A stretch of DNA of 64,000 nt from Rhizobium sp. Q54 (GTDB taxonomy: Bacteria; Pseudomonadota; Alphaproteobacteria; Rhizobiales; Beijerinckiaceae), in contig CAMCUC010000007.1 in the NCBI GenBank assembly GCA_945878875.1, positions 1-64,000 on the forward strand, given 5' to 3'. Of this stretch, positions 1-64,000 are shown one piece after another. The first letter of the stretch is position 1. Each line of letters opens with the position of its first letter. A program made the position numbers and the translations under genes. The notes under the pieces are model-generated. The model was given only the letters and a program-made list of their open reading frames with translations. It searched no databases and had not been told where the DNA came from.

Positions 1-19
1 CCAAATGTTCTGACGACGG

Positions 20-328
20 ACAAATCCGGCGGACATCCAAGCCTTCCCCGTTCCGCGTTCAGCGCTTTAAAGCAAAGAAGTTCGAGCCGCAAGCGAGCGC
101 TATGTCAAAGACTTGATCGCGAACAGCTCTATGCTCGTTCGCGAGCAAAAATCCACCGGCAGAACCGAGACGCAATCCTTCAAGATTCAGAAGAGCAAAC
201 CGATCATCGATGAGATCGATGGGCTGATTGGGCCCCACTACGGCTTCTCCGAGGCGGAGCAGGATTTCATCATCAACTACGACTTGAAGTTCCGCATGGG
301 TGGAGATGGCGATGACGCAGGAGAATAG
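20..328 (+). pseudogene. 3' remnant of a DNA methyltransferase (type II/IIG restriction-modification)
   Basis: The last 70 or so codons read like the C-terminus of the large SAM-dependent DNA methyltransferases of restriction-modification systems: a conserved NSSMLVREQKSTGR block, a KPIIDEID block and the terminal DFIINYDLKFRMG. The upstream part of the same frame (NPADIQAFPVP) also looks homologous, but TAA at 68-70 and TGA at 11-13 interrupt it, so the gene is broken here or was only a fragment. The rest of the gene lies outside the window. The stop overlaps the start of the next gene. The family call is from memory of conserved C-terminal motifs; a sequencing error at 68-70 cannot be excluded. 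Confidence 0.6.
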
Positions 329-830
329 GACAGCGCAGCTGGAAGCTCTTCCACGTCTTTGGCTTGTCCGCCTCGGTAGTGCAGGTGAGTTCGAGTCATT
401 GGCTCTCACTCGGGGGCTCATCTCAGTTGATTTTGGGATTACTGAAGATCTTTCCGCCTGTCGAACCAGAGAGTCCGTCGCTAGGGTGGTTGATCGGGCA
501 CTCACTGATGCGACGCACAGTCGGCGCAGCAATGTCACGGGACAAATGAACAGATTTGCAAATGAGATACGACTTGGGGACACCGTGGTGTCGCCCCTGA
601 AAACACTACGGACATTCGCAATCGGGGAGATAGTCGGGGGCTACCAGCAACTTGCCGACGGACGGGCCGCACGCCCAGTTCATTGGCTGTCGACATCTGC
701 GCGGAGGTCCGATTTTGACGAGGACCTACTCTATAGCTTGGGTGCGGTCATGACCGTCTGCCAGGTCAACCGCGCGGATGGACTGTCTCGGGTGCGCTCA
801 ATCGCGGCTGATAGTGTAGAGCGTCTATAA
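312..830 (+). CDS. Mrr-type restriction protein N-terminal domain, nuclease domain absent
   Basis: Encodes 172 aa. The ATG at 312 has GGAG six bases upstream; GTG 300 and ATG 306 are also in frame. The protein (WLVRLGSAGE, then GQMNRFANEIRLGDTVVSPL, then DEDLLYSLGAVMTVCQV) resembles the N-terminal recognition domain placed before the Mrr-family nuclease in restriction-system proteins. Those proteins are usually about 300 aa or more; this one stops straight after the N-terminal domain and no Mrr nuclease motif follows. It overlaps the methyltransferase remnant, as in a former restriction-modification operon. It is probably a truncated, non-cleaving remnant, although a stand-alone modified-base reader cannot be excluded. 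Confidence 0.5.
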   Translation: MTQENRTAQLEALPRLWLVRLGSAGEFESLALTRGLISVDFGITEDLSACRTRESVARVVDRALTDATHSRRSNVTGQMNRFANEIRLGDTVVSPLKTLRTFAIGEIVGGYQQLADGRAARPVHWLSTSARRSDFDEDLLYSLGAVMTVCQVNRADGLSRVRSIAADSVERL

Positions 831-1417
831 CTTGGGGGACGCGGCCAACGTGAAAGTGAACAATAAGGCCATGCCCATTTCGACCATCAGCAATCGCAAA
901 ATCGGTGACGCTCACCATACGCGCTTTCCGCGGGCTCTGGTACGCGGTCACCTTATCAGCCAATCCGCGCCTTGGTGGTTTTGCGAAACACCACCCCGCC
1001 AATGCCGGTGATGGCCAGAACCACAGTCTGCACATCGGCCTGACTGAGGCCCCCTGGCAGCAGGCCGAGCGTGCTGGCCACGTCCAAGACGCTACCGATC
1101 AGTCCGGTCCAGATGGCCTTGAACGCGTGTCGCAGCGGGAAGGACTGGTTTGCATTTCTTTGTAATTGCCCCTCGCACCCACGGGAGGGATACGAAAGGT
1201 AGGGGTTCTTCGCGCTGAATAACCATTTAATATCAACCGCTTAAAGTTCCGTACTAAAATCGCAAAGTCAGGAGCTTTGGAGACAACGGTGCTGAGAGAG
1301 ACCAAAATGGCGTTTCTAGCGCTTGCGGCGGTCAGGAGCTTTGTCAGGAGAAGCCCGCGTTTCCTGGGCTTTTCAGCGGTCCCAAATGCGCCGGGAGACT
1401 GTTGGGGCGGTAGGGAC
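831..1417. other. Mostly non-coding stretch between restriction remnants and tRNA-Ser
   Basis: I see no intact gene here. The only protein-like signal is the holin-like scrap on the minus strand at 956-1155. The remainder has short opposing frames without ribosome binding sites. Position beside a tRNA gene and next to restriction remnants fits a decayed integrated element; no integrase or direct-repeat att site was found by eye. Confidence 0.5.
956..1155 (-). pseudogene. Frameshifted small membrane protein, phage holin-like
   Basis: On the minus strand an ATG at 1155, preceded by a GAGGGG sequence, begins MQTSPSR. Near 1135 the recognisable frame switches to one reading LRHAFKAIWTGLIG, then a hydrophobic stretch, and ends FRKTTKARIG at the stop (956-958). 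A short basic start, one or two hydrophobic segments and a basic tail are typical of small holin-like proteins of phages and gene transfer agents. No start codon exists in the second frame, so a one-base indel seems to have broken the gene. The assignment rests on general character only. Confidence 0.3.
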
Positions 1418-1507
1418 TGGCGGAAGGGGTGGGATTCGAACCCACGGTAGGCTTTCACCTACGCTAGTTTTCAAGACTAGAGCCTTAAACCACTCGGCCA
1501 CCCTTCC
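1418..1507 (-). tRNA. tRNA-Ser (anticodon UGA)
   Basis: The 7-bp acceptor stem is formed by GGAAGGG (complement of 1501-1507) and its partner at 1422-1428. The T arm has GTGGG/CCCAC around TTCGAAT. The anticodon stem CTAGT/ACTAG encloses the loop CTTGAAA, giving anticodon UGA. A long variable arm (1446-1463) is as expected for class II serine tRNAs. The CCA end is encoded (complement of 1418-1420). It reads UCN serine codons. tRNA genes are common integration sites, and restriction-modification remnants lie just downstream of its 3' end. Confidence 0.95.
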
Positions 1508-1758
1508 GGCGCGTGCCTCTCGTAATCGAAAACGTGGCGCAAAGCCAGATTGACGTGTTCATAAGTTCCAACAATGTCGGGATGCCGCATTTCTGCCCAA
1601 GTTGACGCGCCAAGTTCGGCTCAGGTCAAGCGCTGTGGTCCGGCAGCAAGGGGCATTTCTTGTCGGTTAAGTTTTCCGTAACGCGGTTCCGGCACAATGC
1701 GGCTTCGCTGAGGGCTGCGTCTTGCGCCTTTCAGTCAGTTAGGGTTGCGTACCGCCCG

Positions 1759-2781
1759 ATGTTGGAAACTTGCGTCTCAAGCGTCTTTGGCGCTAGCCGG
1801 CTTTTTAGCCGTGTGGTCCCGCTGTTTGCGGGCACGGCTATTCTGGTTGCAGGCTGCGCGCAGGCGCCTACAGCCAAGCGCTCCAAAGAGTTTTTTCCCG
1901 AATCGATTTACGGGCGAGCCAGCCAGCGCGTTGTGACCAATGGCGAGACAGTGCCCAGAGGCGGCGGCAAGTATCTTGTGGGGCGTCCCTATACGATAGC
2001 CGGAAAGAAATACGTGCCGCAGGAGATGAACAAGGGTCAGGGGCAGGTCGGCGGCGCCTCGTGGTATGGCGACGCCTTTCATGGTCGCCGTACCGCAAAC
2101 GGCGAAATCTACGATATGGCGGCGCTTTCCGCCGCTCATCCGACGATGCCGCTGCCAAGTTATGCGCGCGTCACCAATATGAAGAACAATCGCTCGATCA
2201 TGGTGCGCGTGAACGATCGCGGACCCTTCCACCCAGGGCGCGTGCTCGACGTTTCGAAACGGGTTGCGGACGCGCTGGATTTCCGCCGCGCCGGAACCGC
2301 CCAGATCAAGGTCGAATACGTCAGCAAGGCGGGACTTGCAGGCTCGGACGATGTACAATTGGCCGGGAGTTTCCGCATAGACGGACGTCCGGCAAGGCTC
2401 GACGGATCGCCCGCCAGCAGCCCTGTGATGGTGGCGGAAGCCGCGCCGCAGCGTCCACAAGGTGTGGTTGCGTCTTCGGCGCCCGCTCCTGTCGCCAGCG
2501 TCGCAGCGCCGTCGCCGCCCGCTCTTCAACCGGTGGTTTTTGCGGGCCTTGACCCCGCCCGCTCCAGCCTGCCGTCTTTTGCGTCGATGCCGCCAGCGCG
2601 TCCGTTCGATCTGGCCACCATTCCCGGCGCGGATGTGCCGATCATGGCGGCGCCGCGCAGCCAGCGAACGGCCTCCTTCTACGCAGCGCCGGAGATATCG
2701 GCGTCGCCTGTGTCAGCGATGCTTGTGAAGCGCAGGCCATTCGATGCGGTGGATGTTTCGGGGGCGCTTCCCCTGCGCTGA
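1759..2781 (+). CDS. rlpA: RlpA-family septal ring lytic transglycosylase, lipoprotein
   Basis: Encodes 340 aa. RlpA proteins are outer-membrane lipoproteins that cleave naked glycan strands at the septum. The ATG at 1759 gives a signal sequence ending in a lipobox (LVAGC, Cys about residue 27). The double-psi beta-barrel domain spans roughly residues 95-190, with the typical GGASWYGDAFHGRRTANGE start, the ALSAAHPTMPLPSYARVTN block and VRVNDRGPFHPGRVLDVS. The C-terminal 150 residues are Pro/Ala-rich and lack a recognisable SPOR domain. A longer reading from a TTG at 1660 would bury the lipobox and is unlikely. It precedes the carboxypeptidase gene, a common pairing in Rhizobiales. Confidence 0.88.
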   Translation: MLETCVSSVFGASRLFSRVVPLFAGTAILVAGCAQAPTAKRSKEFFPESIYGRASQRVVTNGETVPRGGGKYLVGRPYTIAGKKYVPQEMNKGQGQVGGASWYGDAFHGRRTANGEIYDMAALSAAHPTMPLPSYARVTNMKNNRSIMVRVNDRGPFHPGRVLDVSKRVADALDFRRAGTAQIKVEYVSKAGLAGSDDVQLAGSFRIDGRPARLDGSPASSPVMVAEAAPQRPQGVVASSAPAPVASVAAPSPPALQPVVFAGLDPARSSLPSFASMPPARPFDLATIPGADVPIMAAPRSQRTASFYAAPEISASPVSAMLVKRRPFDAVDVSGALPLR

Positions 2782-2913
2782 GCGAGGGCTGCGCAAAAGT
2801 CTGTTTGACACGCTCAATAATTGCTTTCCGGCGCGCCGCGTTGCACATTCGCGACGGGCTTGCCGTCGCTTGCCTGCATGGGGGATTTTGTCTCTCCGGC
2901 GCCGCTCATTGTC

Positions 2914-4104
2914 ATGATTGAAATGCCGTTGCAGCTCCGTCTGTTCACCTGCTTTATCGTCCTTGCTGCCTTGGCCTTTTCGCCTGAGGCACCACGCGCG
3001 CAAACGTTCGCGTCGAGCGCGCCATGGGCGATTCTGGTGGATGCCGAATCGGAAAGCGTTCTCTACGAGAAGAACGCCGACGAGCTGATGTCGCCAGCCT
3101 CGCTTGTCAAGATCATGACCGCCGAACTCGTGTTTAAGGAATTGCGGGAAGGGCGCTTCAACCTCGACGATACGTTCACGATTTCCGAGAACGCATGGCG
3201 GCGCGGCGGCGCACCATCTGGCGGGTCAGCAATGTTCGCGCAGCTCAACAGCCGCGTGAGGATTGAGGATCTGTTGCGCGGCATCATCGTTCAATCGGGC
3301 AATGACGCCGCCATAGCCATCGCCGAGGGCATGGCCGGGACGGAGGAAAACTTTGCATTGATGATGACGCGGCGCGCCCGAGAACTTGGCATGCGCGACA
3401 CCGTGTTCACAAACTCATGGGGACGCTTCGACGCGCGGCAGAAAACAACCGCACGCGATATGGCCAAGCTGTCGATCCATGTCATCAAGACCTATCCGGA
3501 ATATTACAGGTACTTCGGCGAGACTGAATTCACCTGGAACAAGATCCGCCAGCTTAATCGCAATCCGCTGCTGGCCATGAACATCGGGGCGGATGGTTTC
3601 AAGACGGGCAATATCGAGGATTCCGGCTTCGGACTCGTAGGGTCCGCGATAGAGCAGGGGCAGCGGCTCATCGTTGTCGTCAACGGCTTGAAGACCGGGC
3701 GCGATCGGGCGGAGGAATCGCGCAAGCTGCTCACGTGGGGCATGCGCGCGTTCGATCACAAGCCGCTGTTCGTCAGGGGGGAGGCGGTTGGCTCCGTACC
3801 TGTTTATGGAGGCGCCAGGGGGCGGGTTGACGTGTTCTCTGACATGCCTGTGAAGGTGATGATTCCGCGCGGCTCCGGCGAGCGCCTGACAGGGCGCATT
3901 GTGTTCAATGGCCCAATCGTTGCGCCAGTGCAGGAGGGCGACCAGATCGCGCGGCTGAAAATTTATCGCGGCCAAACGCTGGCGCTTGACGTGCCGCTAC
4001 GCGCCGCAGCATCGGTCGAAACTGGGGCGCTGCATCAGCGGGCGCTCGACGCCAGCTTCGAGCTGATCTCGGGCCTGTTTCGCAAATACGTGCTTGGCGG
4101 CTGA
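2914..4104 (+). CDS. dacA: D-alanyl-D-alanine carboxypeptidase (penicillin-binding protein, S11)
   Basis: Encodes 396 aa. It removes the terminal D-Ala of peptidoglycan stem peptides in the periplasm. From ATG 2914 there is a signal peptide ending near PRAQT. The serine-peptidase triad is complete: SLVK (Ser 63, Lys 66), SGN (in IIVQSGNDAA) and KTG (in DGFKTGNIEDSG). A C-terminal PBP5-like beta domain and a membrane-binding tail (FELISGLFRKYV) follow. No good ribosome binding site separates starts at 2878, 2914 and 2923; 2914 gives the most usual signal peptide. Its stop overlaps the tmk start by one base, so the two are translationally coupled. Confidence 0.9.
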   Translation: MIEMPLQLRLFTCFIVLAALAFSPEAPRAQTFASSAPWAILVDAESESVLYEKNADELMSPASLVKIMTAELVFKELREGRFNLDDTFTISENAWRRGGAPSGGSAMFAQLNSRVRIEDLLRGIIVQSGNDAAIAIAEGMAGTEENFALMMTRRARELGMRDTVFTNSWGRFDARQKTTARDMAKLSIHVIKTYPEYYRYFGETEFTWNKIRQLNRNPLLAMNIGADGFKTGNIEDSGFGLVGSAIEQGQRLIVVVNGLKTGRDRAEESRKLLTWGMRAFDHKPLFVRGEAVGSVPVYGGARGRVDVFSDMPVKVMIPRGSGERLTGRIVFNGPIVAPVQEGDQIARLKIYRGQTLALDVPLRAAASVETGALHQRALDASFELISGLFRKYVLGG

Positions 4105-4817
4105 TGGGCATTCAACGCGGACGTTTCATAACGCTTGAGGGCGGCGAGGGCGCGGGTAAATCAACGCAAGCCCAAATGCTGGCCGAAGCTCTGCGCGGGC
4201 AGGGGATTGAGGTTGTGGTGACGCGCGAACCCGGTGGCTCACCGCGCGCCGAGAAAATACGCGAGGCGATTTTGTCCGGCCTCATCGCGCCGCTGGGGCC
4301 GGTCGCAGAAGCCATGATGTTTACGGCGGCGCGCATCGACCATCTCGATAAAACCATCCGCCCGGCTTTGAAGCGCGGCGCCTTTGTGGTGTGCGACCGG
4401 TTTGCGGACTCAACCCGCGCCTATCAGGGCGCTCTGGGCAATATCGATCCGCGCCTGATCCGTTCGCTGGAGCGGATCGCGATTGGCGCTGACAAGCCCG
4501 ACCTAACCATTATGGTGGACGTTCCGGCGGCTGTCGGCATGGCGCGCGCTGCGCAACGGGGCGGGGCGCCTGATCGGTTTGAATCCGAGGCGCCAGCGTT
4601 CCATGAAGCGCTGCGCCGGAGTTTTTTGGAGATAGCCGCCAGCGAACCGGAACGCTGCGTGGTCGTGAACGGCGCGCAGGCACCCGAGATTGTGGCGCGC
4701 GACATCTGGAGCGCAGTTCAGGCGCGCTTGCCTGTCGCGGGCGAGGCTCCCAAAATGATACTCATGCCCAAAAGTAAACCACGCCGTGCCGCAAAATCCA
4801 GAGCGGGGGGCAAATGA
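4104..4817 (+). CDS. tmk: Thymidylate kinase
   Basis: Encodes 237 aa. It phosphorylates dTMP to dTDP in dTTP synthesis. The N-terminus carries the P-loop (GGEGAGKSTQ, residues about 13-22), followed by TREPGGSP, the DR(Y/F) motif as VCDRFADSTRAYQG, and a lid region. The last 20 residues are a basic tail (KSKPRRAAKSRAGGK) longer than in most family members. Start overlaps the carboxypeptidase stop (TGATG), and its stop overlaps the holB start by four bases (ATGA). The tmk-holB order is conserved across alphaproteobacteria. Confidence 0.95.
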   Translation: MGIQRGRFITLEGGEGAGKSTQAQMLAEALRGQGIEVVVTREPGGSPRAEKIREAILSGLIAPLGPVAEAMMFTAARIDHLDKTIRPALKRGAFVVCDRFADSTRAYQGALGNIDPRLIRSLERIAIGADKPDLTIMVDVPAAVGMARAAQRGGAPDRFESEAPAFHEALRRSFLEIAASEPERCVVVNGAQAPEIVARDIWSAVQARLPVAGEAPKMILMPKSKPRRAAKSRAGGK

Positions 4818-5899
4818 TCCGCAAGGTCGATGACTCCGTGCCTGAAAGCGATTGCTTTGCCGGCGCCGTGCATCCGCGCGAGACCATGGAATTGTTTGGC
4901 CATGATGGGGTCGAGCAGGAGTTTCTGGAGGCGTTCCGCTCCGGTCGTCTGCCGCAGGCCTGGCTTATCGGTGGGCGCGAAGGCATCGGCAAGGCGACGT
5001 TTGCATGGCGAGCCGCCCGCTTTGTGCTCTCATATGGAGATCCGCTTCTGCCCGCCGTGCAGCGGGCGCACAATCTTTCCACGCAGGAAGATCTGCTCCC
5101 TGTTCGTCGCATCATTGCGCGCTCGCACCCGGACGTTTCCGTGCTTCGGCGGGAATGGGATTCAAAAACAAAGAAACACTACACCGAAATCCGCGTCGAC
5201 GACGTACGCAAAACCATCGGGATGTTCCAGCGTTCGGCGGGCGAGGGCGGCTGGCGCGTCGCCATCGTCGACAGCGCCGACGATATGAACAAGTCGGGTG
5301 CCAATGCGCTGTTGAAAATGATCGAGGAGCCGCCGCCGCGCTGCCTGTTCTTTATTCTTGCGCACCAGCCCGGTCGCCTGCTGCCCACCATCCGCTCTCG
5401 TTGCCGCAAGGTGATGATGCAGTCACTGTCCGAAAGCGACGTGATTGCCGCCATTCGCGCGCAGGGCGACGAATGGGCGCAGCGTTCCGACGACGAGCTG
5501 CAACGCGCCGCGCACCGGGCCGGGGGCTCCGTGCTCGACGCCATGCGGCTGATGACGCAGGGCTCGCTCTCCATGGTGGAGAAAGCGGAATCCCAGCTCG
5601 CGCGCCTGCCCGCAATCGACTGGCGCCGCGTGCATGAGCTTGCCGCGTCCGTACAGGGCAGGGAAGGGCTTGAGGGTTTCGAAACGCTGCTGGCAACCAC
5701 TTTCGATTGGATCGACAGGACCGCGCGCGAGAACGCCGCCCTGCCGGACGCGCCCCGGCGTCTTGCGAACCTGGCGCAGGTATGGGAAAAGATAGCCGCA
5801 TCGGCGCGCGAAACGCAGACGTTCAACCTCGACCGCCGACCGCTCGTCCTGATGATGTTTTCGGACCTTTCGGAGGCAGTTCGCGCGTTGCGGGCGTAG
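4814..5899 (+). CDS. holB: DNA polymerase III subunit delta prime
   Basis: Encodes 361 aa, a clamp-loader AAA+ subunit that helps load the sliding clamp. It has a Walker-A-like IGGREGIGKATFAWR (residues about 51-65), sensor 1 VDSADDMNKSGANALLKMIEEPP and SRC in TIRSRCRKV. The zinc-finger cysteines present in many homologues are not evident. It is coupled to tmk (four-base overlap) and lies 44 bases before metG. Homology is clear from the conserved sensor motif; function follows the family. Confidence 0.93.
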   Translation: MIRKVDDSVPESDCFAGAVHPRETMELFGHDGVEQEFLEAFRSGRLPQAWLIGGREGIGKATFAWRAARFVLSYGDPLLPAVQRAHNLSTQEDLLPVRRIIARSHPDVSVLRREWDSKTKKHYTEIRVDDVRKTIGMFQRSAGEGGWRVAIVDSADDMNKSGANALLKMIEEPPPRCLFFILAHQPGRLLPTIRSRCRKVMMQSLSESDVIAAIRAQGDEWAQRSDDELQRAAHRAGGSVLDAMRLMTQGSLSMVEKAESQLARLPAIDWRRVHELAASVQGREGLEGFETLLATTFDWIDRTARENAALPDAPRRLANLAQVWEKIAASARETQTFNLDRRPLVLMMFSDLSEAVRALRA

Positions 5900-5943
5900 C
5901 CGTCAGTCCATAAGTCGATCAAGCTCACCAGTACAGGATGATC

Positions 5944-7527
5944 ATGGCTGCGCGCCCGACCTTTTGCATTTCCACCGCGATCCCCTACGCCAATGGCCGC
6001 CCCCATATCGGCCACGCCTACGAGCGCATCGCCACCGATTCCATCGCCCGCTTTCAGCGGCTGGATGGGCGCGACGTATTCTTCGTCACCGGCATGGACG
6101 AGCACGGGCTGAAGATGCAGCAGACGGCCGCGCGCGAAGGCGTCACGCCGCAAGAGCTGGCGGACCGCACCGCCGCGCAATTTCTGGAAATGGGCGACGC
6201 GCTCAACGCCCGCGCCGACCACGTCGTGCGCACGACCGAGCCGCGCCATTACGCCGCCTCGCAGGCGATCTGGACCAAGATGCAGGAGCGCGGCGATATT
6301 TACCTGGCCAAATATTCCGGCTGGTATTCCGTGCGCGAGGAGGCATATTTCGACGAGAGCGAGGTGACGCCCGGCCACGACGGCGCCAAAAACTCGCCCA
6401 ACGGCACGCCGGTGGAATGGGTGGAGGAAGAGAGCTATTTCTTCCGCCTCTCGGCCTATGGCGACCGCCTGCTCGCTCATTACGAGGCGAATGCCGACTT
6501 CATCGTCCCCGATAAATATCGCAACGAGATCATCGCCTTCGTTAAGCGCGGCCTTCAGGATTTGTCGATCAGCCGCACCAATTTCAACTGGGGCGTCCCG
6601 GTGCCCGGCGACGACAAGCACGTCATGTACGTCTGGGTCGACGCGCTCACAAACTACCTGACCGCCTGCGGCTATCCCGATGAAAATGCGCCCGACTGGC
6701 GCTTTTGGCCGGCTGACGCGCATGTGATCGGCAAGGACATTACGCGCTTCCATTCGATCTATTGGCCCGCGTTCCTGATGTCGGCGGGGCTTGAATTGCC
6801 CAAGCAGATCGTGGTGCACGGCTTCCTGTTCAACCGCGGCGAGAAAATGTCGAAATCGGTTGGCAACGTGATCGATCCGTTCACGCTGGCCAGCCATTAC
6901 GGCGTTGATCAGATGCGCTATTTCTTCCTGCGCGAAGTGCCGTTCGGACAGGACGGAAACTATTCGCACGAGGCCATTGTGAACCGCGTGAACGCGGATT
7001 TGGCCAATGATCTTGGCAATCTGGCGCAGCGCTCGCTGTCGATGATCGCCAAGAATTGCGAGGGCAGGGCGCCGATCCCGGGGGCTCTTACGGAAGCCGA
7101 TCAGGCGATCCTCGATCAGGCGTGGGCCTTGGCTGACAGAAGCCGCGCGGCGATGAAAGATTATGCGCTGCATCATGCGCTTGGTGAAATCTGGAAAGTG
7201 GTCGCCGACGCCAACCGCTATTTTGCCAGCGAAGAGCCGTGGGCCAAGGGCAAGACCGATCCCGAGCGGCGCGGCACGATCCTGTGGACCACGGCGGAAG
7301 TGCTGCGCAACGTCGCGATCATGGCGCAGCCGTTCATCCCGACCGCCGCTGGCAAGCTGCTCGATCTTGTCGGCTCCGCGTCTGATGCGCGCGAGTTTGC
7401 GCATGTTGGGGCCGCGCACAAGATTGCGGGCGGCCTGACGCTCCCGGGCCCAGCGCCGATTTTCCCGCGCTTTGTCGAGGCGGAAGAGGGCGCTGCTTCG
7501 GGCTCTCCTGCAGGCGCAAAAAGCTGA
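5944..7527 (+). CDS. metG: Methionyl-tRNA synthetase
   Basis: Encodes 527 aa, a class I synthetase charging tRNA-Met. The HIGH motif is in [11 protein letters not shown] (about residues 18-28) and the KMSKS motif in [10 protein letters not shown] (about residue 300). The connective-peptide region ([14 protein letters not shown]) lacks the four zinc cysteines, as in the short alphaproteobacterial form, and there is no C-terminal tRNA-binding extension. ATG 5944 is preferred over 5938 because ACAGG lies six bases before it. Its stop overlaps the tatD start by one base. It is in the tmk-holB-metG-tatD operon. Confidence 0.95.
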
Positions 7528-8312
7528 TGCTGATCGACACGCATTGCCACCTCGATTTCCCGGAGCTGGACGGCGATATCGCCGGGGTGCGGGCGCGCGC
7601 CCATGAGGCGGGCGTGGGCCGCATGATTACGATCTCGACGCGGGTCAAGAAATACGACGTCTATCGCGCCATCGCCGAGACGCATGACAACATCTGGTTC
7701 ACGGTGGGCACGCATCCGCATCAGGCGCACGAAGAGCCCGACGTGACGGTTGCTGACCTCGTAGCCCTCGCCTCGCACCCGCGCTGCGTCGCCATTGGCG
7801 AGGCCGGGCTCGACTATCATTACGACAAGAGCCCGCGCGACATCGCCGCCCGCGTGTTCCGCACGCATATCGCGGCGGCGCGGCAAACCGGCCTGCCGCT
7901 CGTGATCCACTCGCGCGACGCCGACGACGACATGGCCGCCATTTTGCGGGATGAGATGGGGAAGGGGCGTTTCAACGCTTTACTGCATTGCTTCACCGCC
8001 TCACGGGCGCTGGCCGACACGGCGATTGAGCTTGGGCTCTATGTGTCGTTCTCTGGCGTTCTGACGTTCAAAAATTCCGCCGAGCTGCGGGCCGTGGCCG
8101 CCGACGTGCCGATGGACCGGCTGCTGGTGGAGACCGACGCGCCGTTTTTGGCGCCGGCGCCGCACCGGGGCAAGTCCAACCAGCCGGCTTTCGTGACCGA
8201 AACCGCGAAGGTTCTGGCTGGCGTCAAGGGCGCAACCGATTCAGAAACAGCTTCAAAAACAACGTCAAACGCATTGCATTTATTTAATAAAATGCCGATG
8301 GGGTTTGAATGA
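7527..8312 (+). CDS. tatD: TatD-family metal-dependent deoxyribonuclease
   Basis: Encodes 261 aa, a TIM-barrel hydrolase of the TatD/YcfH group, with 3'-5' exonuclease activity in characterised members. Metal ligands are visible: DTHCHLD at the start, GEAGLDYHY near residue 92, HSRD near 128, HCF near 152, and ETDAPFL in the C-terminal part. Start and stop overlap metG (TGATG) and the next gene (four bases). The order metG-tatD-metallo-hydrolase is common in Rhizobiales and suggests a housekeeping role. Confidence 0.93.
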   Translation: MLIDTHCHLDFPELDGDIAGVRARAHEAGVGRMITISTRVKKYDVYRAIAETHDNIWFTVGTHPHQAHEEPDVTVADLVALASHPRCVAIGEAGLDYHYDKSPRDIAARVFRTHIAAARQTGLPLVIHSRDADDDMAAILRDEMGKGRFNALLHCFTASRALADTAIELGLYVSFSGVLTFKNSAELRAVAADVPMDRLLVETDAPFLAPAPHRGKSNQPAFVTETAKVLAGVKGATDSETASKTTSNALHLFNKMPMGFE

Positions 8313-9103
8313 GCCATCGCGTCGTAATCCTTGGTTGCGGCTCCTCGGGCGGCGTTCCGCGCGTTGGCGGCGATTGGGGCGCGTGCGATCCGGCCAACCC
8401 GCTGAACCGGCGCCGCCGCTGCTCGATTTTAGTTGAGCGCACCGGGCCAGCGGGCGTGACGACAGCTCTGATCGACACGTCGCCGGACCTGCGCGAGCAA
8501 TTGCTGGCCACCGGAACGACCAGTCTTGATGGCGTGCTCATCACCCATTCCCACGCCGATCATACGCACGGCATCGACGACGTGCGACCCTTGGTCATCA
8601 AGATGAAGCGCCGGATCGACCTGCACATGGACGAGGCGACGTCGCTGGCGCTACAGGCGCGTTTCGGCTATATTTTCGAGACGCCGCCTGGCAGCCAATA
8701 TCCGCCGCTGCTGACCGATTGCAGGCTCATTCCCGGCCAGTCAGCGCGCATTGGCGGGCCGGGCGGCGACATTGAGGCGGTCCCGTTCCGGCTCGATCAT
8801 GGCGACATGGATTCGCTGGGCTTCCGGTTTGGCGCAATGGCCTATACGCCGGACCTGATCGGCATACCGGAAGAAAGCCAGCAATATCTGGAGAACCTCG
8901 ACCTCTGGATCATCGATGCGCTGCGCTATACGCGCCACCCCAGCCATTTCAGCCTTGAAGAAGCGCTCGACTGGATCAAGCGCATGAGGCCACGCCGCGC
9001 CGTGCTGACGAACCTCCACACCGACCTCGATTACGACCGCCTGAAGGCGGAACTGCCAGCCGGCGTCACGCCAGCCTATGACGGCATGAGCCTGGAATTT
9101 TAG
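8309..9103 (+). CDS. MBL-fold metallo-hydrolase, PhnP-like
   Basis: Encodes 264 aa. The metallo-beta-lactamase fold is intact: GCGSSGGVPR at the N-terminus, HSHADHTHG (HxHxDH) near residue 76, a later HGD and a terminal LHTDLDY. The GCGSSxGVPR start and GACDPANPLNRRRR segment are typical of the PhnP branch, in which known members are cyclic phosphodiesterases. Here it ends the metG-tatD operon and no phosphonate genes are nearby, so a broader phosphodiesterase role is more likely. Its stop is the last coding position before the 850-bp dif region. Confidence 0.85.
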   Translation: MSHRVVILGCGSSGGVPRVGGDWGACDPANPLNRRRRCSILVERTGPAGVTTALIDTSPDLREQLLATGTTSLDGVLITHSHADHTHGIDDVRPLVIKMKRRIDLHMDEATSLALQARFGYIFETPPGSQYPPLLTDCRLIPGQSARIGGPGGDIEAVPFRLDHGDMDSLGFRFGAMAYTPDLIGIPEESQQYLENLDLWIIDALRYTRHPSHFSLEEALDWIKRMRPRRAVLTNLHTDLDYDRLKAELPAGVTPAYDGMSLEF

Positions 9104-9231
9104 AGGCTCCATATCTAGACCTCGCGCGGTCTTTTGCGCCTCAAAGATGCACGCGGTCCAGATACAGTCAGCAATTTTGCACGCGTTTCTCGCTATCCAT
9201 CTGAGCAGAAATGGCTTCTTCCTTCACGATT

Positions 9232-9259
9232 AAGTTCCATAATATACATTATGCGAAAT
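9232..9259 (-). other. dif: dif site (XerC/XerD chromosome dimer resolution site)
   Basis: Read on the minus strand the core is CGCATAATGTATATTATG. The two XerCD half-site cores CGCATAA and TTATG flank the six-base centre TGTATA. Over 28 positions it matches the Escherichia coli dif sequence at 21, including the whole centre and both inner arms. It stands alone in a non-coding stretch, as chromosomal dif sites do. XerC and XerD recombine here to resolve dimer chromosomes under control of FtsK, so this marks the replication terminus. The polarity of GGGNAGGG octamers reverses across it. Confidence 0.85.
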
Positions 9260-9855
9260 ACATGGATCAGACAATTGCTGACAAATGCGCATCTTACCTT
9301 GCTGTCACAGTTGTTCTCTTGCCGCCGTCTTTGCTATCCCTTGGCGCTCTCATGGCGCGCCCTTGCTGCACTGTTCCTGCGGGCTTGTGCCGATCGCTTA
9401 CTGCGCGCTTGCAATTGAGCCGACCGCCCTCCGGGTTTTGTTCAGAGCGCCCAAATCGTCCATGCGCTCGTTCTGTTGGCGAGCTCGTCACACCTCCGGC
9501 CTCATCATCGGGCCAGGCAGCGAGATGCCTATCTGCCGGAGGATTTCAGCTTGTTACGTGGCGCGCCAGGAGGATAAAGCTTTGGCTTTTTCGTGGCGGT
9601 TAGCATCCGGTTCAGATCGCCGTTGCCGCGTTTGCATCATCAGAGCTGCCTGCAAAACACTAGAAGATTCGTAAATTCAGTATGTAAGCGCCCTCGCCGC
9701 CTTCGCTGCTGCTTTGTGCAAAGAAGCCAAAAAAAGCAATAAAAGCCGTAGCCGGTCGCCAGTCTTGATGATATTCTTACAAATGTAGGCGCGGCGGGAC
9801 CGTAAATTGGCACACTCGAAGCTCAGGCTAGAAAGTCAATTGTCAGACGGATCTG

Positions 9856-9875
9856 CGGACGGACGTTTCCGTTCG
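9856..9875 (+). promoter_or_regulatory. Hairpin in the leader of the cold-shock gene
   Basis: CGGACGGA (9856-9863) pairs with TCCGTTCG (9868-9875) around the loop CGTT: eight pairs including one G-U. It lies about 75 bases before the start codon. Cold-shock genes often have structured leaders controlling translation at low temperature; a role here is inferred. Confidence 0.35.
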
Positions 9876-9949
9876 GACGTGGAGGGGACATGCGCGCCGC
9901 TATTTGGCGCCATGATATCGCGCACCTTTGGTGGAGACGAACGGAAGAC

Positions 9950-10591
9950 ATGAGCAAGGGTAAGGACTTTCGGCCAAGGAAGCGCGGCTTCGACGATGAT
10001 GGCCCGATGGATTACGGTAACAAGCCCGGGCGCCAGGCGCGCTCTCCCTTCGGTGGCGGGTTTCCTCCTCCGGACATTGGCATGCCCTCCACCCCGACCG
10101 TCGATGCGACGGTTAAATGGTTCAAGGGCGACAAAGGCTTCGGCTTCGTCGAGCTGGCTGACGGCGCTGGTGATGCGTTTCTCCATATCGGCGCACTTCA
10201 GTCCGCTGGCTATGAGAATGTGCCCCCGGGCGCCAAGCTCAAGGTTACGGTTGGTTCCGGTATGAAGGGCGCGCAAGTTACGCGCGTTGTTGAGGTTGAC
10301 GTATCAACCGCTTCAGCGGCTCCGCCTGCTCGCTCGTTCGACGGTCCCCGCCCCACCCGCCGCATGCCGGACGCAAATGATGCGATTGGCGTAAGCGGCA
10401 AGGTGAAATGGTTCGACCTGACGAAGGGCTTCGGCTTCATCGCCAGCGACGACGGCGGCAAGGATGTGTTCGTTCACATCTCGACGCTTCGTCCGGCCGG
10501 AATCGAAGAGCTGGTCGAAGGTCAGGCCGTGAACATGCAGGTCGTCGAGACGCCGAAGGGCCGCGAGGCTCTCTCGATCTCGCTTCCGTAA
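9950..10591 (+). CDS. Double cold-shock-domain protein
   Basis: Encodes 213 aa with two cold-shock domains, the arrangement typical of alphaproteobacteria. Domain 1 spans about residues 50-115 ([23 protein letters not shown]) and domain 2 about 145-212 ([23 protein letters not shown]); both keep RNP1 and RNP2 RNA-binding motifs. The N-terminus is basic ([12 protein letters not shown]) and a disordered linker joins the domains. The ATG at 9950 has GGAAG just upstream; an in-frame ATG at 9890 lacks support. It is expected to bind single-stranded RNA or DNA and melt structure. It ends in a strong terminator at 10615-10641 and seems monocistronic. Confidence 0.9.
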
Positions 10592-10614
10592 GAAGGTTGC
10601 CTGAACAAGTTTCA

Positions 10615-10641
10615 GGGCGCGCTTCTCAGCGCGCCCTTTTT
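10615..10641 (+). terminator. Rho-independent terminator of the cold-shock gene
   Basis: GGGCGCGC (10615-10622) and GCGCGCCC (10629-10636) form an eight-pair perfect stem with loop TTCTCA, followed by five T. It is 23 bases after the stop codon. Confidence 0.9.
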
Positions 10642-10656
10642 CGTTGGAAATTTCGC

Positions 10657-11496
10657 ATGAAGCCCTCGCGAGACATAGAACACCTCATCGCCATCATGTC
10701 GCGCCTGCGCACGCCTGTTGTTGGCTGCCCATGGGATATTGAGCAGGATTTCGCCAGCATCGCGCCCTGCGCCATTGAGGAGGCCTATGAGGTCGTGGAC
10801 GCTATCGAGCGTAACGATTTCATAGATTTACGCGAAGAACTGGGCGACCTGCTGCTGCAAGTGGTCTTCCATACGCAGATGGCGCAGGAGAAAAACCTGT
10901 TTGATTTCGGCGGTGTGGTCGAGGCGATCACCACCAAGCTAATCCGCCGTCACCCGCACGTTTTTGGCGAAGCGCGCGATCTCTCGCCGGACGAAGTGGC
11001 AAAAGCCTGGAACGCGATCAAGCAGGAGGAGAAGGCTGAACGGGCCGCCGCGCGCGCCGCTCTGGGGCCTGAGAACAAGGCGCAGGCACCCGACTCCTCA
11101 AGCGTGCTTGCTGGCGTGCCGCACGCCCTGCCCGCCCTGACGCGTGCGCTGAAATTGCAGCAGAAAGCCTCAAAAGTCGGGTTCGACTGGAACGACGCCC
11201 GGCTGGTGCTGGCGAAAATCCGCGAGGAATGCGACGAGCTGGAGCGCGAACTGGACGCTGGGGACAAGAATGCCGCCGCTGGCGAGATAGGCGATCTGAT
11301 CTTCGCCATGGTCAACCTCGCCCGCCATTGCGACGCAGACGCTGAAGGCGCGCTGCGGGGCACAAACGCGAAGTTTGAGCGCCGCTTCGGGTTCATCGAG
11401 GCGGAACTGGCGACGCTGGGCCGCACGCCTGCTGAAGCCAGCCTTGAAGAGATGGACGCGCTTTGGGACGCGGCCAAGCGGCGGGAGCGGGCGTAA
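10657..11496 (+). CDS. mazG: Nucleoside triphosphate pyrophosphohydrolase MazG
   Basis: Encodes 279 aa with two MazG domains, the usual length. It hydrolyses (d)NTPs to monophosphates and pyrophosphate, cleaning the nucleotide pool. The first domain has CPWDIEQDFASIAPCAIEEAYEV and LREELGDLLLQVVFH; the second has KVGFDWNDARLVLAKIREECDELE and GEIGDLIFAMVNLARH. The paired EExxE and ExxD motifs that bind magnesium are present in both. GGAAA lies seven bases before ATG 10657. The gene begins directly after the cold-shock terminator and is followed by a repeat element. Confidence 0.94.
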   Translation: MKPSRDIEHLIAIMSRLRTPVVGCPWDIEQDFASIAPCAIEEAYEVVDAIERNDFIDLREELGDLLLQVVFHTQMAQEKNLFDFGGVVEAITTKLIRRHPHVFGEARDLSPDEVAKAWNAIKQEEKAERAAARAALGPENKAQAPDSSSVLAGVPHALPALTRALKLQQKASKVGFDWNDARLVLAKIREECDELERELDAGDKNAAAGEIGDLIFAMVNLARHCDADAEGALRGTNAKFERRFGFIEAELATLGRTPAEASLEEMDALWDAAKRRERA

Positions 11497-11543
11497 AGGG
11501 CGCGGTGAAAACATGCAGGCTCCCAGCCCGCGGTCCTGGAAAT

Positions 11544-11684
11544 CCCCCTCATCCGTCGTTTGCTAACGCAAACGCCACCTTCTCCCGCGAGAGGAGAAGG
11601 TGGCACACGATCAGCAGAGACGCCTCTTTCTTCCCTTCTCCCCTTGCGGGAGAAGGTGGCGCGCAAAGCGCGACGGATGAGGGG
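11544..11684. repeat. Intergenic palindromic element (rhizobial REP/RIME-like)
   Basis: The outer 14-base arms CCCCTCATCCGTCG (11545-11558) and CGACGGATGAGGGG (11671-11684) are perfect inverted copies. Inside are two further hairpins built from CACCTTCTCCC and GGAGAAGGTGG. This matches the well-known family of short palindromic intergenic repeats of Rhizobiales. It sits between the convergent mazG and hflX genes and may also end their transcripts. Only one copy is in this window. Confidence 0.75.
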
Positions 11685-11718
11685 ATCTTCTACTTATCAA
11701 AACCCTAGCGCCATAGCC

Positions 11719-13173
11719 TCACAAACCGCGCGAAGTGCCACGACGTCGTGCGGTCGAACGCTCAGGCCCCGATTTACGCGCATCGGGAAAACGTCGCAGC
11801 AGGCGCTCGGCGCGTTCGGGAGCGACGCGCACCGACAGCTTCATGCCGTCATCGCTGTCTTCCCGTGAGATGATCTGCGTCTGCGCGTAGAGCCAGCTCA
11901 GGCCCTCGCCGTCTTCGGGCGGCAGCTCCAGATCGAACGCCGTATGATTGGCTGACAGGCGGGCCTCGATGCCATTGAGGAGGTCATTGACCCCTTCTCC
12001 CGTGAGCGCCGACACCACGAACGGACGTTGACGAACGGGGCCGCGCCGGGCGGCATTGATGAGCGCCATGCGGCGGTCGTCGTCGAGCAGGTCGATCTTG
12101 TTCCACACTTCAACGATGCGCGGATCGTGCGGCTCTATGCCCAGCTCTTCGAGAATGTTTTCAACGTCGGCGCTCTGAGCCGCTGTGTCCTCGTGCGACA
12201 GGTCGCGCACATGCAGCACGACGTCGGCGGAGATCACCTCCTCCAGCGTGGCGCGGAAGGCGGAGACCAGCTGCGTCGGCAAATCGGAAATGAATCCCAC
12301 CGTATCCGACAGCATGATGCGCTCGCCATGAGGCAGGCGCACGGCGCGCAGCGTCGGGTCGAGCGTGGCGAACAACATATCCTTTGCTAGCACTTCCGCC
12401 TGCGTCAAGCGGTTGAATAGCGTGGATTTTCCCGCGTTCGTATAGCCGACGAGCGCAACCACCGGATACGGCACGTCCTGCCGCTGCTTGCGATGCAGGC
12501 CGCGCGTCTTCTTCACCGTCTCAAGCTCGCGCTCGATGCGGATCACGCGCTCCTGAATGAGACGGCGGTCGGTCTCGATCTGCGATTCACCAGGGCCGCC
12601 AAGGAAGCCGAAGCCGCCACGCTGGCGCTCCAGATGGGTCCATGAGCGCACGAGGCGCGATTTCTGGTAGCCCAAATGCGCAAGCTCGACCTGCAAAGAG
12701 CCCTCGCGGGTGCGGGCGCGGCGGCCGAAAATTTCCAATATCAGCCCGGTGCGGTCAATCACCTTGGCGCCGAAGGCTTTTTCAAGATTACGCTGCTGCA
12801 CGGGCGACAGGGCGCAATCGACCATGACGAGGCCGATGTCCTCCTCCCGAACGCGAGCGGCGATGTCGTCCACCTTGCCGGTGCCGATGAAGGTCGCCGG
12901 TCGAATTTGCGTGAGCATCACGGTTTCGTGCCCAACCACGTCAAGGTCGATGGCGCGGGCGAGGCCCTCAGCCTCCAGAATTCGGGCACCGGGATCGCGC
13001 ACGAATTCCCGTCCGTCCACGCTCTTGCGGGCGATCTGGGCGGCGCGCACGGCGGCGCGTTCGGTGAGGTATGGCCCCACCACGAGGGCTTTGGTGTTTT
13101 CCGCCGCCGCCCGCTCGGGGTCGTACCCGGGCGCGGGCTGGGCGGCTCTTTGTCTGGTGTCTGCTTCGGTCAA
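11719..13173 (-). CDS. hflX: GTPase HflX
   Basis: Encodes 484 aa. HflX is a ribosome-associated GTPase that splits stalled or heat-damaged ribosomes. The HflX-specific N-terminal domain ([29 protein letters not shown]) is followed by the glycine-rich linker [19 protein letters not shown] and the G domain: G1 [11 protein letters not shown]3 DTVGFI, G4 NKID. The C-terminus is basic. It is 22 bases downstream of hfq on the same strand, a conserved pairing, so the two are probably co-transcribed. Confidence 0.95.
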
Positions 13174-13195
13174 GCGCGCTCCGCGTCAGCCAGAA

Positions 13196-13456
13196 TCACG
13201 GGAGGGGTTTTTCCCCGCCCTCTTCCGCCGGCTCGAACATCGAGATCGGCGTGCCTGGCATGATCGTGGATATGGCGTGCTTGTAGACCAGTTGCGAGTG
13301 TCCATCCCGCCGCAACAGCAAACAAAAGTTGTCGAACCATGTCACGACGCCTTGTAACTTGACGCCGTTGACCAGGAAGATAGTGAGCGGGACTTTCTGT
13401 TTCCGAACGTAGTTCAGAAAAGTGTCCTGCAGATTTTGGGCGCGTTCAGCCGCCAT
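13196..13456 (-). CDS. hfq: RNA chaperone Hfq
   Basis: Encodes 86 aa. Hfq forms a hexamer that pairs small RNAs with mRNAs. The Sm1 region ([23 protein letters not shown]) and Sm2 motif ([10 protein letters not shown]) are both typical. The ATG at 13456 is preceded by GAGGGG; the frame continues upstream but those codons are not Hfq-like. It leads an hfq-hflX operon. The 188-bp upstream region should hold its promoter and includes a 21-base tandem duplication. Confidence 0.97.
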
Positions 13457-13621
13457 TTTTATTCCCCTCTCACCTCCGCAGCCGCTCATTCGGCTGCGAG
13501 GGTCATTCAGACTTTCGTCTGTTTTCAGACATTGCATGCAGTCCGAACCAAGTAAAGGACGCGCCGGACTTATTGACAACCACGTTTAAGGAGCATGGCC
13601 TTGAGTGCTTGCCTATCCCAG

Positions 13622-13657
13622 GATCAAGCTTCTTGCTTACTTGATCAAGCTTCTTGC
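13622..13657. repeat. Tandem duplication of 15 bases at the hydrolase 3' end
   Basis: GATCAAGCTTCTTGC occurs at 13622-13636 and again at 13643-13657, a period of 21 bases. The second copy forms the last codons and stop of the downstream-reading hydrolase gene (its 3' end at 13645). It looks like a recent local slippage duplication. Confidence 0.7.
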
Positions 13658-14340
13658 ACCGGCCCCTTTATGGCGCGCTGCGGGGTCGGCCGCTTGATGG
13701 GGTTGTCGAGGCGGCGATCAAGGTAAGTGGTGACTTCACCAATCAGATCGTCGATGCAATTCTCGAAGAAATGGTTGGCGCCCTTCACCACGGCATGCTC
13801 GATGAGTATGCCCTTCTGGGTCTTCAGCTTTTCGATCAGGCCCATCACTTCCTTCAGCGGCGCAACGCGATCCTGATCGCCGTGGACGAACAGGCCGGAT
13901 GAAGGGCATGGGGCCAGGAACGAGAAATCGAAACGGTTTGCGGGCGGCGCAATCGAGATGAAGCCCTCGATTTCAGGGCGGCGCATCAGCAATTGCATGC
14001 CTATCCATGAGCCAAACGAGACGCCGGCGATCCAGCAAGCGCGTGCTTCCGGGTTGATCGACTGCACCCAGTCGAGCGCGGCGGCAGCGTCCGACAATTC
14101 GCCCGAGCCATGGTCGAAATTGCCCTGGCTGCGACCGACGCCGCGAAAGTTGAAGCGCAACACCGAGAAGCCGCGCTCGGCGAAGGCGTAATACATCTGG
14201 TAGACGATCTGGTTGTTCATCGTCCCGCCAAACTGCGGGTGGGGATGAAGAATCACCGCAATCGGTGCGCCGCGCGTCTTGGAGGGATGGAACCGGCCCT
14301 CAAGGCGGCCGGCGGGTCCGGTGAAGATGACTTCAGGCAT
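13645..14340 (-). CDS. Alpha/beta hydrolase of the COG2945 type
   Basis: Encodes 231 aa. The alpha/beta hydrolase fold is shown by HPHPQFGGTMNN (oxyanion region), RFNFRGVGRSQG, the nucleophile elbow GVSFGS and a late GANHFF with the catalytic histidine. HGDQDRVAP holds the likely acid. The ATG at 14340 has GGAG nine bases upstream; the longer frame to 14547 is not conserved-looking. The family is common in alphaproteobacteria and of unproven substrate. It is divergent from the cysteine desulfurase and shares the intergenic region that holds the Irr-box-like motif. Confidence 0.85.
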   Translation of the reverse strand: MPEVIFTGPAGRLEGRFHPSKTRGAPIAVILHPHPQFGGTMNNQIVYQMYYAFAERGFSVLRFNFRGVGRSQGNFDHGSGELSDAAAALDWVQSINPEARACWIAGVSFGSWIGMQLLMRRPEIEGFISIAPPANRFDFSFLAPCPSSGLFVHGDQDRVAPLKEVMGLIEKLKTQKGILIEHAVVKGANHFFENCIDDLIGEVTTYLDRRLDNPIKRPTPQRAIKGPVQEA

Positions 14341-14419
14341 CGTGTCTCCAAAAAGGCTGCAAACCGGCTGGATAAGACGCGCATTTCTTGACTTGGACGC
14401 TGCGAAAGGCGAAAATAAC

Positions 14420-14436
14420 GTTAGAACAATTCTAAA
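14420..14436. promoter_or_regulatory. Irr-box-like iron control element (ICE)
   Basis: The 17-base palindrome GTTAGAA-CAA-TTCTAAA matches the TTTAGAA-N3-TTCTAAA pattern that I recall for the Irr box of Rhizobiales with one difference at the first base. A second perfect palindrome, CAGTCCGGACTG, follows directly at 14437-14448. It is 150 bases before the cysteine desulfurase start and about 80 before the divergent hydrolase. Irr senses haem and controls iron-using genes, so control of the Fe-S locus is a sensible inference. Confidence 0.65.
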
Positions 14437-14589
14437 CAGTCCGGACTGGCCGGGATTTTCTGCTTCGCGCGTCACGTCAAAAAATGCGTTTGGAACCCTG
14501 CTTTGATCGTAAGCGGCTTTTACCACGCAGGCTGGCAGTGAGTGCAAGCATTTTTAGCAAGTACGTGGAAACCGGGACACAAGACGCAT

Positions 14590-15759
14590 ATGAGGCGGGA
14601 ACGGGTTTATCTCGACTGGAACGCCACGGCGCCGCTTCTGCCCGCCGCACGCGTTGCTTTTGTGGCTGCGCTCGATTGCTCCGGCAACCCTTCCTCCGTC
14701 CATCAGGAAGGGCGCCGCGCGCGGGCGCTCGTTGAGCAGGCTCGCGCTGACGTCGCCGCGCTTGTGGATACCGCCCCTGCCCGCGTCACCTTCACGTCTG
14801 GCGGCACAGAAGCCGCTAATCTTGCGTTGAGCCAAGGGTTTATCCCCGCCGACAGGCGCGCGCCGGATCTCCTTGTGGTGAGTGCTGGCGAGCATGCCTG
14901 CGTACTGGAGGGGCATCGTTTCCCGGCGGATCAAGTTCGCATCGCGCCGATGAATCAGCATGGCCAGCTTGATCTGGTCGCGCTTGCCGCGCTGCTTGAG
15001 AATGCTGGCGAGGCCCGCGTCATGCTGGCCTTGCAGGCCGCCAATAACGAAACCGGCGTGGTCCAGCCGGTGCGCGAGGCTGCCGCCCTTGTCCATGAGC
15101 GCGGCGGGATTGTTGTCTGCGACATCGTGCAGGCGGCAGGGCGCATCGCCTGCAGCTTTGAAGCGCTGGACGCTGACGCGTTGATCCTGTCCGCCCACAA
15201 GATTGGCGGCGCCAAGGGCGTAGGCGCCCTTGTGTTGCGCGATCCGCAGGCCAATATCGAGTTTGCGCAAGTGCGCGGCGGCGGACAGGAGCGCGGGCTG
15301 CGCGCGGGCACGGAAAATGTCGCGGGGATAGCGGCTTTCGGAAGCGCCGCCCGGCATATGGCGGATCAGGACAGTTTCGAGCAGGTCCGGCTTGCAAAGC
15401 TGCGCGACGAGATGGAGCTTCGGCTCACAAGCGCCCTGCCCGATCTGATAATCTTCGGGGATGGCGTAACGAGACTATCTAATACGTCCGCTTTCGGGTT
15501 ATCTGGATTAGCTGCCTCGACTCTGCTGATTGCGCTGGACCTTGAAGGGTTCGCTGTGTCATCCGGGTCGGCCTGCTCGTCGGGCAAGGTTAAGGCCTCG
15601 CATGTGCTGGCCGCTATGGGGATCGCCCCCGAGCTGGCGCAGAGCGCGATCCGGGTGAGTCTCGGGCGCGACACGCAGGCCGATGAGATTGAGGCGTTTT
15701 GCGATGCGTATATTCGCGTGGCGGAACGGATTGGAGACAGGCGCAGAACGGCGGCGTGA
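14590..15759 (+). CDS. Cysteine desulfurase, NifS/IscS class
   Basis: Encodes 389 aa. It takes sulfur from cysteine for Fe-S clusters using pyridoxal phosphate. The NifS-like start (VYLDWNATAPL), SGGTEAANLAL, NNETGVVQP, the PLP lysine in SAHKIGGAKG and the class I active-site loop SSGSACSSGK are visible. It therefore differs from the class II SufS encoded at 20124. ATG 14590 starts at the conserved N-terminus; the frame extends to 14542 without support. It heads the Fe-S locus, 96 bases before sufB, downstream of the Irr-box-like motif. Confidence 0.92.
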   Translation: MRRERVYLDWNATAPLLPAARVAFVAALDCSGNPSSVHQEGRRARALVEQARADVAALVDTAPARVTFTSGGTEAANLALSQGFIPADRRAPDLLVVSAGEHACVLEGHRFPADQVRIAPMNQHGQLDLVALAALLENAGEARVMLALQAANNETGVVQPVREAAALVHERGGIVVCDIVQAAGRIACSFEALDADALILSAHKIGGAKGVGALVLRDPQANIEFAQVRGGGQERGLRAGTENVAGIAAFGSAARHMADQDSFEQVRLAKLRDEMELRLTSALPDLIIFGDGVTRLSNTSAFGLSGLAASTLLIALDLEGFAVSSGSACSSGKVKASHVLAAMGIAPELAQSAIRVSLGRDTQADEIEAFCDAYIRVAERIGDRRRTAA

Positions 15760-15855
15760 TGCGCTGAATAAAATATTGATCGGGTCGGGATACCGACGCG
15801 TATTAACGATGTGGTCCAACCAGCGGTCCTTGAAACCGCCAAGGGGGAGAAGGAA

Positions 15856-17325
15856 ATGGCTGCAGTTCACGAGACCATTCAAACGGTCAAGTCAGTTGAC
15901 GTAGACGCCTACAAGTACGGCTTCGTCACGGACATCGAGTCCGACAAGGCCCCCAAGGGTCTGAGTGAGGACATCGTCCGTTTCATCTCCGCGCGCAAGA
16001 ACGAGCCGGAGTGGATGCTGGAATGGCGCCTCGACGCCTATCGGCGCTGGCTCGCCATGAAGGAGCCCGATTGGGCGCGGGTCGATTATCCAAAGATCGA
16101 CTATCAGGATCTCTATTATTACTCGGCGCCGAAATCCATGTCGGGCCCGCAATCGCTCGACGAGGTCGATCCTGAACTGCTGCGCACCTATGATCGCCTC
16201 GGCATCCCGCTGCGCGAACGCGAGGCGCTGCTCGGTATCCCCAGCTCGCGCGTGGCGGTGGACGCGGTGTTCGATTCCGTTTCGGTCGCCACGACCTTCA
16301 AGGCTGAGCTGGCGAAATCCGGCGTGATTTTCTGCCCAATCTCCGAGGCCTTGCAAGAGCATCCCGAACTGGTGCGCAAGTACATCGGCACGGTTGTGCC
16401 GGTGACGGACAATTATTTCGCCACCCTCAACAGCGCCGTGTTCTCGGACGGATCGTTCGTCTATATCCCGCCGGGCGTGCGCTGCCCGATGGAATTGTCG
16501 ACCTATTTCCGCATCAACGAGCGCAATACCGGGCAGTTTGAGCGCACGCTCATCATCGCCGACAAGGGCTCTTACGTGAGTTATCTTGAAGGCTGCACGG
16601 CGCCCATGCGCGACGAGAACCAGCTGCACGCGGCGGTCGTCGAACTCGTCACGCATGACGACGCCGAGATCAAATACTCAACTGTTCAAAACTGGTATCC
16701 CGGCGACAGCGAGGGCAAGGGCGGCATCTACAATTTCGTGACCAAGCGCGGTGATTGCCGTGGCGACCGCTCGAAGATTTCATGGACGCAGGTCGAGACC
16801 GGCTCTGCGATCACGTGGAAATATCCCTCCTGCATCTTGCGCGGCGACCATTCGCGCGGCGAGTTCTATTCGATCGCAATTTCCAACGGAAAGCAGCAGG
16901 TCGATAGCGGCACGAAAATGCTGCATCTGGGCAAGAACACGTCGAGCCGCATCATCTCGAAGGGCATCTCGGCGGGCCGCTCCAACAACACCTATCGCGG
17001 CCAGGTGTTTGCGCATCGCAAGGCCAGCAACGCGCGCAATTTCACCAATTGCGACTCGCTGTTGATCGGCCAGGAGTGCGGCGCCCATACCGTGCCCTAC
17101 ATCGAATCGCGCAATGCGAGCGCAGTGTTCGAGCACGAAGCTACGACGTCGAAAATCTCCGACGACCAGCTGTTCTATTGCATGCAGCGCGGGCTTTCTT
17201 CGGAGGAAGCCACCGCGCTGATCGTCAACGGCTTCGTGCGCGACGTGCTGCAACAATTACCGATGGAGTTCGCGGTGGAGGCGCAAAAGCTGATCGCCGT
17301 GAGCCTTGAGGGGAGCGTGGGGTGA
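15856..17325 (+). CDS. sufB: Fe-S cluster assembly scaffold SufB
   Basis: Encodes 489 aa, the core of the SufBC2D scaffold on which Fe-S clusters are built. Conserved blocks include [58 protein letters not shown] and [20 protein letters not shown] with the conserved cysteine. GAGAAGGA precedes ATG 15856. Its stop overlaps the start of the nucleotidyltransferase gene (TGATG), so a non-Suf gene is coupled directly to sufB. Confidence 0.97.
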
Positions 17326-17687
17326 TGCTGACCGCAGCGCCCGCCAACAAAGGACGTTTCCCAACCGAAGAAGCGGCGCTCATTGCTGTCGTGGATCGAC
17401 TTGTGAGTTCGTTTGATCCGCAGTCGATCTGGCTGTTCGGAAGCCGCGCACGCGGCGAGGCGCGGCCTGACAGCGATTTCGATTTGCTGGTTGTCGCCAA
17501 GCCTGAGAGCGGTTTTGGTTCGGATGATTACGAGGCTCTGGATCGACAAGTGAGCGACCTGCGCGTGGGATGCGACATCGTCCCCTGCGCGGCGAGCGAT
17601 TTTGTGGCTGGCCAACAGGCTCCAACGTCGCTCGTGGCGCAGATCGTGCGTGACGGACGTGAGCTTTATTGCGCGAGGCCGCGATGA
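17325..17687 (+). CDS. MNT-type nucleotidyltransferase, partner of the HEPN protein
   Basis: Encodes 120 aa. The minimal nucleotidyltransferase signature is intact: LFGSRARGEARPDSDFDLLV, with the GS pair and the DxD metal ligands. Such proteins pair with HEPN partners; in characterised MntA/HepT modules the MNT protein adds AMP to the HEPN toxin and silences it. The ATG overlaps the sufB stop by one base (GTG 17322 is an alternative). Its stop overlaps the next start (ATGA). The pair is inserted between sufB and sufC, so it is transcribed with the Fe-S assembly operon. A toxin-antitoxin role is inferred. Confidence 0.85.
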   Translation: MLTAAPANKGRFPTEEAALIAVVDRLVSSFDPQSIWLFGSRARGEARPDSDFDLLVVAKPESGFGSDDYEALDRQVSDLRVGCDIVPCAASDFVAGQQAPTSLVAQIVRDGRELYCARPR

Positions 17688-18079
17688 ACGTCGCCTCAAA
17701 GGTTCGCGTAGACGCATTTCTTCAGATCGCATTCGAGGAACGCGAGGCTGCGTTACGGCTTGCCGATCCTTTGCCGAGACAGGCTATTTATTTCGTGCAG
17801 CAAGCGGTCGAGAAATTGCTGCGCGCCGTGCTTGAGGCGGAGGGCGTTCCGGCTGGCGTGAGTCATAACCTGCGCTATTTGTGCGAGCTTTTGTCTGAAG
17901 AACATGCCTTGAAGGCGATATTCATGGAGTTTGAGCCGCTCAGCGCGGCCTCAACGCGCTATCGTTACCCTTCCGTGACGGGCAAGCTTTCAGCGCCTGC
18001 TGCGGATGACGTCCAGAAATGCCTGAAAATGCTGACGCCGCTGGATGAAGCGGTTCGAAAGCGTCTTCAAAAAGATTGA
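17684..18079 (+). CDS. HEPN domain protein
   Basis: Encodes 131 aa, an all-helical HEPN protein of the type found beside MNT nucleotidyltransferases. Characteristic is AIYFVQQAVEKLLRAVL followed by a short loop and HNLRYLCELL. The R-x4-6-H ribonuclease motif of HepT toxins is not obvious, so it may belong to the non-nuclease branch that binds nucleotides or RNA. It overlaps the MNT gene by four bases and ends 13 bases before sufC. Whether the pair is a toxin-antitoxin module or a regulator of Suf is open. Confidence 0.8.
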   Translation: MNVASKVRVDAFLQIAFEEREAALRLADPLPRQAIYFVQQAVEKLLRAVLEAEGVPAGVSHNLRYLCELLSEEHALKAIFMEFEPLSAASTRYRYPSVTGKLSAPAADDVQKCLKMLTPLDEAVRKRLQKD

Positions 18080-18092
18080 ACACAGAAAGACA

Positions 18093-18854
18093 ATGGTGCT
18101 TGCGATGCTGAACATCACCAACCTCCACGCCAGCGTGGACGACAAGGAAATCCTCAAGGGCCTGACGCTCAGCGTGAAGCCGGGCGAAGTTGCGGCCATC
18201 ATGGGGCCGAACGGCGCGGGCAAATCCACGCTGTCTTATGTTGCGGCGGGCCGCGCAGGCTATGACGTGACCGCTGGCGACGTGACGCTGAACGGCGAGA
18301 GCCTGATTGATCTGGCCGCCAACGAGCGCGCGGCCAAGGGGTTATTTCTGGCGTTTCAATATCCGCTCGAAATTCCCGGCGTCACCACGATGACGTTCCT
18401 GAAAGCCGCGATGAATTCGCAGCGCAAGCAGCGCGGCGAGGCGGAGCTTTCCACGCCCGATTTCATGAAGCGTGTGCGCGCCGCCGCCGACAAGCTCGGC
18501 ATTCCGCAGGACATGCTGCGCCGCCCGCTCAACGTCGGCTTTTCCGGCGGCGAGAAGAAGCGCATGGAAGTGCTGCAAATGGCGCTGCTGGAGCCGCGTT
18601 TTGCGATTCTCGACGAGACCGATTCCGGGCTCGACATCGATGCGCTGCGCATTGTCGCCGACGGCGTGAACGCGCTGCGCTCGCCTGATCGCAGCTTCCT
18701 CGTCATCACCCATTATCAGCGCCTGCTCGACTACATCAAGCCCGACAGCGTGCACGTTCTTGCTGGCGGGCGCATCGTTAAGTCCGGCGGTCCCGAGCTG
18801 GCCCATGAACTCGAAAAGAACGGCTACCGCGATTACGTCGCGGACGCCGCGTGA
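18093..18854 (+). CDS. sufC: Fe-S assembly ATPase SufC
   Basis: Encodes 253 aa, an ABC-type ATPase of the SufBCD scaffold. Walker A GPNGAGKST, signature FSGGEKKRMEV and Walker B FAILDETDSGLDIDAL are present; the ETDSGLD form is diagnostic of SufC. ATG 18093 has AGAAAGA upstream; ATG 18105 is also possible. It is eight bases before sufD. Confidence 0.97.
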   Translation: MVLAMLNITNLHASVDDKEILKGLTLSVKPGEVAAIMGPNGAGKSTLSYVAAGRAGYDVTAGDVTLNGESLIDLAANERAAKGLFLAFQYPLEIPGVTTMTFLKAAMNSQRKQRGEAELSTPDFMKRVRAAADKLGIPQDMLRRPLNVGFSGGEKKRMEVLQMALLEPRFAILDETDSGLDIDALRIVADGVNALRSPDRSFLVITHYQRLLDYIKPDSVHVLAGGRIVKSGGPELAHELEKNGYRDYVADAA

Positions 18855-18861
18855 GATTGTC

Positions 18862-20124
18862 ATGACAGCCATCGTCAAGCCGCTGCGCACGCCAGCCGAA
18901 ACCGGAATACTTGAAGCGTTCGCCGCCAGCGCTGCGCTGAACGATCCCGCGCGCTCCGTGCGCGAGGCCGCGATTGCGCGCATAGCTGACATCGGCCTGC
19001 CCGGCAGGCGTAACGAGCCGTGGCATTACACGGATTTACGCACGCTGCTAAAAACTGTTCCGCCCGTCGCCGAACTTGAATCAGCGACCGCCCTGCCCGG
19101 CGCGTTTGTGATTGACGGTGCGTCGCAAATCGTGTTCTCCGGCGCCCGTATGAGCCAGAGCGGCGCCCTGCCCGCTGGCGTCACGCTCGCGTCGTTGCCC
19201 TATGATGCGCAGGTCTCGCCCGCCATCCCCGCTGGCGAGGCGCTTGTCGCACTCAATGCAGCCTTTGCACTCGCCAGCGCGGCGCTGGTGATTGCGCCCG
19301 GAACCCATGCGGGCGCGCTGCATATAGCTTTCCGTGACGCTCACGAAGCGGCTGCAAGTCTCGCGCGCCGCGTGCGGATAGAGGTTCAGGCCGGCGCGTC
19401 CGTCACGATCATTGAGAGCCACGAGAGCCGCAACGGGCTAGGCCATCTCACCAACACGCTCATTGAGTTCGAGCTGGGAGACGGGGCTAAAGTGCATCAC
19501 GTGCGCGTCAATTCATGCGGCGATGAAGCGAACTCGCTATCTACGCTGGCGGCGCGCGTCGGCGACAATGCAAACTTCGCCACGCTGTCGATGACGACCG
19601 GCGCGCGCGTGTCGCGGCATCAGATTTTCATCCGCTATGCTGGCGAGCATGCCCATGTCGCTCTGCGCGGCGTGAGCCTGTTGCGTGGCAAGCAGCATGC
19701 CGACACCACGCTGGTGATTGACCACGCAACGCCAAATTGCGAAAGCCGCGAGGCGTTCAAGACCATCGTTGACGGCGACGCCACAGGCGTTTTCCAGGGC
19801 CGCATCGTCGTTGCGCCGCACGCGCAAAAGACCGATGCACGCATGTCGTCAAAAGCGCTTCTGCTGTCGGAAGGCGCGACGATGAACAACAAGCCCGAGC
19901 TGGAGATTTTCGCCGACGACGTGCAATGCGCTCATGGCGCAACGTGCGGCGAGCTGGACGACAATTTGCTATTCTACATTATGGCGCGCGGCCTGCCGAA
20001 ACGGGAGGCGGAAGCGCTTCTGCTGGAGGCGTTTGTCGGCGACGTGATTGATGAAGTCGAGGATGAGACATTGCGTGAAGTCTTGATGGACAAGGCGCGC
20101 GACTGGCTTGCGGAGCGCACATAA
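18862..20124 (+). CDS. sufD: Fe-S assembly protein SufD
   Basis: Encodes 420 aa, the SufB paralogue in the SufBC2D scaffold. The N-terminus has RNEPWHYTDLRTLL and the C-terminus the shared SufB/SufD fold with RIVVAPHAQKTDARMSSKAL, LEIFADDVQCAHGATCGELD and the invariant histidine in CAHGAT. The start is placed at ATG 18862, just after the sufC stop. Its stop overlaps the sufS start (TAATG). Confidence 0.95.
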   Translation: MTAIVKPLRTPAETGILEAFAASAALNDPARSVREAAIARIADIGLPGRRNEPWHYTDLRTLLKTVPPVAELESATALPGAFVIDGASQIVFSGARMSQSGALPAGVTLASLPYDAQVSPAIPAGEALVALNAAFALASAALVIAPGTHAGALHIAFRDAHEAAASLARRVRIEVQAGASVTIIESHESRNGLGHLTNTLIEFELGDGAKVHHVRVNSCGDEANSLSTLAARVGDNANFATLSMTTGARVSRHQIFIRYAGEHAHVALRGVSLLRGKQHADTTLVIDHATPNCESREAFKTIVDGDATGVFQGRIVVAPHAQKTDARMSSKALLLSEGATMNNKPELEIFADDVQCAHGATCGELDDNLLFYIMARGLPKREAEALLLEAFVGDVIDEVEDETLREVLMDKARDWLAERT

Positions 20125-21368
20125 TGACGCTCACACAGACGAAGACCGCTCCCTACGACGTAATGAAGGTGCGCGAGGATTTCCCGATCCTCAAGACGCG
20201 CCCATATGGAAAACCGCTGGCCTATCTCGATAACGCAGCCTCGGCGCAAAAGCCGCGTCAAGTGATCGAGCGCGTCACGCACGCCTATGAGCATGAATAC
20301 GCCAATGTGCATCGCGGCCTGCATTATCTGGCCAATGCGGCGACGGACGCTTACGAGAGCGCGCGCGAGAAAGTGCGCGCCTATCTCAACGCGGGCTCGA
20401 CTGAAGAGATCATCTTCACGCGCGGCGCCACCGAGGCGCTCAATCTTGTGGCCGCGTCTTACGGACGCGCGCACATTGGCCCGGGCGACGAGATCGTGCT
20501 CACCATCATGGAGCACCATTCCAACATCGTGCCGTGGCACTTCCACCGCGAGCGCAACGGCGCCGTGCTGAAATGGGTCGGCGTCGACGAGGACGGCAAT
20601 TTCTCGCTTGAGGAATTCGAGAAAGCCCTGTCTCCCAAGACGAAGATCGTCGCAATCACGCATATGTCGAACGCGCTTGGCACCATCGTGCCCATCGACA
20701 AGGTGATCGAGATCGCGCACGCACGCGGCATTCCGGTATGCGTGGACGGCTCGCAAGGCGCTGTGCATTTGCCGGTGGACGTGCGCGCGCTGGATGTCGA
20801 TTTCTACATCGTCACCGGCCACAAGCTCTACGGCCCCACGGGCATTGGCGCGCTCTACGCCAAGAAGAAATGGCTGGAGAGCCTGCCGCCCTATGCTGGC
20901 GGCGGCGAGATGATCGAGAAGGTGACGATGGACAGCGTCACCTATAACGAGCCGCCGCATCGCTTTGAGGCTGGTACGCCTCCCATCGTTCAGGCCATCG
21001 GTCTTGGCGCGGCGCTCGATTATATCGAGAGCCTGGGACGCGAGAATATCCGCGCGCATGAGGATGCCTTGCGCGATTATGCGCATCAGCGTTTGTCGCG
21101 GCTGAACAGCCTGCGCATCATTGGCCGCGCGCGCGACAAGGGCGCGATTGTGTCGTTTGAAATGCGCGGCGCCCATGCCCATGACGTCGCCACCGTTATC
21201 GACCGCTCGGGCGTGGCTGTGCGCGCGGGCACGCATTGCGCCATGCCGCTGATGCAGCGGTTTGGCGTCACGTCCACATGCAGGGCGTCGTTTGCGCTCT
21301 ATAATACGATGGAAGAAGTTGACGCTCTCGCCGAGGCTCTGTCTCGCGCCGAAGCCATGTTCTCGTGA
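20124..21368 (+). CDS. sufS: Class II cysteine desulfurase SufS
   Basis: Encodes 414 aa. It is the PLP-dependent sulfur donor of the Suf system. Visible motifs are LDNAASAQKP, NVHRGLHYLA, THMSNALGTIVP, the PLP lysine in TGHKLYGPTGIG, and the class II active-site region HCAMPLMQRFGVTSTCRASF with the catalytic cysteine. The locus thus carries two desulfurases of different class. No SufE or SufU partner is in the window. It is coupled to sufD by a one-base overlap. Confidence 0.96.
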   Translation: MTLTQTKTAPYDVMKVREDFPILKTRPYGKPLAYLDNAASAQKPRQVIERVTHAYEHEYANVHRGLHYLANAATDAYESAREKVRAYLNAGSTEEIIFTRGATEALNLVAASYGRAHIGPGDEIVLTIMEHHSNIVPWHFHRERNGAVLKWVGVDEDGNFSLEEFEKALSPKTKIVAITHMSNALGTIVPIDKVIEIAHARGIPVCVDGSQGAVHLPVDVRALDVDFYIVTGHKLYGPTGIGALYAKKKWLESLPPYAGGGEMIEKVTMDSVTYNEPPHRFEAGTPPIVQAIGLGAALDYIESLGRENIRAHEDALRDYAHQRLSRLNSLRIIGRARDKGAIVSFEMRGAHAHDVATVIDRSGVAVRAGTHCAMPLMQRFGVTSTCRASFALYNTMEEVDALAEALSRAEAMFS

Positions 21369-21377
21369 GGTTTGCAG

Positions 21378-21770
21378 ATGTCTGACGTCAGCACGGTTGA
21401 AGCAGGCGAGAGCCAGGCCAACAGGCCAAATCTCGATCTTAATCCCGCGATCCCGCCGGAGGAGATGGACGACCTTACCGAGAAGATCATAGCCGCCTTC
21501 AAGACGGTGTTTGATCCGGAAATTCCGGTCGATATCTACGAGCTTGGGCTGATCTACAAGGTCGCAATCGATGAGGCGCGCTTCGTCGACATCGACATGA
21601 CGCTGACAGCCCCAGCCTGCCCTGTAGCTGGCGAAATGCCCAAATGGGTTGAGGACGCGGTAGCAGCCGTTCCTGGCGTGGCGGGCGCCAAAGTCGGCAT
21701 GGTGTTCGATCCGCCGTGGGACCAGAGCCGCATGTCGGACGAGGCCCGCGTCGCGCTGGATATGTGGTAG
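21378..21770 (+). CDS. sufT: SufT, DUF59/MIP18-family Fe-S maturation factor
   Basis: Encodes 130 aa. The MIP18/DUF59 domain fills residues 30-125: FDPEIPVDIYELGLIYKV, then DMTLTAPACPVAGEMP with the conserved cysteine, then the closing VFDPPWDQSRMSDEAR. Members help mature Fe-S proteins at high demand. A short, probably flexible N-terminal extension precedes the domain. Start 21378 is chosen because GTGAGG lies upstream; it is nine bases after sufS. Confidence 0.93.
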   Translation: MSDVSTVEAGESQANRPNLDLNPAIPPEEMDDLTEKIIAAFKTVFDPEIPVDIYELGLIYKVAIDEARFVDIDMTLTAPACPVAGEMPKWVEDAVAAVPGVAGAKVGMVFDPPWDQSRMSDEARVALDMW

Positions 21771-21816
21771 TATTTTTCGATGCTTCGCCGGACCTTGAAC
21801 CCGGCTGGAGGATGAA

Positions 21817-22209
21817 ATGGAACAGAGCAAACCCGCTGCGCGGCCACGCCCGCAAGTCATGTCTATCACGGACGCAGCAGCTGCGCGCGTGCGCGAGATT
21901 ATCGCCAATTCCGACAAGCCCTTGCTGGGCGTGCGCGTCGGCGTGAAAAACGCCGGTTGCGCAGGCATGTCCTACACGATGGAATTTGCCGAAGAGATCG
22001 GGAAATACGACGAAGTGGTCGAGGACAAGGGTGTGAAGATCGTTGTCGATCCCAAGGCGATCATGTTCCTGCTCGGCACTCAGATGGATTTCCGCACAGA
22101 GAAGCTGTCGGCGACCTTTGTGTTCAACAACCCCAACCAGACGTCCGCCTGCGGCTGCGGCGAGAGCGTTGCGATCACACCTGCAAACGAAGAGAACGCG
22201 TCGGCGTGA
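21817..22209 (+). CDS. sufA: A-type Fe-S carrier SufA/IscA family
   Basis: Encodes 130 aa, a HesB/IscA-family carrier that passes clusters to target proteins. Three conserved cysteines are visible: GVKNAGCAGMSY near residue 48 and ACGCGES near 112. A strong GGAGG lies before ATG 21817. It is the last gene of the operon and is followed by a GC-rich hairpin. Confidence 0.95.
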   Translation: MEQSKPAARPRPQVMSITDAAAARVREIIANSDKPLLGVRVGVKNAGCAGMSYTMEFAEEIGKYDEVVEDKGVKIVVDPKAIMFLLGTQMDFRTEKLSATFVFNNPNQTSACGCGESVAITPANEENASA

Positions 22210-22220
22210 GCGGCCCATAC

Positions 22221-22243
22221 GGGCTGGAGGCCCACGGTCCATA
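22221..22243. repeat. Dispersed 23-base repeat, copy 1
   Basis: Starts GGGCTGGA and ends CGGTCCATA. Near-identical copies are at 33078-33100 and 48593-48615, each right after a gene end. The three copies differ only at the base after GGGCTGGA and one base before CGGTCC. Confidence 0.75.
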
Positions 22244-22260
22244 GGGTGCCTGTTTGGAAC

Positions 22261-22284
22261 GCGCGCGGCCTCGCGCGCTTCTTC
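22261..22284 (+). terminator. Likely terminator of the suf operon
   Basis: GCGCGCG (22261-22267) pairs with CGCGCGC (22272-22278) around GCCT and is followed by the pyrimidine run TTCTTCC. The tail is not a pure T-run, so termination strength is uncertain. Confidence 0.5.
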
Positions 22285-22320
22285 CTGTCACCAAAGAGCG
22301 CGCGGTCCAGATAGAGCTGA

Positions 22321-22791
22321 CTAACCCCGCCCGCGATATGTCGCCACGCCCTGCTCTGGTACCCATACGTCCTTGGGCAGCGCTCCACTTTGCCAGAACA
22401 CGTCGATGGGGATGCCGCCGCGCGGGTACCAATAGCCGCCGATACGCAGCCATTTGGGCTTCAGCAGGCCGACAAGCTCCTTGCCGATACGCACCGTGCA
22501 ATCCTCGTGGAAGGCGCCGTGGTTGCGGAACGCGCCCAGATAGAGCTTCAGAGATTTGGATTCGACCAGCCATTTACCCGGCGCGTAATCAATCACGAGA
22601 TGGGCGAAATCGGGCTGGCCCGTCACCGGACAGAGCGAGGTGAATTCGGGAACCGTAAAGCGGGCCATGTAGTTTGTGTCAGGATGGGGATTTGGCACGC
22701 GCTCCAGCACGGCCTCTTCCGGGCTGGCTGGCATTTGGCTCTGCTGCCCCAGAAGGGTCGGCGCGTTTTTGGGCGTTGATGTGCGGGCCAT
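22321..22791 (-). CDS. queF: NADPH-dependent preQ0 reductase QueF
   Basis: Encodes 156 aa, the short single-domain form. It reduces 7-cyano-7-deazaguanine (preQ0) to preQ1 in queuosine synthesis. The catalytic cysteine is in [13 protein letters not shown], and the family motif [21 protein letters not shown] follows. GAGGA precedes ATG 22791. The gene stands alone, but queC, tgt and queA are in the same window. Confidence 0.95.
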
Positions 22792-22918
22792 GTTTTCCTC
22801 GAGTTTCGTCGCCTTTATGGCGCCTTCGCGGGGATCTGAGAAGCTTTTGCTCGACATGAGGAAACGACAAGCCCTCCAGGCCGTTGCCTCTATGCGCCGA
22901 ACCTTCCGGGGAGCCGAT

Positions 22919-23797
22919 ATGTCGCGTCCTTTGCCCAGTTCTGATCGAACCAAACGCAGCCGCATGGTCCACATCCACCCCATTCGCACGGGCAGCGTGC
23001 AGTTTCGGCCTACCCAAATTCGCGCCTCCGGTCAGGGGCATATGCGTTGGTGGCGCATTCTGGGCGATCGGGAATGGACGCGGGAAATGCCGATCTACTG
23101 CTATCTGATCGAACATTCCGAAGGTCTGTTCATGGTCGATACGGGCGAGACCGCCAGGGTCTGCGAGCCCGGCTTTTTCTCACGCTGGAACCCTTATTTC
23201 AGCCGCGCGATTCGCTACAAGGTGGCGCCGGAGGATGAAGTCGGCCCGCAATTGCAGCGGCTGGGGTTTGATCCTGCCGACGTCGGTTCGGTCGTGATGA
23301 CCAGTCTACAATTGGGCCACGCTGGCGGGCTGAGTTATTTTCCGCGCGCCCGCATTATTGTCAGCGCGCAGGAATGGGCGCTGGCCATGAACGGCTTTGG
23401 CCGTTTCACCGGTTATCCGGCCAGCCATTGGCCAAAATGGCTGGCGCCGCGGATGGTTACCTTCAACGCCGGACAATTGGGAACCCTGCCGCGCTCGCAA
23501 CCGCTTACCGGCGACGGCGCAATCTACCTGGTGCGCACGCCTGGCCATACTTCGGGGCATATTTCTGCGGTCGTTCAGGGGGCGGGCCTGCTGTATTTCT
23601 TCGCCGGAGACGCATCCTATGTGCGCGCCGCCTTGGCCGAGGCGACAGCCGACGGCATCGCCGCCAATCCGCGGCAGCAGATCAAGACGCTGAAAGCGAT
23701 CCGCGATCTCGCGCAATCGCGCCAGCTCATCTATCTGCCAACGCATGATCCAGACGTTGAGCGCAGGCTTGCGCAGCGCGACACCTCCGCGGACTAG
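22919..23797 (+). CDS. MBL-fold protein of the AHL-lactonase type with lost metal ligands
   Basis: Encodes 292 aa. Overall architecture resembles N-acyl-homoserine lactonase-like MBL hydrolases: an [18 protein letters not shown] start, [10 protein letters not shown], a FAGD aspartate and a terminal PTHDPD. The key HxHxDH motif, however, reads S-L-Q-L-G-H at residues 129-134 ([10 protein letters not shown]), so three of the four expected ligands are replaced while the rest of the site is retained. It may be inactive on the usual substrates or bind one metal only. GGGGAG lies before ATG 22919. It is convergent with dnaE, leaving three bases between stops. Confidence 0.8.
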
Positions 23798-23800
23798 TTT

Positions 23801-26800
23801 CTATAAGTGCTCAACCGAAACAATCCCCGGAATCGCCTTGATCGCGCCTGCGATTTGCGGGCTTACGGAATAGCGGCCCGGCAGCTTCACCTCGACTTCG
23901 CTGCGCTCTGAATCCAGCATCACGACAAGCGAAACCTCTCCCTCGCCCTTCACGGCGAGGCGTTGTGCGAGCGAGGCCAGCGGGGCGTGATCGCGCAGGA
24001 AAATGCGCAGGCCTTTTTGCACCCGGTTGGCGGCCTGATCCAGCGGCTCCACGGTGACGATGCGCGCGCGCACGTCTTCGCCCTCCACCGTTCCCTGCAA
24101 GGTGACGAGCACGACGGCGCCCTTCTCCAGCATGTCGCGATATTGGTTCAGGCCTTCCTGAAACATGATCGCCTCATATTGGCCCGATGCGTCCGACAGC
24201 GTCAGAATACCCATTTTGTTGCCGGTCTTGGTGCGGCGCTCCTGCCGGTCGAGCACGCTGGCTGCAAGGCGCGCGGACGAGGCGCCTTTCTTGACGCCGC
24301 GCACGAAATCAACCCAGCGTTCGACGCGCAGGCGTTGCAGCACGTTCTCGTAATCGTCGAGCGGATGGCCCGACAGGAAGAAGCCCACAGCGTCGAACTC
24401 GCGGCGCAAACGCTCGGACGGCGCCCAGCCGGATGGGCGCGGCAGGATGAGCGGCTCGGGCGCCTCGCTGGCGCCAAACAGGCCGGACTGGCCCGCCAAA
24501 GTCTCGGCCTGCGTGCGATTGCCTACCGCCATGATTGTCTCCACGCCCGCGAAGGCGCGCGAGCGCTCGGGCTCCAGCTCGTCGAAAGCGCCAGCGGCGG
24601 CAAGGCTTTCGAGAACCTTCTTGTTCACTTCGCGCGGGTTCAGGCGGCGCGCAAAATCCCCCATATCCGCGAACGGGTTGTCGCTGCGCGAGGCCACAAG
24701 CGCCTGCGCCTGCCCTTCGCCAACGCCCTTCACGGCGGAGAAGGCGTAGCGGATAAGCCAACCGCCCTGCCCGTCCGGCTGCACTTCAAAATCAACGCCC
24801 GACTTGTTGATCGAGGGCGGCTCGACCTTGATGCCCATGCGCCGGGCCTCGTTGCGAAATTCGGAGAGCTTGTCGGTATTGCCCTTATCGAGGGTCATCG
24901 AGGCGGCGATGAACTCAACCGGGTAATTGGCTTTGAACCATGCGGTTTGATAGGCGATCAGTGCATAAGCCGCCGCATGGCTTTTGTTGAAACCGTAATC
25001 GGCGAATTTGGCCAGAAGATCGAAAATTTCGTTAGCCATAGGCCGCGTGACTTCGCGCTCCACAGCGCCGCGCACGAAGCGATCACGCTGCGCGTCCATT
25101 TCAGATTTGATCTTCTTGCCCATGGCGCGGCGCAGCATGTCGGCTTCGCCAAGCGAATACCCGGACAAAACTTGCGCAATCTGCATCACCTGTTCCTGGT
25201 AGATGATGACGCCGAAGGTCTCTTTCAGGATCGGCTCGATCAGCGGATGAATGTAATCCGCCTTCTGGTCGCCGTGCTTGACCGCGCAATAGACGGGGAT
25301 GTTTGCCATGGGGCCAGGTCGATAGAGCGCCACAAGCGCCACGATGTCTTCCAGCCGGTCGGCGCGCATTTCCGCCAGCGCCTTGCGCATGCCTGCGCTT
25401 TCAACCTGAAACACGCCGATGGTTTCGCCGCGTCCCAGCATGTCGTAACTGAGCTTGTCATCGAGCGGGATCTTGTCGATCTCGACATGCACGCCGCGCT
25501 GCGCCAGCAATTGCACCGTGATCGAAAGCGTGGTCAGCGTTTTAAGGCCGAGAAAGTCGAACTTCACGAGCCCTGCAGGCTCGACCCATTTCATATTGAA
25601 CTGCGTCGCAGGCATATCTGAGCGTGGATCGCGGTAGAGCGGCACCAGCTCCTCAAGCGGGCGGTCGCCGATCACGACGCCGGCGGCATGCGTCGAGGCG
25701 TTCGAATAAAGGCCCTCAAGCTTTTTGGCGATATCGATCAGCGCACGCACGCGCTCGTCCTGTTCGGCGGCCTCTTTCAGCTTGGGCTCGCTTTCGATAG
25801 CCTCGGCCAGCGTCACCGGCTTGGCGGGATTTTGCGGCACCAGCTTTGCGAGCTTGTCCACCTGCCCCAGCGGCAATTCCATCACGCGGCCAACGTTGCG
25901 CATGACGCCGCGCGCAAGGAACGAGCCGAACGTGATGATCTGCGCTACGCGATCCTTGCCATAGCGACGGCGCACGTAGGCGATCACTTCGTCGCGCCGG
26001 GTCTGGCAGAAGTCGATATCGAAGTCGGGCATCGACACGCGTTCGGGATTCAAAAAGCGCTCGAACAGCAGGCCGAACCGCATCGGATCAAGGTCGGTGA
26101 TGGTCAGGGACCACGCCACCAGAGAGCCCGCGCCCGAGCCACGACCCGGCCCAACCGGAATGCCGTTCGACTTGGCGTATTTGATGAAGTCGGCAACGAT
26201 CAGAAAATAGCCGGGGAATTGCATATTCACGATCACGCCCAGCTCGAATTCAAGCCGCTCAACGTAATTTCCCTCGGTCAATCCCGGCGCCGTTCCATGC
26301 ACGGCAAGGCGTGCGGCAAGCCCTTCGCGGGCCTGGCGACGAAGTTCCGCCTCTTCATCCAAAGGCGCACCGTCGAGCGAGGTAAAGCGCGGCAAAATCG
26401 GCGCCCGCGTTTTGGGGCGATAGCTGCACCGCATCGCGATCTCGACGCTGCGCTCCAGAGCTTCAGGAATATCTGCAAACAACGCGCGCATTTCGTCGCG
26501 CGTCTTGAAGCGATGCTCGGGCGTGACGTGGCGCCTGTCGTCGGCGCTCATGACGGAGCCGTCGGAAATGCAAAGCAGCGCGTCATGCGCCTCGTAATCG
26601 GAGCGCGCCGCAAAGAAAGGCTCGTTGGCGGCCACAAGCGGCAGCGATCGGCTATAGGCCAGCTCGATCAGCATCGGCTCAACGCGTTTTTCAGGCTCCG
26701 TGCCGTGGCGCTGCAATTCGACGTAGAGCCTGTTGTCGAACAGCGGCTGCAATAGCGACAGTCGATGCCCGGCATGCTCAGCCCTCCCGCTTGCCAGCAG

Positions 26801-27289
26801 CACGTCGAGTGCGCCGGACGGTCCGCCCGTCAGCGCAATCAGGCCGGCCGAGAATTGCTGCAAAAGGGGAAGCCCTACATGGGGCAGATCGCCGGGATCG
26901 GACTCCAGCCAGGCGCGCGAGGCCAGACGCATCAGGTTTGCGTAGCCTTCAGCATTCTGCGCCAGCAACACGAGCGAGCCACGCCCGACGGCAAGATCGT
27001 CGGCGCGGGCACCAAGGCGCTTGCCGTCGGCGAAATCCACAGTGAGCTGGCATCCGATGATCGGCTGCACGCCAGCCTTCGAGACCTTTTCTGAAAACTC
27101 GAGGGCGCCAAACAGATTGTTGGTGTCGGTGATCGCAAGCGCGGGCATTTTGTCGGCTTTGGCGAAGTCAATCAGCTTGCCGATGCTCAGCGCGCCCTCG
27201 CGCAATGAGAACGAGGTGTGCGTGTGCAGATGGACAAAGCCCACCGCAGCGAACACATCCCTGATTTCCTTGCTCTGCTGTTCGTTCAT
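23801..27289 (-). CDS. dnaE: DNA polymerase III alpha subunit
   Basis: Encodes 1162 aa, the replicative polymerase catalytic subunit (DnaE1 type). The PHP domain opens with FVHLHTHTSFSLREGA; the catalytic palm has SMPDFDIDFCQTRRDEV, preceded by GVPVGPGRGSGAGSLVAW; the finger region and the helix-hairpin-helix and OB regions follow. CAGGAG lies upstream of ATG 27289. In many Rhizobiales dnaE follows proS-lolC-lolD; here it is about 30 kb away from them. Confidence 0.97.
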   Translation of the reverse strand: MNEQQSKEIRDVFAAVGFVHLHTHTSFSLREGALSIGKLIDFAKADKMPALAITDTNNLFGALEFSEKVSKAGVQPIIGCQLTVDFADGKRLGARADDLAVGRGSLVLLAQNAEGYANLMRLASRAWLESDPGDLPHVGLPLLQQFSAGLIALTGGPSGALDVLLASGRAEHAGHRLSLLQPLFDNRLYVELQRHGTEPEKRVEPMLIELAYSRSLPLVAANEPFFAARSDYEAHDALLCISDGSVMSADDRRHVTPEHRFKTRDEMRALFADIPEALERSVEIAMRCSYRPKTRAPILPRFTSLDGAPLDEEAELRRQAREGLAARLAVHGTAPGLTEGNYVERLEFELGVIVNMQFPGYFLIVADFIKYAKSNGIPVGPGRGSGAGSLVAWSLTITDLDPMRFGLLFERFLNPERVSMPDFDIDFCQTRRDEVIAYVRRRYGKDRVAQIITFGSFLARGVMRNVGRVMELPLGQVDKLAKLVPQNPAKPVTLAEAIESEPKLKEAAEQDERVRALIDIAKKLEGLYSNASTHAAGVVIGDRPLEELVPLYRDPRSDMPATQFNMKWVEPAGLVKFDFLGLKTLTTLSITVQLLAQRGVHVEIDKIPLDDKLSYDMLGRGETIGVFQVESAGMRKALAEMRADRLEDIVALVALYRPGPMANIPVYCAVKHGDQKADYIHPLIEPILKETFGVIIYQEQVMQIAQVLSGYSLGEADMLRRAMGKKIKSEMDAQRDRFVRGAVEREVTRPMANEIFDLLAKFADYGFNKSHAAAYALIAYQTAWFKANYPVEFIAASMTLDKGNTDKLSEFRNEARRMGIKVEPPSINKSGVDFEVQPDGQGGWLIRYAFSAVKGVGEGQAQALVASRSDNPFADMGDFARRLNPREVNKKVLESLAAAGAFDELEPERSRAFAGVETIMAVGNRTQAETLAGQSGLFGASEAPEPLILPRPSGWAPSERLRREFDAVGFFLSGHPLDDYENVLQRLRVERWVDFVRGVKKGASSARLAASVLDRQERRTKTGNKMGILTLSDASGQYEAIMFQEGLNQYRDMLEKGAVVLVTLQGTVEGEDVRARIVTVEPLDQAANRVQKGLRIFLRDHAPLASLAQRLAVKGEGEVSLVVMLDSERSEVEVKLPGRYSVSPQIAGAIKAIPGIVSVEHL

Positions 27290-27375
27290 CGCGTGCGCTC
27301 CTGATCCGCTTATCGCGCATTCGGCGGCATGACGCGAGGGCTCCCGAGCTTTGTCCAGAGAGAAAGCTCCCGGTC

Positions 27376-27456
27376 TCAGGCGAGGATAGCGATGAAGCCC
27401 ACAAAGGTGGCGAGAGCGGCGATCTCTGTCAGGTCTGCGATGACATTGCGCAACAT
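27376..27456 (-). CDS. Candidate 26-residue membrane peptide
   Basis: An ATG at 27456 (minus) is preceded by a full GGAGG five bases away. The 26-residue product starts MLRNVIADLTE and continues as one hydrophobic helix (IAALATFVGFIAILA) before the stop at 27376. It lies in the 320-base gap between dnaE and a + strand small gene, about 85 bases upstream of dnaE on the same strand. I do not recognise it. The evidence is the ideal ribosome binding site plus a single membrane segment; codon evidence is weak at this length. Confidence 0.4.
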   Translation of the reverse strand: MLRNVIADLTEIAALATFVGFIAILA

Positions 27457-27611
27457 TTGAACCTCCGTCCGAGCACTCGTTCTCTTGCTAGGCCATTTTT
27501 GTATTTGTTTTGTTCTTTTTAATCCAAGCTATCCTCGTATCGTGGTTAACAATTTCGGAACAGCCCGGACCTGCGCGCGTTCGGATTTAACAGACTTTGC
27601 AGGAGGCTCCC

Positions 27612-27824
27612 ATGATGGACCGCTTCACCGCCCGCGCGCTTGTCGAGACGGGGCAAATGTCTGCGGAAGAATACCTTCGCCTGTTTGGCGAGGAATTGCG
27701 CGCAGCCCGCGACCAGCTCAAGGTTGAACGCGAGACTCAAAAGCGCGAACTTGCCACACAATCGAAGCAGAAGCCGAATCAGGAGTCGCACGCGCCGGAA
27801 GAGGTGGCGCGCGAGCAGAAGTGA
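27612..27824 (+). CDS. Small hydrophilic protein of unknown function
   Basis: Encodes 70 aa (MMDRFTARALVETGQMSAE start). A GGAGG is five bases before ATG 27612. The N-terminal half looks folded (helical, VETGQMSAEEYLRLFGEELRAARDQL) and the C-terminal half is a charged, Lys/Glu/Gln-rich tail. No family is recognised. AT-rich DNA upstream (27480-27560) is a plausible promoter. It is divergent from the dnaE side genes and followed by a dispersed repeat. Confidence 0.6.
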   Translation: MMDRFTARALVETGQMSAEEYLRLFGEELRAARDQLKVERETQKRELATQSKQKPNQESHAPEEVAREQK

Positions 27825-27894
27825 CGCAGTGCTGCAGGCAATAGTGCGTCTTACCGGGATTGCCGGGAACAATGGCAGGCTACGAGCGTGCGGC

Positions 27895-27928
27895 CTGCCG
27901 TGGATAGCGGCCTTCGCCGCCAAGACGT
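27895..27928. repeat. Dispersed 34-base repeat B, copy 1
   Basis: Begins CTGCCGTGGAT and contains GCCTTCGCCGCCA. It matches 60248-60281 at 30 of 34 positions. Both copies lie in gaps between genes. Nature unknown; possibly a decayed palindromic intergenic repeat. Confidence 0.65.
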
Positions 27929-28005
27929 TGGTGGTAAAGCTGCCAGCAATGCTGCGGCAATAAGTATGCGAAGATGCGGGCGCTGGCAGGATAGCGTGTG
28001 CCCCC

Positions 28006-29490
28006 CTACCTCGGCGAGCGCATAAGCCTAATGTCGAGATCCCGCACCTTCTTGCGCAGAGTGTTGCGGTTCAGGCCCAGCAACTCGGCGGCTTTGATCT
28101 GGTTGCCGCGCGTTGCGGCTAAAGCTGCGGACAATAGCGGGCCTTCCACCTCGCGCAGGATGCGATGGTAGAGCCCGGCTGGCGGCAATTGTTCGCCGTG
28201 GGTGCGAAACAGCACGTTCAGATGATGTTCCACCGACATCGACAGCGTGGAACCTTCAATGTCCGCCGCCGCAACGCTCTGAGGCGCCGGAGTTCCCGCA
28301 ATCGGCGGCGTACGGTCGCCGATGGGCGCGGCGTCAAAGCCTAATTCCGTTTCCACCAATTGCTCGGTGATCGTCTCCTGCGGGTATAGGGCCGCCAGCC
28401 TTCGCACAAGGTTTTCCAGCTCGCGGATATTGCCGGGCCAGCGGTGACTCTTCATGCGCTCCAGAGCGCCGCCGTCGACATTTTTCAGCGGCAGGCCCTG
28501 TTCGGCGGCGAGCTTGAAGAAATGGCGCACAAGGTCCGGCACGTCTTCGGTGCGTTCACGCAATGGTGGAAGACGCAGCGGCACTACGTTGAGACGAAAG
28601 AACAAATCTTCTCTGAAGAGGCCCTGCTGAATCAGAATCCGCAGGTCCTTGTTGGTAGCCGCCACGATGCGCACGTTGGTGCGGATCGATGTACGGCCGC
28701 CCACCGTCGTGTATTCGCCCTGCTGCAACACGCGCAGCAGGCGGGTCTGCGCCTCCATCGGCATGTCGCCGATTTCGTCGAGAAACAGCGTGCCGCCCTC
28801 GGCCTGCTCGAAGCGCCCGACCGAGCGCGCGGCCGCGCCGGTGAACGCGCCCTTCTCGTGGCCAAACAGCTCGCTTTCGATCAAATCTCGCGGAATGGCG
28901 GCCATGTTAATCGCCACGAACGGCCCGCCGCGCCGCTTGCCATAATCGTGCAGAGCCTTGGCGACCAGCTCCTTGCCGGTGCCAGATTCACCGGTAATCA
29001 TGACCGTGAGGTCGGTCTGCATCAGGCGGGCAAGCGTGCGGTAGATTTCCTGCATTGCGGGCGAGCGACCCACAAGCGGCATGCCTTCCATTTCCTCGTG
29101 CGTCTCGCGCGTCATCCGCGCCTTGGGCTGGCTAAGCGCGCGCCCAACGATGGCGACAAGATCCTTCAGGTCGAACGGCTTGGGCAAATAATCATAGGCG
29201 CCCCCCTCGGAGGCCTTGATCGCGGTCATGAACGTGTTTTGCGCGCTCATGACGATAATAGGCAGGTCCGGGCGCAGCTTCTTGATGCGCGGCAGCAGGT
29301 CGAATGCGTTCTCGTCCGGCATCACGACGTCGGTGATGATAAGGTCGCCCTCGCCCGCCTGCACCCAGCGCCACAGCGTCGAGGCGACGCCCGTGACGCG
29401 CACTTCGTACCCGGCTCGGGACAGCGCCTGGCTTAAAACTGTTCTGATTGCAGCATCGTCATCGGCTATCAAAATGTTACCGCTAGCCAT
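28006..29490 (-). CDS. ntrC: Nitrogen regulator NtrC (sigma-54 activator)
   Basis: Encodes 494 aa. It is the response regulator that activates sigma-54 promoters under nitrogen limitation. Receiver domain: [12 protein letters not shown] with phospho-acceptor in [15 protein letters not shown]+ domain: Walker A GESGTGKE, the sigma-54 contact loop [13 protein letters not shown], and Walker [12 protein letters not shown]. The Fis-type helix-turn-helix is at the C-terminus ([21 protein letters not shown]). Start set at ATG 29490 where the receiver domain begins. It follows ntrB on the minus strand. Confidence 0.96.
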
Positions 29491-29542
29491 TGACGCTTGT
29501 CTCCTGATCGTCACGCCACTGCCATAGACAGCGGTTCGAATT

Positions 29543-30679
29543 CTAGGTCGCAGCGCTCTGGCGTCCGTCTCTTGGTGAGAACATCGGCATCAGCACGCGA
29601 AAAACCGTTCGGCGGGAATGGGACTCACATTCGATCATCCCGCCATGGTCGCCAACGATTTTTGCAACCAATGCAAGCCCGAGGCCAGTTCCTGACGCCT
29701 TGTTGGTGACAAAGGGGTCGAAAAGATTGTCCATGATGGCGGGCGAAACGCCCGGCCCGTTGTCACGCACGCAAAATTCCAGCGGCAGCGCTACGGGTTG
29801 AGACGAGCCCGCAACGCGCATGCGAACACCAGGGCGGAACGCAGTCGTCAACTCGATTTCACCGTCGATAGCGTCCTCGCCGACAGCCTCAACCGCGTTC
29901 TTCACGAGGTTGAGAAAGACCTGGATTAGCTGATCGCGATTGGCGTTCACTGGCGGCAGGGACGGATCATAAGTTTCGACAAAGCGCACATGCCGGCCAA
30001 AGCCCGCCTGCGCCACGCGCTTCACATGGTCGAGAACGAAATGGATGTTCACGGCGGCCCGCTCTGAGGGGCGCTCGTCGGAAAATGCCTCCATGCGGTC
30101 AACCAGCTTCACGATCCGGTCAGTCTCGTCGCAGATCAGCCGGGTCAGCATGCGGTCGGAATCATCGAGGCCGGGCTCCAGCAATTGAGCGGCACCGCGA
30201 ATGCCCGAAAGCGGGTTTTTTATCTCGTGCGCAAGCATGGCGGCAAGTGCGGAGACCGAACGGGCTGCCCCTCTATGCGTCAACTGCCTGTCCATCTTGT
30301 CGGCAATTGTACGTTCTTGCAGCATGATGACTATAAAATCAGCATTCGGCAGCAACGGGATCACGTTCACGTCCACAATCCGGTCCGGACCTATGCGCGG
30401 GGTACTTACGTCGATGCGGTATTCGTTGATGGTCGAGCGCCGCCGCCGCGCCTCGTCGGCCACGCTCAGAATGGGGGAGCCAAATGGCAACAGGTCTGCG
30501 AGTCTGCTTCGCTGAAGCTGGGTCTGGCCAATCTGGAAAAATGCCTCGCAGGCAGCGTTTGCGTCCACGATCCGCCCGGTCGCGTCGAGCGTCATGATCG
30601 GGTGCGGCAACACGCCGAGCACCTGTGATGATGGGACGTCCAGCGGGATATTGGCCGGGATCTTCTCAACAATCGACAT
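29543..30679 (-). CDS. ntrB: Nitrogen sensor histidine kinase NtrB
   Basis: Encodes 378 aa, a cytoplasmic kinase that phosphorylates NtrC and answers to PII protein. It has an N-terminal PAS domain ([20 protein letters not shown]), the H-box [20 protein letters not shown], and N, G1 and G2 boxes ([24 protein letters not shown]). No membrane segment is seen, as expected for NtrB. It is between dusB and ntrC on the minus strand, one base after the dusB stop region. Confidence 0.96.
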
Positions 30680-30680
30680 T

Positions 30681-31706
30681 TCAGGCCGCCTCGGTCAGGG
30701 GATCAAACTCAAACATGCGCGCCAGCAGGTTGCGCGCCTCGATGGGGCAATCGGTCGTCACGAGACGCAGCCGCATGGCGGCGCCCCCAGCGTGGGAATT
30801 GGCGCCGGCATGATCGGCATAGGCCGACAAATGCTTGCGCGCATGGCGCAGGCCGGTCAGCGCACCCATGGTTTCGATCAGGGATTCGAGATGCGCCAGC
30901 GCCGCCTCGCGCTTTTGCGCCGACAAGAGCGGCGCTGGCGCCCTCCCCGCCAAACCACTTGCGATCTCGCCCACAAGCCATGGCCGACCGACCGCCGCGC
31001 GGCCAATCATGATTCCGGCGGCGCCCGAGGCCTCAAGCATCGCGCGCGCGTCGCCAAGGCTGGCGCAATCGCCGTTAGCGATCACCGGCAGGCAAGTCGC
31101 CTGCACGACATTGCGGATAGCGCACCAATCGGCGCGGCCCTTGTAAAATTGCTGCCGGGTACGGCCATGAATCGTTATCAGCCGCACGCCCGCAGCCTCC
31201 GCCGCACGGGCGATCTCGGCGGCGTTATGGCTCGCATCGTCCCAGCCGAGTCGCATTTTAAGCGTCACCGGAATTTTTACGGCTTTGACCGTCGCCTCGA
31301 CCAGCCGTAGCGCGAGATCGGGCGTGCGCATCAGCGCCGAGCCCGCGTAGCCGCCCGTCACGCGCTTGGCCGGGCATCCCATGTTAATGTCCACAACAGC
31401 GGCGCCCGAGGCTTCCGCCAATCGTGCGGCCTCGCCCATCCAATGAGGATCGCACCCGGCGATCTGCACCACATGGGGATCTATCCCTGAGCCCTCCGCC
31501 CGCAGGCGCGTTTCTTCGCAACCGCGCACAAAATCGTCGGAGGCCACCATTTCCGACACGACCAGCGACGCGCCATGAGTATGGGCTACCCGGCGCATGC
31601 CTATATCCGTCACGCCGGACATCGGCGCGAGAATGGCGCGTCCCTGCAAGGCGAGCGGCCCGATGCTGATGGTCGGACCGCCTAAATATTGTGCAGAAAA
31701 ATTCAT
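30681..31706 (-). CDS. dusB: tRNA-dihydrouridine synthase (NifR3 type)
   Basis: Encodes 341 aa, an FMN enzyme that reduces uridines in the tRNA D-loop. The family signatures [34 protein letters not shown] (catalytic Cys) and ANGDC are present, with [13 protein letters not shown] typical of the DusB/NifR3 branch. ATG 31706 is chosen at the conserved N-terminus; ATG 31712 is in frame. The order dusB-ntrB-ntrC matches nifR3-ntrB-ntrC of Rhodobacter and rhizobia. Confidence 0.95.
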
Positions 31707-31808
31707 GCACATAAGATAGTCAGAAACTCGCCCTGCGTAAACCGAGCCGCAGGTAATTTTTGCAACGCACCAATTGACCGCAATCCACAAAAGCGGGACA
31801 TCAAGGGC

Positions 31809-33044
31809 ATGAACGAAAAAGACCCAACATCGGACGTGGCCCAAAACCTGGCCCAAGACATCACCAAAGACGTGGCGATCGTGCTTGTCGCCGCCGGTCG
31901 CGGCATGCGGTCGGGAGGCGGAATCCCCAAGCAATACCGAATGCTTGCCGGTCGCCCCGTGATTGCGCGCACGCTGGCGGGGCTGGCGCGCGCCCTGCCC
32001 GGCGCCCGGATCGTGCCTGTTATCCATCCCGACGATTCAGAGCTGTTTGCAGCGGCCACTGCAGGTTTTTCGCACAAAATCGACCCATGGATTGCAGGCG
32101 GCCAGACGCGCCAGCAAAGCGTGCTGGCGGGCCTGCGCGCTTTATCGGACATTCAGCCGCAAATCGTGCTGATCCATGATTGCGCCCGCCCCTTCGCCAG
32201 CTGTGGGCTCATTGCGCAATGCGTGCAAGCAGCGCGCGAACATGGCGCAATCGTTCCTGCGCTTGCGATTTCTGACGCGCTGAAGGCTTTCAAAGCGGGC
32301 GCAATTCTTGGCGCGGACGTTGACCGCAACAGCGTGCGCGCAGTGCAGACGCCGCAAGCGTTTTCCTATGCGCTGATCCGCGACGCCCATGAGCGCGCAA
32401 GCGCTGCGGGCGTGGTGAATCTTGCCGATGACGCCGCCGCCGCGCAATGGGCCGGGCATGTCGTTCACGCCATTGCGGGTGAGGCTGTAAACATGAAGCT
32501 GACCAATCCGGAAGACTTCCGCAGCGCTGAAGCAGCGCTCGCCGCGCAGCTCTGCGATATACGCACCGGACTAGGCTACGACGTGCATGCGTTCGGTCCC
32601 GGCGATCACGTCTGGCTCGGCGGCTTGCAGATAGAGCATGACGCCGGACTCGTCGGCCATTCGGACGCTGACGTGCTGTTGCACGCCCTGACCGACGCCA
32701 TCCTTGGCGCCATCGCCGACGGCGACATCGGCAGCCATTTCCCGCCCTCTGACATGCAATGGAAAGGCGCTGCGTCCGACCAATTTCTGCGTCACGCAAT
32801 GGAGCTGGTGGCCGCACGCGGCGGGCTGGTCGCGCATCTGGACGCCACGATCATTTGCGAAGCCCCGAAGATCGGCCCGCACCGCGACGCTATCCGCGCC
32901 AATGTGGCGAAGATTTGCGGACTGGATTTGGGCCGCGTCGCAATCAAGGCGACGACGTCGGAAAAGCTGGGATTTACGGGTCGCCGCGAGGGCATAGCCG
33001 TGCAGGCGGTGGCGACCGTCCGGCTGCCCTGGGGCTATTGGTAA
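31809..33044 (+). CDS. ispDF: Bifunctional IspD/IspF isoprenoid enzyme
   Basis: Encodes 411 aa. The IspD half (residues about 20-250, VAIVLVAAGRGMRSGGGIPKQY) makes CDP-ME; the IspF half (about 255-411, TGLGYDVHAFGPGDHVWLGG and HSDADVLLHALTDAILG) makes MEcPP, two steps of the MEP pathway. The fusion is typical of alphaproteobacteria. An AAGGG lies before ATG 31809. It is divergent from dusB. A 20-residue acidic leader precedes the IspD domain. Confidence 0.96.
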   Translation: MNEKDPTSDVAQNLAQDITKDVAIVLVAAGRGMRSGGGIPKQYRMLAGRPVIARTLAGLARALPGARIVPVIHPDDSELFAAATAGFSHKIDPWIAGGQTRQQSVLAGLRALSDIQPQIVLIHDCARPFASCGLIAQCVQAAREHGAIVPALAISDALKAFKAGAILGADVDRNSVRAVQTPQAFSYALIRDAHERASAAGVVNLADDAAAAQWAGHVVHAIAGEAVNMKLTNPEDFRSAEAALAAQLCDIRTGLGYDVHAFGPGDHVWLGGLQIEHDAGLVGHSDADVLLHALTDAILGAIADGDIGSHFPPSDMQWKGAASDQFLRHAMELVAARGGLVAHLDATIICEAPKIGPHRDAIRANVAKICGLDLGRVAIKATTSEKLGFTGRREGIAVQAVATVRLPWGYW

Positions 33045-33077
33045 AAGCGCTGCAAACCCATGGTTTGCGCCGTTTAC

Positions 33078-33100
33078 GGGCTGGAAGCCCGCGGTCCATA
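33078..33100. repeat. Dispersed 23-base repeat, copy 2
   Basis: Second copy of the repeat at 22221-22243; sits between the convergent ispDF and a small minus-strand gene. Confidence 0.75.
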
Positions 33101-33120
33101 AGGCGCGACCGGTCCAAAGA

Positions 33121-33525
33121 CTAATGCGAATGCCCGAAATGCCCGGAGCTGCCGCTGTGGTCGTGGCCGTGGTCGGGCTCGATGTCGTCGCCCTCCGCAT
33201 AGCCGTGCATCAGCGCTTCCATCGTTTTGCGCAGCGGGTCTTCGCCGATGGACAGGTGCGCGGCCAGAAGCCCCGCGAGGCGCGCGAACACGAGCGGTTG
33301 CAAGGACAGCGTCGCGTAGCGCTGGTCGGGATGGGCGCTCTCGCAATCGCGCACGGCGCGTGACAGCGCCGCCGAGAACAATTCCTCGATGGACGCGATC
33401 ACGGGATGCTCGGGCTTTGGCGCCTTTTCATTGCGCGAAATCAGCGCCCGCGCATGGGCGAGGAAGCGCTCATAATGCTGGTCTTCGCCGCTCGACGGTG
33501 TTTCGTCGTCCAGTTCGCCGCACAT
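33121..33525 (-). CDS. Unknown protein with histidine-rich C-terminus
   Basis: Encodes 134 aa. I do not recognise a family. The body is helical and acidic at the start (ELDDETPSSGEDQHYERFL); the last 20 residues include nine histidines or near-histidine repeats (HGHDHSGSSGHFGHSH), which suggests metal binding, for example nickel, zinc or copper. It lies 33 bases downstream of the cupin gene on the same strand and may be its last co-transcribed neighbour. Confidence 0.6.
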   Translation of the reverse strand: MCGELDDETPSSGEDQHYERFLAHARALISRNEKAPKPEHPVIASIEELFSAALSRAVRDCESAHPDQRYATLSLQPLVFARLAGLLAAHLSIGEDPLRKTMEALMHGYAEGDDIEPDHGHDHSGSSGHFGHSH

Positions 33526-33558
33526 GATCGCTTCCTTGCTTGTTGATGGCCGAAGGGC

Positions 33559-34113
33559 TCAGAAGCCCTCGGCATTCTCCAGCTGCTCAAACCAGTCAAA
33601 GCCCATCGCCTTCACGATGCGGCTGTTGACAACAATGATCCGCGCTTCGTTTTTGGGGTCGGAATTGAAGTGCTGATGGGCGCAATAGGGCGGGATGTAG
33701 ATGAAATCGCCAGCGGTCCATTCGAACTTCTTGGGGGTCGTTTCCCATTCGAATTCCATCGTGTCATGGCAATCGAACTTCACGTCCCAATGCAGGTCGT
33801 AGCCGGAACCCTCTACAACGTAATGTACTTCTTCCGAAACATGCCGATGCTTGCCTGAGGCTTTGCCCGGCGCAAGGAATTGCATGTAGATATCAAGGCA
33901 CATTTCCTTGGTGTCCATGCGCTCGTTGATGATGTGCTTGATGAGGCCGTTGGGCGAACGCTCTAGCGGCATCTCGTTCCACTTCACCACGCCGATTTTG
34001 CCGTCATAATCCTTGCGGAATTGCTCGGACGCCTTCAGCGCTTCGGCGTAAAAGTTTACTTCGGGAGCGGAGCCGTGGGCGCGCTCTTTTTCGCGGGGGT
34101 CTAGAAAGGCCAT
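33559..34113 (-). CDS. Cupin-domain protein 1, possible dioxygenase
   Basis: Encodes 184 aa with one cupin barrel. Motif 1 is complete (GKHRHVSEEVHYVVEGSG: two His, one Glu), and motif 2 is GDFIYIPPYCAHQHFN with the third histidine. Such metal sites occur in dioxygenases like gentisate dioxygenase as well as in isomerases. It follows cupin 2 at 27 bases on the same strand, so they are likely made together. With cupin 2 the combined length (about 378) equals a bicupin gentisate-type dioxygenase. Function within the catabolic island is inferred. Confidence 0.8.
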   Translation of the reverse strand: MAFLDPREKERAHGSAPEVNFYAEALKASEQFRKDYDGKIGVVKWNEMPLERSPNGLIKHIINERMDTKEMCLDIYMQFLAPGKASGKHRHVSEEVHYVVEGSGYDLHWDVKFDCHDTMEFEWETTPKKFEWTAGDFIYIPPYCAHQHFNSDPKNEARIIVVNSRIVKAMGFDWFEQLENAEGF

Positions 34114-34140
34114 AGTCTGATCTCCTCAAGCCTGTGCGGC

Positions 34141-34725
34141 TTACAAATCCTTCGGCGGCGTGTAGGCGAGCTGCTTTGCGGTGCCTTCCTTGGGCGGGAA
34201 TTCCGACACCTTCTGGAACAGCATGTGCATGAACAGGAACAGCGGCTTGGCCTTCATGACGAGCGTGACGCACTCGTCGTCGTGGTCGTCACTGAAGTGC
34301 TGATGCACGCAGGCGTTCTCAACGATCAGCGCGTCGCCGGCTTCCCAGTCGATGCGCTTGTTATCGTGGACGTCATGGCCCTTGCCCTTGAGCACGAAGA
34401 AGATCGCGCTGTTCATGTGGCCGTGCTTCTGGCCATAGCCGCCGGGCGAGAACACTTCGATGTGCGTCTCAATCGACTGCGCGACCTTCACGGCTTGCGG
34501 GTTGATGATCTTCTTCCCGTAATGGCCGGGACCGCCCTTCCACTTGTGATCCTTGGTGGAATAGACGCGCGGCTGGGTGAACAGGTCTTTCACCAGCTCG
34601 CCATACGTGCCTTCGAGTGCGCGAACGAAAACGCGCTTGCGGGTCCAGCGCTCCCAGACGACTTCTTCCTTGCCGTCGTTGATGCTGTTGTGGCCCGCCG
34701 TGGGAGCAGATTGTTCAGAACTCAT
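34141..34725 (-). CDS. Cupin-domain protein 2
   Basis: Encodes 194 aa. A single cupin barrel: motif 1 KHGHMNSAIFFVLKGKGHD (two His; the usual Glu is not evident) and motif 2 GDALIVENACVHQHFSDD. The N-terminal part (RKRVFVRALEGTYGELVKDLFTQPRVY) is shared with no family I can name. Start is at ATG 34725; 34791 is also possible. It is divergent from the LysR gene across a 186-base AT-rich gap, as for a LysR-controlled operon. Confidence 0.78.
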   Translation of the reverse strand: MSSEQSAPTAGHNSINDGKEEVVWERWTRKRVFVRALEGTYGELVKDLFTQPRVYSTKDHKWKGGPGHYGKKIINPQAVKVAQSIETHIEVFSPGGYGQKHGHMNSAIFFVLKGKGHDVHDNKRIDWEAGDALIVENACVHQHFSDDHDDECVTLVMKAKPLFLFMHMLFQKVSEFPPKEGTAKQLAYTPPKDL

Positions 34726-34853
34726 TCCACAGGTCCCTGTCTGATGATGTCGAGCGCCCAGCTCTTGAGGGGCCGGCGCCGCAATAGCCATAGTGAAGAC
34801 CAAGACTTCATTGGCGTGTAGGTGTGAAATATAACGCATCAGACTTCACGTAA

Positions 34854-34873
34854 ATCGAATTATTTTATACGAT
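34854..34873. promoter_or_regulatory. Candidate LysR operator
   Basis: ATCG-N12-CGAT inverted repeat in an AT-rich patch between the divergent cupin and LysR genes. LysR sites often have a T-N11-A core. Short arms make this only a candidate. Confidence 0.3.
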
Positions 34874-34911
34874 GTTCCAAATTCTTGAGATGATGAACCA
34901 GAAGGCCCCCC

Positions 34912-35775
34912 GTGCGCATTGAAGACCTCGATTTCAGTAAATTGCGCGCTTTTCAGCTGGTTGCGCAAGAGGGCTCGCTGAAGGCGGCTGCGGCCAAGCT
35001 GCGCCTCACCGTGTCGGCCATTTCCGCCAAACTCACCCGGCTGGAGGAGATCGTCGGCGTCGAGCTGTTTCGCCGACAGGGCAAATCGCTGGCGCTGACA
35101 GGCCCCGGCGAGCGGCTGCTGGCTGAGATTGTTCCGGTGCTGGATGGCGCCGAGCGGGCGTTCTCCACCGTCACGTCCTATTCCACGGAAGCCGGCAGCG
35201 TCTCGATTGCGGTTGGCGGCGATTACCTTTGGTATTTCGTGCCCAAGCTCAACCAGTTCTGGACGCGCTTCCCCAATTTCGAACTCAACATGCGCGTCTA
35301 TCGCGCCGCTGACGCTTTGCTGGCGCTGCAAAAGGGCCAACTCGATTTCTGCATGGGCGTCTACCCCCGTGTGCCGCGCGGAATATCGGCGGAAGTGGTG
35401 GCCAACTCCCCGTTCTCGCTCATTTACAAAAGCGACCACCCAGGGCGCGCCCGGATCACTGACATCGTGCAGGACCGGCTGATCGTGGCCCCGCGCGGGC
35501 GGGCGACGCGCGACCTGCTGCATGCCTCGGGCGGCGCGCTGGCCAATGCCACCTATATCGAGTGCCCCACCTGCCAGACGGCGGCGGACCTTGTGGGGCT
35601 TGGGGTTGGCCCGGCCATCGTTCACACGCTCTGCGTCGATCGCCGCCTGCCAGCGGGCGTGCGCGCGCTCGACCTTGGCCCCAAGTTTGGGGCGGTGCCC
35701 TTCGTGGTGCTTTACCGCAAGCACGCGTTGAAGCGCCCTGCCCTGCAATTCATCTTCGATCAACTGACCGGTTGA
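34912..35775 (+). CDS. LysR-family transcriptional regulator
   Basis: Encodes 287 aa, starting at GTG. The winged helix-turn-helix fills residues 5-65 (LRAFQLVAQEGSLKAAAAKL, SAISAKLTRLEEIVGVELFRR), followed by the effector domain. It probably controls both the divergent cupin genes and the hyuA operon beginning 103 bases downstream. The effector is unknown, presumably an intermediate of the island's pathway. Its N-terminus gives a good match to the family, the C-terminus is less characteristic. Confidence 0.93.
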   Translation: MRIEDLDFSKLRAFQLVAQEGSLKAAAAKLRLTVSAISAKLTRLEEIVGVELFRRQGKSLALTGPGERLLAEIVPVLDGAERAFSTVTSYSTEAGSVSIAVGGDYLWYFVPKLNQFWTRFPNFELNMRVYRAADALLALQKGQLDFCMGVYPRVPRGISAEVVANSPFSLIYKSDHPGRARITDIVQDRLIVAPRGRATRDLLHASGGALANATYIECPTCQTAADLVGLGVGPAIVHTLCVDRRLPAGVRALDLGPKFGAVPFVVLYRKHALKRPALQFIFDQLTG

Positions 35776-35878
35776 TGCGCGGTTTACGCAGCCCTCGGCG
35801 TCCGTTAGCTTGCCGCCGACTCTGCAACGACAGAGGCCGGGCAAAACCCGGACAGGGACTGAAACGCAGGCGAGCAGA

Positions 35879-37942
35879 ATGGCGCATTATCGTTTGACCG
35901 TGGACACTGGCGGCACGTTTTCAGATTTCGTTTACGTCAACGACGACACGCGCGAAGTCTCTATCGCGAAAATTCCCTCGACGCCGGACGATCCCTCACG
36001 CGCGATCCTGGCGGGCGTTGAAGAGCTGATCGCAAAGGGCGTGAAGCCGGACGAGATCGGCTTTTTCTGCCATGGCACAACGGTTGGGACGAACGCGCTG
36101 CTGGAAGGCAAAGGCGTGCGCACCGGCCTGCTCGTGACCAAAGGCTTTCGCGGCATCTACGAAGTGGGTGAACAATCGCGCCCGCACGGCCCCGCGATCT
36201 TCGACATCATGTACGACAAGCCCGCCATGCTGGCGCCGCCAAGCCGCACCGGAGAAGTCGTCGAGCGCGTGTCGTTTGAAGGAGAAGTCCTTCTGCCGCT
36301 GGATGAGGACGCCCTGCGCCAAACCCTGCGGGAGCTGCGCGAGGAAGACGTGCAATCAATCGCGATCTGCTTTTTGTTCTCGTTCCTTGCGCCGGGGCAC
36401 GAACAGCGCGCGCGTGAGATCGTGGAAGAAGAGATACCCGGATGCGGCGTCTCCATCTCCAGCGAAATCGTGCCGCAAATCCGGGAATATTATCGCCTCT
36501 CGACCACGGTGATTAACGCCTATTTGCAGCCAATACTGGCGCGCTACATCGCCAATCTCGATCAGCGCCTGAAGGATGCAGGCGTGACGACGCGGCAGAA
36601 ATACATCATGCAATCCAACGGCGGGATGGCGACGTTTGAAGCCACCGCGAAGAAGGCCGTGGCTACGGTTCTCTCAGGCCCGGCAGGTGGCATTACGGCC
36701 AGTGTTTACGCCTGCCGTACAACGGGTTTTCAAAATCTCATCACGTTCGACATGGGCGGCACGTCTTGCGACGTGGCGCTCATCAAGGATGGCCAACCCT
36801 CCATCGCCAATCGCGGCAAGGTGGAGGGGCGCGACGTTGCGTTGCCGATGATCGAGATCAACACGGTGAGCGCAGGCGGCGGCACGCTGGCCCATGTGGA
36901 CCGCTTTGGCGAATTGATTGTGGGCCCGCAAAGCGCTGGCGCACAGCCCGGCCCCGCATGCTACGGGCGCGGCGGAACGCAGCCTACGATCACCGATTGC
37001 AATCTTGTACTTGGCTATTTGAGCCCCGATAATTTTCTCGGCGGCAAGATGCGCCTTAATGCACAGGCCTCGTTTGACGCCATCAACAATGCCGTCGCCA
37101 GGCCGCTCGACATGCAGGCGCAGGACGCGGCTGAGGGCGTGGTGCGCATCATCAACGTGAAGATGCAGGAGGCGATCAAAGCCATCTCCACCATGCGCGG
37201 CCATGATTTGCGCGATTTCATGCTGCTGGCCTTTGGCGGCGCCGGACCTCTCCATGCTTGCCCCATCGCGGCGGAACTGGGCATGGCGGGCGTGATCGTG
37301 CCTTTGTACCCAGGCGTCTATTCCGCCATGGGTTTGGTGATGTCTGACGTGAAACACGATTACGTGCGCTCAAAGCTCACGGCATTGTCCCGCGCCGATG
37401 AGGGCGACGTGAACGCCGTGCTGGAAGAGCTTGCTACGCAGGCGCGAAACGATCTGGCGGAAGAAGGCTTCACGCACGACAAGGCTGAAATCGAATACGC
37501 TCTCGACATGCGTTACGCAGGCCAGGGCTATGAGATCACACTGCCCTGCAACGCTCCGCTGGCGCCGGGCGGGTTGGCTCAACTACGCAGAGCGTTCGAT
37601 GAAGAGCATCGCAAGATGTTCGGCCACACCGCGCCGCAGGAGCCGGTCGAGATCATCTCATACCGCGTGCGAGGCATTGGCCGCGTGCCGCCCGTTGAAC
37701 TGCCAAAGTTCGCCCCCACCGGCGCGCTGCTTGCTGGCGCCATCCGCGAAATGCGCATTGCGCGCTTTAATGGCGCAAGCGTCGAATGCCCTGTCTACCA
37801 GCGTGAATTGCTGGACGTTGGCGCCGTATTCTCTGGCCCCGCAATAGTGGATCAACTGGATTGCACAAGCGTGATCCCGCCGGGACAGCATGTGCGCGTG
37901 GATGAATATCGCAACATGATTATCACCATTGGAGCCGCCTGA
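35879..37942 (+). CDS. hyuA: Hydantoinase/oxoprolinase family subunit A
   Basis: Encodes 687 aa. The family (HyuA, N-methylhydantoinase A, acetone carboxylase beta) hydrolyses ATP to activate cyclic amides or ketones. The phosphate-binding start TVDTGGTFSDFVYV, GFFCHGTTVGTNALLEGKG, and the second ATPase block TFDMGGTSCDVALI are present. It overlaps the reading of HyuB closely (start one base after its stop). Substrate cannot be deduced from sequence. It starts the operon hyuA-hyuB-SDR-hydrolase. Confidence 0.9.
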   Translation: MAHYRLTVDTGGTFSDFVYVNDDTREVSIAKIPSTPDDPSRAILAGVEELIAKGVKPDEIGFFCHGTTVGTNALLEGKGVRTGLLVTKGFRGIYEVGEQSRPHGPAIFDIMYDKPAMLAPPSRTGEVVERVSFEGEVLLPLDEDALRQTLRELREEDVQSIAICFLFSFLAPGHEQRAREIVEEEIPGCGVSISSEIVPQIREYYRLSTTVINAYLQPILARYIANLDQRLKDAGVTTRQKYIMQSNGGMATFEATAKKAVATVLSGPAGGITASVYACRTTGFQNLITFDMGGTSCDVALIKDGQPSIANRGKVEGRDVALPMIEINTVSAGGGTLAHVDRFGELIVGPQSAGAQPGPACYGRGGTQPTITDCNLVLGYLSPDNFLGGKMRLNAQASFDAINNAVARPLDMQAQDAAEGVVRIINVKMQEAIKAISTMRGHDLRDFMLLAFGGAGPLHACPIAAELGMAGVIVPLYPGVYSAMGLVMSDVKHDYVRSKLTALSRADEGDVNAVLEELATQARNDLAEEGFTHDKAEIEYALDMRYAGQGYEITLPCNAPLAPGGLAQLRRAFDEEHRKMFGHTAPQEPVEIISYRVRGIGRVPPVELPKFAPTGALLAGAIREMRIARFNGASVECPVYQRELLDVGAVFSGPAIVDQLDCTSVIPPGQHVRVDEYRNMIITIGAA

Positions 37943-37943
37943 C

Positions 37944-39698
37944 ATGACCAGCTCCCCGAAGGTTGACGCCGTCGAACTCGAAATCATCAAGGCGAGCCTC
38001 GACGGCATTGTGCAGGAAATGCAGAACTCGTTGTTTCGCACCGGTTACTCGACAATCGTGCGTGAAAGTCAGGATGCGTCCTGCGCAATCATGAACGCAG
38101 CCGGCGACGTTGTGGCGCAGCATGTGGTGCTGCCGCTGCATATCGGCTCGTTCCCCGCATGCTGTCAGGCGGTGCTGGGCGAGTATGATGATATCGCTGA
38201 GGGCGATGCCTTTCTCATCAATCATCCCTATGAGGGCGGCTCTCCGCACGCGCCAGATATGTGCGTGCTGACGCCCGTGTTTGCGAACGCTGAGCTGATC
38301 GCGTTCTGCGCCTCCATCGCGCACAAGAGCGACATCGGCGGGCCTGTGCCCGGCTCCTGTTCGGGACAGGCTAAGGAGACTTTCAACGAAGGCCTGCATC
38401 TGCCAGCCGTGCGCTATCAGCGCGCCTTTGAGCGCAACACCGAGATCGAGCGCATCATCGCCTGCAACAGCCGCACGCCGGTACTGGTGCTGGGCGACAT
38501 ACGCGGCCAGCTTGGCTCAAGCCGACTTGGCGAACAACGCCTCGGCGAGCTAGTGCGCAAGTTCGGCAAGGACAAGGCGCTCACTTCGTTCGAGCGCCTG
38601 CTCGATCTGGCGCGCATTCGCATGAAGGCAGCAATCGCAGAATGGAACGATGGTCGCTATGAGGCCGAGCGCTTTGTGGATGATGACGGCGTGCGTTTGA
38701 ATCAGCCCGTGCGCATTCATGTCATCGTTGAAAAGAAAGGCGACGAAATCGTCTTTGATTTCACAGGCAGCGATGACCAGACGCAGGGGCCGGCCAACAT
38801 TCGCCCCCCGCTTGTGCAAGCGGCTATCGCCTATTGCCTGATTGCGCTTGTCGATCCGCATATCTTCATCAATAGCGGATTGATGCGCGCCTTCACCGTT
38901 AAAACGCGCGAAGGCAGCGTGATGAACCCGCGCTTTCCTGCCCCCGTCAACACGTATAACCCGACCGTCCACGCCACGGTCGAGGCCGTCTTTGCAGCGC
39001 TCGTCAACATCGTGCCAAGCAAAGCGCGTGCGGATGGATGCGGCAGCCGCTCGATCATTCTGGGCGGACGCAGCACCAAGGCCGGACAGAGCTATGTTCA
39101 ATATGAAATTTTAGGCGGCGGCGGCGGCGCGCGCGCCTCTAAAGACGGCGCGTCCGGCACGTCCGTCAACCAATCGAACGCGAAGATCGCGCCTATTGAA
39201 ATCATCGAAAGCGAGTTCCCCACAAGGGTTTTGCGCTTTGAGCTGATCCCAGATTCCGGCGGCGCCGGCGCCTTCCGCGGCGGGCTTGGCATCCGTCGTG
39301 AATACGTCAACCTGCAAGACGCGCGCTTCTCCATTCGTTCCACCAAACACATCATTGCGCCCAATGGCGCTGCTGGCGGCGGCACGGGGGGCACCGGCGA
39401 TATCGTGGTCAATCCGGGACGCGAGGACGAGAAGCGCTTGCCCACGCGCTATGCTGATTATCCGCTGAAAGCCGCCGATACGTTCAACCTGGACACGCCC
39501 GGCGGCGGCGGTCTGGGGCAAGCGTTAGAGCGCGATCCACAACGCGTGGCCGATGACGTGAACGAGGGCTACGTGACGCAGGAAGCGGCAACAACTTCCT
39601 ACGGTGTTGCGCTTGTGCGCACCGGCCGCAAATTCGAAGTTGAGCCTGCGGAAACGACACAATTGCGCGCGCGTCTGAAGGCTGCGCACGCTTCTTGA
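37944..39698 (+). CDS. hyuB: Hydantoinase B/oxoprolinase family subunit B
   Basis: Encodes 584 aa. It is the partner of HyuA in ATP-dependent ring opening or carboxylation. The N-terminus (LEIIKASLDGIVQEMQNSLFRTGYSTIVRESQD), NHPYEGGSPHAPDM, and the Gly-rich GSSGCGSRSIILGG-like region are typical of the family. GGAG precedes ATG 37944. The C-terminal third is glycine-rich and consistent with a HyuB subunit. The enzyme probably works on a heterocyclic or lactam intermediate. Confidence 0.9.
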   Translation: MTSSPKVDAVELEIIKASLDGIVQEMQNSLFRTGYSTIVRESQDASCAIMNAAGDVVAQHVVLPLHIGSFPACCQAVLGEYDDIAEGDAFLINHPYEGGSPHAPDMCVLTPVFANAELIAFCASIAHKSDIGGPVPGSCSGQAKETFNEGLHLPAVRYQRAFERNTEIERIIACNSRTPVLVLGDIRGQLGSSRLGEQRLGELVRKFGKDKALTSFERLLDLARIRMKAAIAEWNDGRYEAERFVDDDGVRLNQPVRIHVIVEKKGDEIVFDFTGSDDQTQGPANIRPPLVQAAIAYCLIALVDPHIFINSGLMRAFTVKTREGSVMNPRFPAPVNTYNPTVHATVEAVFAALVNIVPSKARADGCGSRSIILGGRSTKAGQSYVQYEILGGGGGARASKDGASGTSVNQSNAKIAPIEIIESEFPTRVLRFELIPDSGGAGAFRGGLGIRREYVNLQDARFSIRSTKHIIAPNGAAGGGTGGTGDIVVNPGREDEKRLPTRYADYPLKAADTFNLDTPGGGGLGQALERDPQRVADDVNEGYVTQEAATTSYGVALVRTGRKFEVEPAETTQLRARLKAAHAS

Positions 39699-39725
39699 AA
39701 ATCAACTAAACAAAAGGAACATGTT

Positions 39726-40478
39726 ATGAAACTTTCCAATCAGGTCGCCATCGTCACCGGCGCTGGCCGCAACATCGGCGAAGACGTCTCGAAACTGCTG
39801 GCGCGCAACGGCGCAACGATAGCCGTCGTTGATCTGGATAAAGCGCGCGGCGAAAAAGTCGCGGCTGATATTGTAGCGTCGGGCGGCAAGGCGCAGGCGT
39901 TTGTCTGCGACGTCAGCAGCGAAGACGACATCGTGAAATGCGTGAAGGACGTCTCGGACGCATTCGGGCACATCGACATTCTCGTCAACAACGCCGCGAT
40001 TTCCGACAACAAAAACATGTTCGACATCACAACGGCTGAGTGGAACAAGGTGCTTGCTATCACGCTCACCGCGCCGTTTCTGCTCACCAAGTATGTCGCC
40101 AAGGCGATGATCGCCAACGGCCACGGCGGCAAGGTCGTCAATGTCAGCTCGACCTCAGGCTATTATGGCCGCGACCGCGCAACCGCTTACACGGCTGCGA
40201 AAGGCGGGGTGGTGAACCTCACCAAATCGCAAGCGATTCAGCTGGCTCCGCACAAGATCCGCGTCAACGCCGTGGTGCCCAACAAGATCGGCTCGCCGGT
40301 TGGCAAGGATGAATTTGATCCCACGCGTCCCGTGCTCAACCTCGTTGGCCGCCCGGGCGTGCCGGACGATTTGGCCAACGCTGTGCTCTTCCTGGTGTCG
40401 GACGAATCCTCGTTCATCGTTGGTACGGCGCTGTTTGTTGACGGCGGTTGCACGACGATGATGCCCGGAAGCGCCTGA
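39726..40478 (+). CDS. Short-chain dehydrogenase/reductase
   Basis: Encodes 250 aa, a classical SDR: NAD(P) motif VTGAGRNIG, NNAA motif, serine in VNVSSTSG and the YTAAK active site. The acidic residue in VVDLDKA at the end of strand 2 suggests NAD rather than NADP. It is 27 bases after hyuB and 47 before the next hydrolase, and so in the same operon. Oxidation of a hydroxy intermediate is the likely role. Confidence 0.92.
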   Translation: MKLSNQVAIVTGAGRNIGEDVSKLLARNGATIAVVDLDKARGEKVAADIVASGGKAQAFVCDVSSEDDIVKCVKDVSDAFGHIDILVNNAAISDNKNMFDITTAEWNKVLAITLTAPFLLTKYVAKAMIANGHGGKVVNVSSTSGYYGRDRATAYTAAKGGVVNLTKSQAIQLAPHKIRVNAVVPNKIGSPVGKDEFDPTRPVLNLVGRPGVPDDLANAVLFLVSDESSFIVGTALFVDGGCTTMMPGSA

Positions 40479-40525
40479 TTTAAGGGGTTTGCACTCGTTC
40501 CTGCACCAAGATTTAGGGGTCTTTT

Positions 40526-41314
40526 ATGCACGCTGTTATGTCGGATGGAACGCGCATCGCTTATGTGATTCATGGCGATCCAAATTCACAGAAGCGCGTT
40601 GTGCTCTTGCACTCTCTAGCGATGGACCATACGTTCTGGAACCCTGTTGCGCAGGCGCTTTCGTCGGAGGCTGCGGTTCTCACGGTTGATTGTCGTGGCC
40701 ATGGCGCCTCCGACAAGCCTGCCGGTCCATACACGGTTGAGCAATTTGCCGACGATCTGGCACAGCTGATGACTCACATCGGTTGGGAATCTGCAGTCGT
40801 CGCCGGCGCCTCGATGGGCGGCTGCATTTCGCTCGCCTTCGCGATCCGCCACCCTGCGCGCACGAAGGGCATTGGCCTGTTCGACACAACGTCTTGCTAT
40901 GGCGACAACGCGCTGCCCGCGTGGGAAGAGCGCGCTGCCAAGGCGATGAATGAGGGGCTCGAAGGCTTGATCGCTTTCCAGACGACACGCTGGTTCAGCG
41001 ATAGATTCCGCGAGTGTTCGCCGGACGTTGTGCAGGCGTGCGTGGACGTATTCCTGCGCAATGAATTGCCCGCGTATGCGGCGACCTGCGTCATGTTGGG
41101 CAAAGCGGATTTGCGTCCCCTGCTCCACACTATCAAGGCGCCCGCGCGCATCATCGTCGGCGATGAAGATTACGCAACGCCCATCCCCATGGCGCAGACG
41201 ATGCACGCAGGCATTGCAGGCTCGACGCTACGCATAGTGCCAGGGGCCCGTCATTTGTCGCCTCTGGAAATCCCTGACGATGTGGTGGCGGAATTGCGCG
41301 TGCTGCTCGGCTGA
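40526..41314 (+). CDS. Alpha/beta hydrolase, 3-oxoadipate enol-lactonase-like
   Basis: Encodes 262 aa. HSLAMDHTFW (oxyanion hole), the nucleophile elbow GASMGGCIS, GDEDYATPI with the acid, and GARHLSPLE with the catalytic His. The layout resembles PcaD enol-lactonases, but general alpha/beta hydrolase roles are equally possible. It closes the hyuA operon; a terminator-like hairpin follows. Confidence 0.85.
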   Translation: MHAVMSDGTRIAYVIHGDPNSQKRVVLLHSLAMDHTFWNPVAQALSSEAAVLTVDCRGHGASDKPAGPYTVEQFADDLAQLMTHIGWESAVVAGASMGGCISLAFAIRHPARTKGIGLFDTTSCYGDNALPAWEERAAKAMNEGLEGLIAFQTTRWFSDRFRECSPDVVQACVDVFLRNELPAYAATCVMLGKADLRPLLHTIKAPARIIVGDEDYATPIPMAQTMHAGIAGSTLRIVPGARHLSPLEIPDDVVAELRVLLG

Positions 41315-41315
41315 A

Positions 41316-41346
41316 GCAAAAACGCCCTCCCCGATTTGGGGAGGGC
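41316..41346 (-). terminator. Terminator between convergent operons
   Basis: GCCCTCCCC (41324-41332) and GGGGAGGGC (41338-41346) form a nine-pair stem with loop GATTT. On the minus strand it is followed by GTTTTTGC, so it ends the receptor-UbiD operon; it may also act on the + side. It contains both orientations of the GGGNAGGG octamer. Confidence 0.85.
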
Positions 41347-41375
41347 GAAGCTCATTTAGCTTACGTAATCAGCGC

Positions 41376-42404
41376 TTATTTGTTCAGCGCCTTCTTCACG
41401 CGCGCAATCGTCTCCGGATCAGTCTGATACATGCGCGCGACTTGCGCCTGTACCTGTTCGCCGGTGCTGGGCAAAACGTCGATGTTCATCTTCGCGGCTT
41501 CCGCCAGCAATTCCGGATCTTTCATCGTTGCATCCAATGCGCGGCGCAGCGTCTCGATGCTGGCTGCGGGAACGCCCGGCGGCAGGATGAGAGGGCGCGC
41601 AAAAGCGCTCTGGCCGTAGAACATCTCCAGCACCTTGCGATCGCTGTCGGTCTTGGCCAAACCTGCCATCAACGGCACGCCAGCGGCGTTCAGCTCAGGG
41701 TGTCCCTGCATGTCCTCTTGCGCGAAAATGCGCGCGAAAAGCTGGCCCTTCAGTACGTCCGGATATTGCACCTTGATCGTCGATAAGCCAACGCCGCAAA
41801 TGCCCTGCACTTCGTTGCGTTCAATCGCCAGAGTGACTTCGCGCGAGCCCTTGTAGCCAGTTACGATCTTGATCTGGCCGCCGAGAATGTTGTTCACGAT
41901 TGCGGGAAAATCATAAGTCGTGCTGCCCGCCGCCGTGGCGCCGATGATCGACGGCATGGTGAGCAAATCAGCAGGCGTCTTCATCGGTGCGTCGCCGCGG
42001 ACAAAGCACACCAGCGTTTCCGAATGGGCGTTGCCGACGTAGTTGAAACGGCTCGGATCATAGGTCTTGCGGAGGCTCTCCTGTAGCAAAGGCTCTACGA
42101 TGATACCGGGGAAGACCAGGCCGATAAAAGTACCGTCTTTCGGGGCTATATTATAAAGGTGGCCGGCGACGATTCCGCCGCCGGCGCCTGGCATGTTTGA
42201 GGGAACGACGTTGGGAGCGCCGGGAATGTGGCGACCAAAGTGACGGGCCACAAGCCGCCCATACGTATCAAGCCCGCCGCCCGTAGACGAGCCGATGCCG
42301 ATCGTCACCGTCTTGTCTTTGAAGCTCACGCCTTGCGCAGAAGCTGCGCCTGCAAAAGCGATTGCGAACCCGGCGACCATGCGCCCCAGCAGTTTCCTGT
42401 TCAT
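41376..42404 (-). CDS. TTT-family periplasmic solute receptor 1
   Basis: Encodes 342 aa. It has a signal peptide (MNRKLLGRMVAGFAIAFAGA, cut near ASAQG) and the Bug/TctC-type receptor fold (VTIGIGSSTGGGLDTYGRL, NMPGAGGG, GTFIGLV). Receptors of tripartite tricarboxylate transporters bind carboxylated solutes. No TctA/TctB membrane genes are in the window. It is the last gene of the minus-strand operon, 27 bases after the second receptor. Confidence 0.9.
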   Translation of the reverse strand: MNRKLLGRMVAGFAIAFAGAASAQGVSFKDKTVTIGIGSSTGGGLDTYGRLVARHFGRHIPGAPNVVPSNMPGAGGGIVAGHLYNIAPKDGTFIGLVFPGIIVEPLLQESLRKTYDPSRFNYVGNAHSETLVCFVRGDAPMKTPADLLTMPSIIGATAAGSTTYDFPAIVNNILGGQIKIVTGYKGSREVTLAIERNEVQGICGVGLSTIKVQYPDVLKGQLFARIFAQEDMQGHPELNAAGVPLMAGLAKTDSDRKVLEMFYGQSAFARPLILPPGVPAASIETLRRALDATMKDPELLAEAAKMNIDVLPSTGEQVQAQVARMYQTDPETIARVKKALNK

Positions 42405-42431
42405 GCTTCCCTCATATTTATGTTTAGAAAA

Positions 42432-43454
42432 CTACTTCATGGCAGCGGTGGCGCGCTCGACGATTGCGGGCTCTGCGCCAAGAATTTTGGTGATGACGCC
42501 CTGCAATTCGACGCCGCTCGTGGGGTCGATCTCCAGATTGCGGCGCTCGGCTTCAGCGAGGAAGGCGGGGTCTGCGACCATCTTGTCGAACGCTGCGCGC
42601 AAGGCGGCCAGACGGTCGGCGGGGATACCGGGAGGCGCGATCAGCGCGCGGCCGATGGCGGCGCCTGCCGAGGCGAATTCAATCACCTTTCTGGCTTCAG
42701 GATCGCTGACAAGCTCCTGCATCAGAGGCACATCCTTCAGCTCCGCATTGCGCTTCAGGCCGCCCTGCATGACGACGATCATATCGCCGCGCGCAATGGT
42801 TTCCTTATGCGTGGCGCGCCAGGAATTCCAGGCGGAGGAGACGAAATCAACCTCGCCGCGCTCAAGCGCCAGTACGGAATCAGCAGAGCCCTTGTACCCG
42901 CAGATGATGTCGAACTTGAAATCAGCAAGCGCCTTCAACATTGCGGGATATTGATAGCTCTGCGAATTGCGTCCCGTGCAGCCTGCGTTTGATTTCACTG
43001 TCATGAAATCCTTCGGCGTCAAAGCGGGCGCGCCTTTGCGGAAGACAAAAGCCGTGTTCACCGGCGCAAACGAGCCGATATAGCTCATCTCCTGCACCTT
43101 CCATTTGCCAACGGCAGGCTCAAGCATTTGCGTGTGCGCAATGGTCTCGGGGAAGAGTGCAATGCTGGAGCCGTCGCGCGGCGCCTGCGCATAGAAGAAG
43201 CCGGTCGCAACGACGCCGCCGCCACCAGGGCGGTTTTCAACGATGATGTTGGGCGTGCCGGGAATATGCGCCTTCATGTATTCGGCGGCCATGCGCGCAT
43301 AAAAATCATACGAGCCGCCCGGCGGATGGCCGATGGTTATGCGGATGGTAGAGCCGCGCCAGAAGTCGGCGAGCGACTGCGCCCGTGCAGGCGCTGCAAA
43401 CAGGCTGGTGGAGAGAATGGCGCCAGCGATTGCTGCGCAGGAGAATTTGTTCAT
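42432..43454 (-). CDS. TTT-family periplasmic solute receptor 2
   Basis: Encodes 340 aa. Signal peptide from ATG 43454 (MNKFSCAAIAGAILSTSL, cut near ARAQS). The receptor fold has TIRITIGHPPGGSYDFYARM, NRPGGGGVVATG and GTPNIIVE. Shares the family with the downstream receptor but is only distantly similar, so they may bind different molecules. An AAGGGAAA precedes the start. The two receptors lie between UbiD and the hairpin, as one operon. Confidence 0.9.
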   Translation of the reverse strand: MNKFSCAAIAGAILSTSLFAAPARAQSLADFWRGSTIRITIGHPPGGSYDFYARMAAEYMKAHIPGTPNIIVENRPGGGGVVATGFFYAQAPRDGSSIALFPETIAHTQMLEPAVGKWKVQEMSYIGSFAPVNTAFVFRKGAPALTPKDFMTVKSNAGCTGRNSQSYQYPAMLKALADFKFDIICGYKGSADSVLALERGEVDFVSSAWNSWRATHKETIARGDMIVVMQGGLKRNAELKDVPLMQELVSDPEARKVIEFASAGAAIGRALIAPPGIPADRLAALRAAFDKMVADPAFLAEAERRNLEIDPTSGVELQGVITKILGAEPAIVERATAAMK

Positions 43455-43519
43455 GTCGTTTCCCTTCCTTTTGTGCGGCCTAAACAGACCGGTATTTTTA
43501 TCGAGCATAAGCTGATTGT

Positions 43520-45175
43520 TCAGCTTTTGGTTTTGCCTTCAACCTTACGCACAGGCGTCTCCGGCTTCAATCCAGAGCGCCGACGATCAAACGTGTTGGC
43601 GCCGTTGGCCTTCCATTCCCCGCGCGTGGCGGCGTCCGCGAAGCCCTGCCAATCGGCGCTCCAATCGCCAAGGTCGTAGCCATGCCACGGCGCTTTCACG
43701 CTGAGCGCGGGTAGATCAAGCTCTTCCCAAATCTTGCGCGCGTTTTCCATGAAAGGCTTGGCGGGCAGCGCCAACGGCGACGTCGGGTGCTTCAGGGTCG
43801 CGTCGATCAGCATCGTGGAATCGCCGCCGCCAGAGCCAGCTTTCGGGCCATGGCCGCCTGCGCGATGGGGCATCAGCAACACGTCTTCCACGGGGTTTGA
43901 GCGATAGGCCATCGACCAGAAGATCGCATCTGCGTTCAACGTGTCGATATCTTCGGAGACCGCGATGACGATCTTGCCGCATTGGGCCTGCAGGCTTGCG
44001 GCGCCGTTGAGCGCGCGCCAGACTTCGCTTTGCACGGCCCCCTGTTTGAAGCGCAGGAAGATCACCTTGCGCAGGTTGGTCAGCGGCTCGTGCAACGTCA
44101 CGCCGATGATGCCCTTGATGTCGAGCGTCTTCTTGAGGTGCTGATAGAACAGCGCTTGATAGGCGGACTTCTTGAGAATGCTCGACTCGCTGGGCGTCAC
44201 TTCGCTCAGGACGGAGGCGAACACAGGCTTCTTCTTCATGGTGATGGCGGTGACGCGCATCGACATGTTGAAATCTTCGAGCGCAACGTGACCGTGGCTT
44301 TCGCCGAACGGGCCTTCGGGCTCCAGCAGTTCAGTATCAATGAAGCCCTCAACCACGATTTCCGCGTCGGCGGGAATTTCAAGATCCACCGTCTTGGCGC
44401 GGGTTACGCGCATCGCGCGGCCAGCAAGTCCGCCTGCCACTGCCATCTCGTCTTCGTCGATCCCGAGCTTTTGCGGGCCGGTGAACGCCACCACGGGCGC
44501 GCAGCCGACGATGATCGCACAGGGCATCGGCTGGCCCATCTTCTGGTACTTGAGCCAGTGGACATAGCCACCGGCGCCGCTCAGGCGCGAGGCCATGCGC
44601 ACGCCAAGGCGGTCATTGGCTTTGAAGCCCGCGCGATAGGTGCCCATGTTGCGCACGCCGGTTTCAGGATATTTCGTCACGCATAGCGTCGCCGTCAGAT
44701 AAGGCGCGGCGTCAAAGCCGGGCGTGGAGACGGGTGCGGGCAGGACTGACAATCCCGTGCGCTGAAGCTCATCGCCGGTGATGACGACTTCCTGGCACGG
44801 TGCGTCCTCGATGAACACGGGCGGAATCGGCTCGTTGATCGCCTTCATCCAGATTTCGCCAAGATCCTCAACGGCTACGCCCATGCCCATTGCGTAGATC
44901 TCGTTGGTGGCGGCAAGCGCTCCCACCACGACAGGAATATCGTATTTTTCGCCGCCGGCGCCCACCACATTGGTGAACAGGAAAGCGCGACGTGCTTCTT
45001 CAGGAAAACTGCCGACGAATTGCCAGCGCACCAGGGGATGAAGCTCCGTGTCCTTGCAGATCGGGCGATCAATACGGATCAGAAGCCCTTTTTCCTCGAG
45101 CCGGGCCAGATGCTCCTGAAAATCCGCAGGCGCGCGGGATGCCACTGGGTCCGGGCCCTGTCCTGACGCTGCCAT
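43520..45175 (-). CDS. ubiD: UbiD-family (de)carboxylase
   Basis: Encodes 551 aa. Members use prenylated FMN to decarboxylate or carboxylate aromatic or unsaturated acids. The family's Glu-Arg-Glu region is represented by LLEPEGPFGESHGHVALE and the following VRVTAI-like strand; KYQKMGQPMPCAIIVG and MGTYRAGFKANDRLG are characteristic. No ubiX prenyltransferase gene is present here, so the cofactor must come from elsewhere. It heads the minus-strand operon before the two receptors and faces the molybdenum hydroxylase gene. Ubiquinone synthesis is unlikely given the context. Confidence 0.88.
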   Translation of the reverse strand: MAASGQGPDPVASRAPADFQEHLARLEEKGLLIRIDRPICKDTELHPLVRWQFVGSFPEEARRAFLFTNVVGAGGEKYDIPVVVGALAATNEIYAMGMGVAVEDLGEIWMKAINEPIPPVFIEDAPCQEVVITGDELQRTGLSVLPAPVSTPGFDAAPYLTATLCVTKYPETGVRNMGTYRAGFKANDRLGVRMASRLSGAGGYVHWLKYQKMGQPMPCAIIVGCAPVVAFTGPQKLGIDEDEMAVAGGLAGRAMRVTRAKTVDLEIPADAEIVVEGFIDTELLEPEGPFGESHGHVALEDFNMSMRVTAITMKKKPVFASVLSEVTPSESSILKKSAYQALFYQHLKKTLDIKGIIGVTLHEPLTNLRKVIFLRFKQGAVQSEVWRALNGAASLQAQCGKIVIAVSEDIDTLNADAIFWSMAYRSNPVEDVLLMPHRAGGHGPKAGSGGGDSTMLIDATLKHPTSPLALPAKPFMENARKIWEELDLPALSVKAPWHGYDLGDWSADWQGFADAATRGEWKANGANTFDRRRSGLKPETPVRKVEGKTKS

Positions 45176-45287
45176 AGACGCTAATCTCCCTTATACTTTT
45201 GGACGATGTGAGGTTGCGGTCTTACAGGCCATCATGTAGCGAAGCAACAAGCCGGAAAGTCCGGAGAACGTCCAGTCCGGGGGAAAT

Positions 45288-47669
45288 ATGAACCACTCGC
45301 CGCGCGCCGACTTTCACGTCATCGGCCAGCCTCTGCGCCGGAAGGAAGACGAACGCCTGATTACGGGCAAGGGTCGCTTCACGGACGATTTCCATATCGA
45401 CGGACAAGCCTATGCCGTGATGGTGCGCTCGCCCTACCCGCATGCCCGCATCCTCTCGATTGATACCACCGCCGCCCGCGCCTTGCCCGGCGTGCTTGGC
45501 GTGTTCACGGGCGCAGAATGCGAGGCCGAAAACTACGGCGCCATTCCGCACGATCCGATTCCCAAAACCAAATACGACATGAAGCTGGCAGGCAAAGGCG
45601 GCACGCCGATCTTTATCGGCCCGCACAAGCTTCTTCCCGCCGACAAAGCCCGCCACGTTGGCGAGGCGGTCGCCATGGTGGTGGCCGAAACCGAAGCGCA
45701 GGCGCGACTGGCCGCTGAAGCGGTGCAAGTGGAATATGAGGAACTGCCGTTCGTTCTTGGCCAGCCGGACGCACTGAAAGCTGATGCTCCCGCTGTCTGG
45801 GATGAGATCGGCGACAACGTGCTTGTCGACACCGTGTTTGGCGACGTGGCGGGCACGGACAAGGCGTTTGAGCAGGCCGACAATGTGGTGAAGATGGACT
45901 TCTTTATCCCGCGCGTGACGGCGGTTGCGATGGAGCCGCGCGCGGCGCTTGGCAGCTTTGACGCCAAGACCGGGAAGTATGAGCTCGTGATCGGCGGCGG
46001 CGGCTGCGTGCGCCAGCGGGCGGAACTGGCGTCCGTGTTTGGAATCGACGTCAAGAATTTGCGCGTCCAGACCTATGACGTCGGCGGAAACTTCGGCTCG
46101 AAGAACCGCGTCTATGTAGAATATGGCCTTGTGATGTGGGCTGCAAAGCGCGTCGGTCGTCCGGTGAAATTCAACGCCACGCGCTCTGAATGTTTCCTGA
46201 GCGATTATCAGGGCCGCGACTTGACGACGAGCGTACAACTGGCGCTGCGAAAAGATGGACGCATTCTGGGCCTGCGTTGCGACAACGTAAGCAATGTCGG
46301 CGCGCGTTGCGTTTCCCTCTCGCCGCTCGGCAAGGGTTCGGGCCTCGTGACAGGCTCTTACGACATTCCATTCGCCACGCTGCGCGCGCGGGCCGTGTTC
46401 ACCAACACCACGCCGACGCAGGCTTATCGCAGCTCGGGGCGCCCGGAAGTGAACTTCGCCATCGAGCGCTTGATGGATACGGCGGCGCGGGAGATGGGCA
46501 TTGATCGCATTGCGCTGCGTCGCAAGAACCTTGTGAAGCCCAAGGCATTTCCCTACACCAACGCAGTGGGCGCCACCTACGACAGCGGCGATTACCCGGC
46601 GCAAATGGCGCTCTCCATGGAGATCTCCGATTGGGCGGGCTTCCCAAAGCGCAAGCGCGAAGCCGCAAAGCGCGGCAAGCTGGCTGGCATCGGCATGGGC
46701 CATTATGTCGAAAGCTCCATCGGTTCGCCCAAAGAGCGCGCGGAAATACGGATCATGGCCAGCGGTCGCACAACCTGCGTCATCGGCACGCAGCCCAGCG
46801 GCCAGGGCCATGAAACGAGCTTTGCGCAAGTGGTGGCCGAACGCCTCGGCCTGCCGGTGGACAGCGTCGAGATCGTGCTGGGAGACACGGCGATCGTGAG
46901 CGTCGGCGGCGGCTCGCATTCGGGCCGCTCCATGCGTCACGCGGGCACCGTGATCTCGAAAGGCTCCGACCAGCTGATCGAAAAAGCCAAGGCGATTGCA
47001 GCGATCCTGCTGCGCGCCGACAAGTCCGAGATGGTTTGGGAGGACGGTCGCATCGCGCAGACCGGCACCAACCATTCGTTCGACATGTACGAACTGGCGC
47101 GCGCCATCGACGGCGTGCCCTTGCCGGACGACCTTGCGGACGGGCTGTTCATGGCCTGCGACAACGAGATGCACGAGCCTGTTTTCCCCAACGGATGCGC
47201 CATCTGTGAAATCGAAGTTGACCCTGATACGGGCGTGTTTCAGATCACCCGCTATGCGGCGGTGGACGACGTGGGCCGCTGCATCAATCCGATGATCGTG
47301 CACGGCCAGACCCATGGCGGCATCGTGCAGGGCGTGGGCCAGGCGATTGGCGAATTGTGCGCGCTTGATCCTACATCCGGCCAGCCGATTGCGGCCTCGC
47401 TGATGGATTATTTCATGCCGCGCGCCGACGACATGCCATCCTTCCGCACCGAGATCGCCGAAGTGCTGTCGCCGACAAATCCGCTTGGCGTGAAGGCTGG
47501 CGGCGAAGGCGGCACCACGCCTGCGTTGTCGACAATCGTCAACGCGCTTGTTGACGCGCTGCAAGATTACGGCGTGCGCGATCTGCAAATGCCCACCACG
47601 CCAATTTCAATCTGGCGTGCGATCCAGCAAGGCAAGAAGACAAAAGCTCAGAGGGAGAACGCCAAGTGA
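45288..47669 (+). CDS. Molybdenum hydroxylase large subunit (CoxL/xanthine dehydrogenase family), orphan
   Basis: Encodes 793 aa. Aldehyde oxidase/xanthine dehydrogenase molybdopterin subunit: GKGRFTDDFHIDGQAYAVMVRSP start, VGGNFGSK, GTQPSGQGHETSF, and the terminal KAGGEGG with the catalytic glutamate. The active-site loop reads AYRSSGR, close to the AYRGAGR of type II enzymes and unlike the AYxCSFR of true CO dehydrogenase. The medium (FAD) and small (2Fe-2S) subunits are not adjacent. Its stop overlaps the following gene's GTG start. It probably hydroxylates a ring or aldehyde intermediate. Confidence 0.9.
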   Translation: MNHSPRADFHVIGQPLRRKEDERLITGKGRFTDDFHIDGQAYAVMVRSPYPHARILSIDTTAARALPGVLGVFTGAECEAENYGAIPHDPIPKTKYDMKLAGKGGTPIFIGPHKLLPADKARHVGEAVAMVVAETEAQARLAAEAVQVEYEELPFVLGQPDALKADAPAVWDEIGDNVLVDTVFGDVAGTDKAFEQADNVVKMDFFIPRVTAVAMEPRAALGSFDAKTGKYELVIGGGGCVRQRAELASVFGIDVKNLRVQTYDVGGNFGSKNRVYVEYGLVMWAAKRVGRPVKFNATRSECFLSDYQGRDLTTSVQLALRKDGRILGLRCDNVSNVGARCVSLSPLGKGSGLVTGSYDIPFATLRARAVFTNTTPTQAYRSSGRPEVNFAIERLMDTAAREMGIDRIALRRKNLVKPKAFPYTNAVGATYDSGDYPAQMALSMEISDWAGFPKRKREAAKRGKLAGIGMGHYVESSIGSPKERAEIRIMASGRTTCVIGTQPSGQGHETSFAQVVAERLGLPVDSVEIVLGDTAIVSVGGGSHSGRSMRHAGTVISKGSDQLIEKAKAIAAILLRADKSEMVWEDGRIAQTGTNHSFDMYELARAIDGVPLPDDLADGLFMACDNEMHEPVFPNGCAICEIEVDPDTGVFQITRYAAVDDVGRCINPMIVHGQTHGGIVQGVGQAIGELCALDPTSGQPIAASLMDYFMPRADDMPSFRTEIAEVLSPTNPLGVKAGGEGGTTPALSTIVNALVDALQDYGVRDLQMPTTPISIWRAIQQGKKTKAQRENAK

Positions 47670-48580
47670 CCAAGCCAAACATTGAACTTATCTGCTTTCC
47701 CGGCGCACCGAACCTGCCGATCTTTGCCGCCCAAAGCAAAGGCTGGTTCGAGAGCAACGGCGTTTCCGTGAACCTCACGACCACGCCGAACTCCGCGTTT
47801 CAGGCCGAGAACCTTGCCTCCGGCAAGTTCCAGATTGCAGGCACCGCGTTCGACAACGTGGTCGCCTATCAGGAAGGCCAAGGCGCCGTGCCGCTGAAGG
47901 ACACGGACTTCTTCGCGTTCATGGGCGCCACGCAGGTGGAGCTGGCCTTCATCACCGCGCCCACGATCTCGTCTTACGAGGACATCAAGGGCCAGTCGCT
48001 GGCGCTAGACGCCCTGTCGACCGGTTTTGCCTTCTGCCTGTACGAGATGCTGGCCAAAAACGGCCTGAGCAAGAGCGATTACAAAATGGTTCCCGTCGGC
48101 GCGACCCCTGCCCGCTGGGAATCGGTGAAAGCTGGCGAGCACGTCGGCACGCTCACCATCGAGCCGTTCACGAGCATCGCCCGCAATCAGGGCTTCAAGG
48201 TGCTGGACACGTCCACCAACATCTTCCCCGCCTATCAGGGCGGCGCGTTTGCAGCCAGCCGCAAATGGGCGGCGGCAAACCCGGACGCTTTGAAGCCCTA
48301 TATTCGCGGCTATCTGGCTGGCCTCGCATGGACGCTTGATCCGGCCAATCGCGAGGAAGCGACGCAAATCCTGCTAACCAACATGCCGGAAATCAAGCCG
48401 CAGGTGGCCGGCGCCGTGATGAACTCGCTGCTCTCGCCGCGCTCCGGCCTCACCCCCAAAGGCGCGATGCTGATGGACGGCGTGGACACAGTGCTCGATC
48501 TGCGTTCACGCTACGGCTCCGGCGGCAAGCTGAACGACCCGACGAAGTACATTGATCTAAGCTATTACCACTCGGCTTAG
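47666..48580 (+). CDS. NMT1/THI5-like solute-binding-fold protein without signal peptide
   Basis: Encodes 304 aa, from a GTG start that overlaps the previous stop by four bases (GTGA). The fold is that of periplasmic ABC receptors of the nitrate/sulfonate/thiamine-precursor type (ICFPGAPNLPIFAAQSKGWFE, FQIAGTAFDNVVAYQEG). There is no signal peptide or lipobox: the mature fold starts at residue 5. It is therefore probably cytoplasmic and may act as an enzyme, like THI5 or dihydroxyphthalate decarboxylase relatives, or as an intracellular ligand binder. ABC permease and ATPase genes are absent. Confidence 0.8.
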   Translation: MTKPNIELICFPGAPNLPIFAAQSKGWFESNGVSVNLTTTPNSAFQAENLASGKFQIAGTAFDNVVAYQEGQGAVPLKDTDFFAFMGATQVELAFITAPTISSYEDIKGQSLALDALSTGFAFCLYEMLAKNGLSKSDYKMVPVGATPARWESVKAGEHVGTLTIEPFTSIARNQGFKVLDTSTNIFPAYQGGAFAASRKWAAANPDALKPYIRGYLAGLAWTLDPANREEATQILLTNMPEIKPQVAGAVMNSLLSPRSGLTPKGAMLMDGVDTVLDLRSRYGSGGKLNDPTKYIDLSYYHSA

Positions 48581-48592
48581 CAGCCAAGATGC

Positions 48593-48637
48593 GGGCTGGA
48601 TGCCCGCGGTCCATAGTGCGCTCCATGGACCGCGGGC
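48593..48637. repeat. Dispersed 23-base repeat copy 3 with inverted arm
   Basis: The repeat (48593-48615) is followed by an inverted arm: GCCCGCGGTCCAT (48602-48614) pairs perfectly with ATGGACCGCGGGC (48625-48637). This copy can form a 13-pair hairpin, possibly acting as terminator between the two convergent genes. Confidence 0.8.
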
Positions 48638-48681
48638 GTCCCCGCCCGCAAACGGCGCAAGCCGTGGCTTTGCGCGCCCCG

Positions 48682-49146
48682 TCACGCGAAATACAGGAAC
48701 ATCACCAGCGCGCTGACCCCAATCGCGAACGTGGCCGCGCGGACGGCTAATTGTGGTGCTGGATCGGCGACCTGGCGCACGATTCCTGCGGCGCGCGAGG
48801 CGCTCATCGCCGCGCCGTGCACGCAGGAGCACAACATGCGATGGGTGTCGCGTTCGCCAAGATTGAAGAATGCCATCGCGTCGCCGAGTCGGTCGCTCTG
48901 AAGGCCTGCCGCCCGCAACGAGGGATCGTTGAATGCGATTGTCAGCGGCGAGTCCTCCACTCGCAGCGATTCCCATTCTGAGCGCGGCATAAATTCGAGC
49001 TGGTGAAACAGCCGCACCGGCTCTAAGCCCCGATGCTCCAGCGCCTTCGCCCATAATTCGAGCCGTTGCGCATGATCTGGAGGGGGCGGCGGAACGAGGT
49101 GAACCTCTGCAATTCCGCGAAGGGATTCGACGCTTCGCTGTTCCAT
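48682..49146 (-). CDS. Unknown protein with a C-terminal membrane anchor
   Basis: Encodes 154 aa. The N-terminal domain is soluble (RGIAEVHLVPPPPPDHAQRLELWAKALE); a conserved-looking core has FNLGERDTHRMLCSCVHG; the last 20 residues form a membrane helix (ATFAIGVSALVMFLYFA). No family with known function recognised. The pattern of a cytosolic domain plus tail anchor could mean regulation of a membrane partner. It stands alone on the minus strand. Confidence 0.6.
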   Translation of the reverse strand: MEQRSVESLRGIAEVHLVPPPPPDHAQRLELWAKALEHRGLEPVRLFHQLEFMPRSEWESLRVEDSPLTIAFNDPSLRAAGLQSDRLGDAMAFFNLGERDTHRMLCSCVHGAAMSASRAAGIVRQVADPAPQLAVRAATFAIGVSALVMFLYFA

Positions 49147-49284
49147 CTGGAACTCCCTGCGCCGAGGGCTCTAAACGCCGCATTGCGTGCGCTATGGCGC
49201 CCGCTTCGGCGCGGGTTGGGGCACCCGCATCAAGAACGGGCGCACCCGCCGCCGAGTTCCCAACACCTCTGCGACGGGAAGCTT

Positions 49285-49473
49285 TTATCGTTCAGGAAGC
49301 ACCTCAACGTCTTGCTCGCTTTTCGCTTTGGCGGCGCTCGACTCGTCGCCGTCAGGCTGACGACGCAGCGTATCGCGATACCAATCGACCCATTTGGGCG
49401 TTACGTGCATAAGAATATCGTCGCCCAACGTTTCGTCGCTGGCGGCCGCCTTCGAGGCTTGCTGACCCGGCAT
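49285..49473 (-). CDS. Small hydrophilic protein of unknown function
   Basis: Encodes 62 aa (MPGQQASKAAASDETLGDD start). A GGAGG with eight-base spacing precedes ATG 49473. The central part HVTPKWVDWYRDTLRR looks conserved and aromatic-rich; the ends are charged and flexible. The same frame runs upstream to 49719, but that part is repeat-derived and not protein-like. Unknown function. Confidence 0.55.
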   Translation of the reverse strand: MPGQQASKAAASDETLGDDILMHVTPKWVDWYRDTLRRQPDGDESSAAKAKSEQDVEVLPER

Positions 49474-49701
49474 GATGTCCCTCCGGACAAAGATGAAGCA
49501 TGTAAAAACACATACGGTGCGGTTGGGTAACACGCAGCACGTGGCGCGTATGCTTACAAGCGTGACGGGTTGGTGACACTTCACCTTGTACGAGACTTTG
49601 GCAGCCACATCATGGCCGGGCTTGTCGCGGCCGCCGACGCCGATCCGAGCCCGGCTTCCAGCAACCAAAGCCACGGCTTGCGCCGTCTGCGTGGATGGAC
49701 A

Positions 49702-49730
49702 GGTTGAACCCCGGATCAAGTCCGGGGACG
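49702..49730. repeat. Short palindromic intergenic repeat
   Basis: CCCCGGA (49709-49715) and TCCGGGG (49721-49727) around TCAAG, the core of a dispersed repeat widespread in alphaproteobacterial intergenic DNA. The rest of the 49474-49762 gap shows no gene. Confidence 0.55.
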
Positions 49731-49762
49731 TTTATGACGGCGGAGAGGCGAGCGTATGTTTT

Positions 49763-51019
49763 TTAGCTTGCGTCTTGCAACAGCATTGGCAGGTCGAGCT
49801 GAAAACAGGCGCCGCCGCCCTCGCGGGGGAGGCATATCAACGAACCCTCATGCGCCAGCGCGATGCGGCGCGCCAGCGACAGGCCGAGGCCCACGCCGCC
49901 ATCGGCTTCGCTGGCGCCGGGCAGTCTGTAGAACGGCTCGAAAATGCGCTCGCGCTCTGACTCCGGCACGCCGGGGCCACGATCGCAAACGGAAACACGC
50001 GCAAGGTTATCTACAATTTGCACGCTCATCTCAGCGCCGCCGCCATGGCGGGCTGCGTTCTCCAGAAGGTTGCGCAACGTCCGGCGCAACAGGCGCGCAT
50101 CGGCCTGCACAATCACGCTGGCGCTGGCGTCAAGCTCGGCCCCCATGCGCGCGCACTCTTCCGCCGCCAGCGCCACGAGATCCACCTCCTCGCGGCGCGG
50201 CGCCTGCACGCGGTCAGCGTCCAGTCGGCTTGCGAGAAGGATTTCCCCGATCAACTGATCCAGCTCGCGCACGTTGCGCGCCAGCTCTTCGCGCACGTCT
50301 GCGGGGGCGGAGGGCGCCAGCTTTTCCACGCTCATGCGCAGGCGCGTCAGAGGCGAACGCAATTCGTGCGAGGCGTTGGCGAGCAGCGTGCGGTTGGCGT
50401 TCATCAAAGTCTGGATACGTTCAGCCGCATGGTTGAACGTGGCGGCGAGGCGCCCCACTTCGTCGGGGCGACGCACGGGAGCGCGGGCGCCAAGATCGCC
50501 CTGCCCCAGCGCCGCGACGCCTTTCTCCAGCTCCTCCAGATCGCGAGTCAGGCGCCGCACCACGGGCCAGGCGCACAGCGCGACGGCGCCAGCGATGACC
50601 AGCAGCGCTGCCAACCAGCCAAAGCCGCGAAACGGCCCATGGCTCGGCATCGCCGCCAGATATATCGAACGCCCATCCGGCAGATCGAAGGAAAAGCTGG
50701 ATTGTCCGCCACGACCGCGATGGCGCATTCCCGACATTCTGTAGCCGTGCGCGCCAACAGCGGCGATCATCTCGCCGTTAGGCGCCACGAGCGCCAGATC
50801 GAGGCCGGAAAGCTGGCGCCAGCGCTCCAGAGCGTGTTGCTGTTCATGACGCGGGGCGGACGCAGGCGGCAACAGGCGCCCGGCGATTTCCCGAACGAAT
50901 GCTGGCTCTGGCGAATAGCGATCCTCGCTGTTCAGGCGCCACGCCGTTGCGGCAAGCGCCAGCGACAACAGGATGCTGGCGAGCACGGCGACATAGATAC
51001 GCAGATAAAGCCGTCTCAT
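49763..51019 (-). CDS. Envelope-stress sensor histidine kinase (CpxA-like)
   Basis: Encodes 418 aa. Two membrane helices (residues about 7-28 and 133-155) enclose a periplasmic domain of roughly 100 residues. A HAMP domain (VRRLTRDLEELEKGVAALGQGDLGARA) leads to the H-box NASHELRSPLTRLRMS and to N, G1 and G2 boxes (LLENAARHGG, CDRGPGVPE, GVGLGLSLARR). Start set at ATG 51019. It follows the response regulator on the minus strand by 13 bases and senses an envelope cue, maybe through the Spy/CpxP-like protein encoded first. Confidence 0.9.
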   Translation of the reverse strand: MRRLYLRIYVAVLASILLSLALAATAWRLNSEDRYSPEPAFVREIAGRLLPPASAPRHEQQHALERWRQLSGLDLALVAPNGEMIAAVGAHGYRMSGMRHRGRGGQSSFSFDLPDGRSIYLAAMPSHGPFRGFGWLAALLVIAGAVALCAWPVVRRLTRDLEELEKGVAALGQGDLGARAPVRRPDEVGRLAATFNHAAERIQTLMNANRTLLANASHELRSPLTRLRMSVEKLAPSAPADVREELARNVRELDQLIGEILLASRLDADRVQAPRREEVDLVALAAEECARMGAELDASASVIVQADARLLRRTLRNLLENAARHGGGAEMSVQIVDNLARVSVCDRGPGVPESERERIFEPFYRLPGASEADGGVGLGLSLARRIALAHEGSLICLPREGGGACFQLDLPMLLQDAS

Positions 51020-51032
51020 AAATTCCGGGCCT

Positions 51033-51749
51033 TCATTGATCTTGCGCTTTGGCGAACACATAGCCCGCGCCGCGCACGGTGATGATGCGGTGCGGATGTT
51101 TGGGATCGTCCTCAATGGCCACGCGCAAACGCCCAACGTGCACGTCGATAGAGCGATCCAGCGCAGGATCGTAGGCTTGCGCCTCTCCGCCCGCCAGTTC
51201 CGACAATTGCTCGCGCGTCAGCACACGCCCGGCACGCTGCGCCATCGCGTGCAGCAGTGCGAACTGGTGGCTGGTGAGCGCACGCTCCTGCCCGTCCACC
51301 CGCACCGCGCGGGCGTCGGGGTCAATCTCCAGCCGCCCAAAGCGCAGCACGGGGGTAGCATCCACTGCACCAGCATGCGCGCTGCGACGCAGCACGACGC
51401 GAATGCGGGCCAGCAATTCGCGCGGCTCAAACGGTTTGGCGACATAATCCTCGGCGCCTATTTCAAGCCCGACCACTTTGTCCATCGGGTCGCCGCGCGC
51501 GGTGAGCATAATGATCGGCGTGTCGCCCGCCTGCCCGTGCAGCGCGCGAATGCGGCGAAACAGATCGAGCCCGTCGCCGTCCGGCAGCATCAGGTCGAGC
51601 AGAATGAGATCGGGCGCGCTGCGGGCAAGTGCGGCGAGCGCAGGGGCGCAACCCGGCGCATGGCTGGTCTCAAAGCCAGCGCCGCGCAGATATTCGCCCA
51701 CCATGTTGGCGAGCCGCAAATCATCTTCGATCAGCAGGATGTGCGGCAT
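51033..51749 (-). CDS. OmpR/CpxR-type response regulator
   Basis: Encodes 238 aa: receiver domain (ILLIEDDLRLANMVGEYL; phospho-Asp in LILLDLMLPDGDGL; LTARGD; KPF) followed by a winged-helix DNA-binding domain (LTSHQFALLHAMAQRAGRVLTREQL, HVGRLRVAIEDDP, RGAGYVFA). Start at ATG 51749 where the receiver begins. Lies between the Spy/CpxP-like gene and the kinase gene and probably regulates all three. Confidence 0.93.
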   Translation of the reverse strand: MPHILLIEDDLRLANMVGEYLRGAGFETSHAPGCAPALAALARSAPDLILLDLMLPDGDGLDLFRRIRALHGQAGDTPIIMLTARGDPMDKVVGLEIGAEDYVAKPFEPRELLARIRVVLRRSAHAGAVDATPVLRFGRLEIDPDARAVRVDGQERALTSHQFALLHAMAQRAGRVLTREQLSELAGGEAQAYDPALDRSIDVHVGRLRVAIEDDPKHPHRIITVRGAGYVFAKAQDQ

Positions 51750-51842
51750 GTGCGAATCCGTTTGCGGTCCCGGCTGAACCGCCGCGTAATTGTAGCCCAA
51801 GAAGCAGGATCGCGCGATTTCCCGCGCGATCCCTGGTTGATG

Positions 51843-52463
51843 CTAGTGGCGATGGCCGCGCCCGAAGCCGAAGCCCTCCATGCGACTCACCACTTCAACG
51901 CGCTGCTTGGCCGTCAGCGTCTCGCCAAGGTCGCCAATCGCCTGCGTCATGCGCTTTGAGGCCGTCTCCATCTCGCCCATGCGCTGGGCGCGCAGACGCT
52001 CGATCTCGGAGCGGTCGATCTTGTCCGCCTTCAGCACGCGCACCACGTCAGCGCGGGCGGCTTTCATCTGTTCGCGCACGGGCGCAAGATCTTTGAATGC
52101 ATCCTTGAGGATGGTCGCAACCTTTTGCTTTTGCTCCGGCGTGGCGTCGGTCAGCATGCGGTCCACGCCCCAATCAATCCGCGCGCCCATCTTCTCGGGG
52201 CTCATGCGGTCGCTACGGTCGCCGCCGCCCATTCCGCCTCCCATGCGTCCCATCATGCCGCCGCGCCCCTGGCCTTCGCCTTGACCATATCCGCCGCCGT
52301 GTCCGCGCCCATGTCCCGAGCCCCCTTCACCGGTCTGCGAAACGGCGACGCCGACGCCGCCAGCGACGATGGCCAACGCCGCGAGCCCGCCGATGAAAAG
52401 GCCGCGACGGCGGGGCTTGGTTGCGGGAGTCATGGAATTAGTGGAAGAATTCTGGCCAGTCAT
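51843..52463 (-). CDS. Spy/CpxP-like periplasmic stress protein
   Basis: Encodes 206 aa. AGGAGA precedes ATG 52463. The N-terminus has a membrane segment or uncleaved signal (RRRGLFIGGLAALAIVAGGVGV) and a glycine-rich spacer with GRGGMMGRMGGGMGGG; the C-terminal half is helical with LTxxQ-like motifs (ATPEQKQKV, LTAKQRVEV), as in Spy/CpxP and the heavy-metal-resistance CnrX-like proteins. It leads the cpxP-R-A-like operon. The metal or misfolded protein sensed is unknown; the His/Met-rich parts (HGRGHGGG, GRGHRH) favour metals. Confidence 0.8.
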   Translation of the reverse strand: MTGQNSSTNSMTPATKPRRRGLFIGGLAALAIVAGGVGVAVSQTGEGGSGHGRGHGGGYGQGEGQGRGGMMGRMGGGMGGGDRSDRMSPEKMGARIDWGVDRMLTDATPEQKQKVATILKDAFKDLAPVREQMKAARADVVRVLKADKIDRSEIERLRAQRMGEMETASKRMTQAIGDLGETLTAKQRVEVVSRMEGFGFGRGHRH

Positions 52464-52594
52464 ATCTTTATCTCCTGTCTGGCGGCTAGGGAGCGCCGCG
52501 AGCCACGGGACATTGCGGCCTGAACTTTTCCCGCATGTGCGTGGCGCGTAAAGTTGTGTAAGGCGTCGCATCAACCAAAGCGCCGGGAAGCCCC

Positions 52595-53308
52595 ATGCAA
52601 AACCGCCCTGTCCTTTACATGCTGCCCGGCCTGCTCTGCGACGAGACGGTGTTTGCGCCGCAAATCGAGGGTCTTTCAGATTCAATTGACGTGCGTTGTC
52701 CAGATTTTTTGGGCATGGATTGCCTGATCGACATGGCCCGGCATGTTCTGGACATTGCGCCGCAGCGGTTTTCCATCGCGGGCTTTTCGATGGGCGGGCG
52801 CGTCGCATTCCAGATCATGGCCTTGGCGCCGGGGCGGATCGAGCGCTTTTGCGCCTTCGACACAAGCGCAGACCCCAAGGCTGAGGGCGAAGACATCAAG
52901 CGTCAGGCAATCGTCGATCTGGCGTATCGCGAGGGCATGGGCGCGCTTGCCGCCGCATGGTTGCCGCCGATGCTGCATCCCGCCCGCCGCATTGATCGCG
53001 ACTTCATAAAGCCGCTGACCGCGATGGTATTGCGCTCCACGCCAGAGGTTCACGAGAAGCAAATCCGGGCGCTTGTGAACCGTCCCGATGCGCGCCCGGT
53101 TCTGCCGACAATCGCATGCCCCACGCTGATCGCCTGCGGGCGCGAGGACGAATGGAGCCCGGTGGCGCAGCACGAGGCGATGGCCGCCGCCATTCCCGGT
53201 GCGCGTCTGGAAGTGTTCGAAAATTGCGGCCATTTCCTGCCGCTGGAACAGCCGGAAGGTTTCAACGCAGCGCTGCGCGCATGGATGAACCTTAAGCCCG
53301 CAGCCTGA
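52595..53308 (+). CDS. Alpha/beta hydrolase
   Basis: Encodes 237 aa. YMLPGLLCDETVF (oxyanion region), nucleophile elbow GFSMGGR, CGREDEWSP (acid) and NCGHFLPLEQP (catalytic His). It resembles small hydrolases such as MhpC/BioH relatives; substrate unknown. Divergent from the stress operon, with its own promoter in the 131-base gap. The role cannot be inferred from context. Confidence 0.85.
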   Translation: MQNRPVLYMLPGLLCDETVFAPQIEGLSDSIDVRCPDFLGMDCLIDMARHVLDIAPQRFSIAGFSMGGRVAFQIMALAPGRIERFCAFDTSADPKAEGEDIKRQAIVDLAYREGMGALAAAWLPPMLHPARRIDRDFIKPLTAMVLRSTPEVHEKQIRALVNRPDARPVLPTIACPTLIACGREDEWSPVAQHEAMAAAIPGARLEVFENCGHFLPLEQPEGFNAALRAWMNLKPAA

Positions 53309-53448
53309 GCCAGAACCGGGCTAGCCAATGATTTAAAGGGCGGAACCTACGCTCGAAGCCACAGTTTACCCCGCGTCTGGCGAAAGCCGGACCCGGGGCG
53401 CGGACCGGTCCACATTGCGCGCGCCCGCCGTTTGGGAAGGACGCACAC

Positions 53449-53808
53449 ATGGCTGATCCCGGTCAAAAGAACGAAAAACCGCATTCAACGCGCGGCTTCG
53501 CGTCAATGGACAGAGAAAAACAAAAGGAGATCGCCAGCAAGGGCGGACGCAGCGTGCCTAGCGAGAAGCGCAGCTTTTCCCAAAACCGCCAGTTGGCGGC
53601 CAAAGCTGGACGCAAGGGAGGGCAAAGCGTCGCACCCGAAAACCGCAGCTTCTCGCAAGACAGGACGCTGGCGGCCGAAGCTGGCCGCAAAGGCGGTCAA
53701 AGGGTGCACGCGGAGAACAGAAGCTTTTCGCGTGACCGCGAGCTTGCCGCCGACGCTGGCCGCAAAGGCGGCTCCGCCTCCTCCGGCGGAGGCGACGAGA
53801 AGACCTGA
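53449..53808 (+). CDS. KGG-repeat stress-induced protein
   Basis: Encodes 119 aa with four KGG motifs (SKGGRS, RKGGQS, RKGGQR, RKGGSA) spaced about 25 residues, each within a repeat NRSFSQDRxLAAxAGRKGG. The family (YciG/GsiB-like hydrophilins) accumulates in general stress and desiccation. ATG 53449 follows GGGAAGG. It is hydrophilic and probably unfolded until bound. In Rhizobiales such genes are usually under the general stress response (EcfG). Confidence 0.92.
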   Translation: MADPGQKNEKPHSTRGFASMDREKQKEIASKGGRSVPSEKRSFSQNRQLAAKAGRKGGQSVAPENRSFSQDRTLAAEAGRKGGQRVHAENRSFSRDRELAADAGRKGGSASSGGGDEKT

Positions 53809-53812
53809 GCGC

Positions 53813-55630
53813 TCAACTACAACAGGCGCCGCCCAGCACGCAGAAGCGCGCGCAATGGGGATGGTTGAGCGCAACGGGGCGCGCCGCCTCCAGCAATGAG
53901 CCACCAAGCTCAAACGCTTCGTCATAAGCCAGCAGCGTACATGCCAGCACGGCGGGCGCATCCGCGCCCTTGCGGCGCACGACCATGCGCGAGCTGGCGC
54001 ACATCACGTCCGAGGGGGATTTGTGCAGGATGCCCCAGCAGGATTCTGTGATCTCGGGGATATCGGCCTGCGCGTCCATCTCGGGGAACAGCATCAGCTC
54101 GGCGGGGCTGGAAGCGTTGAGCGACAGGCCTAACTCGCCCGTCAGTTTTGCATAGCCCGCACGCACGACGCGCTCGACCTCGCCCGAATAAAGCCTGCCC
54201 GCAAGATGCACGCGAAAGCCCTCCAACGCCAGCCAGGCCAAGCCCTCCATCATCGGCGCCCATGAGCGCGGGCCTCGCTCCAGCTCATGCAGGGCCTGCG
54301 TATAATGATCGACCGAGACGCGGATGGTGAGGCGCTCGCCATATTGCTTGTTTAGAGCGCTGAGCGCAGGCCCATGATGCTGCATCGGCTTCATCGCATT
54401 GGTGAGCACGATGACGAGAAACCCTCGCGCCAGAGCCTCTTCCAGCATTGTCATGAAGTCAGGATTCATAAACGGCTCGCCGCCGGTGAAGCCGATTTCG
54501 CGCGTCGGAAGTTGGTAGCGCTCAATCTCGTCGTAATAAAAACGTGCGTCCGCTGCTGTAAAATACGACAGCCTGTCGTTGCGCGGGCTGGATTCAATAT
54601 AGCAGTTCACGCAAGCCAGATTGCAGAGCGTGCCGGTGTTGATCCACAGCGTATGCAGCGCGTCGAGCGCAACGCTGGCGCGGGTGTCGCCGCTGGCGGT
54701 GCGCCGGGGATCTTTGAATTTTAGTTCAGAAAGCGGCTGCGGCGTAGGCCTTTCCGGCCATTGCGCGCTATCGGCTTCATCCGCGCGCCAGTGCAACGCG
54801 GCGCCGACAAGCGCCTTGCCAGCAGCTTTCAGCTCGTCTTTGGGCAGCACGTCGCACGATGGCCACAGGCCTGTCTCAAGCCCGCGTGCATAGCCCTCCG
54901 GTAATCGAGCTTTGCGCATCGCTGAAGCGGCGCCGGCGTAATCGTAATCCAGCGCCACATGCTCGATCTGCAAACTGCGCGGCTGCCCGCCGGGCGTCAG
55001 CACGCTGCACCATATGCGTGGCGTCCCATCATTGGCGGGCATGCCGACCGCGCCGGAATTGTGCCAGAGCTTGCCGTCCATCATGCGTGTGAAAGGCAGG
55101 CCGCTATGGCCAGCCAGCACGCCGTCGCAATCGCTTGCAGCAATGTCATGCAACAACACGCGATCGGGCGAGGACGCGAAGACGAAGCGGCTCGTCTCCA
55201 CCGGCGCCCCATGCACGATGGCCAGCTTCAGGCCGTTGATCGTCACGTCAAGACGCGGCGGGAGCGCGCGCAAATAGTCACGCAATTCCGCGTCCATCTG
55301 CATCGAGGCATGCGCATACCAGCTCGCCGACAAGGCGTCGCACGAGGAACCGGGCGCAAAACCGCAGCCGCAATCTTGTGCCTGCGCACCAAGGCTTTCT
55401 TCGCAATTGCCAGCAATGAGCAACGCGCCGCTGTCGCGTACCCTCTTAAGGCAGGCGCGCGCGTCTGCGCAATAGGCGATCACGTCGCCGGTGCAAATCC
55501 AGCGCTCGGGCGGAATGTTTTGCGCACGGGCAAAAGCAAACAGCGCATCGAGCGCCTGCGCGTTGGAATAGACTCCGCCGAAGACGAGAAGCGGCGCGTT
55601 GAAATCAAGCGTGCGTGTCATATGTGTCAT
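53813..55630 (-). CDS. Metallophosphoesterase-like / radical SAM fusion protein
   Basis: Encodes 605 aa. Residues 15-210 resemble calcineurin-like phosphoesterases (CTGDVIAYC, AGNCEESL, VHGAP, AGHSG, NSGAVGMPAND), but the first motif is GGVYSN rather than DxHxN, and GNHE reads GNCE, so metal ligands are missing. Residues 325-605 are a radical SAM enzyme with C336-x3-C340-x2-C343 (CNLACVNCY), GFTGGEPFMNPDF, and extra cysteines near the C-terminus (HCARFCVLGGACCS), perhaps for an auxiliary cluster. ATG 55621 is an alternative start. Not QueE despite lying beside queC. Substrate unknown. Confidence 0.85.
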   Translation of the reverse strand: MTHMTRTLDFNAPLLVFGGVYSNAQALDALFAFARAQNIPPERWICTGDVIAYCADARACLKRVRDSGALLIAGNCEESLGAQAQDCGCGFAPGSSCDALSASWYAHASMQMDAELRDYLRALPPRLDVTINGLKLAIVHGAPVETSRFVFASSPDRVLLHDIAASDCDGVLAGHSGLPFTRMMDGKLWHNSGAVGMPANDGTPRIWCSVLTPGGQPRSLQIEHVALDYDYAGAASAMRKARLPEGYARGLETGLWPSCDVLPKDELKAAGKALVGAALHWRADEADSAQWPERPTPQPLSELKFKDPRRTASGDTRASVALDALHTLWINTGTLCNLACVNCYIESSPRNDRLSYFTAADARFYYDEIERYQLPTREIGFTGGEPFMNPDFMTMLEEALARGFLVIVLTNAMKPMQHHGPALSALNKQYGERLTIRVSVDHYTQALHELERGPRSWAPMMEGLAWLALEGFRVHLAGRLYSGEVERVVRAGYAKLTGELGLSLNASSPAELMLFPEMDAQADIPEITESCWGILHKSPSDVMCASSRMVVRRKGADAPAVLACTLLAYDEAFELGGSLLEAARPVALNHPHCARFCVLGGACCS

Positions 55631-55686
55631 TTACCGCGTTCAGCCTGCGAGCGCACGTGGCTTGGGACATTTGGCTTGCGACAAGA

Positions 55687-56397
55687 TCACGCGCTTGTGA
55701 GGCACGCGCGCCATTTGTCCCAGCCGGTCGAGCGTAAATCGCACGCGGGGCAAGCGCCGCAGCCAAAGCCCCATGCGTGTTCGTGCGTCCGCTCGCCAGC
55801 GTAGCAGGAATGCGAGCGCACGCGGATCAGCTCCACAAGCGCCTCTCCGCCAAGCTTTTGCGCCAGCGCCCACGTCTGCGCCTTGTCGCGCCACATCAGC
55901 GGCGTCTCCAGCACAAGCCGACGGTCGAGCCCCAGAGACAGCGCCACCTGCATGGCCTTGATCGTATCGTCGCGGCAATCGGGATAGCCGGAATAATCAG
56001 TCTCGCAAACGCCGGTGACGATCCGCTTCAACCCGCGCCTATAGGCGAGCGCGGCGGCAAACGTCAGGAAGATGAGGTTGCGGCCAGGCACGAACGTATT
56101 GGGCAGGCCGTCTTCAGCGTGCCTAAACTCCATGTCGCTGGTGAGCGCTGTTTGCGAAATCTCAGCCAGCGCATCCAGCCGCAGCACATGGTCCTGCCCG
56201 AGCTTTGCCGACCATGCGGGAAATTGCGCGCGCAGTCCCGCAATCAAGTCCGTGCGACACTCCAGCTCAACGCGATGACGCTGGCCGTAGTCGAAGCCGA
56301 TGGTCTCGACGCGCTCGTAGCGATCAAGACCCCAGGCGAGACAGGTCGCCGAATCCTGTCCGCCGGAATAGAGAACAAGCGCGCCCTCTGCGCTCAT
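55687..56397 (-). CDS. queC: 7-cyano-7-deazaguanine synthase QueC
   Basis: Encodes 236 aa, ATP-dependent amidation and dehydration of CDG to preQ0 in queuosine synthesis. PP-loop [15 protein letters not shown] at the start, [15 protein letters not shown], and the zinc cysteines SCYAGE...[10 protein letters not shown] at the C-terminus. ATG 56397 overlaps the lolD stop by one base. This coupling places queC in the proS-lolC-lolD transcript. Confidence 0.95.
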
Positions 56398-57080
56398 CAA
56401 TCCAGCTCCACCACCACGCCCTCGCGCAGCGCCACGCGGCGATCCATGCGCGAGGCCAGCTCGAGATTGTGCGTGGCCACAAGCGCGGCCAAGCCGGTGG
56501 CGCGGATCAATTGCGTGAGCGCGCCAAACACATGATCGGCGGTTTTGGGGTCTAGATTGCCGGTCGGCTCATCCGCCAGTAACAAACGCGGCGAATTGGC
56601 GACGGCGCGGGCGATAGCCACGCGCTGCTGTTCGCCGCCCGACATTTCCGCCGGGCGATGCTTTACGCGCTCGCCCAAGCCCAGATAGCCGAGCAATTCC
56701 CCTGCCCGCTCGCTGGCGATCTTTTTGCCAAGGCCACGGATCATCTGCGGCAGCATTACGTTTTCCTGCGCCGTAAATTCCGGCAGCAAATGGTGAAACT
56801 GGTAGACGAAGCCAATGTCGAGGCGCCGGCGCGTGGTGCGCTCCGCATCATCCATGTGGGCGGTGGGCTCGCTGCCCAAATAAACTTCGCCCTCGTCAGG
56901 CTTTTCGAGCAGGCCAGCGATGTGCAGCAGCGTCGATTTGCCGGCCCCGGAGGGCGCGATCAGCGCGACAGACTGCCCCGGCCAAAGCGCGAGCTCTGCC
57001 CCGCGCAGAACCTCAAGCGACCTGTCGGCCTGCTGGTAGGTGCGCACGATATTCTGGAGATAGAGGACAGGTTCGGTCAC
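56397..57080 (-). CDS. lolD: Lipoprotein-releasing ABC ATPase LolD
   Basis: Encodes 227 aa from a GTG start four bases after lolC. ATPase of the LolCDE complex, which extracts lipoproteins from the inner membrane for delivery to LolA. Walker [10 protein letters not shown], signature [14 protein letters not shown], Walker [14 protein letters not shown]-loop ATHN. The upstream extension of the frame overlaps lolC and is not LolD-like. Confidence 0.94.
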
Positions 57081-57084
57081 ACGA

Positions 57085-58380
57085 TCACTCGTAACGAAGG
57101 GCTTCGACGGGATCGAGCTTCGCAGCTTGCCACGCCGGGAAGATCGTCGCCAGCAATGAAAGCACAAGCGCCATGGTCACAATCATGACTACGTCGCCGG
57201 GCACGATCACGGATGGCAAGCGGCTCAGGAAATAAAAATTCGGATCAAACAAGTTGAGCCCGAGCAGGCTGTTCAGTCCCTGCCGGATCGGCTCCAGATT
57301 TTTGGCGACCACAATGCCAAGCCCAAACCCGGCAATGGTGCCGGTGATTCCTATCGCCGAGCCCGTGATGAGGAAGACGCGCAAAATCGCGCCACGCGTG
57401 GCGCCCATGGTGCGCAAAATCGCAATCGCCCTGCCCTTGTCCTTCACCAGCATGGTGAGGCCGGAGATGATGTTAAGCGCAGCCACCAGCACAATCAGCG
57501 TCAGGATGAAAAACATCACCGTGCGCTCTACCTTCAGTGCCTCGAAAAACGACTTATTGCGCTGGCGCCAATCGGTCATAATCATCGGGCGGCCCATAGT
57601 CTTTTCCAGCCGGGCGCGCATTTCGTCCATCTTCTCGGGATCGTCCACAAACGCCTCGATCAGCGTCGCCTCGTCTTCCTTGTTGAAGAAGGCCTGCGCC
57701 TCCTCAAACGGCATAAAGACGAAAATGCCATCAAATTCCGACACGCCGATCTGAAAGATCGCCACCACAGGATAAGACTTGATGCGCGGCGTAACGCCGA
57801 ACGGAGTAGTCGCACCGCGCGCCGTCAGGATTGTCACCTTGTCGCCAATGCGCACGGACAGGTTTTCCGCCAGCTTCTGGCCGATGGCTACGCCCTCGGC
57901 GACGTCAAACCCGTCCAGCGTGCCCAGCTTTACGTTCTCAGCAACCCCCGGCAGCCGCTTGATGTCGCGCTCGCGAACGCCGCGCACAAGCGCGCCCGAT
58001 TGCTGATAGGGCGAGGACACGCCCGCCGCGCTCTCGACGAGCGGTAGCGCCACCTTCAGGCCGGGCGTTTTGGATATACGCTCGATCACTGCGTCATAAT
58101 CGTTCAGCGGCGTATCGGCGGGCTGCAAGAATACGTGGCCGTTTACGCCGATGATCTTGCTCATCAGCTCGATATGGAAGCCGTTCATCACAGACATAAC
58201 GACGATGAGCGTCGCTACCCCGAGCGAAATGCCCAGAAACGAGAAACCCGCAATCACGGACACGAACCCGGCGGCGCGGCGCGCGCGCAGATAGCGCAAC
58301 GCCACCATCCACTCAAAGGCCGCGAAAGGCCGCGCGCTTTGCGGATCAGAACCGTCTCTCGTCGCGTGATCGCGCATCAT
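57085..58380 (-). CDS. lolC: Lipoprotein-releasing permease LolC/LolE
   Basis: Encodes 431 aa, the membrane subunit of LolCDE. Four membrane segments: one near residues 40-62 and three in the C-terminal half ([19 protein letters not shown], the [16 protein letters not shown] region, and [19 protein letters not shown]), with a large periplasmic domain between. The start [14 protein letters not shown] is followed by [14 protein letters not shown], typical of the family. Only one permease gene is seen, as in Rhizobiales. Four bases separate it from proS. Confidence 0.95.
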
Positions 58381-58384
58381 CGCC

Positions 58385-59716
58385 TCAAGCTGATTCCGCC
58401 AGAAGGCGGTTGAACGCCGCGTCTGGCGTCAGAGATTCACGAGCCCCGGTGCGCCGGTCTTTCAACTCGATCTCGCCCGAAGCCAGCCCCTTGGGGCCGA
58501 CGATGAGCTGATGCGGCAAGCCGATCAGATCGAGCGTGGCGAATTTGGCGCCGGGACGGTCGTCGCGGTCATCATAAAGAACCTCGACCCCGGCTTTCGT
58601 AAGGCGGGCGTAGAGGTGTTCGCAAGCAGCATCCGTCGCAGCATCGCCGACCTTGAGATTGGCGAGCCCGACGTGGAACGGAGCAACGGCGCGCGGCCAG
58701 ATAATGCCCGCCTCGTCGTGATTGGCCTCGATCAAAGCGGCAGCAAGGCGCGAGGGACCGATGCCGTAAGAGCCCATCTGCACGGGCACTTCCTTGCCAT
58801 CGGCGCCGTTGACGACTGCGCGCATCGGCTCGGAATACTTTGTGCCGAACGAGAAGATATGCCCAACCTCGATGCCGCGCGCCGATACGCGCTCAGCCTC
58901 TGGCAGAGCCTCGAAGGCCGGTGCATCATGCATCTCGGAGGTGGCGGCATAGCGCGCCGTCCAACGATCAACCACGTCCTGCACAGCGCCGCGATCATCG
59001 AAATTGATATCTGCGGGCGGCGCCTCATAATCCAGAAAATCCTTGTGACAGAAGACTTCGCTCTCGCCCGTATTGGCCAGAATGATGAACTCATGGCTCA
59101 GACTACCGCCAATCGGGCCGGTGTCGGCGCGCATTGGAATAGCCTTCAAGCCCATGCGCTCGAACGTGCGCAGATAGGCCACGAACATCTTGGCGTAGGA
59201 ATGCTTGGCGCCCTCGGCGTCGATGTCGAACGAATAGGCGTCCTTCATCAGGAATTCGCGCGAGCGCATCACGCCAAAGCGCGGGCGCACCTCGTCGCGG
59301 AACTTCCATTGGATATGATAGAGGTTGAGCGGCAGGTCTTTATAGGAGCGCACATAGCCCCGGAAAATCTCCGTCACCATCTCTTCATTGGTGGGGCCGA
59401 ACAGCATTTCGCGCTCATGCCGGTCCTTGATGCGCAGCATTTCCTTACCGTAATCATCGTAGCGCCCGCTTTCGCGCCATAAATCCGCGGGTTGGATCGT
59501 GGGCATGAGCAATTCGATGGCGCCGGCGCGATTTTGCTCCTCCCGCACGATGGAATTGATCTTGTTCAGCACCCGCAGCCCAAGCGGCAGCCAGGCGTAA
59601 ATGCCCGCCGTTTCCTGCCGCAGCATGCCCGCGCGCAGCATCAGGCGGTGCGAAACGATCTCTGCCTCTTTGGGAGTTTCGCGTAGAATTGGCATGAAAT
59701 AGCGGGAAAGACGCAT
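58385..59716 (-). CDS. proS: Prolyl-tRNA synthetase, short alphaproteobacterial type
   Basis: Encodes 443 aa, class II synthetase for proline. Without the editing (INS) domain, as in alphaproteobacteria. Motif 2 ([26 protein letters not shown]), [12 protein letters not shown] and motif 3 ([16 protein letters not shown]) are evident. ATG 59716 at [11 protein letters not shown] is the conserved start; the frame runs further to 59761. It heads the proS-lolC-lolD-queC operon. Confidence 0.95.
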
Positions 59717-59974
59717 CGAACGGGCACCATCTTGGGCGGGAAAAGCGACTTGCCCCGCCAACCGCGAATCGCGGACAGACGATGCAGAAGCCAGGGTCAG
59801 ATGACTAACAAGCCCAAAGCGCGCCCGAACTCAAGCGCCGGAACGTTTGGATTAGGCCTGAAGCGTGACCTTTGAGCGCAAGCACATGTTCCGTAAGGTC
59901 ATTCCAAAGATCCGCACTAGCTTAGATCGCTAATAAAATTGACGTGACACAAGTCAAAAATTTAGCTAGATTTT

Positions 59975-60150
59975 TATTTGCCTAATCCGAAAGGAGGCCG
60001 CCGCCGGTTCACGGTGAGCGCTTTGCCAAGTCGCGGGAGGAAAGTTCCGGATTTAGTCGGGTCACCCGGCGTGCGACGATCTCATAAGAGATATGATCGC
60101 GGACGGAATTTTGTCGACTTACTATAAAGGGCGGGGGAACCCGCCTTTTT
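59975..60150 (+). ncRNA. Candidate structured small RNA with terminator
   Basis: A + strand unit of about 175 nt in a gene-free region between the divergent ends of proS and tgt. A promoter-like TTGACG (59939-59944) is followed at 17 bases by TTAGCT. Nested stems are predicted by eye: AAGTCG (60028-60033) with CGACTT (60115-60120), GTTCCG (60044-60049) with CGGAAT (60104-60109), GCGA/TCGC (60073-60076, 60097-60100), ATCTC/GAGAT (60079-60083, 60088-60092). A strong terminator ends it. No known RNA family fits; GGAGGAAAG recalls RNase P but other landmarks are absent. Confidence 0.55.
60126..60150 (+). terminator. Rho-independent terminator of the candidate small RNA
   Basis: AAAGGGCGGG (60126-60135) pairs with CCCGCCTTTT (60140-60149) around GGAA, with a T-run at 60146-60150. 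No annotated + gene precedes it within 10 kb of coding sequence, so it marks a non-coding transcript. Confidence 0.85.
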
Positions 60151-60351
60151 CTTTGCGCTGATTCATCATCGCATAGCTTGTGCCAAGCTGGGCCTCCGCG
60201 TCATCCCCACGAAAGCCGGGACCCACCGCAGTGGTTGAGCTAGTGGTCTGCCGTGGATTATGGCCTTCGCCGCCAGGACGTATTTGGAACACTTGCGCCT
60301 CTTTGGACTGCGGACCTAAGGTCCGCATGCGGGCCGGAAGCACGCTCCCAC
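60151..60351. other. Repeat-derived intergenic segment downstream of tgt
   Basis: No gene. It contains repeat B copy 2 (60248-60281), a perfect 17-base palindrome GCGGACCT-A-AGGTCCGC (60309-60325) and a CCCACGAAAGCCGGGACCC segment similar to other intergenic repeats in the window (for example near 53370). Confidence 0.5.
60248..60281. repeat. Dispersed 34-base repeat B, copy 2
   Basis: Second copy of the repeat at 27895-27928; 30 of 34 bases match. Confidence 0.65.
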
Positions 60352-61482
60352 TCACCCCGCCGCCGAATCCCCGCGCGCCCAACCAGCTTTAGTTTCGGCA
60401 TAAAAATCGTCGAACCGCCCCGCTGCAATGGCTGCGCGCATGCCGGCCATCAGCTCCTGATAATAGGACAGGTTCGCCCACGTCAGCAGCATCATGCCTA
60501 GAATTTCGCCTGACTTGACTAGATGGTGCAGATACGCCCGCGAGTAATCGCGCGCCGCCGGGCATTCGGCCAGCTCGTCAAGGCACGCCTTGTCCTCCGC
60601 GTGGCGCGCGTTGCGCAGGTTGACGCGGCCAAAGCGGGTGTAGGCGAGGCCATGGCGCCCTGCCCGCGTCGGCATAACACAATCGAACATATCGACGCCG
60701 CGCTTCACGCTTTCCAGGAGATCGTCTGGCGAGCCAACGCCCATAAGATAGCGCGGCTTGCTGATCGGCAGGTGCGGCTCGGTCTCTTCAATCATCGCCA
60801 GCATCACGTCCTGCGGCTCACCGACCGCCAGCCCGCCGATGGAATAGCCGTGGAAATCCATGTCGCTTAAAGCTTTGGCGCTCTCCACCCTCAAAGCTGG
60901 CACGCCGCCACCCTGCACGATGCCAAAGCACGCGCGACCGGGAGCCTCCGTGAACGCACGACGCGACCGCTCGGCCCAACGCAACGACAAGCGCATAGCG
61001 CGCTCGACCTCTTTGTCGCTGGCGGGCAGCTTGATGCATTCATCGAGCTGCATCTGTATGTCGGACCCCAGCAGGTTCTGAATCTCCATCGAGCGCTCCG
61101 GCGTCAGCACATGGCGCGCGCCGTCGATGTGGGACTGGAACGTGACGCCGTTCTCATCAAGCTTGCGCAGCTTGGCGAGCGACATCACCTGAAACCCGCC
61201 CGAATCTGTGAGGATCGGGTGCGGCCAATTCATGAATTTGTGCAGGCCGCCGAGCGAGGCCACCCGCTCCGCGCCGGGGCGCAGCATCAAATGGTAGACG
61301 TTGCCGAGCACGACGTCGGCGCCAAGCGCCTTCACCTGATCGGCATACATGGCTTTCACTGTGCCCGCCGTGCCCACGGGCATGAAGGCGGGCGTGCGAA
61401 TGTCGCCGCGTGAGGTCGAGATCAGCCCGGTGCGCGCGGCGCCGTCGGTTGCGTACACCTTGAAGGAAAAGCGATCGCTCAA
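60352..61482 (-). CDS. tgt: tRNA-guanine transglycosylase
   Basis: Encodes 376 aa, the usual length, from a TTG start whose bases overlap the queA stop (TTGA). It exchanges guanine 34 for preQ1 in GUN tRNAs. The start ([18 protein letters not shown]), the catalytic aspartate in [12 protein letters not shown] and [13 protein letters not shown], and the zinc-binding C-terminus ([15 protein letters not shown] ... [15 protein letters not shown]) are clear. No ATG exists at the conserved N-terminus; a longer frame to 61779 is not Tgt-like. Confidence 0.95.
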
Positions 61483-62579
61483 AGCCTGTCTCCCGCATCC
61501 GCCCGCGTCAAAAGGCAGGCGTCGCCATAGGAATAAAACCGGTATTGCCCCGCAATCGCATGCGCATAGGCGGCGTGCATGTTGTCGAGGCCAGCAAACG
61601 CGCTCACCAACATGAACAGAGTCGAGCGCGGCAGATGGAAATTTGTCAGCAGCACGTCCGCCGCCCTGAAGCGATAGCCGGGCGTGATGAAGATCGAGGT
61701 GTCGCGCGCGTCCGCATGCACGATCCCCGCCTCGTCCGTGAGGCTCTCCAATATACGCAGGCTGGTGGTGCCGACGCACACGATACGCCCGCCCTTTGCG
61801 CGCGCCGCATTCAATTGCGCGGCCACCGCCTCCGTCACGATGCCGAATTCGGCGTGCATCCGGTGGTCTTGCGTGTCTTCCGCCTTAACCGGCAGGAAAG
61901 TGCCCGCCCCCACATGCAGCGTCACGCGGGCAAGCTCGATTCCGTGCGCGTCAAGGGCGGCGACGAGATCGGGCGTGAAATGCAGGCCAGCCGTTGGGGC
62001 CGCCACGGCGCCAGGCTCGTTGGCGAACAGGGTTTGATAATCGCGCGCATCGCCCTCGTCCTGCGCACGCTTTGACGCGATATAGGGCGGCAGCGGCATG
62101 GAGCCGACGCGCTCAATCGCTTCGTCAAGCGCCGGGCCGCTCAAAGAGAACCCGAGCAAAACCTCGCCCTCCTCGCCTTTCTCAACGACTTCAGCGTCGA
62201 GAAACCCAGGCAGGCCGGCCGTATTTTCGTTTATATGACCGAACGTTATGCGCTCGCCTTCACGTAATTTCTTGGCCGGTCGTACAAAGGCGCGCCAGCG
62301 ATCGACGTCCTCGCGCTTGTGCAAGGTCACGTCGATGCGCGCGACAGCTTCGCCGCGCGCGCGAACGCCGGACAGCCGGGCGGGAATGACGCGGGTGTCG
62401 TTGACAACGACCACGTCGCCCGCCCGCAACAGGCCGGGCAGATCGCCGACGCGTTGATCCTTCAGCAGCGGAACGCGCTGCGGATTGACGTTGAGCAGGC
62501 GCGCGCTCTCTCGCGGCTCTGCCGGGCGCAGCGCAATCCGCTCTTCGGGGAGTTCAAAATCGAAAACATCGACGCGCAT
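61479..62579 (-). CDS. queA: S-adenosylmethionine:tRNA ribosyltransferase-isomerase QueA
   Basis: Encodes 366 aa. It adds the ribosyl group of SAM to preQ1-tRNA to form epoxyqueuosine. Family motifs: [58 protein letters not shown] and [20 protein letters not shown]. Stop overlaps the tgt start, so the two are translationally coupled. It follows the cyclophilin gene by 57 bases. Confidence 0.96.
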
Positions 62580-62636
62580 GGTGTATCCGTCCGGCGGCGC
62601 CGTCCGGACCGCCCGACGCGCGCCGATGTGAGGAGC

Positions 62637-63107
62637 TCAGCCCAATTTGGCTGAAACGATTTTGTCGGGATTCTGCACCGGCTCGCCGCGCTTGATCTTG
62701 TCGACGTTCTCCATGCCGGAGGTCACTTCGCCCCAGACCGTGTATTGACGATTGAGGAAGCCGGCTTCGTCAAAGCAGATGAAGAATTGCGAGTTCGCCG
62801 AATCAGGATTCGACGAGCGGGCCATCGAGCAGGTGCCGCGCACGTGCGGCTCGGCGTTGAATTCCTGCTTCAGGTTAGGATATTGCGAGCCGCCGGTGCC
62901 GGTGCCCTTGGGGCAGCCAGTCTGCGCCATGAAGCCCTCGATCACGCGGTGGAACACGATGCCGTCGTAAAAGCCCTCGCCGACCAGCTTCGAGATATGA
63001 GCAACATGATTGGGCGCAAGGTCGGGACGCAGGCGAATGACGACGGGGCCTTGCGTGGTTTCCAGCGTGAGCGTGGATGCGGGGGCGGCTTCAGCTGCTT
63101 CGGTCAT
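62637..63107 (-). CDS. ppiB: Peptidyl-prolyl isomerase, cyclophilin (cytoplasmic)
   Basis: Encodes 156 aa, a cyclophilin without a signal peptide. Active-site region FHRVIEGFMAQTGCPKGTGTGG and FFICFDEAGFLNRQYTVWGEV are typical. ACAGGAG precedes ATG 63107. It assists folding in the cytoplasm. It lies 14 bases downstream of the TonB/TolA-like gene, and a second cyclophilin gene lies upstream, so two isomerases flank a secreted protein. Confidence 0.95.
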   Translation of the reverse strand: MTEAAEAAPASTLTLETTQGPVVIRLRPDLAPNHVAHISKLVGEGFYDGIVFHRVIEGFMAQTGCPKGTGTGGSQYPNLKQEFNAEPHVRGTCSMARSSNPDSANSQFFICFDEAGFLNRQYTVWGEVTSGMENVDKIKRGEPVQNPDKIVSAKLG

Positions 63108-63121
63108 GAATGCTCCTGTCG

Positions 63122-63751
63122 TCAAATGCGCGCGCCACGGGCCGGAGACACGAAGCGCAAGGTAAATGGTCGACCCGAGATAGCCGACCCGAGCCCATCG
63201 GTAAACTCAAATGGCGCGCAACGCTCCACCGCCGCCAAAATTGAGGAGCGCACGGCCTCGCGATCCGTCCCCAATCCCGGGCTGACATAGGTGACGCGCG
63301 GCGCACTCATCACGGCGCCAGTGCGCGTGAACGAAAGCCGGATCGTAACCTCGCTCGCCGTGCGCGCCCCGGGCGGCGTCCAGCACCGGGCGATTTGCCG
63401 GGCGATGTCGCGGGGCTCTTTGATGGTTCGCGATTCGCCGTCGCCAGGTGGCGCTCGCTCGCCCGCCGGACGCTCGATGGTCATCGTGAACCCTTGCGGG
63501 TAATTCCGCCGATCTCCCCCAAGCGTGCCGCCGGGGTAAGGCGCAGGCAATGGCGCTGCGCGCGACGGCGGCGGAGGCGGCAAAGCTGGCGGCGGATAAA
63601 GCTTGTCGAGAGGTTCAACCGGAACCGGGGGAAGCTGAAAGCCCGGCTGCACGCGATCTACATAGGGCGTGATTTGCTGGGCTTTCAGCGCTGCGGGGGC
63701 GAGCGCAATCGCGAGCGTTAAAGCTGCGAGAGCGCGCGCCCGATATTTCAT
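63122..63751 (-). CDS. Secreted TonB/TolA C-terminal-like protein
   Basis: Encodes 209 aa. Signal peptide (KYRARALAALTLAIALAPAALKA, cut near AQQ), a proline-rich middle (PPPALPPPPPSRAAPLP), and a C-terminal domain with IARCWTPPGARTASEVTIRLSFTRTGAV, the pattern of TonB/TolA C-terminal domains. No N-terminal anchor beyond the signal peptide, so it is probably periplasmic. Overlaps the upstream cyclophilin stop by four bases (ATGA). Exact role unknown. Confidence 0.8.
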   Translation of the reverse strand: MKYRARALAALTLAIALAPAALKAQQITPYVDRVQPGFQLPPVPVEPLDKLYPPPALPPPPPSRAAPLPAPYPGGTLGGDRRNYPQGFTMTIERPAGERAPPGDGESRTIKEPRDIARQIARCWTPPGARTASEVTIRLSFTRTGAVMSAPRVTYVSPGLGTDREAVRSSILAAVERCAPFEFTDGLGSAISGRPFTLRFVSPARGARI

Positions 63752-64000
63752 TTTGCGTCAGCCATACGCATGCGCAGGATCTTGTCCGGGTTCTGAACCT
63801 GGCCGTTCTGCGCCTGCGAGCCCTTCTTGATCTTGTCGACGACATCCATGCCCGACGTCACTTCGCCAAACACCGTGTACTGGTTATTGAGAAAGCTCGC
63901 GTCGGCAAAGCAGATGAAGAATTGCGAATTGGCCGAGTTCGGGCTCTGCGAACGCGCCATGCCAAGCGTGCCGCGACGAAACGGGGTCGGGGTAAACTCA
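63748..64000 (-). CDS. Peptidyl-prolyl isomerase, cyclophilin (partial)
   Basis: The C-terminal 83 codons; the gene continues beyond the window. FFICFADASFLNNQYTVFGEV and MDVVDKIKKGSQAQNGQVQNPDKI match the cyclophilin C-terminus. The residues before (FTPTPFRRGTLGMARSQSPNS) continue the same frame. It differs from the neighbouring ppiB enough to be a separate paralogue, probably the periplasmic one since a secreted protein is coupled to it, but the signal peptide is outside the window. Confidence 0.9.
   Translation of the reverse strand, partial: EFTPTPFRRGTLGMARSQSPNSANSQFFICFADASFLNNQYTVFGEVTSGMDVVDKIKKGSQAQNGQVQNPDKILRMRMADAK

Follow-up and report, generated by a model that had tools for sequence, protein, structure and literature searches.

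At dif, a site in the terminus region, bacteria separate chromosome copies that have become joined by accident. Characterized proteobacterial dif sites are 28 bp long, with two 11-bp inverted arms around a 6-bp center. Among the sites tabulated by Carnoy and Roten (2009, PMC2731167, Table 1), those of Agrobacterium, Mesorhizobium and both chromosomes of Brucella share the GGAAC XerD arm of the site described here, and the dif of the Agrobacterium tumefaciens C58 circular chromosome is placed in an intergenic region near the GC-skew maximum. PMC13342612 treats the switch in KOPS orientation at dif as a structural hallmark and reports it on replicons including those of Sinorhizobium meliloti; since that source covers the switch, we claim no novelty for it. 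Our literature search for KOPS/FtsK/dif in Rhizobiales found no paper.

Within the window, the whole 64,000-nucleotide stretch of DNA that was analyzed, a 28-bp site at 9232..9259 has the layout just described. We put the probability that it is the normal chromosomal dif of a Hyphomicrobiales bacterium at about 97%. A dif in the terminus region had been proposed in a first-pass annotation, and this reading is now supported by the arms and center of the sequence, by its single copy in the draft genome, by its conservation as an island within the genus, by published dif sites of the same type and, above all, by a KOPS switch at the site. The site is a real but ordinary dif, and as a biological discovery it is routine.

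The plus strand at 9232-9259 reads AAGTTCCATAATATACATTATGCGAAAT and its reverse complement ATTTCGCATAATGTATATTATGGAACTT, and the XerC-to-XerD direction runs along the minus strand. On that strand the XerC-side arm ATTTCGCATAA, assigned from the sequence and from the layout of E. coli and of Carnoy and Roten, occupies 9249..9259, the central hexamer TGTATA 9243..9248 and the XerD-side arm TTATGGAACTT 9232..9242. Palindromic positions account for 18 of the 28, and the G+C content of the site is 25%, against 57-66% in the 2-kb blocks of the window. The 21/28 match to the Escherichia coli K-12 dif claimed in the first-pass annotation is borne out on the minus strand (18 positions agree on the plus strand). 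So is its claim that the complete center and the inner parts of both arms are shared, as these form an exact 18-base core, CGCATAATGTATATTATG, made up of the inner XerC arm, the whole center and the inner XerD arm. The two sites differ in the outer XerD arm (TTAAAT in E. coli, GAACTT here) and also in the outer XerC arm.

The draft (2,838,879 bases in 91 contigs, 92.78% complete) was searched for further copies of the 28-mer, a check that the first-pass annotation had put forward, and contains one at up to 3 mismatches and none of the reversed control pattern. A search for the 18-base core with up to 3 mismatches likewise finds one copy, and that copy is exact. The reversed control of the core also finds one match within 3 mismatches, so that it is the exactness of the core, not its mere presence, that goes beyond chance; by our own arithmetic, assuming even base use, an exact 18-mer is expected ~8e-5 times on both strands of 2.84 Mb. 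The window itself holds one match to the site pattern, with none in 100 shuffles.

The closest comparison is with published sites from the same order. The dif of the A. tumefaciens C58 circular chromosome (PMC2731167) is identical to our site at 23 of 28 positions and has the same XerD arm, TTATGGAACTT, whereas its center is GATATA (TGTATA here) and its outer XerC arm TAAT (ATTT here). The Bordetella dif is identical at 24/28 positions, equal to Bartonella, and identity over the whole site therefore does not single out the order. The site is of the type common in its own order, a likeness that the comparison with E. coli undersells.

Sites of the genus type (up to 3 mismatches) are present in 40 of 51 same-genus genomes, our own included, and the control pattern matches none. 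They are found in 26 of the 30 genomes with a completeness of 90% or more and a contamination of 5% or less; the pattern is unmatched in 11 of the 51, four of which belong to these 30 better assemblies. With each genome counted once, all 40 sites, that of the window included, have CGCATAA and TTATGGAAC, and positions 18-26, in the XerD-side arm, do not vary. The centers do vary: TCTATA in 13 of the 40, TCAATA in nine, GGTATA in six, TGTATA, the hexamer shared with E. coli, in four (our own among them) and six others in the remaining eight. In an alignment anchored on the site and comprising 30 genus loci of the 40 sites (L064, which has the same gap as L021, was left out), mean information per column is 1.67 bits across the 28 bp versus 0.16 and 0.14 bits in the flanking 80 bp on either side. 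As the core was chosen by the search pattern, the informative part of this profile is the drop in the flanks. In the same alignment, bases 29-31, just past the XerD arm, carry 1.35, 1.09 and 0.65 bits. We considered these bases as a wider feature of dif and rejected the idea, since the signal fades to 0.48, 0.39 and 0.17 bits in 116 named loci among the matches listed; it is a weak trait of the genus.

Beyond the genus, a scan of the GTDB genome collection gave at least 116 stretches of named genome records with an exact match to the core. The names among the matches listed include Methylobacterium, Microvirga, Devosia, Bosea, Labrys, Kaistia, Stappia, Methylocapsa and others, genera that we take to be Hyphomicrobiales; some of the listed records are titled merely Alphaproteobacteria or Proteobacteria. 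Additional sites were seen in three genomes, two of which, G015 and G010, belong to the genus set. Genome G015 has two extra genus-type matches, both on its second contig. A second dif-like site in G052 (Microvirga sp. VF16; C1:4501166-4501191) has 3 mismatches and an altered center, and lies on the same chromosome. G010 has a second site of Mesorhizobium/Brucella-like type (C66:28728-28753) in an assembly flagged as 8% contaminated, and the contig that carries it is probably foreign.

The site sits in an intergenic gap of 786 bases (9104..9889), bounded by the stop of an MBL-fold gene at 9103 and the start of a cold-shock open reading frame at 9890, and begins 128 bases past that stop. The first-pass annotation had described a site alone in a non-coding gap of 850 bases; the length needed correcting. 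Neither of the two longest open reading frames within the gap, one of 130 aa that would span the site (9211-9603) and one of 129 aa (9285-9674), matches a Pfam family at E 0.001, and no Rfam family reaches its gathering score between 8000 and 11000.

On the XerD side the site is approached by plus-strand genes for methionine--tRNA ligase (metG, 5938..7527), from a neighborhood often found beside dif in relatives, a TatD-family DNase (7527..8312) and the MBL-fold metallohydrolase that adjoins the XerD arm (8309..9103). On the XerC side, adjoining that arm, lies the gene for a cold-shock-domain protein (9890..10591, plus), followed by those for a MazG nucleoside triphosphate pyrophosphohydrolase (10408..11496, plus; longest open reading frame, with the family match starting at residue 90) and the GTPase HflX (11719..13173, minus). 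Also around the site are tmk, holB and a suf cluster. Of the named loci among the matches listed, 80 have enough sequence on the XerD side, and 49 of these carry mbl, tatD or metG within 2 kb of dif; all 102 such genes on that side are oriented toward dif. On the XerC side, csp, mazG or hflX lies within 2 kb in 29 of 81. The MBL gene is visible in 66 of the named loci listed, 65 times on the XerD side. In the single exception, L153, dif seems flipped relative to both metG-tatD-mbl and mazG-hflX. Among same-genus loci with 1 kb of flank or more, these neighbors are present in 17 of 30 on the XerD side and 18 of 27 on the XerC side, and in G015 none of eleven tested window proteins finds a match in the 20-kb stretch that contains its dif. 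The window looks to have kept the ancestral terminus arrangement of the Hyphomicrobiales, with metG-tatD-mbl on the XerD side of dif and csp-mazG-hflX on the XerC side, an address found in many families of the order. That this address and its polarity are held by selection, for example on gene order around the FtsK/XerCD synapse, rather than merely inherited, strikes us as unlikely.

The best functional evidence for reading the site as dif is the polarity of KOPS (GGGNAGGG), scored by strand across the 74,788-base contig, in which dif lies 9 kb from one end. Left of dif there are six KOPS on the plus strand and none on the minus; to the right there is one on the plus strand and 18 on the minus. 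Thus 24 point toward dif and one away (Fisher P = 4e-5 for left/right by strand). The six on the left (3146..7966, plus strand) start at 3146, 4197, 5656, 5661, 7062 and 7959; sixteen of those on the minus strand, likewise pointing at dif, fall inside the window at 11126..60665 and two more lie past it on the same contig, and the sole opposed copy is on the plus strand at 41338. The switch point with the fewest exceptions, 7959-11126, brackets dif. Of the 3057 gapped octamers that occur 15 times or more in the contig, GGGNAGGG is the most strongly polarized. This polarity does not simply follow the coding strand, as the plus-strand sufB/sufD and cysteine desulfurase reading frames (14.5-21.4 kb) lie amid minus-strand KOPS. 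In G015, which is assembled in two contigs, 50 KOPS point toward dif and three away and the motif ranks first of 12378, using 19 of 20 sampled 20-kb chromosome stretches (the stretch holding dif was left out). The polarity is weaker in G054 (YIM 77505), with 76 toward versus 21 away and rank 29 of 8686, from 14 of 17 stretches, the three omitted lying far round toward the presumed origin. In G053 the KOPS switch between the stretches flanking dif (tabulated, unranked).

Elements that use XerCD insert at dif, and this counts for a reading in which the site belongs to an integrated phage, genomic island or plasmid and is not the chromosome's own. About a quarter of proteobacterial dif sites lie beside mobility genes, according to PMC2731167, and a phage-like trace is present 8 kb from ours. 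Set against this are the absence of a second copy from the draft (searched with up to 3 mismatches), the lack of direct repeats in the gap around the site, the housekeeping genes on either side, with the same neighborhood in relatives, and above all the KOPS switch, which largely refutes a mobile origin; we hold it to be very improbable. The trace itself lies at the contig end, before a tRNA-Ser (TGA) gene (1418-1507, minus strand), where an open reading frame at 288-830 weakly matches phrog_10226 (PHROG, unknown function) and the reading frames tested across 1-1507 have no Pfam match. This end may be a decayed element next to the tRNA gene. The first-pass annotation had taken dif as the explanation for a nearby decayed element; that proposal is not supported, as the candidate at 1-1400 is ~8 kb distant and nothing links it to dif.

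The site could instead be the dif of a secondary replicon (chromid), because large replicons in this order have dif-like sites of their own and the draft does not show which contigs share one molecule. The presence of metG, tmk, holB, hflX and the suf cluster around the site, together with a center, TGTATA, that is found among the other sites of the genus (4/40, own included), speaks for the main chromosome, and we give the chromid reading still less credence than a mobile origin. Differing centers on different replicons are already reported in PMC2731167. Our own observations on such replicons are as follows. In three of three genomes, G015 (locus L162), G051 and G053, the dif-like site on C2 has a center ending in TATC while that of the same genome's chromosome ends in TATA. 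In 14 secondary-replicon sites (G015 C2 and 13 chosen plasmid sites) position 17 is C in seven, G in two and A in five; the query behind six of the 13 plasmid sites had C there to begin with, and of the seven from the window query one has C. We therefore rejected C at position 17 as a private signature of secondary replicons: the wider plasmid sites break the rule and the sample is biased. Ten sampled stretches around the G015 C2 site show no switch in KOPS polarity, which speaks against this site acting like the chromosome's dif, unless the replicon is laid out otherwise. Lastly, that our site is a chance or regulatory AT-rich palindrome resembling dif, such as an operator of the cold-shock or MBL gene, would suit its 18/28 palindromic positions and its place between two genes, but is refuted in practice by the exact 18-base core shared with the E. 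coli dif and by its retention in 40 of 51 genus genomes, even with other neighbors (G015), and can be set aside as negligible.

The GC skew agrees coarsely with the assignment of the site as the chromosomal dif, and is compatible with it, not decisive. A skew turning point near the site had been anticipated in the earlier reading. On the 74.8-kb contig, one of 91 in the draft, the cumulative maximum is at 23400, 14 kb from dif; for this one contig of a fragmented genome, the offset falls inside the interquartile range of 2.1-21.4 kb (median 7.3 kb) given for 161 chromosomes in PMC2731167. In G015 the skew changes sign between 1.43 and 1.50 Mb, 30-100 kb from its dif at 1.399 Mb, and the opposite change occurs between 4.42 and 4.90 Mb of 5.94 Mb, near the opposite pole. 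The sampled stretches of G054 and G053 give no clean switch. We did not accept GC skew alone as proof, as it is irregular in our contig, in G054 and in G053, with a clear whole-replicon picture in G015 only. A reading of the site as the exact point of termination is not supported.

Genes for both recombinases are encoded in the draft, with scores under the curated cut-offs. A XerC-like protein of 325 aa on contig C34 scores 303.9 bits (cut-off 335.15), with the XerC model preferred over XerD, and a XerD-like protein on C35, truncated by the contig end after 296 aa, scores 256.1 bits (cut-off 329.6), with the XerD model preferred over XerC. The XerD family search is unspecific, as it is positive in 14 of 14 control genomes, some of them archaeal. 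The gamma domain of FtsK is present in 42 of 51 genus genomes but was not found in our draft. Searches with FtsK of G007 and with its two neighboring genes likewise gave no match in our draft (G000) or in its sister G031; the proteins encoded next to dif in these two drafts are 97-98% identical. An assembly or binning gap would account for the absence of the whole ftsK block from both. The alternative is a real loss in the lineage, but polarity of KOPS as sharp as this speaks for FtsK having been at work. A single weak PF01580 match was considered as FtsK and rejected, since to us its reading frame resembles a different ATPase in the HerA/FtsK class.

By analogy with the known Xer/FtsK system, an odd number of crossovers between sister chromosomes would give a dimer, and FtsK at the division septum would pump DNA along KOPS toward dif from both sides. 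FtsK would then bring two dif copies together and activate XerD, and XerC and XerD, predicted to bind the site, would exchange strands in its 6-bp center and so split the dimer.

In a short contig, KOPS polarity can locate dif with a precision of ~3 kb, against an error of 14 kb for GC skew. The dif assigns the window to the chromosome's terminus region, an aid to ordering contigs and to reading strand biases in the draft.
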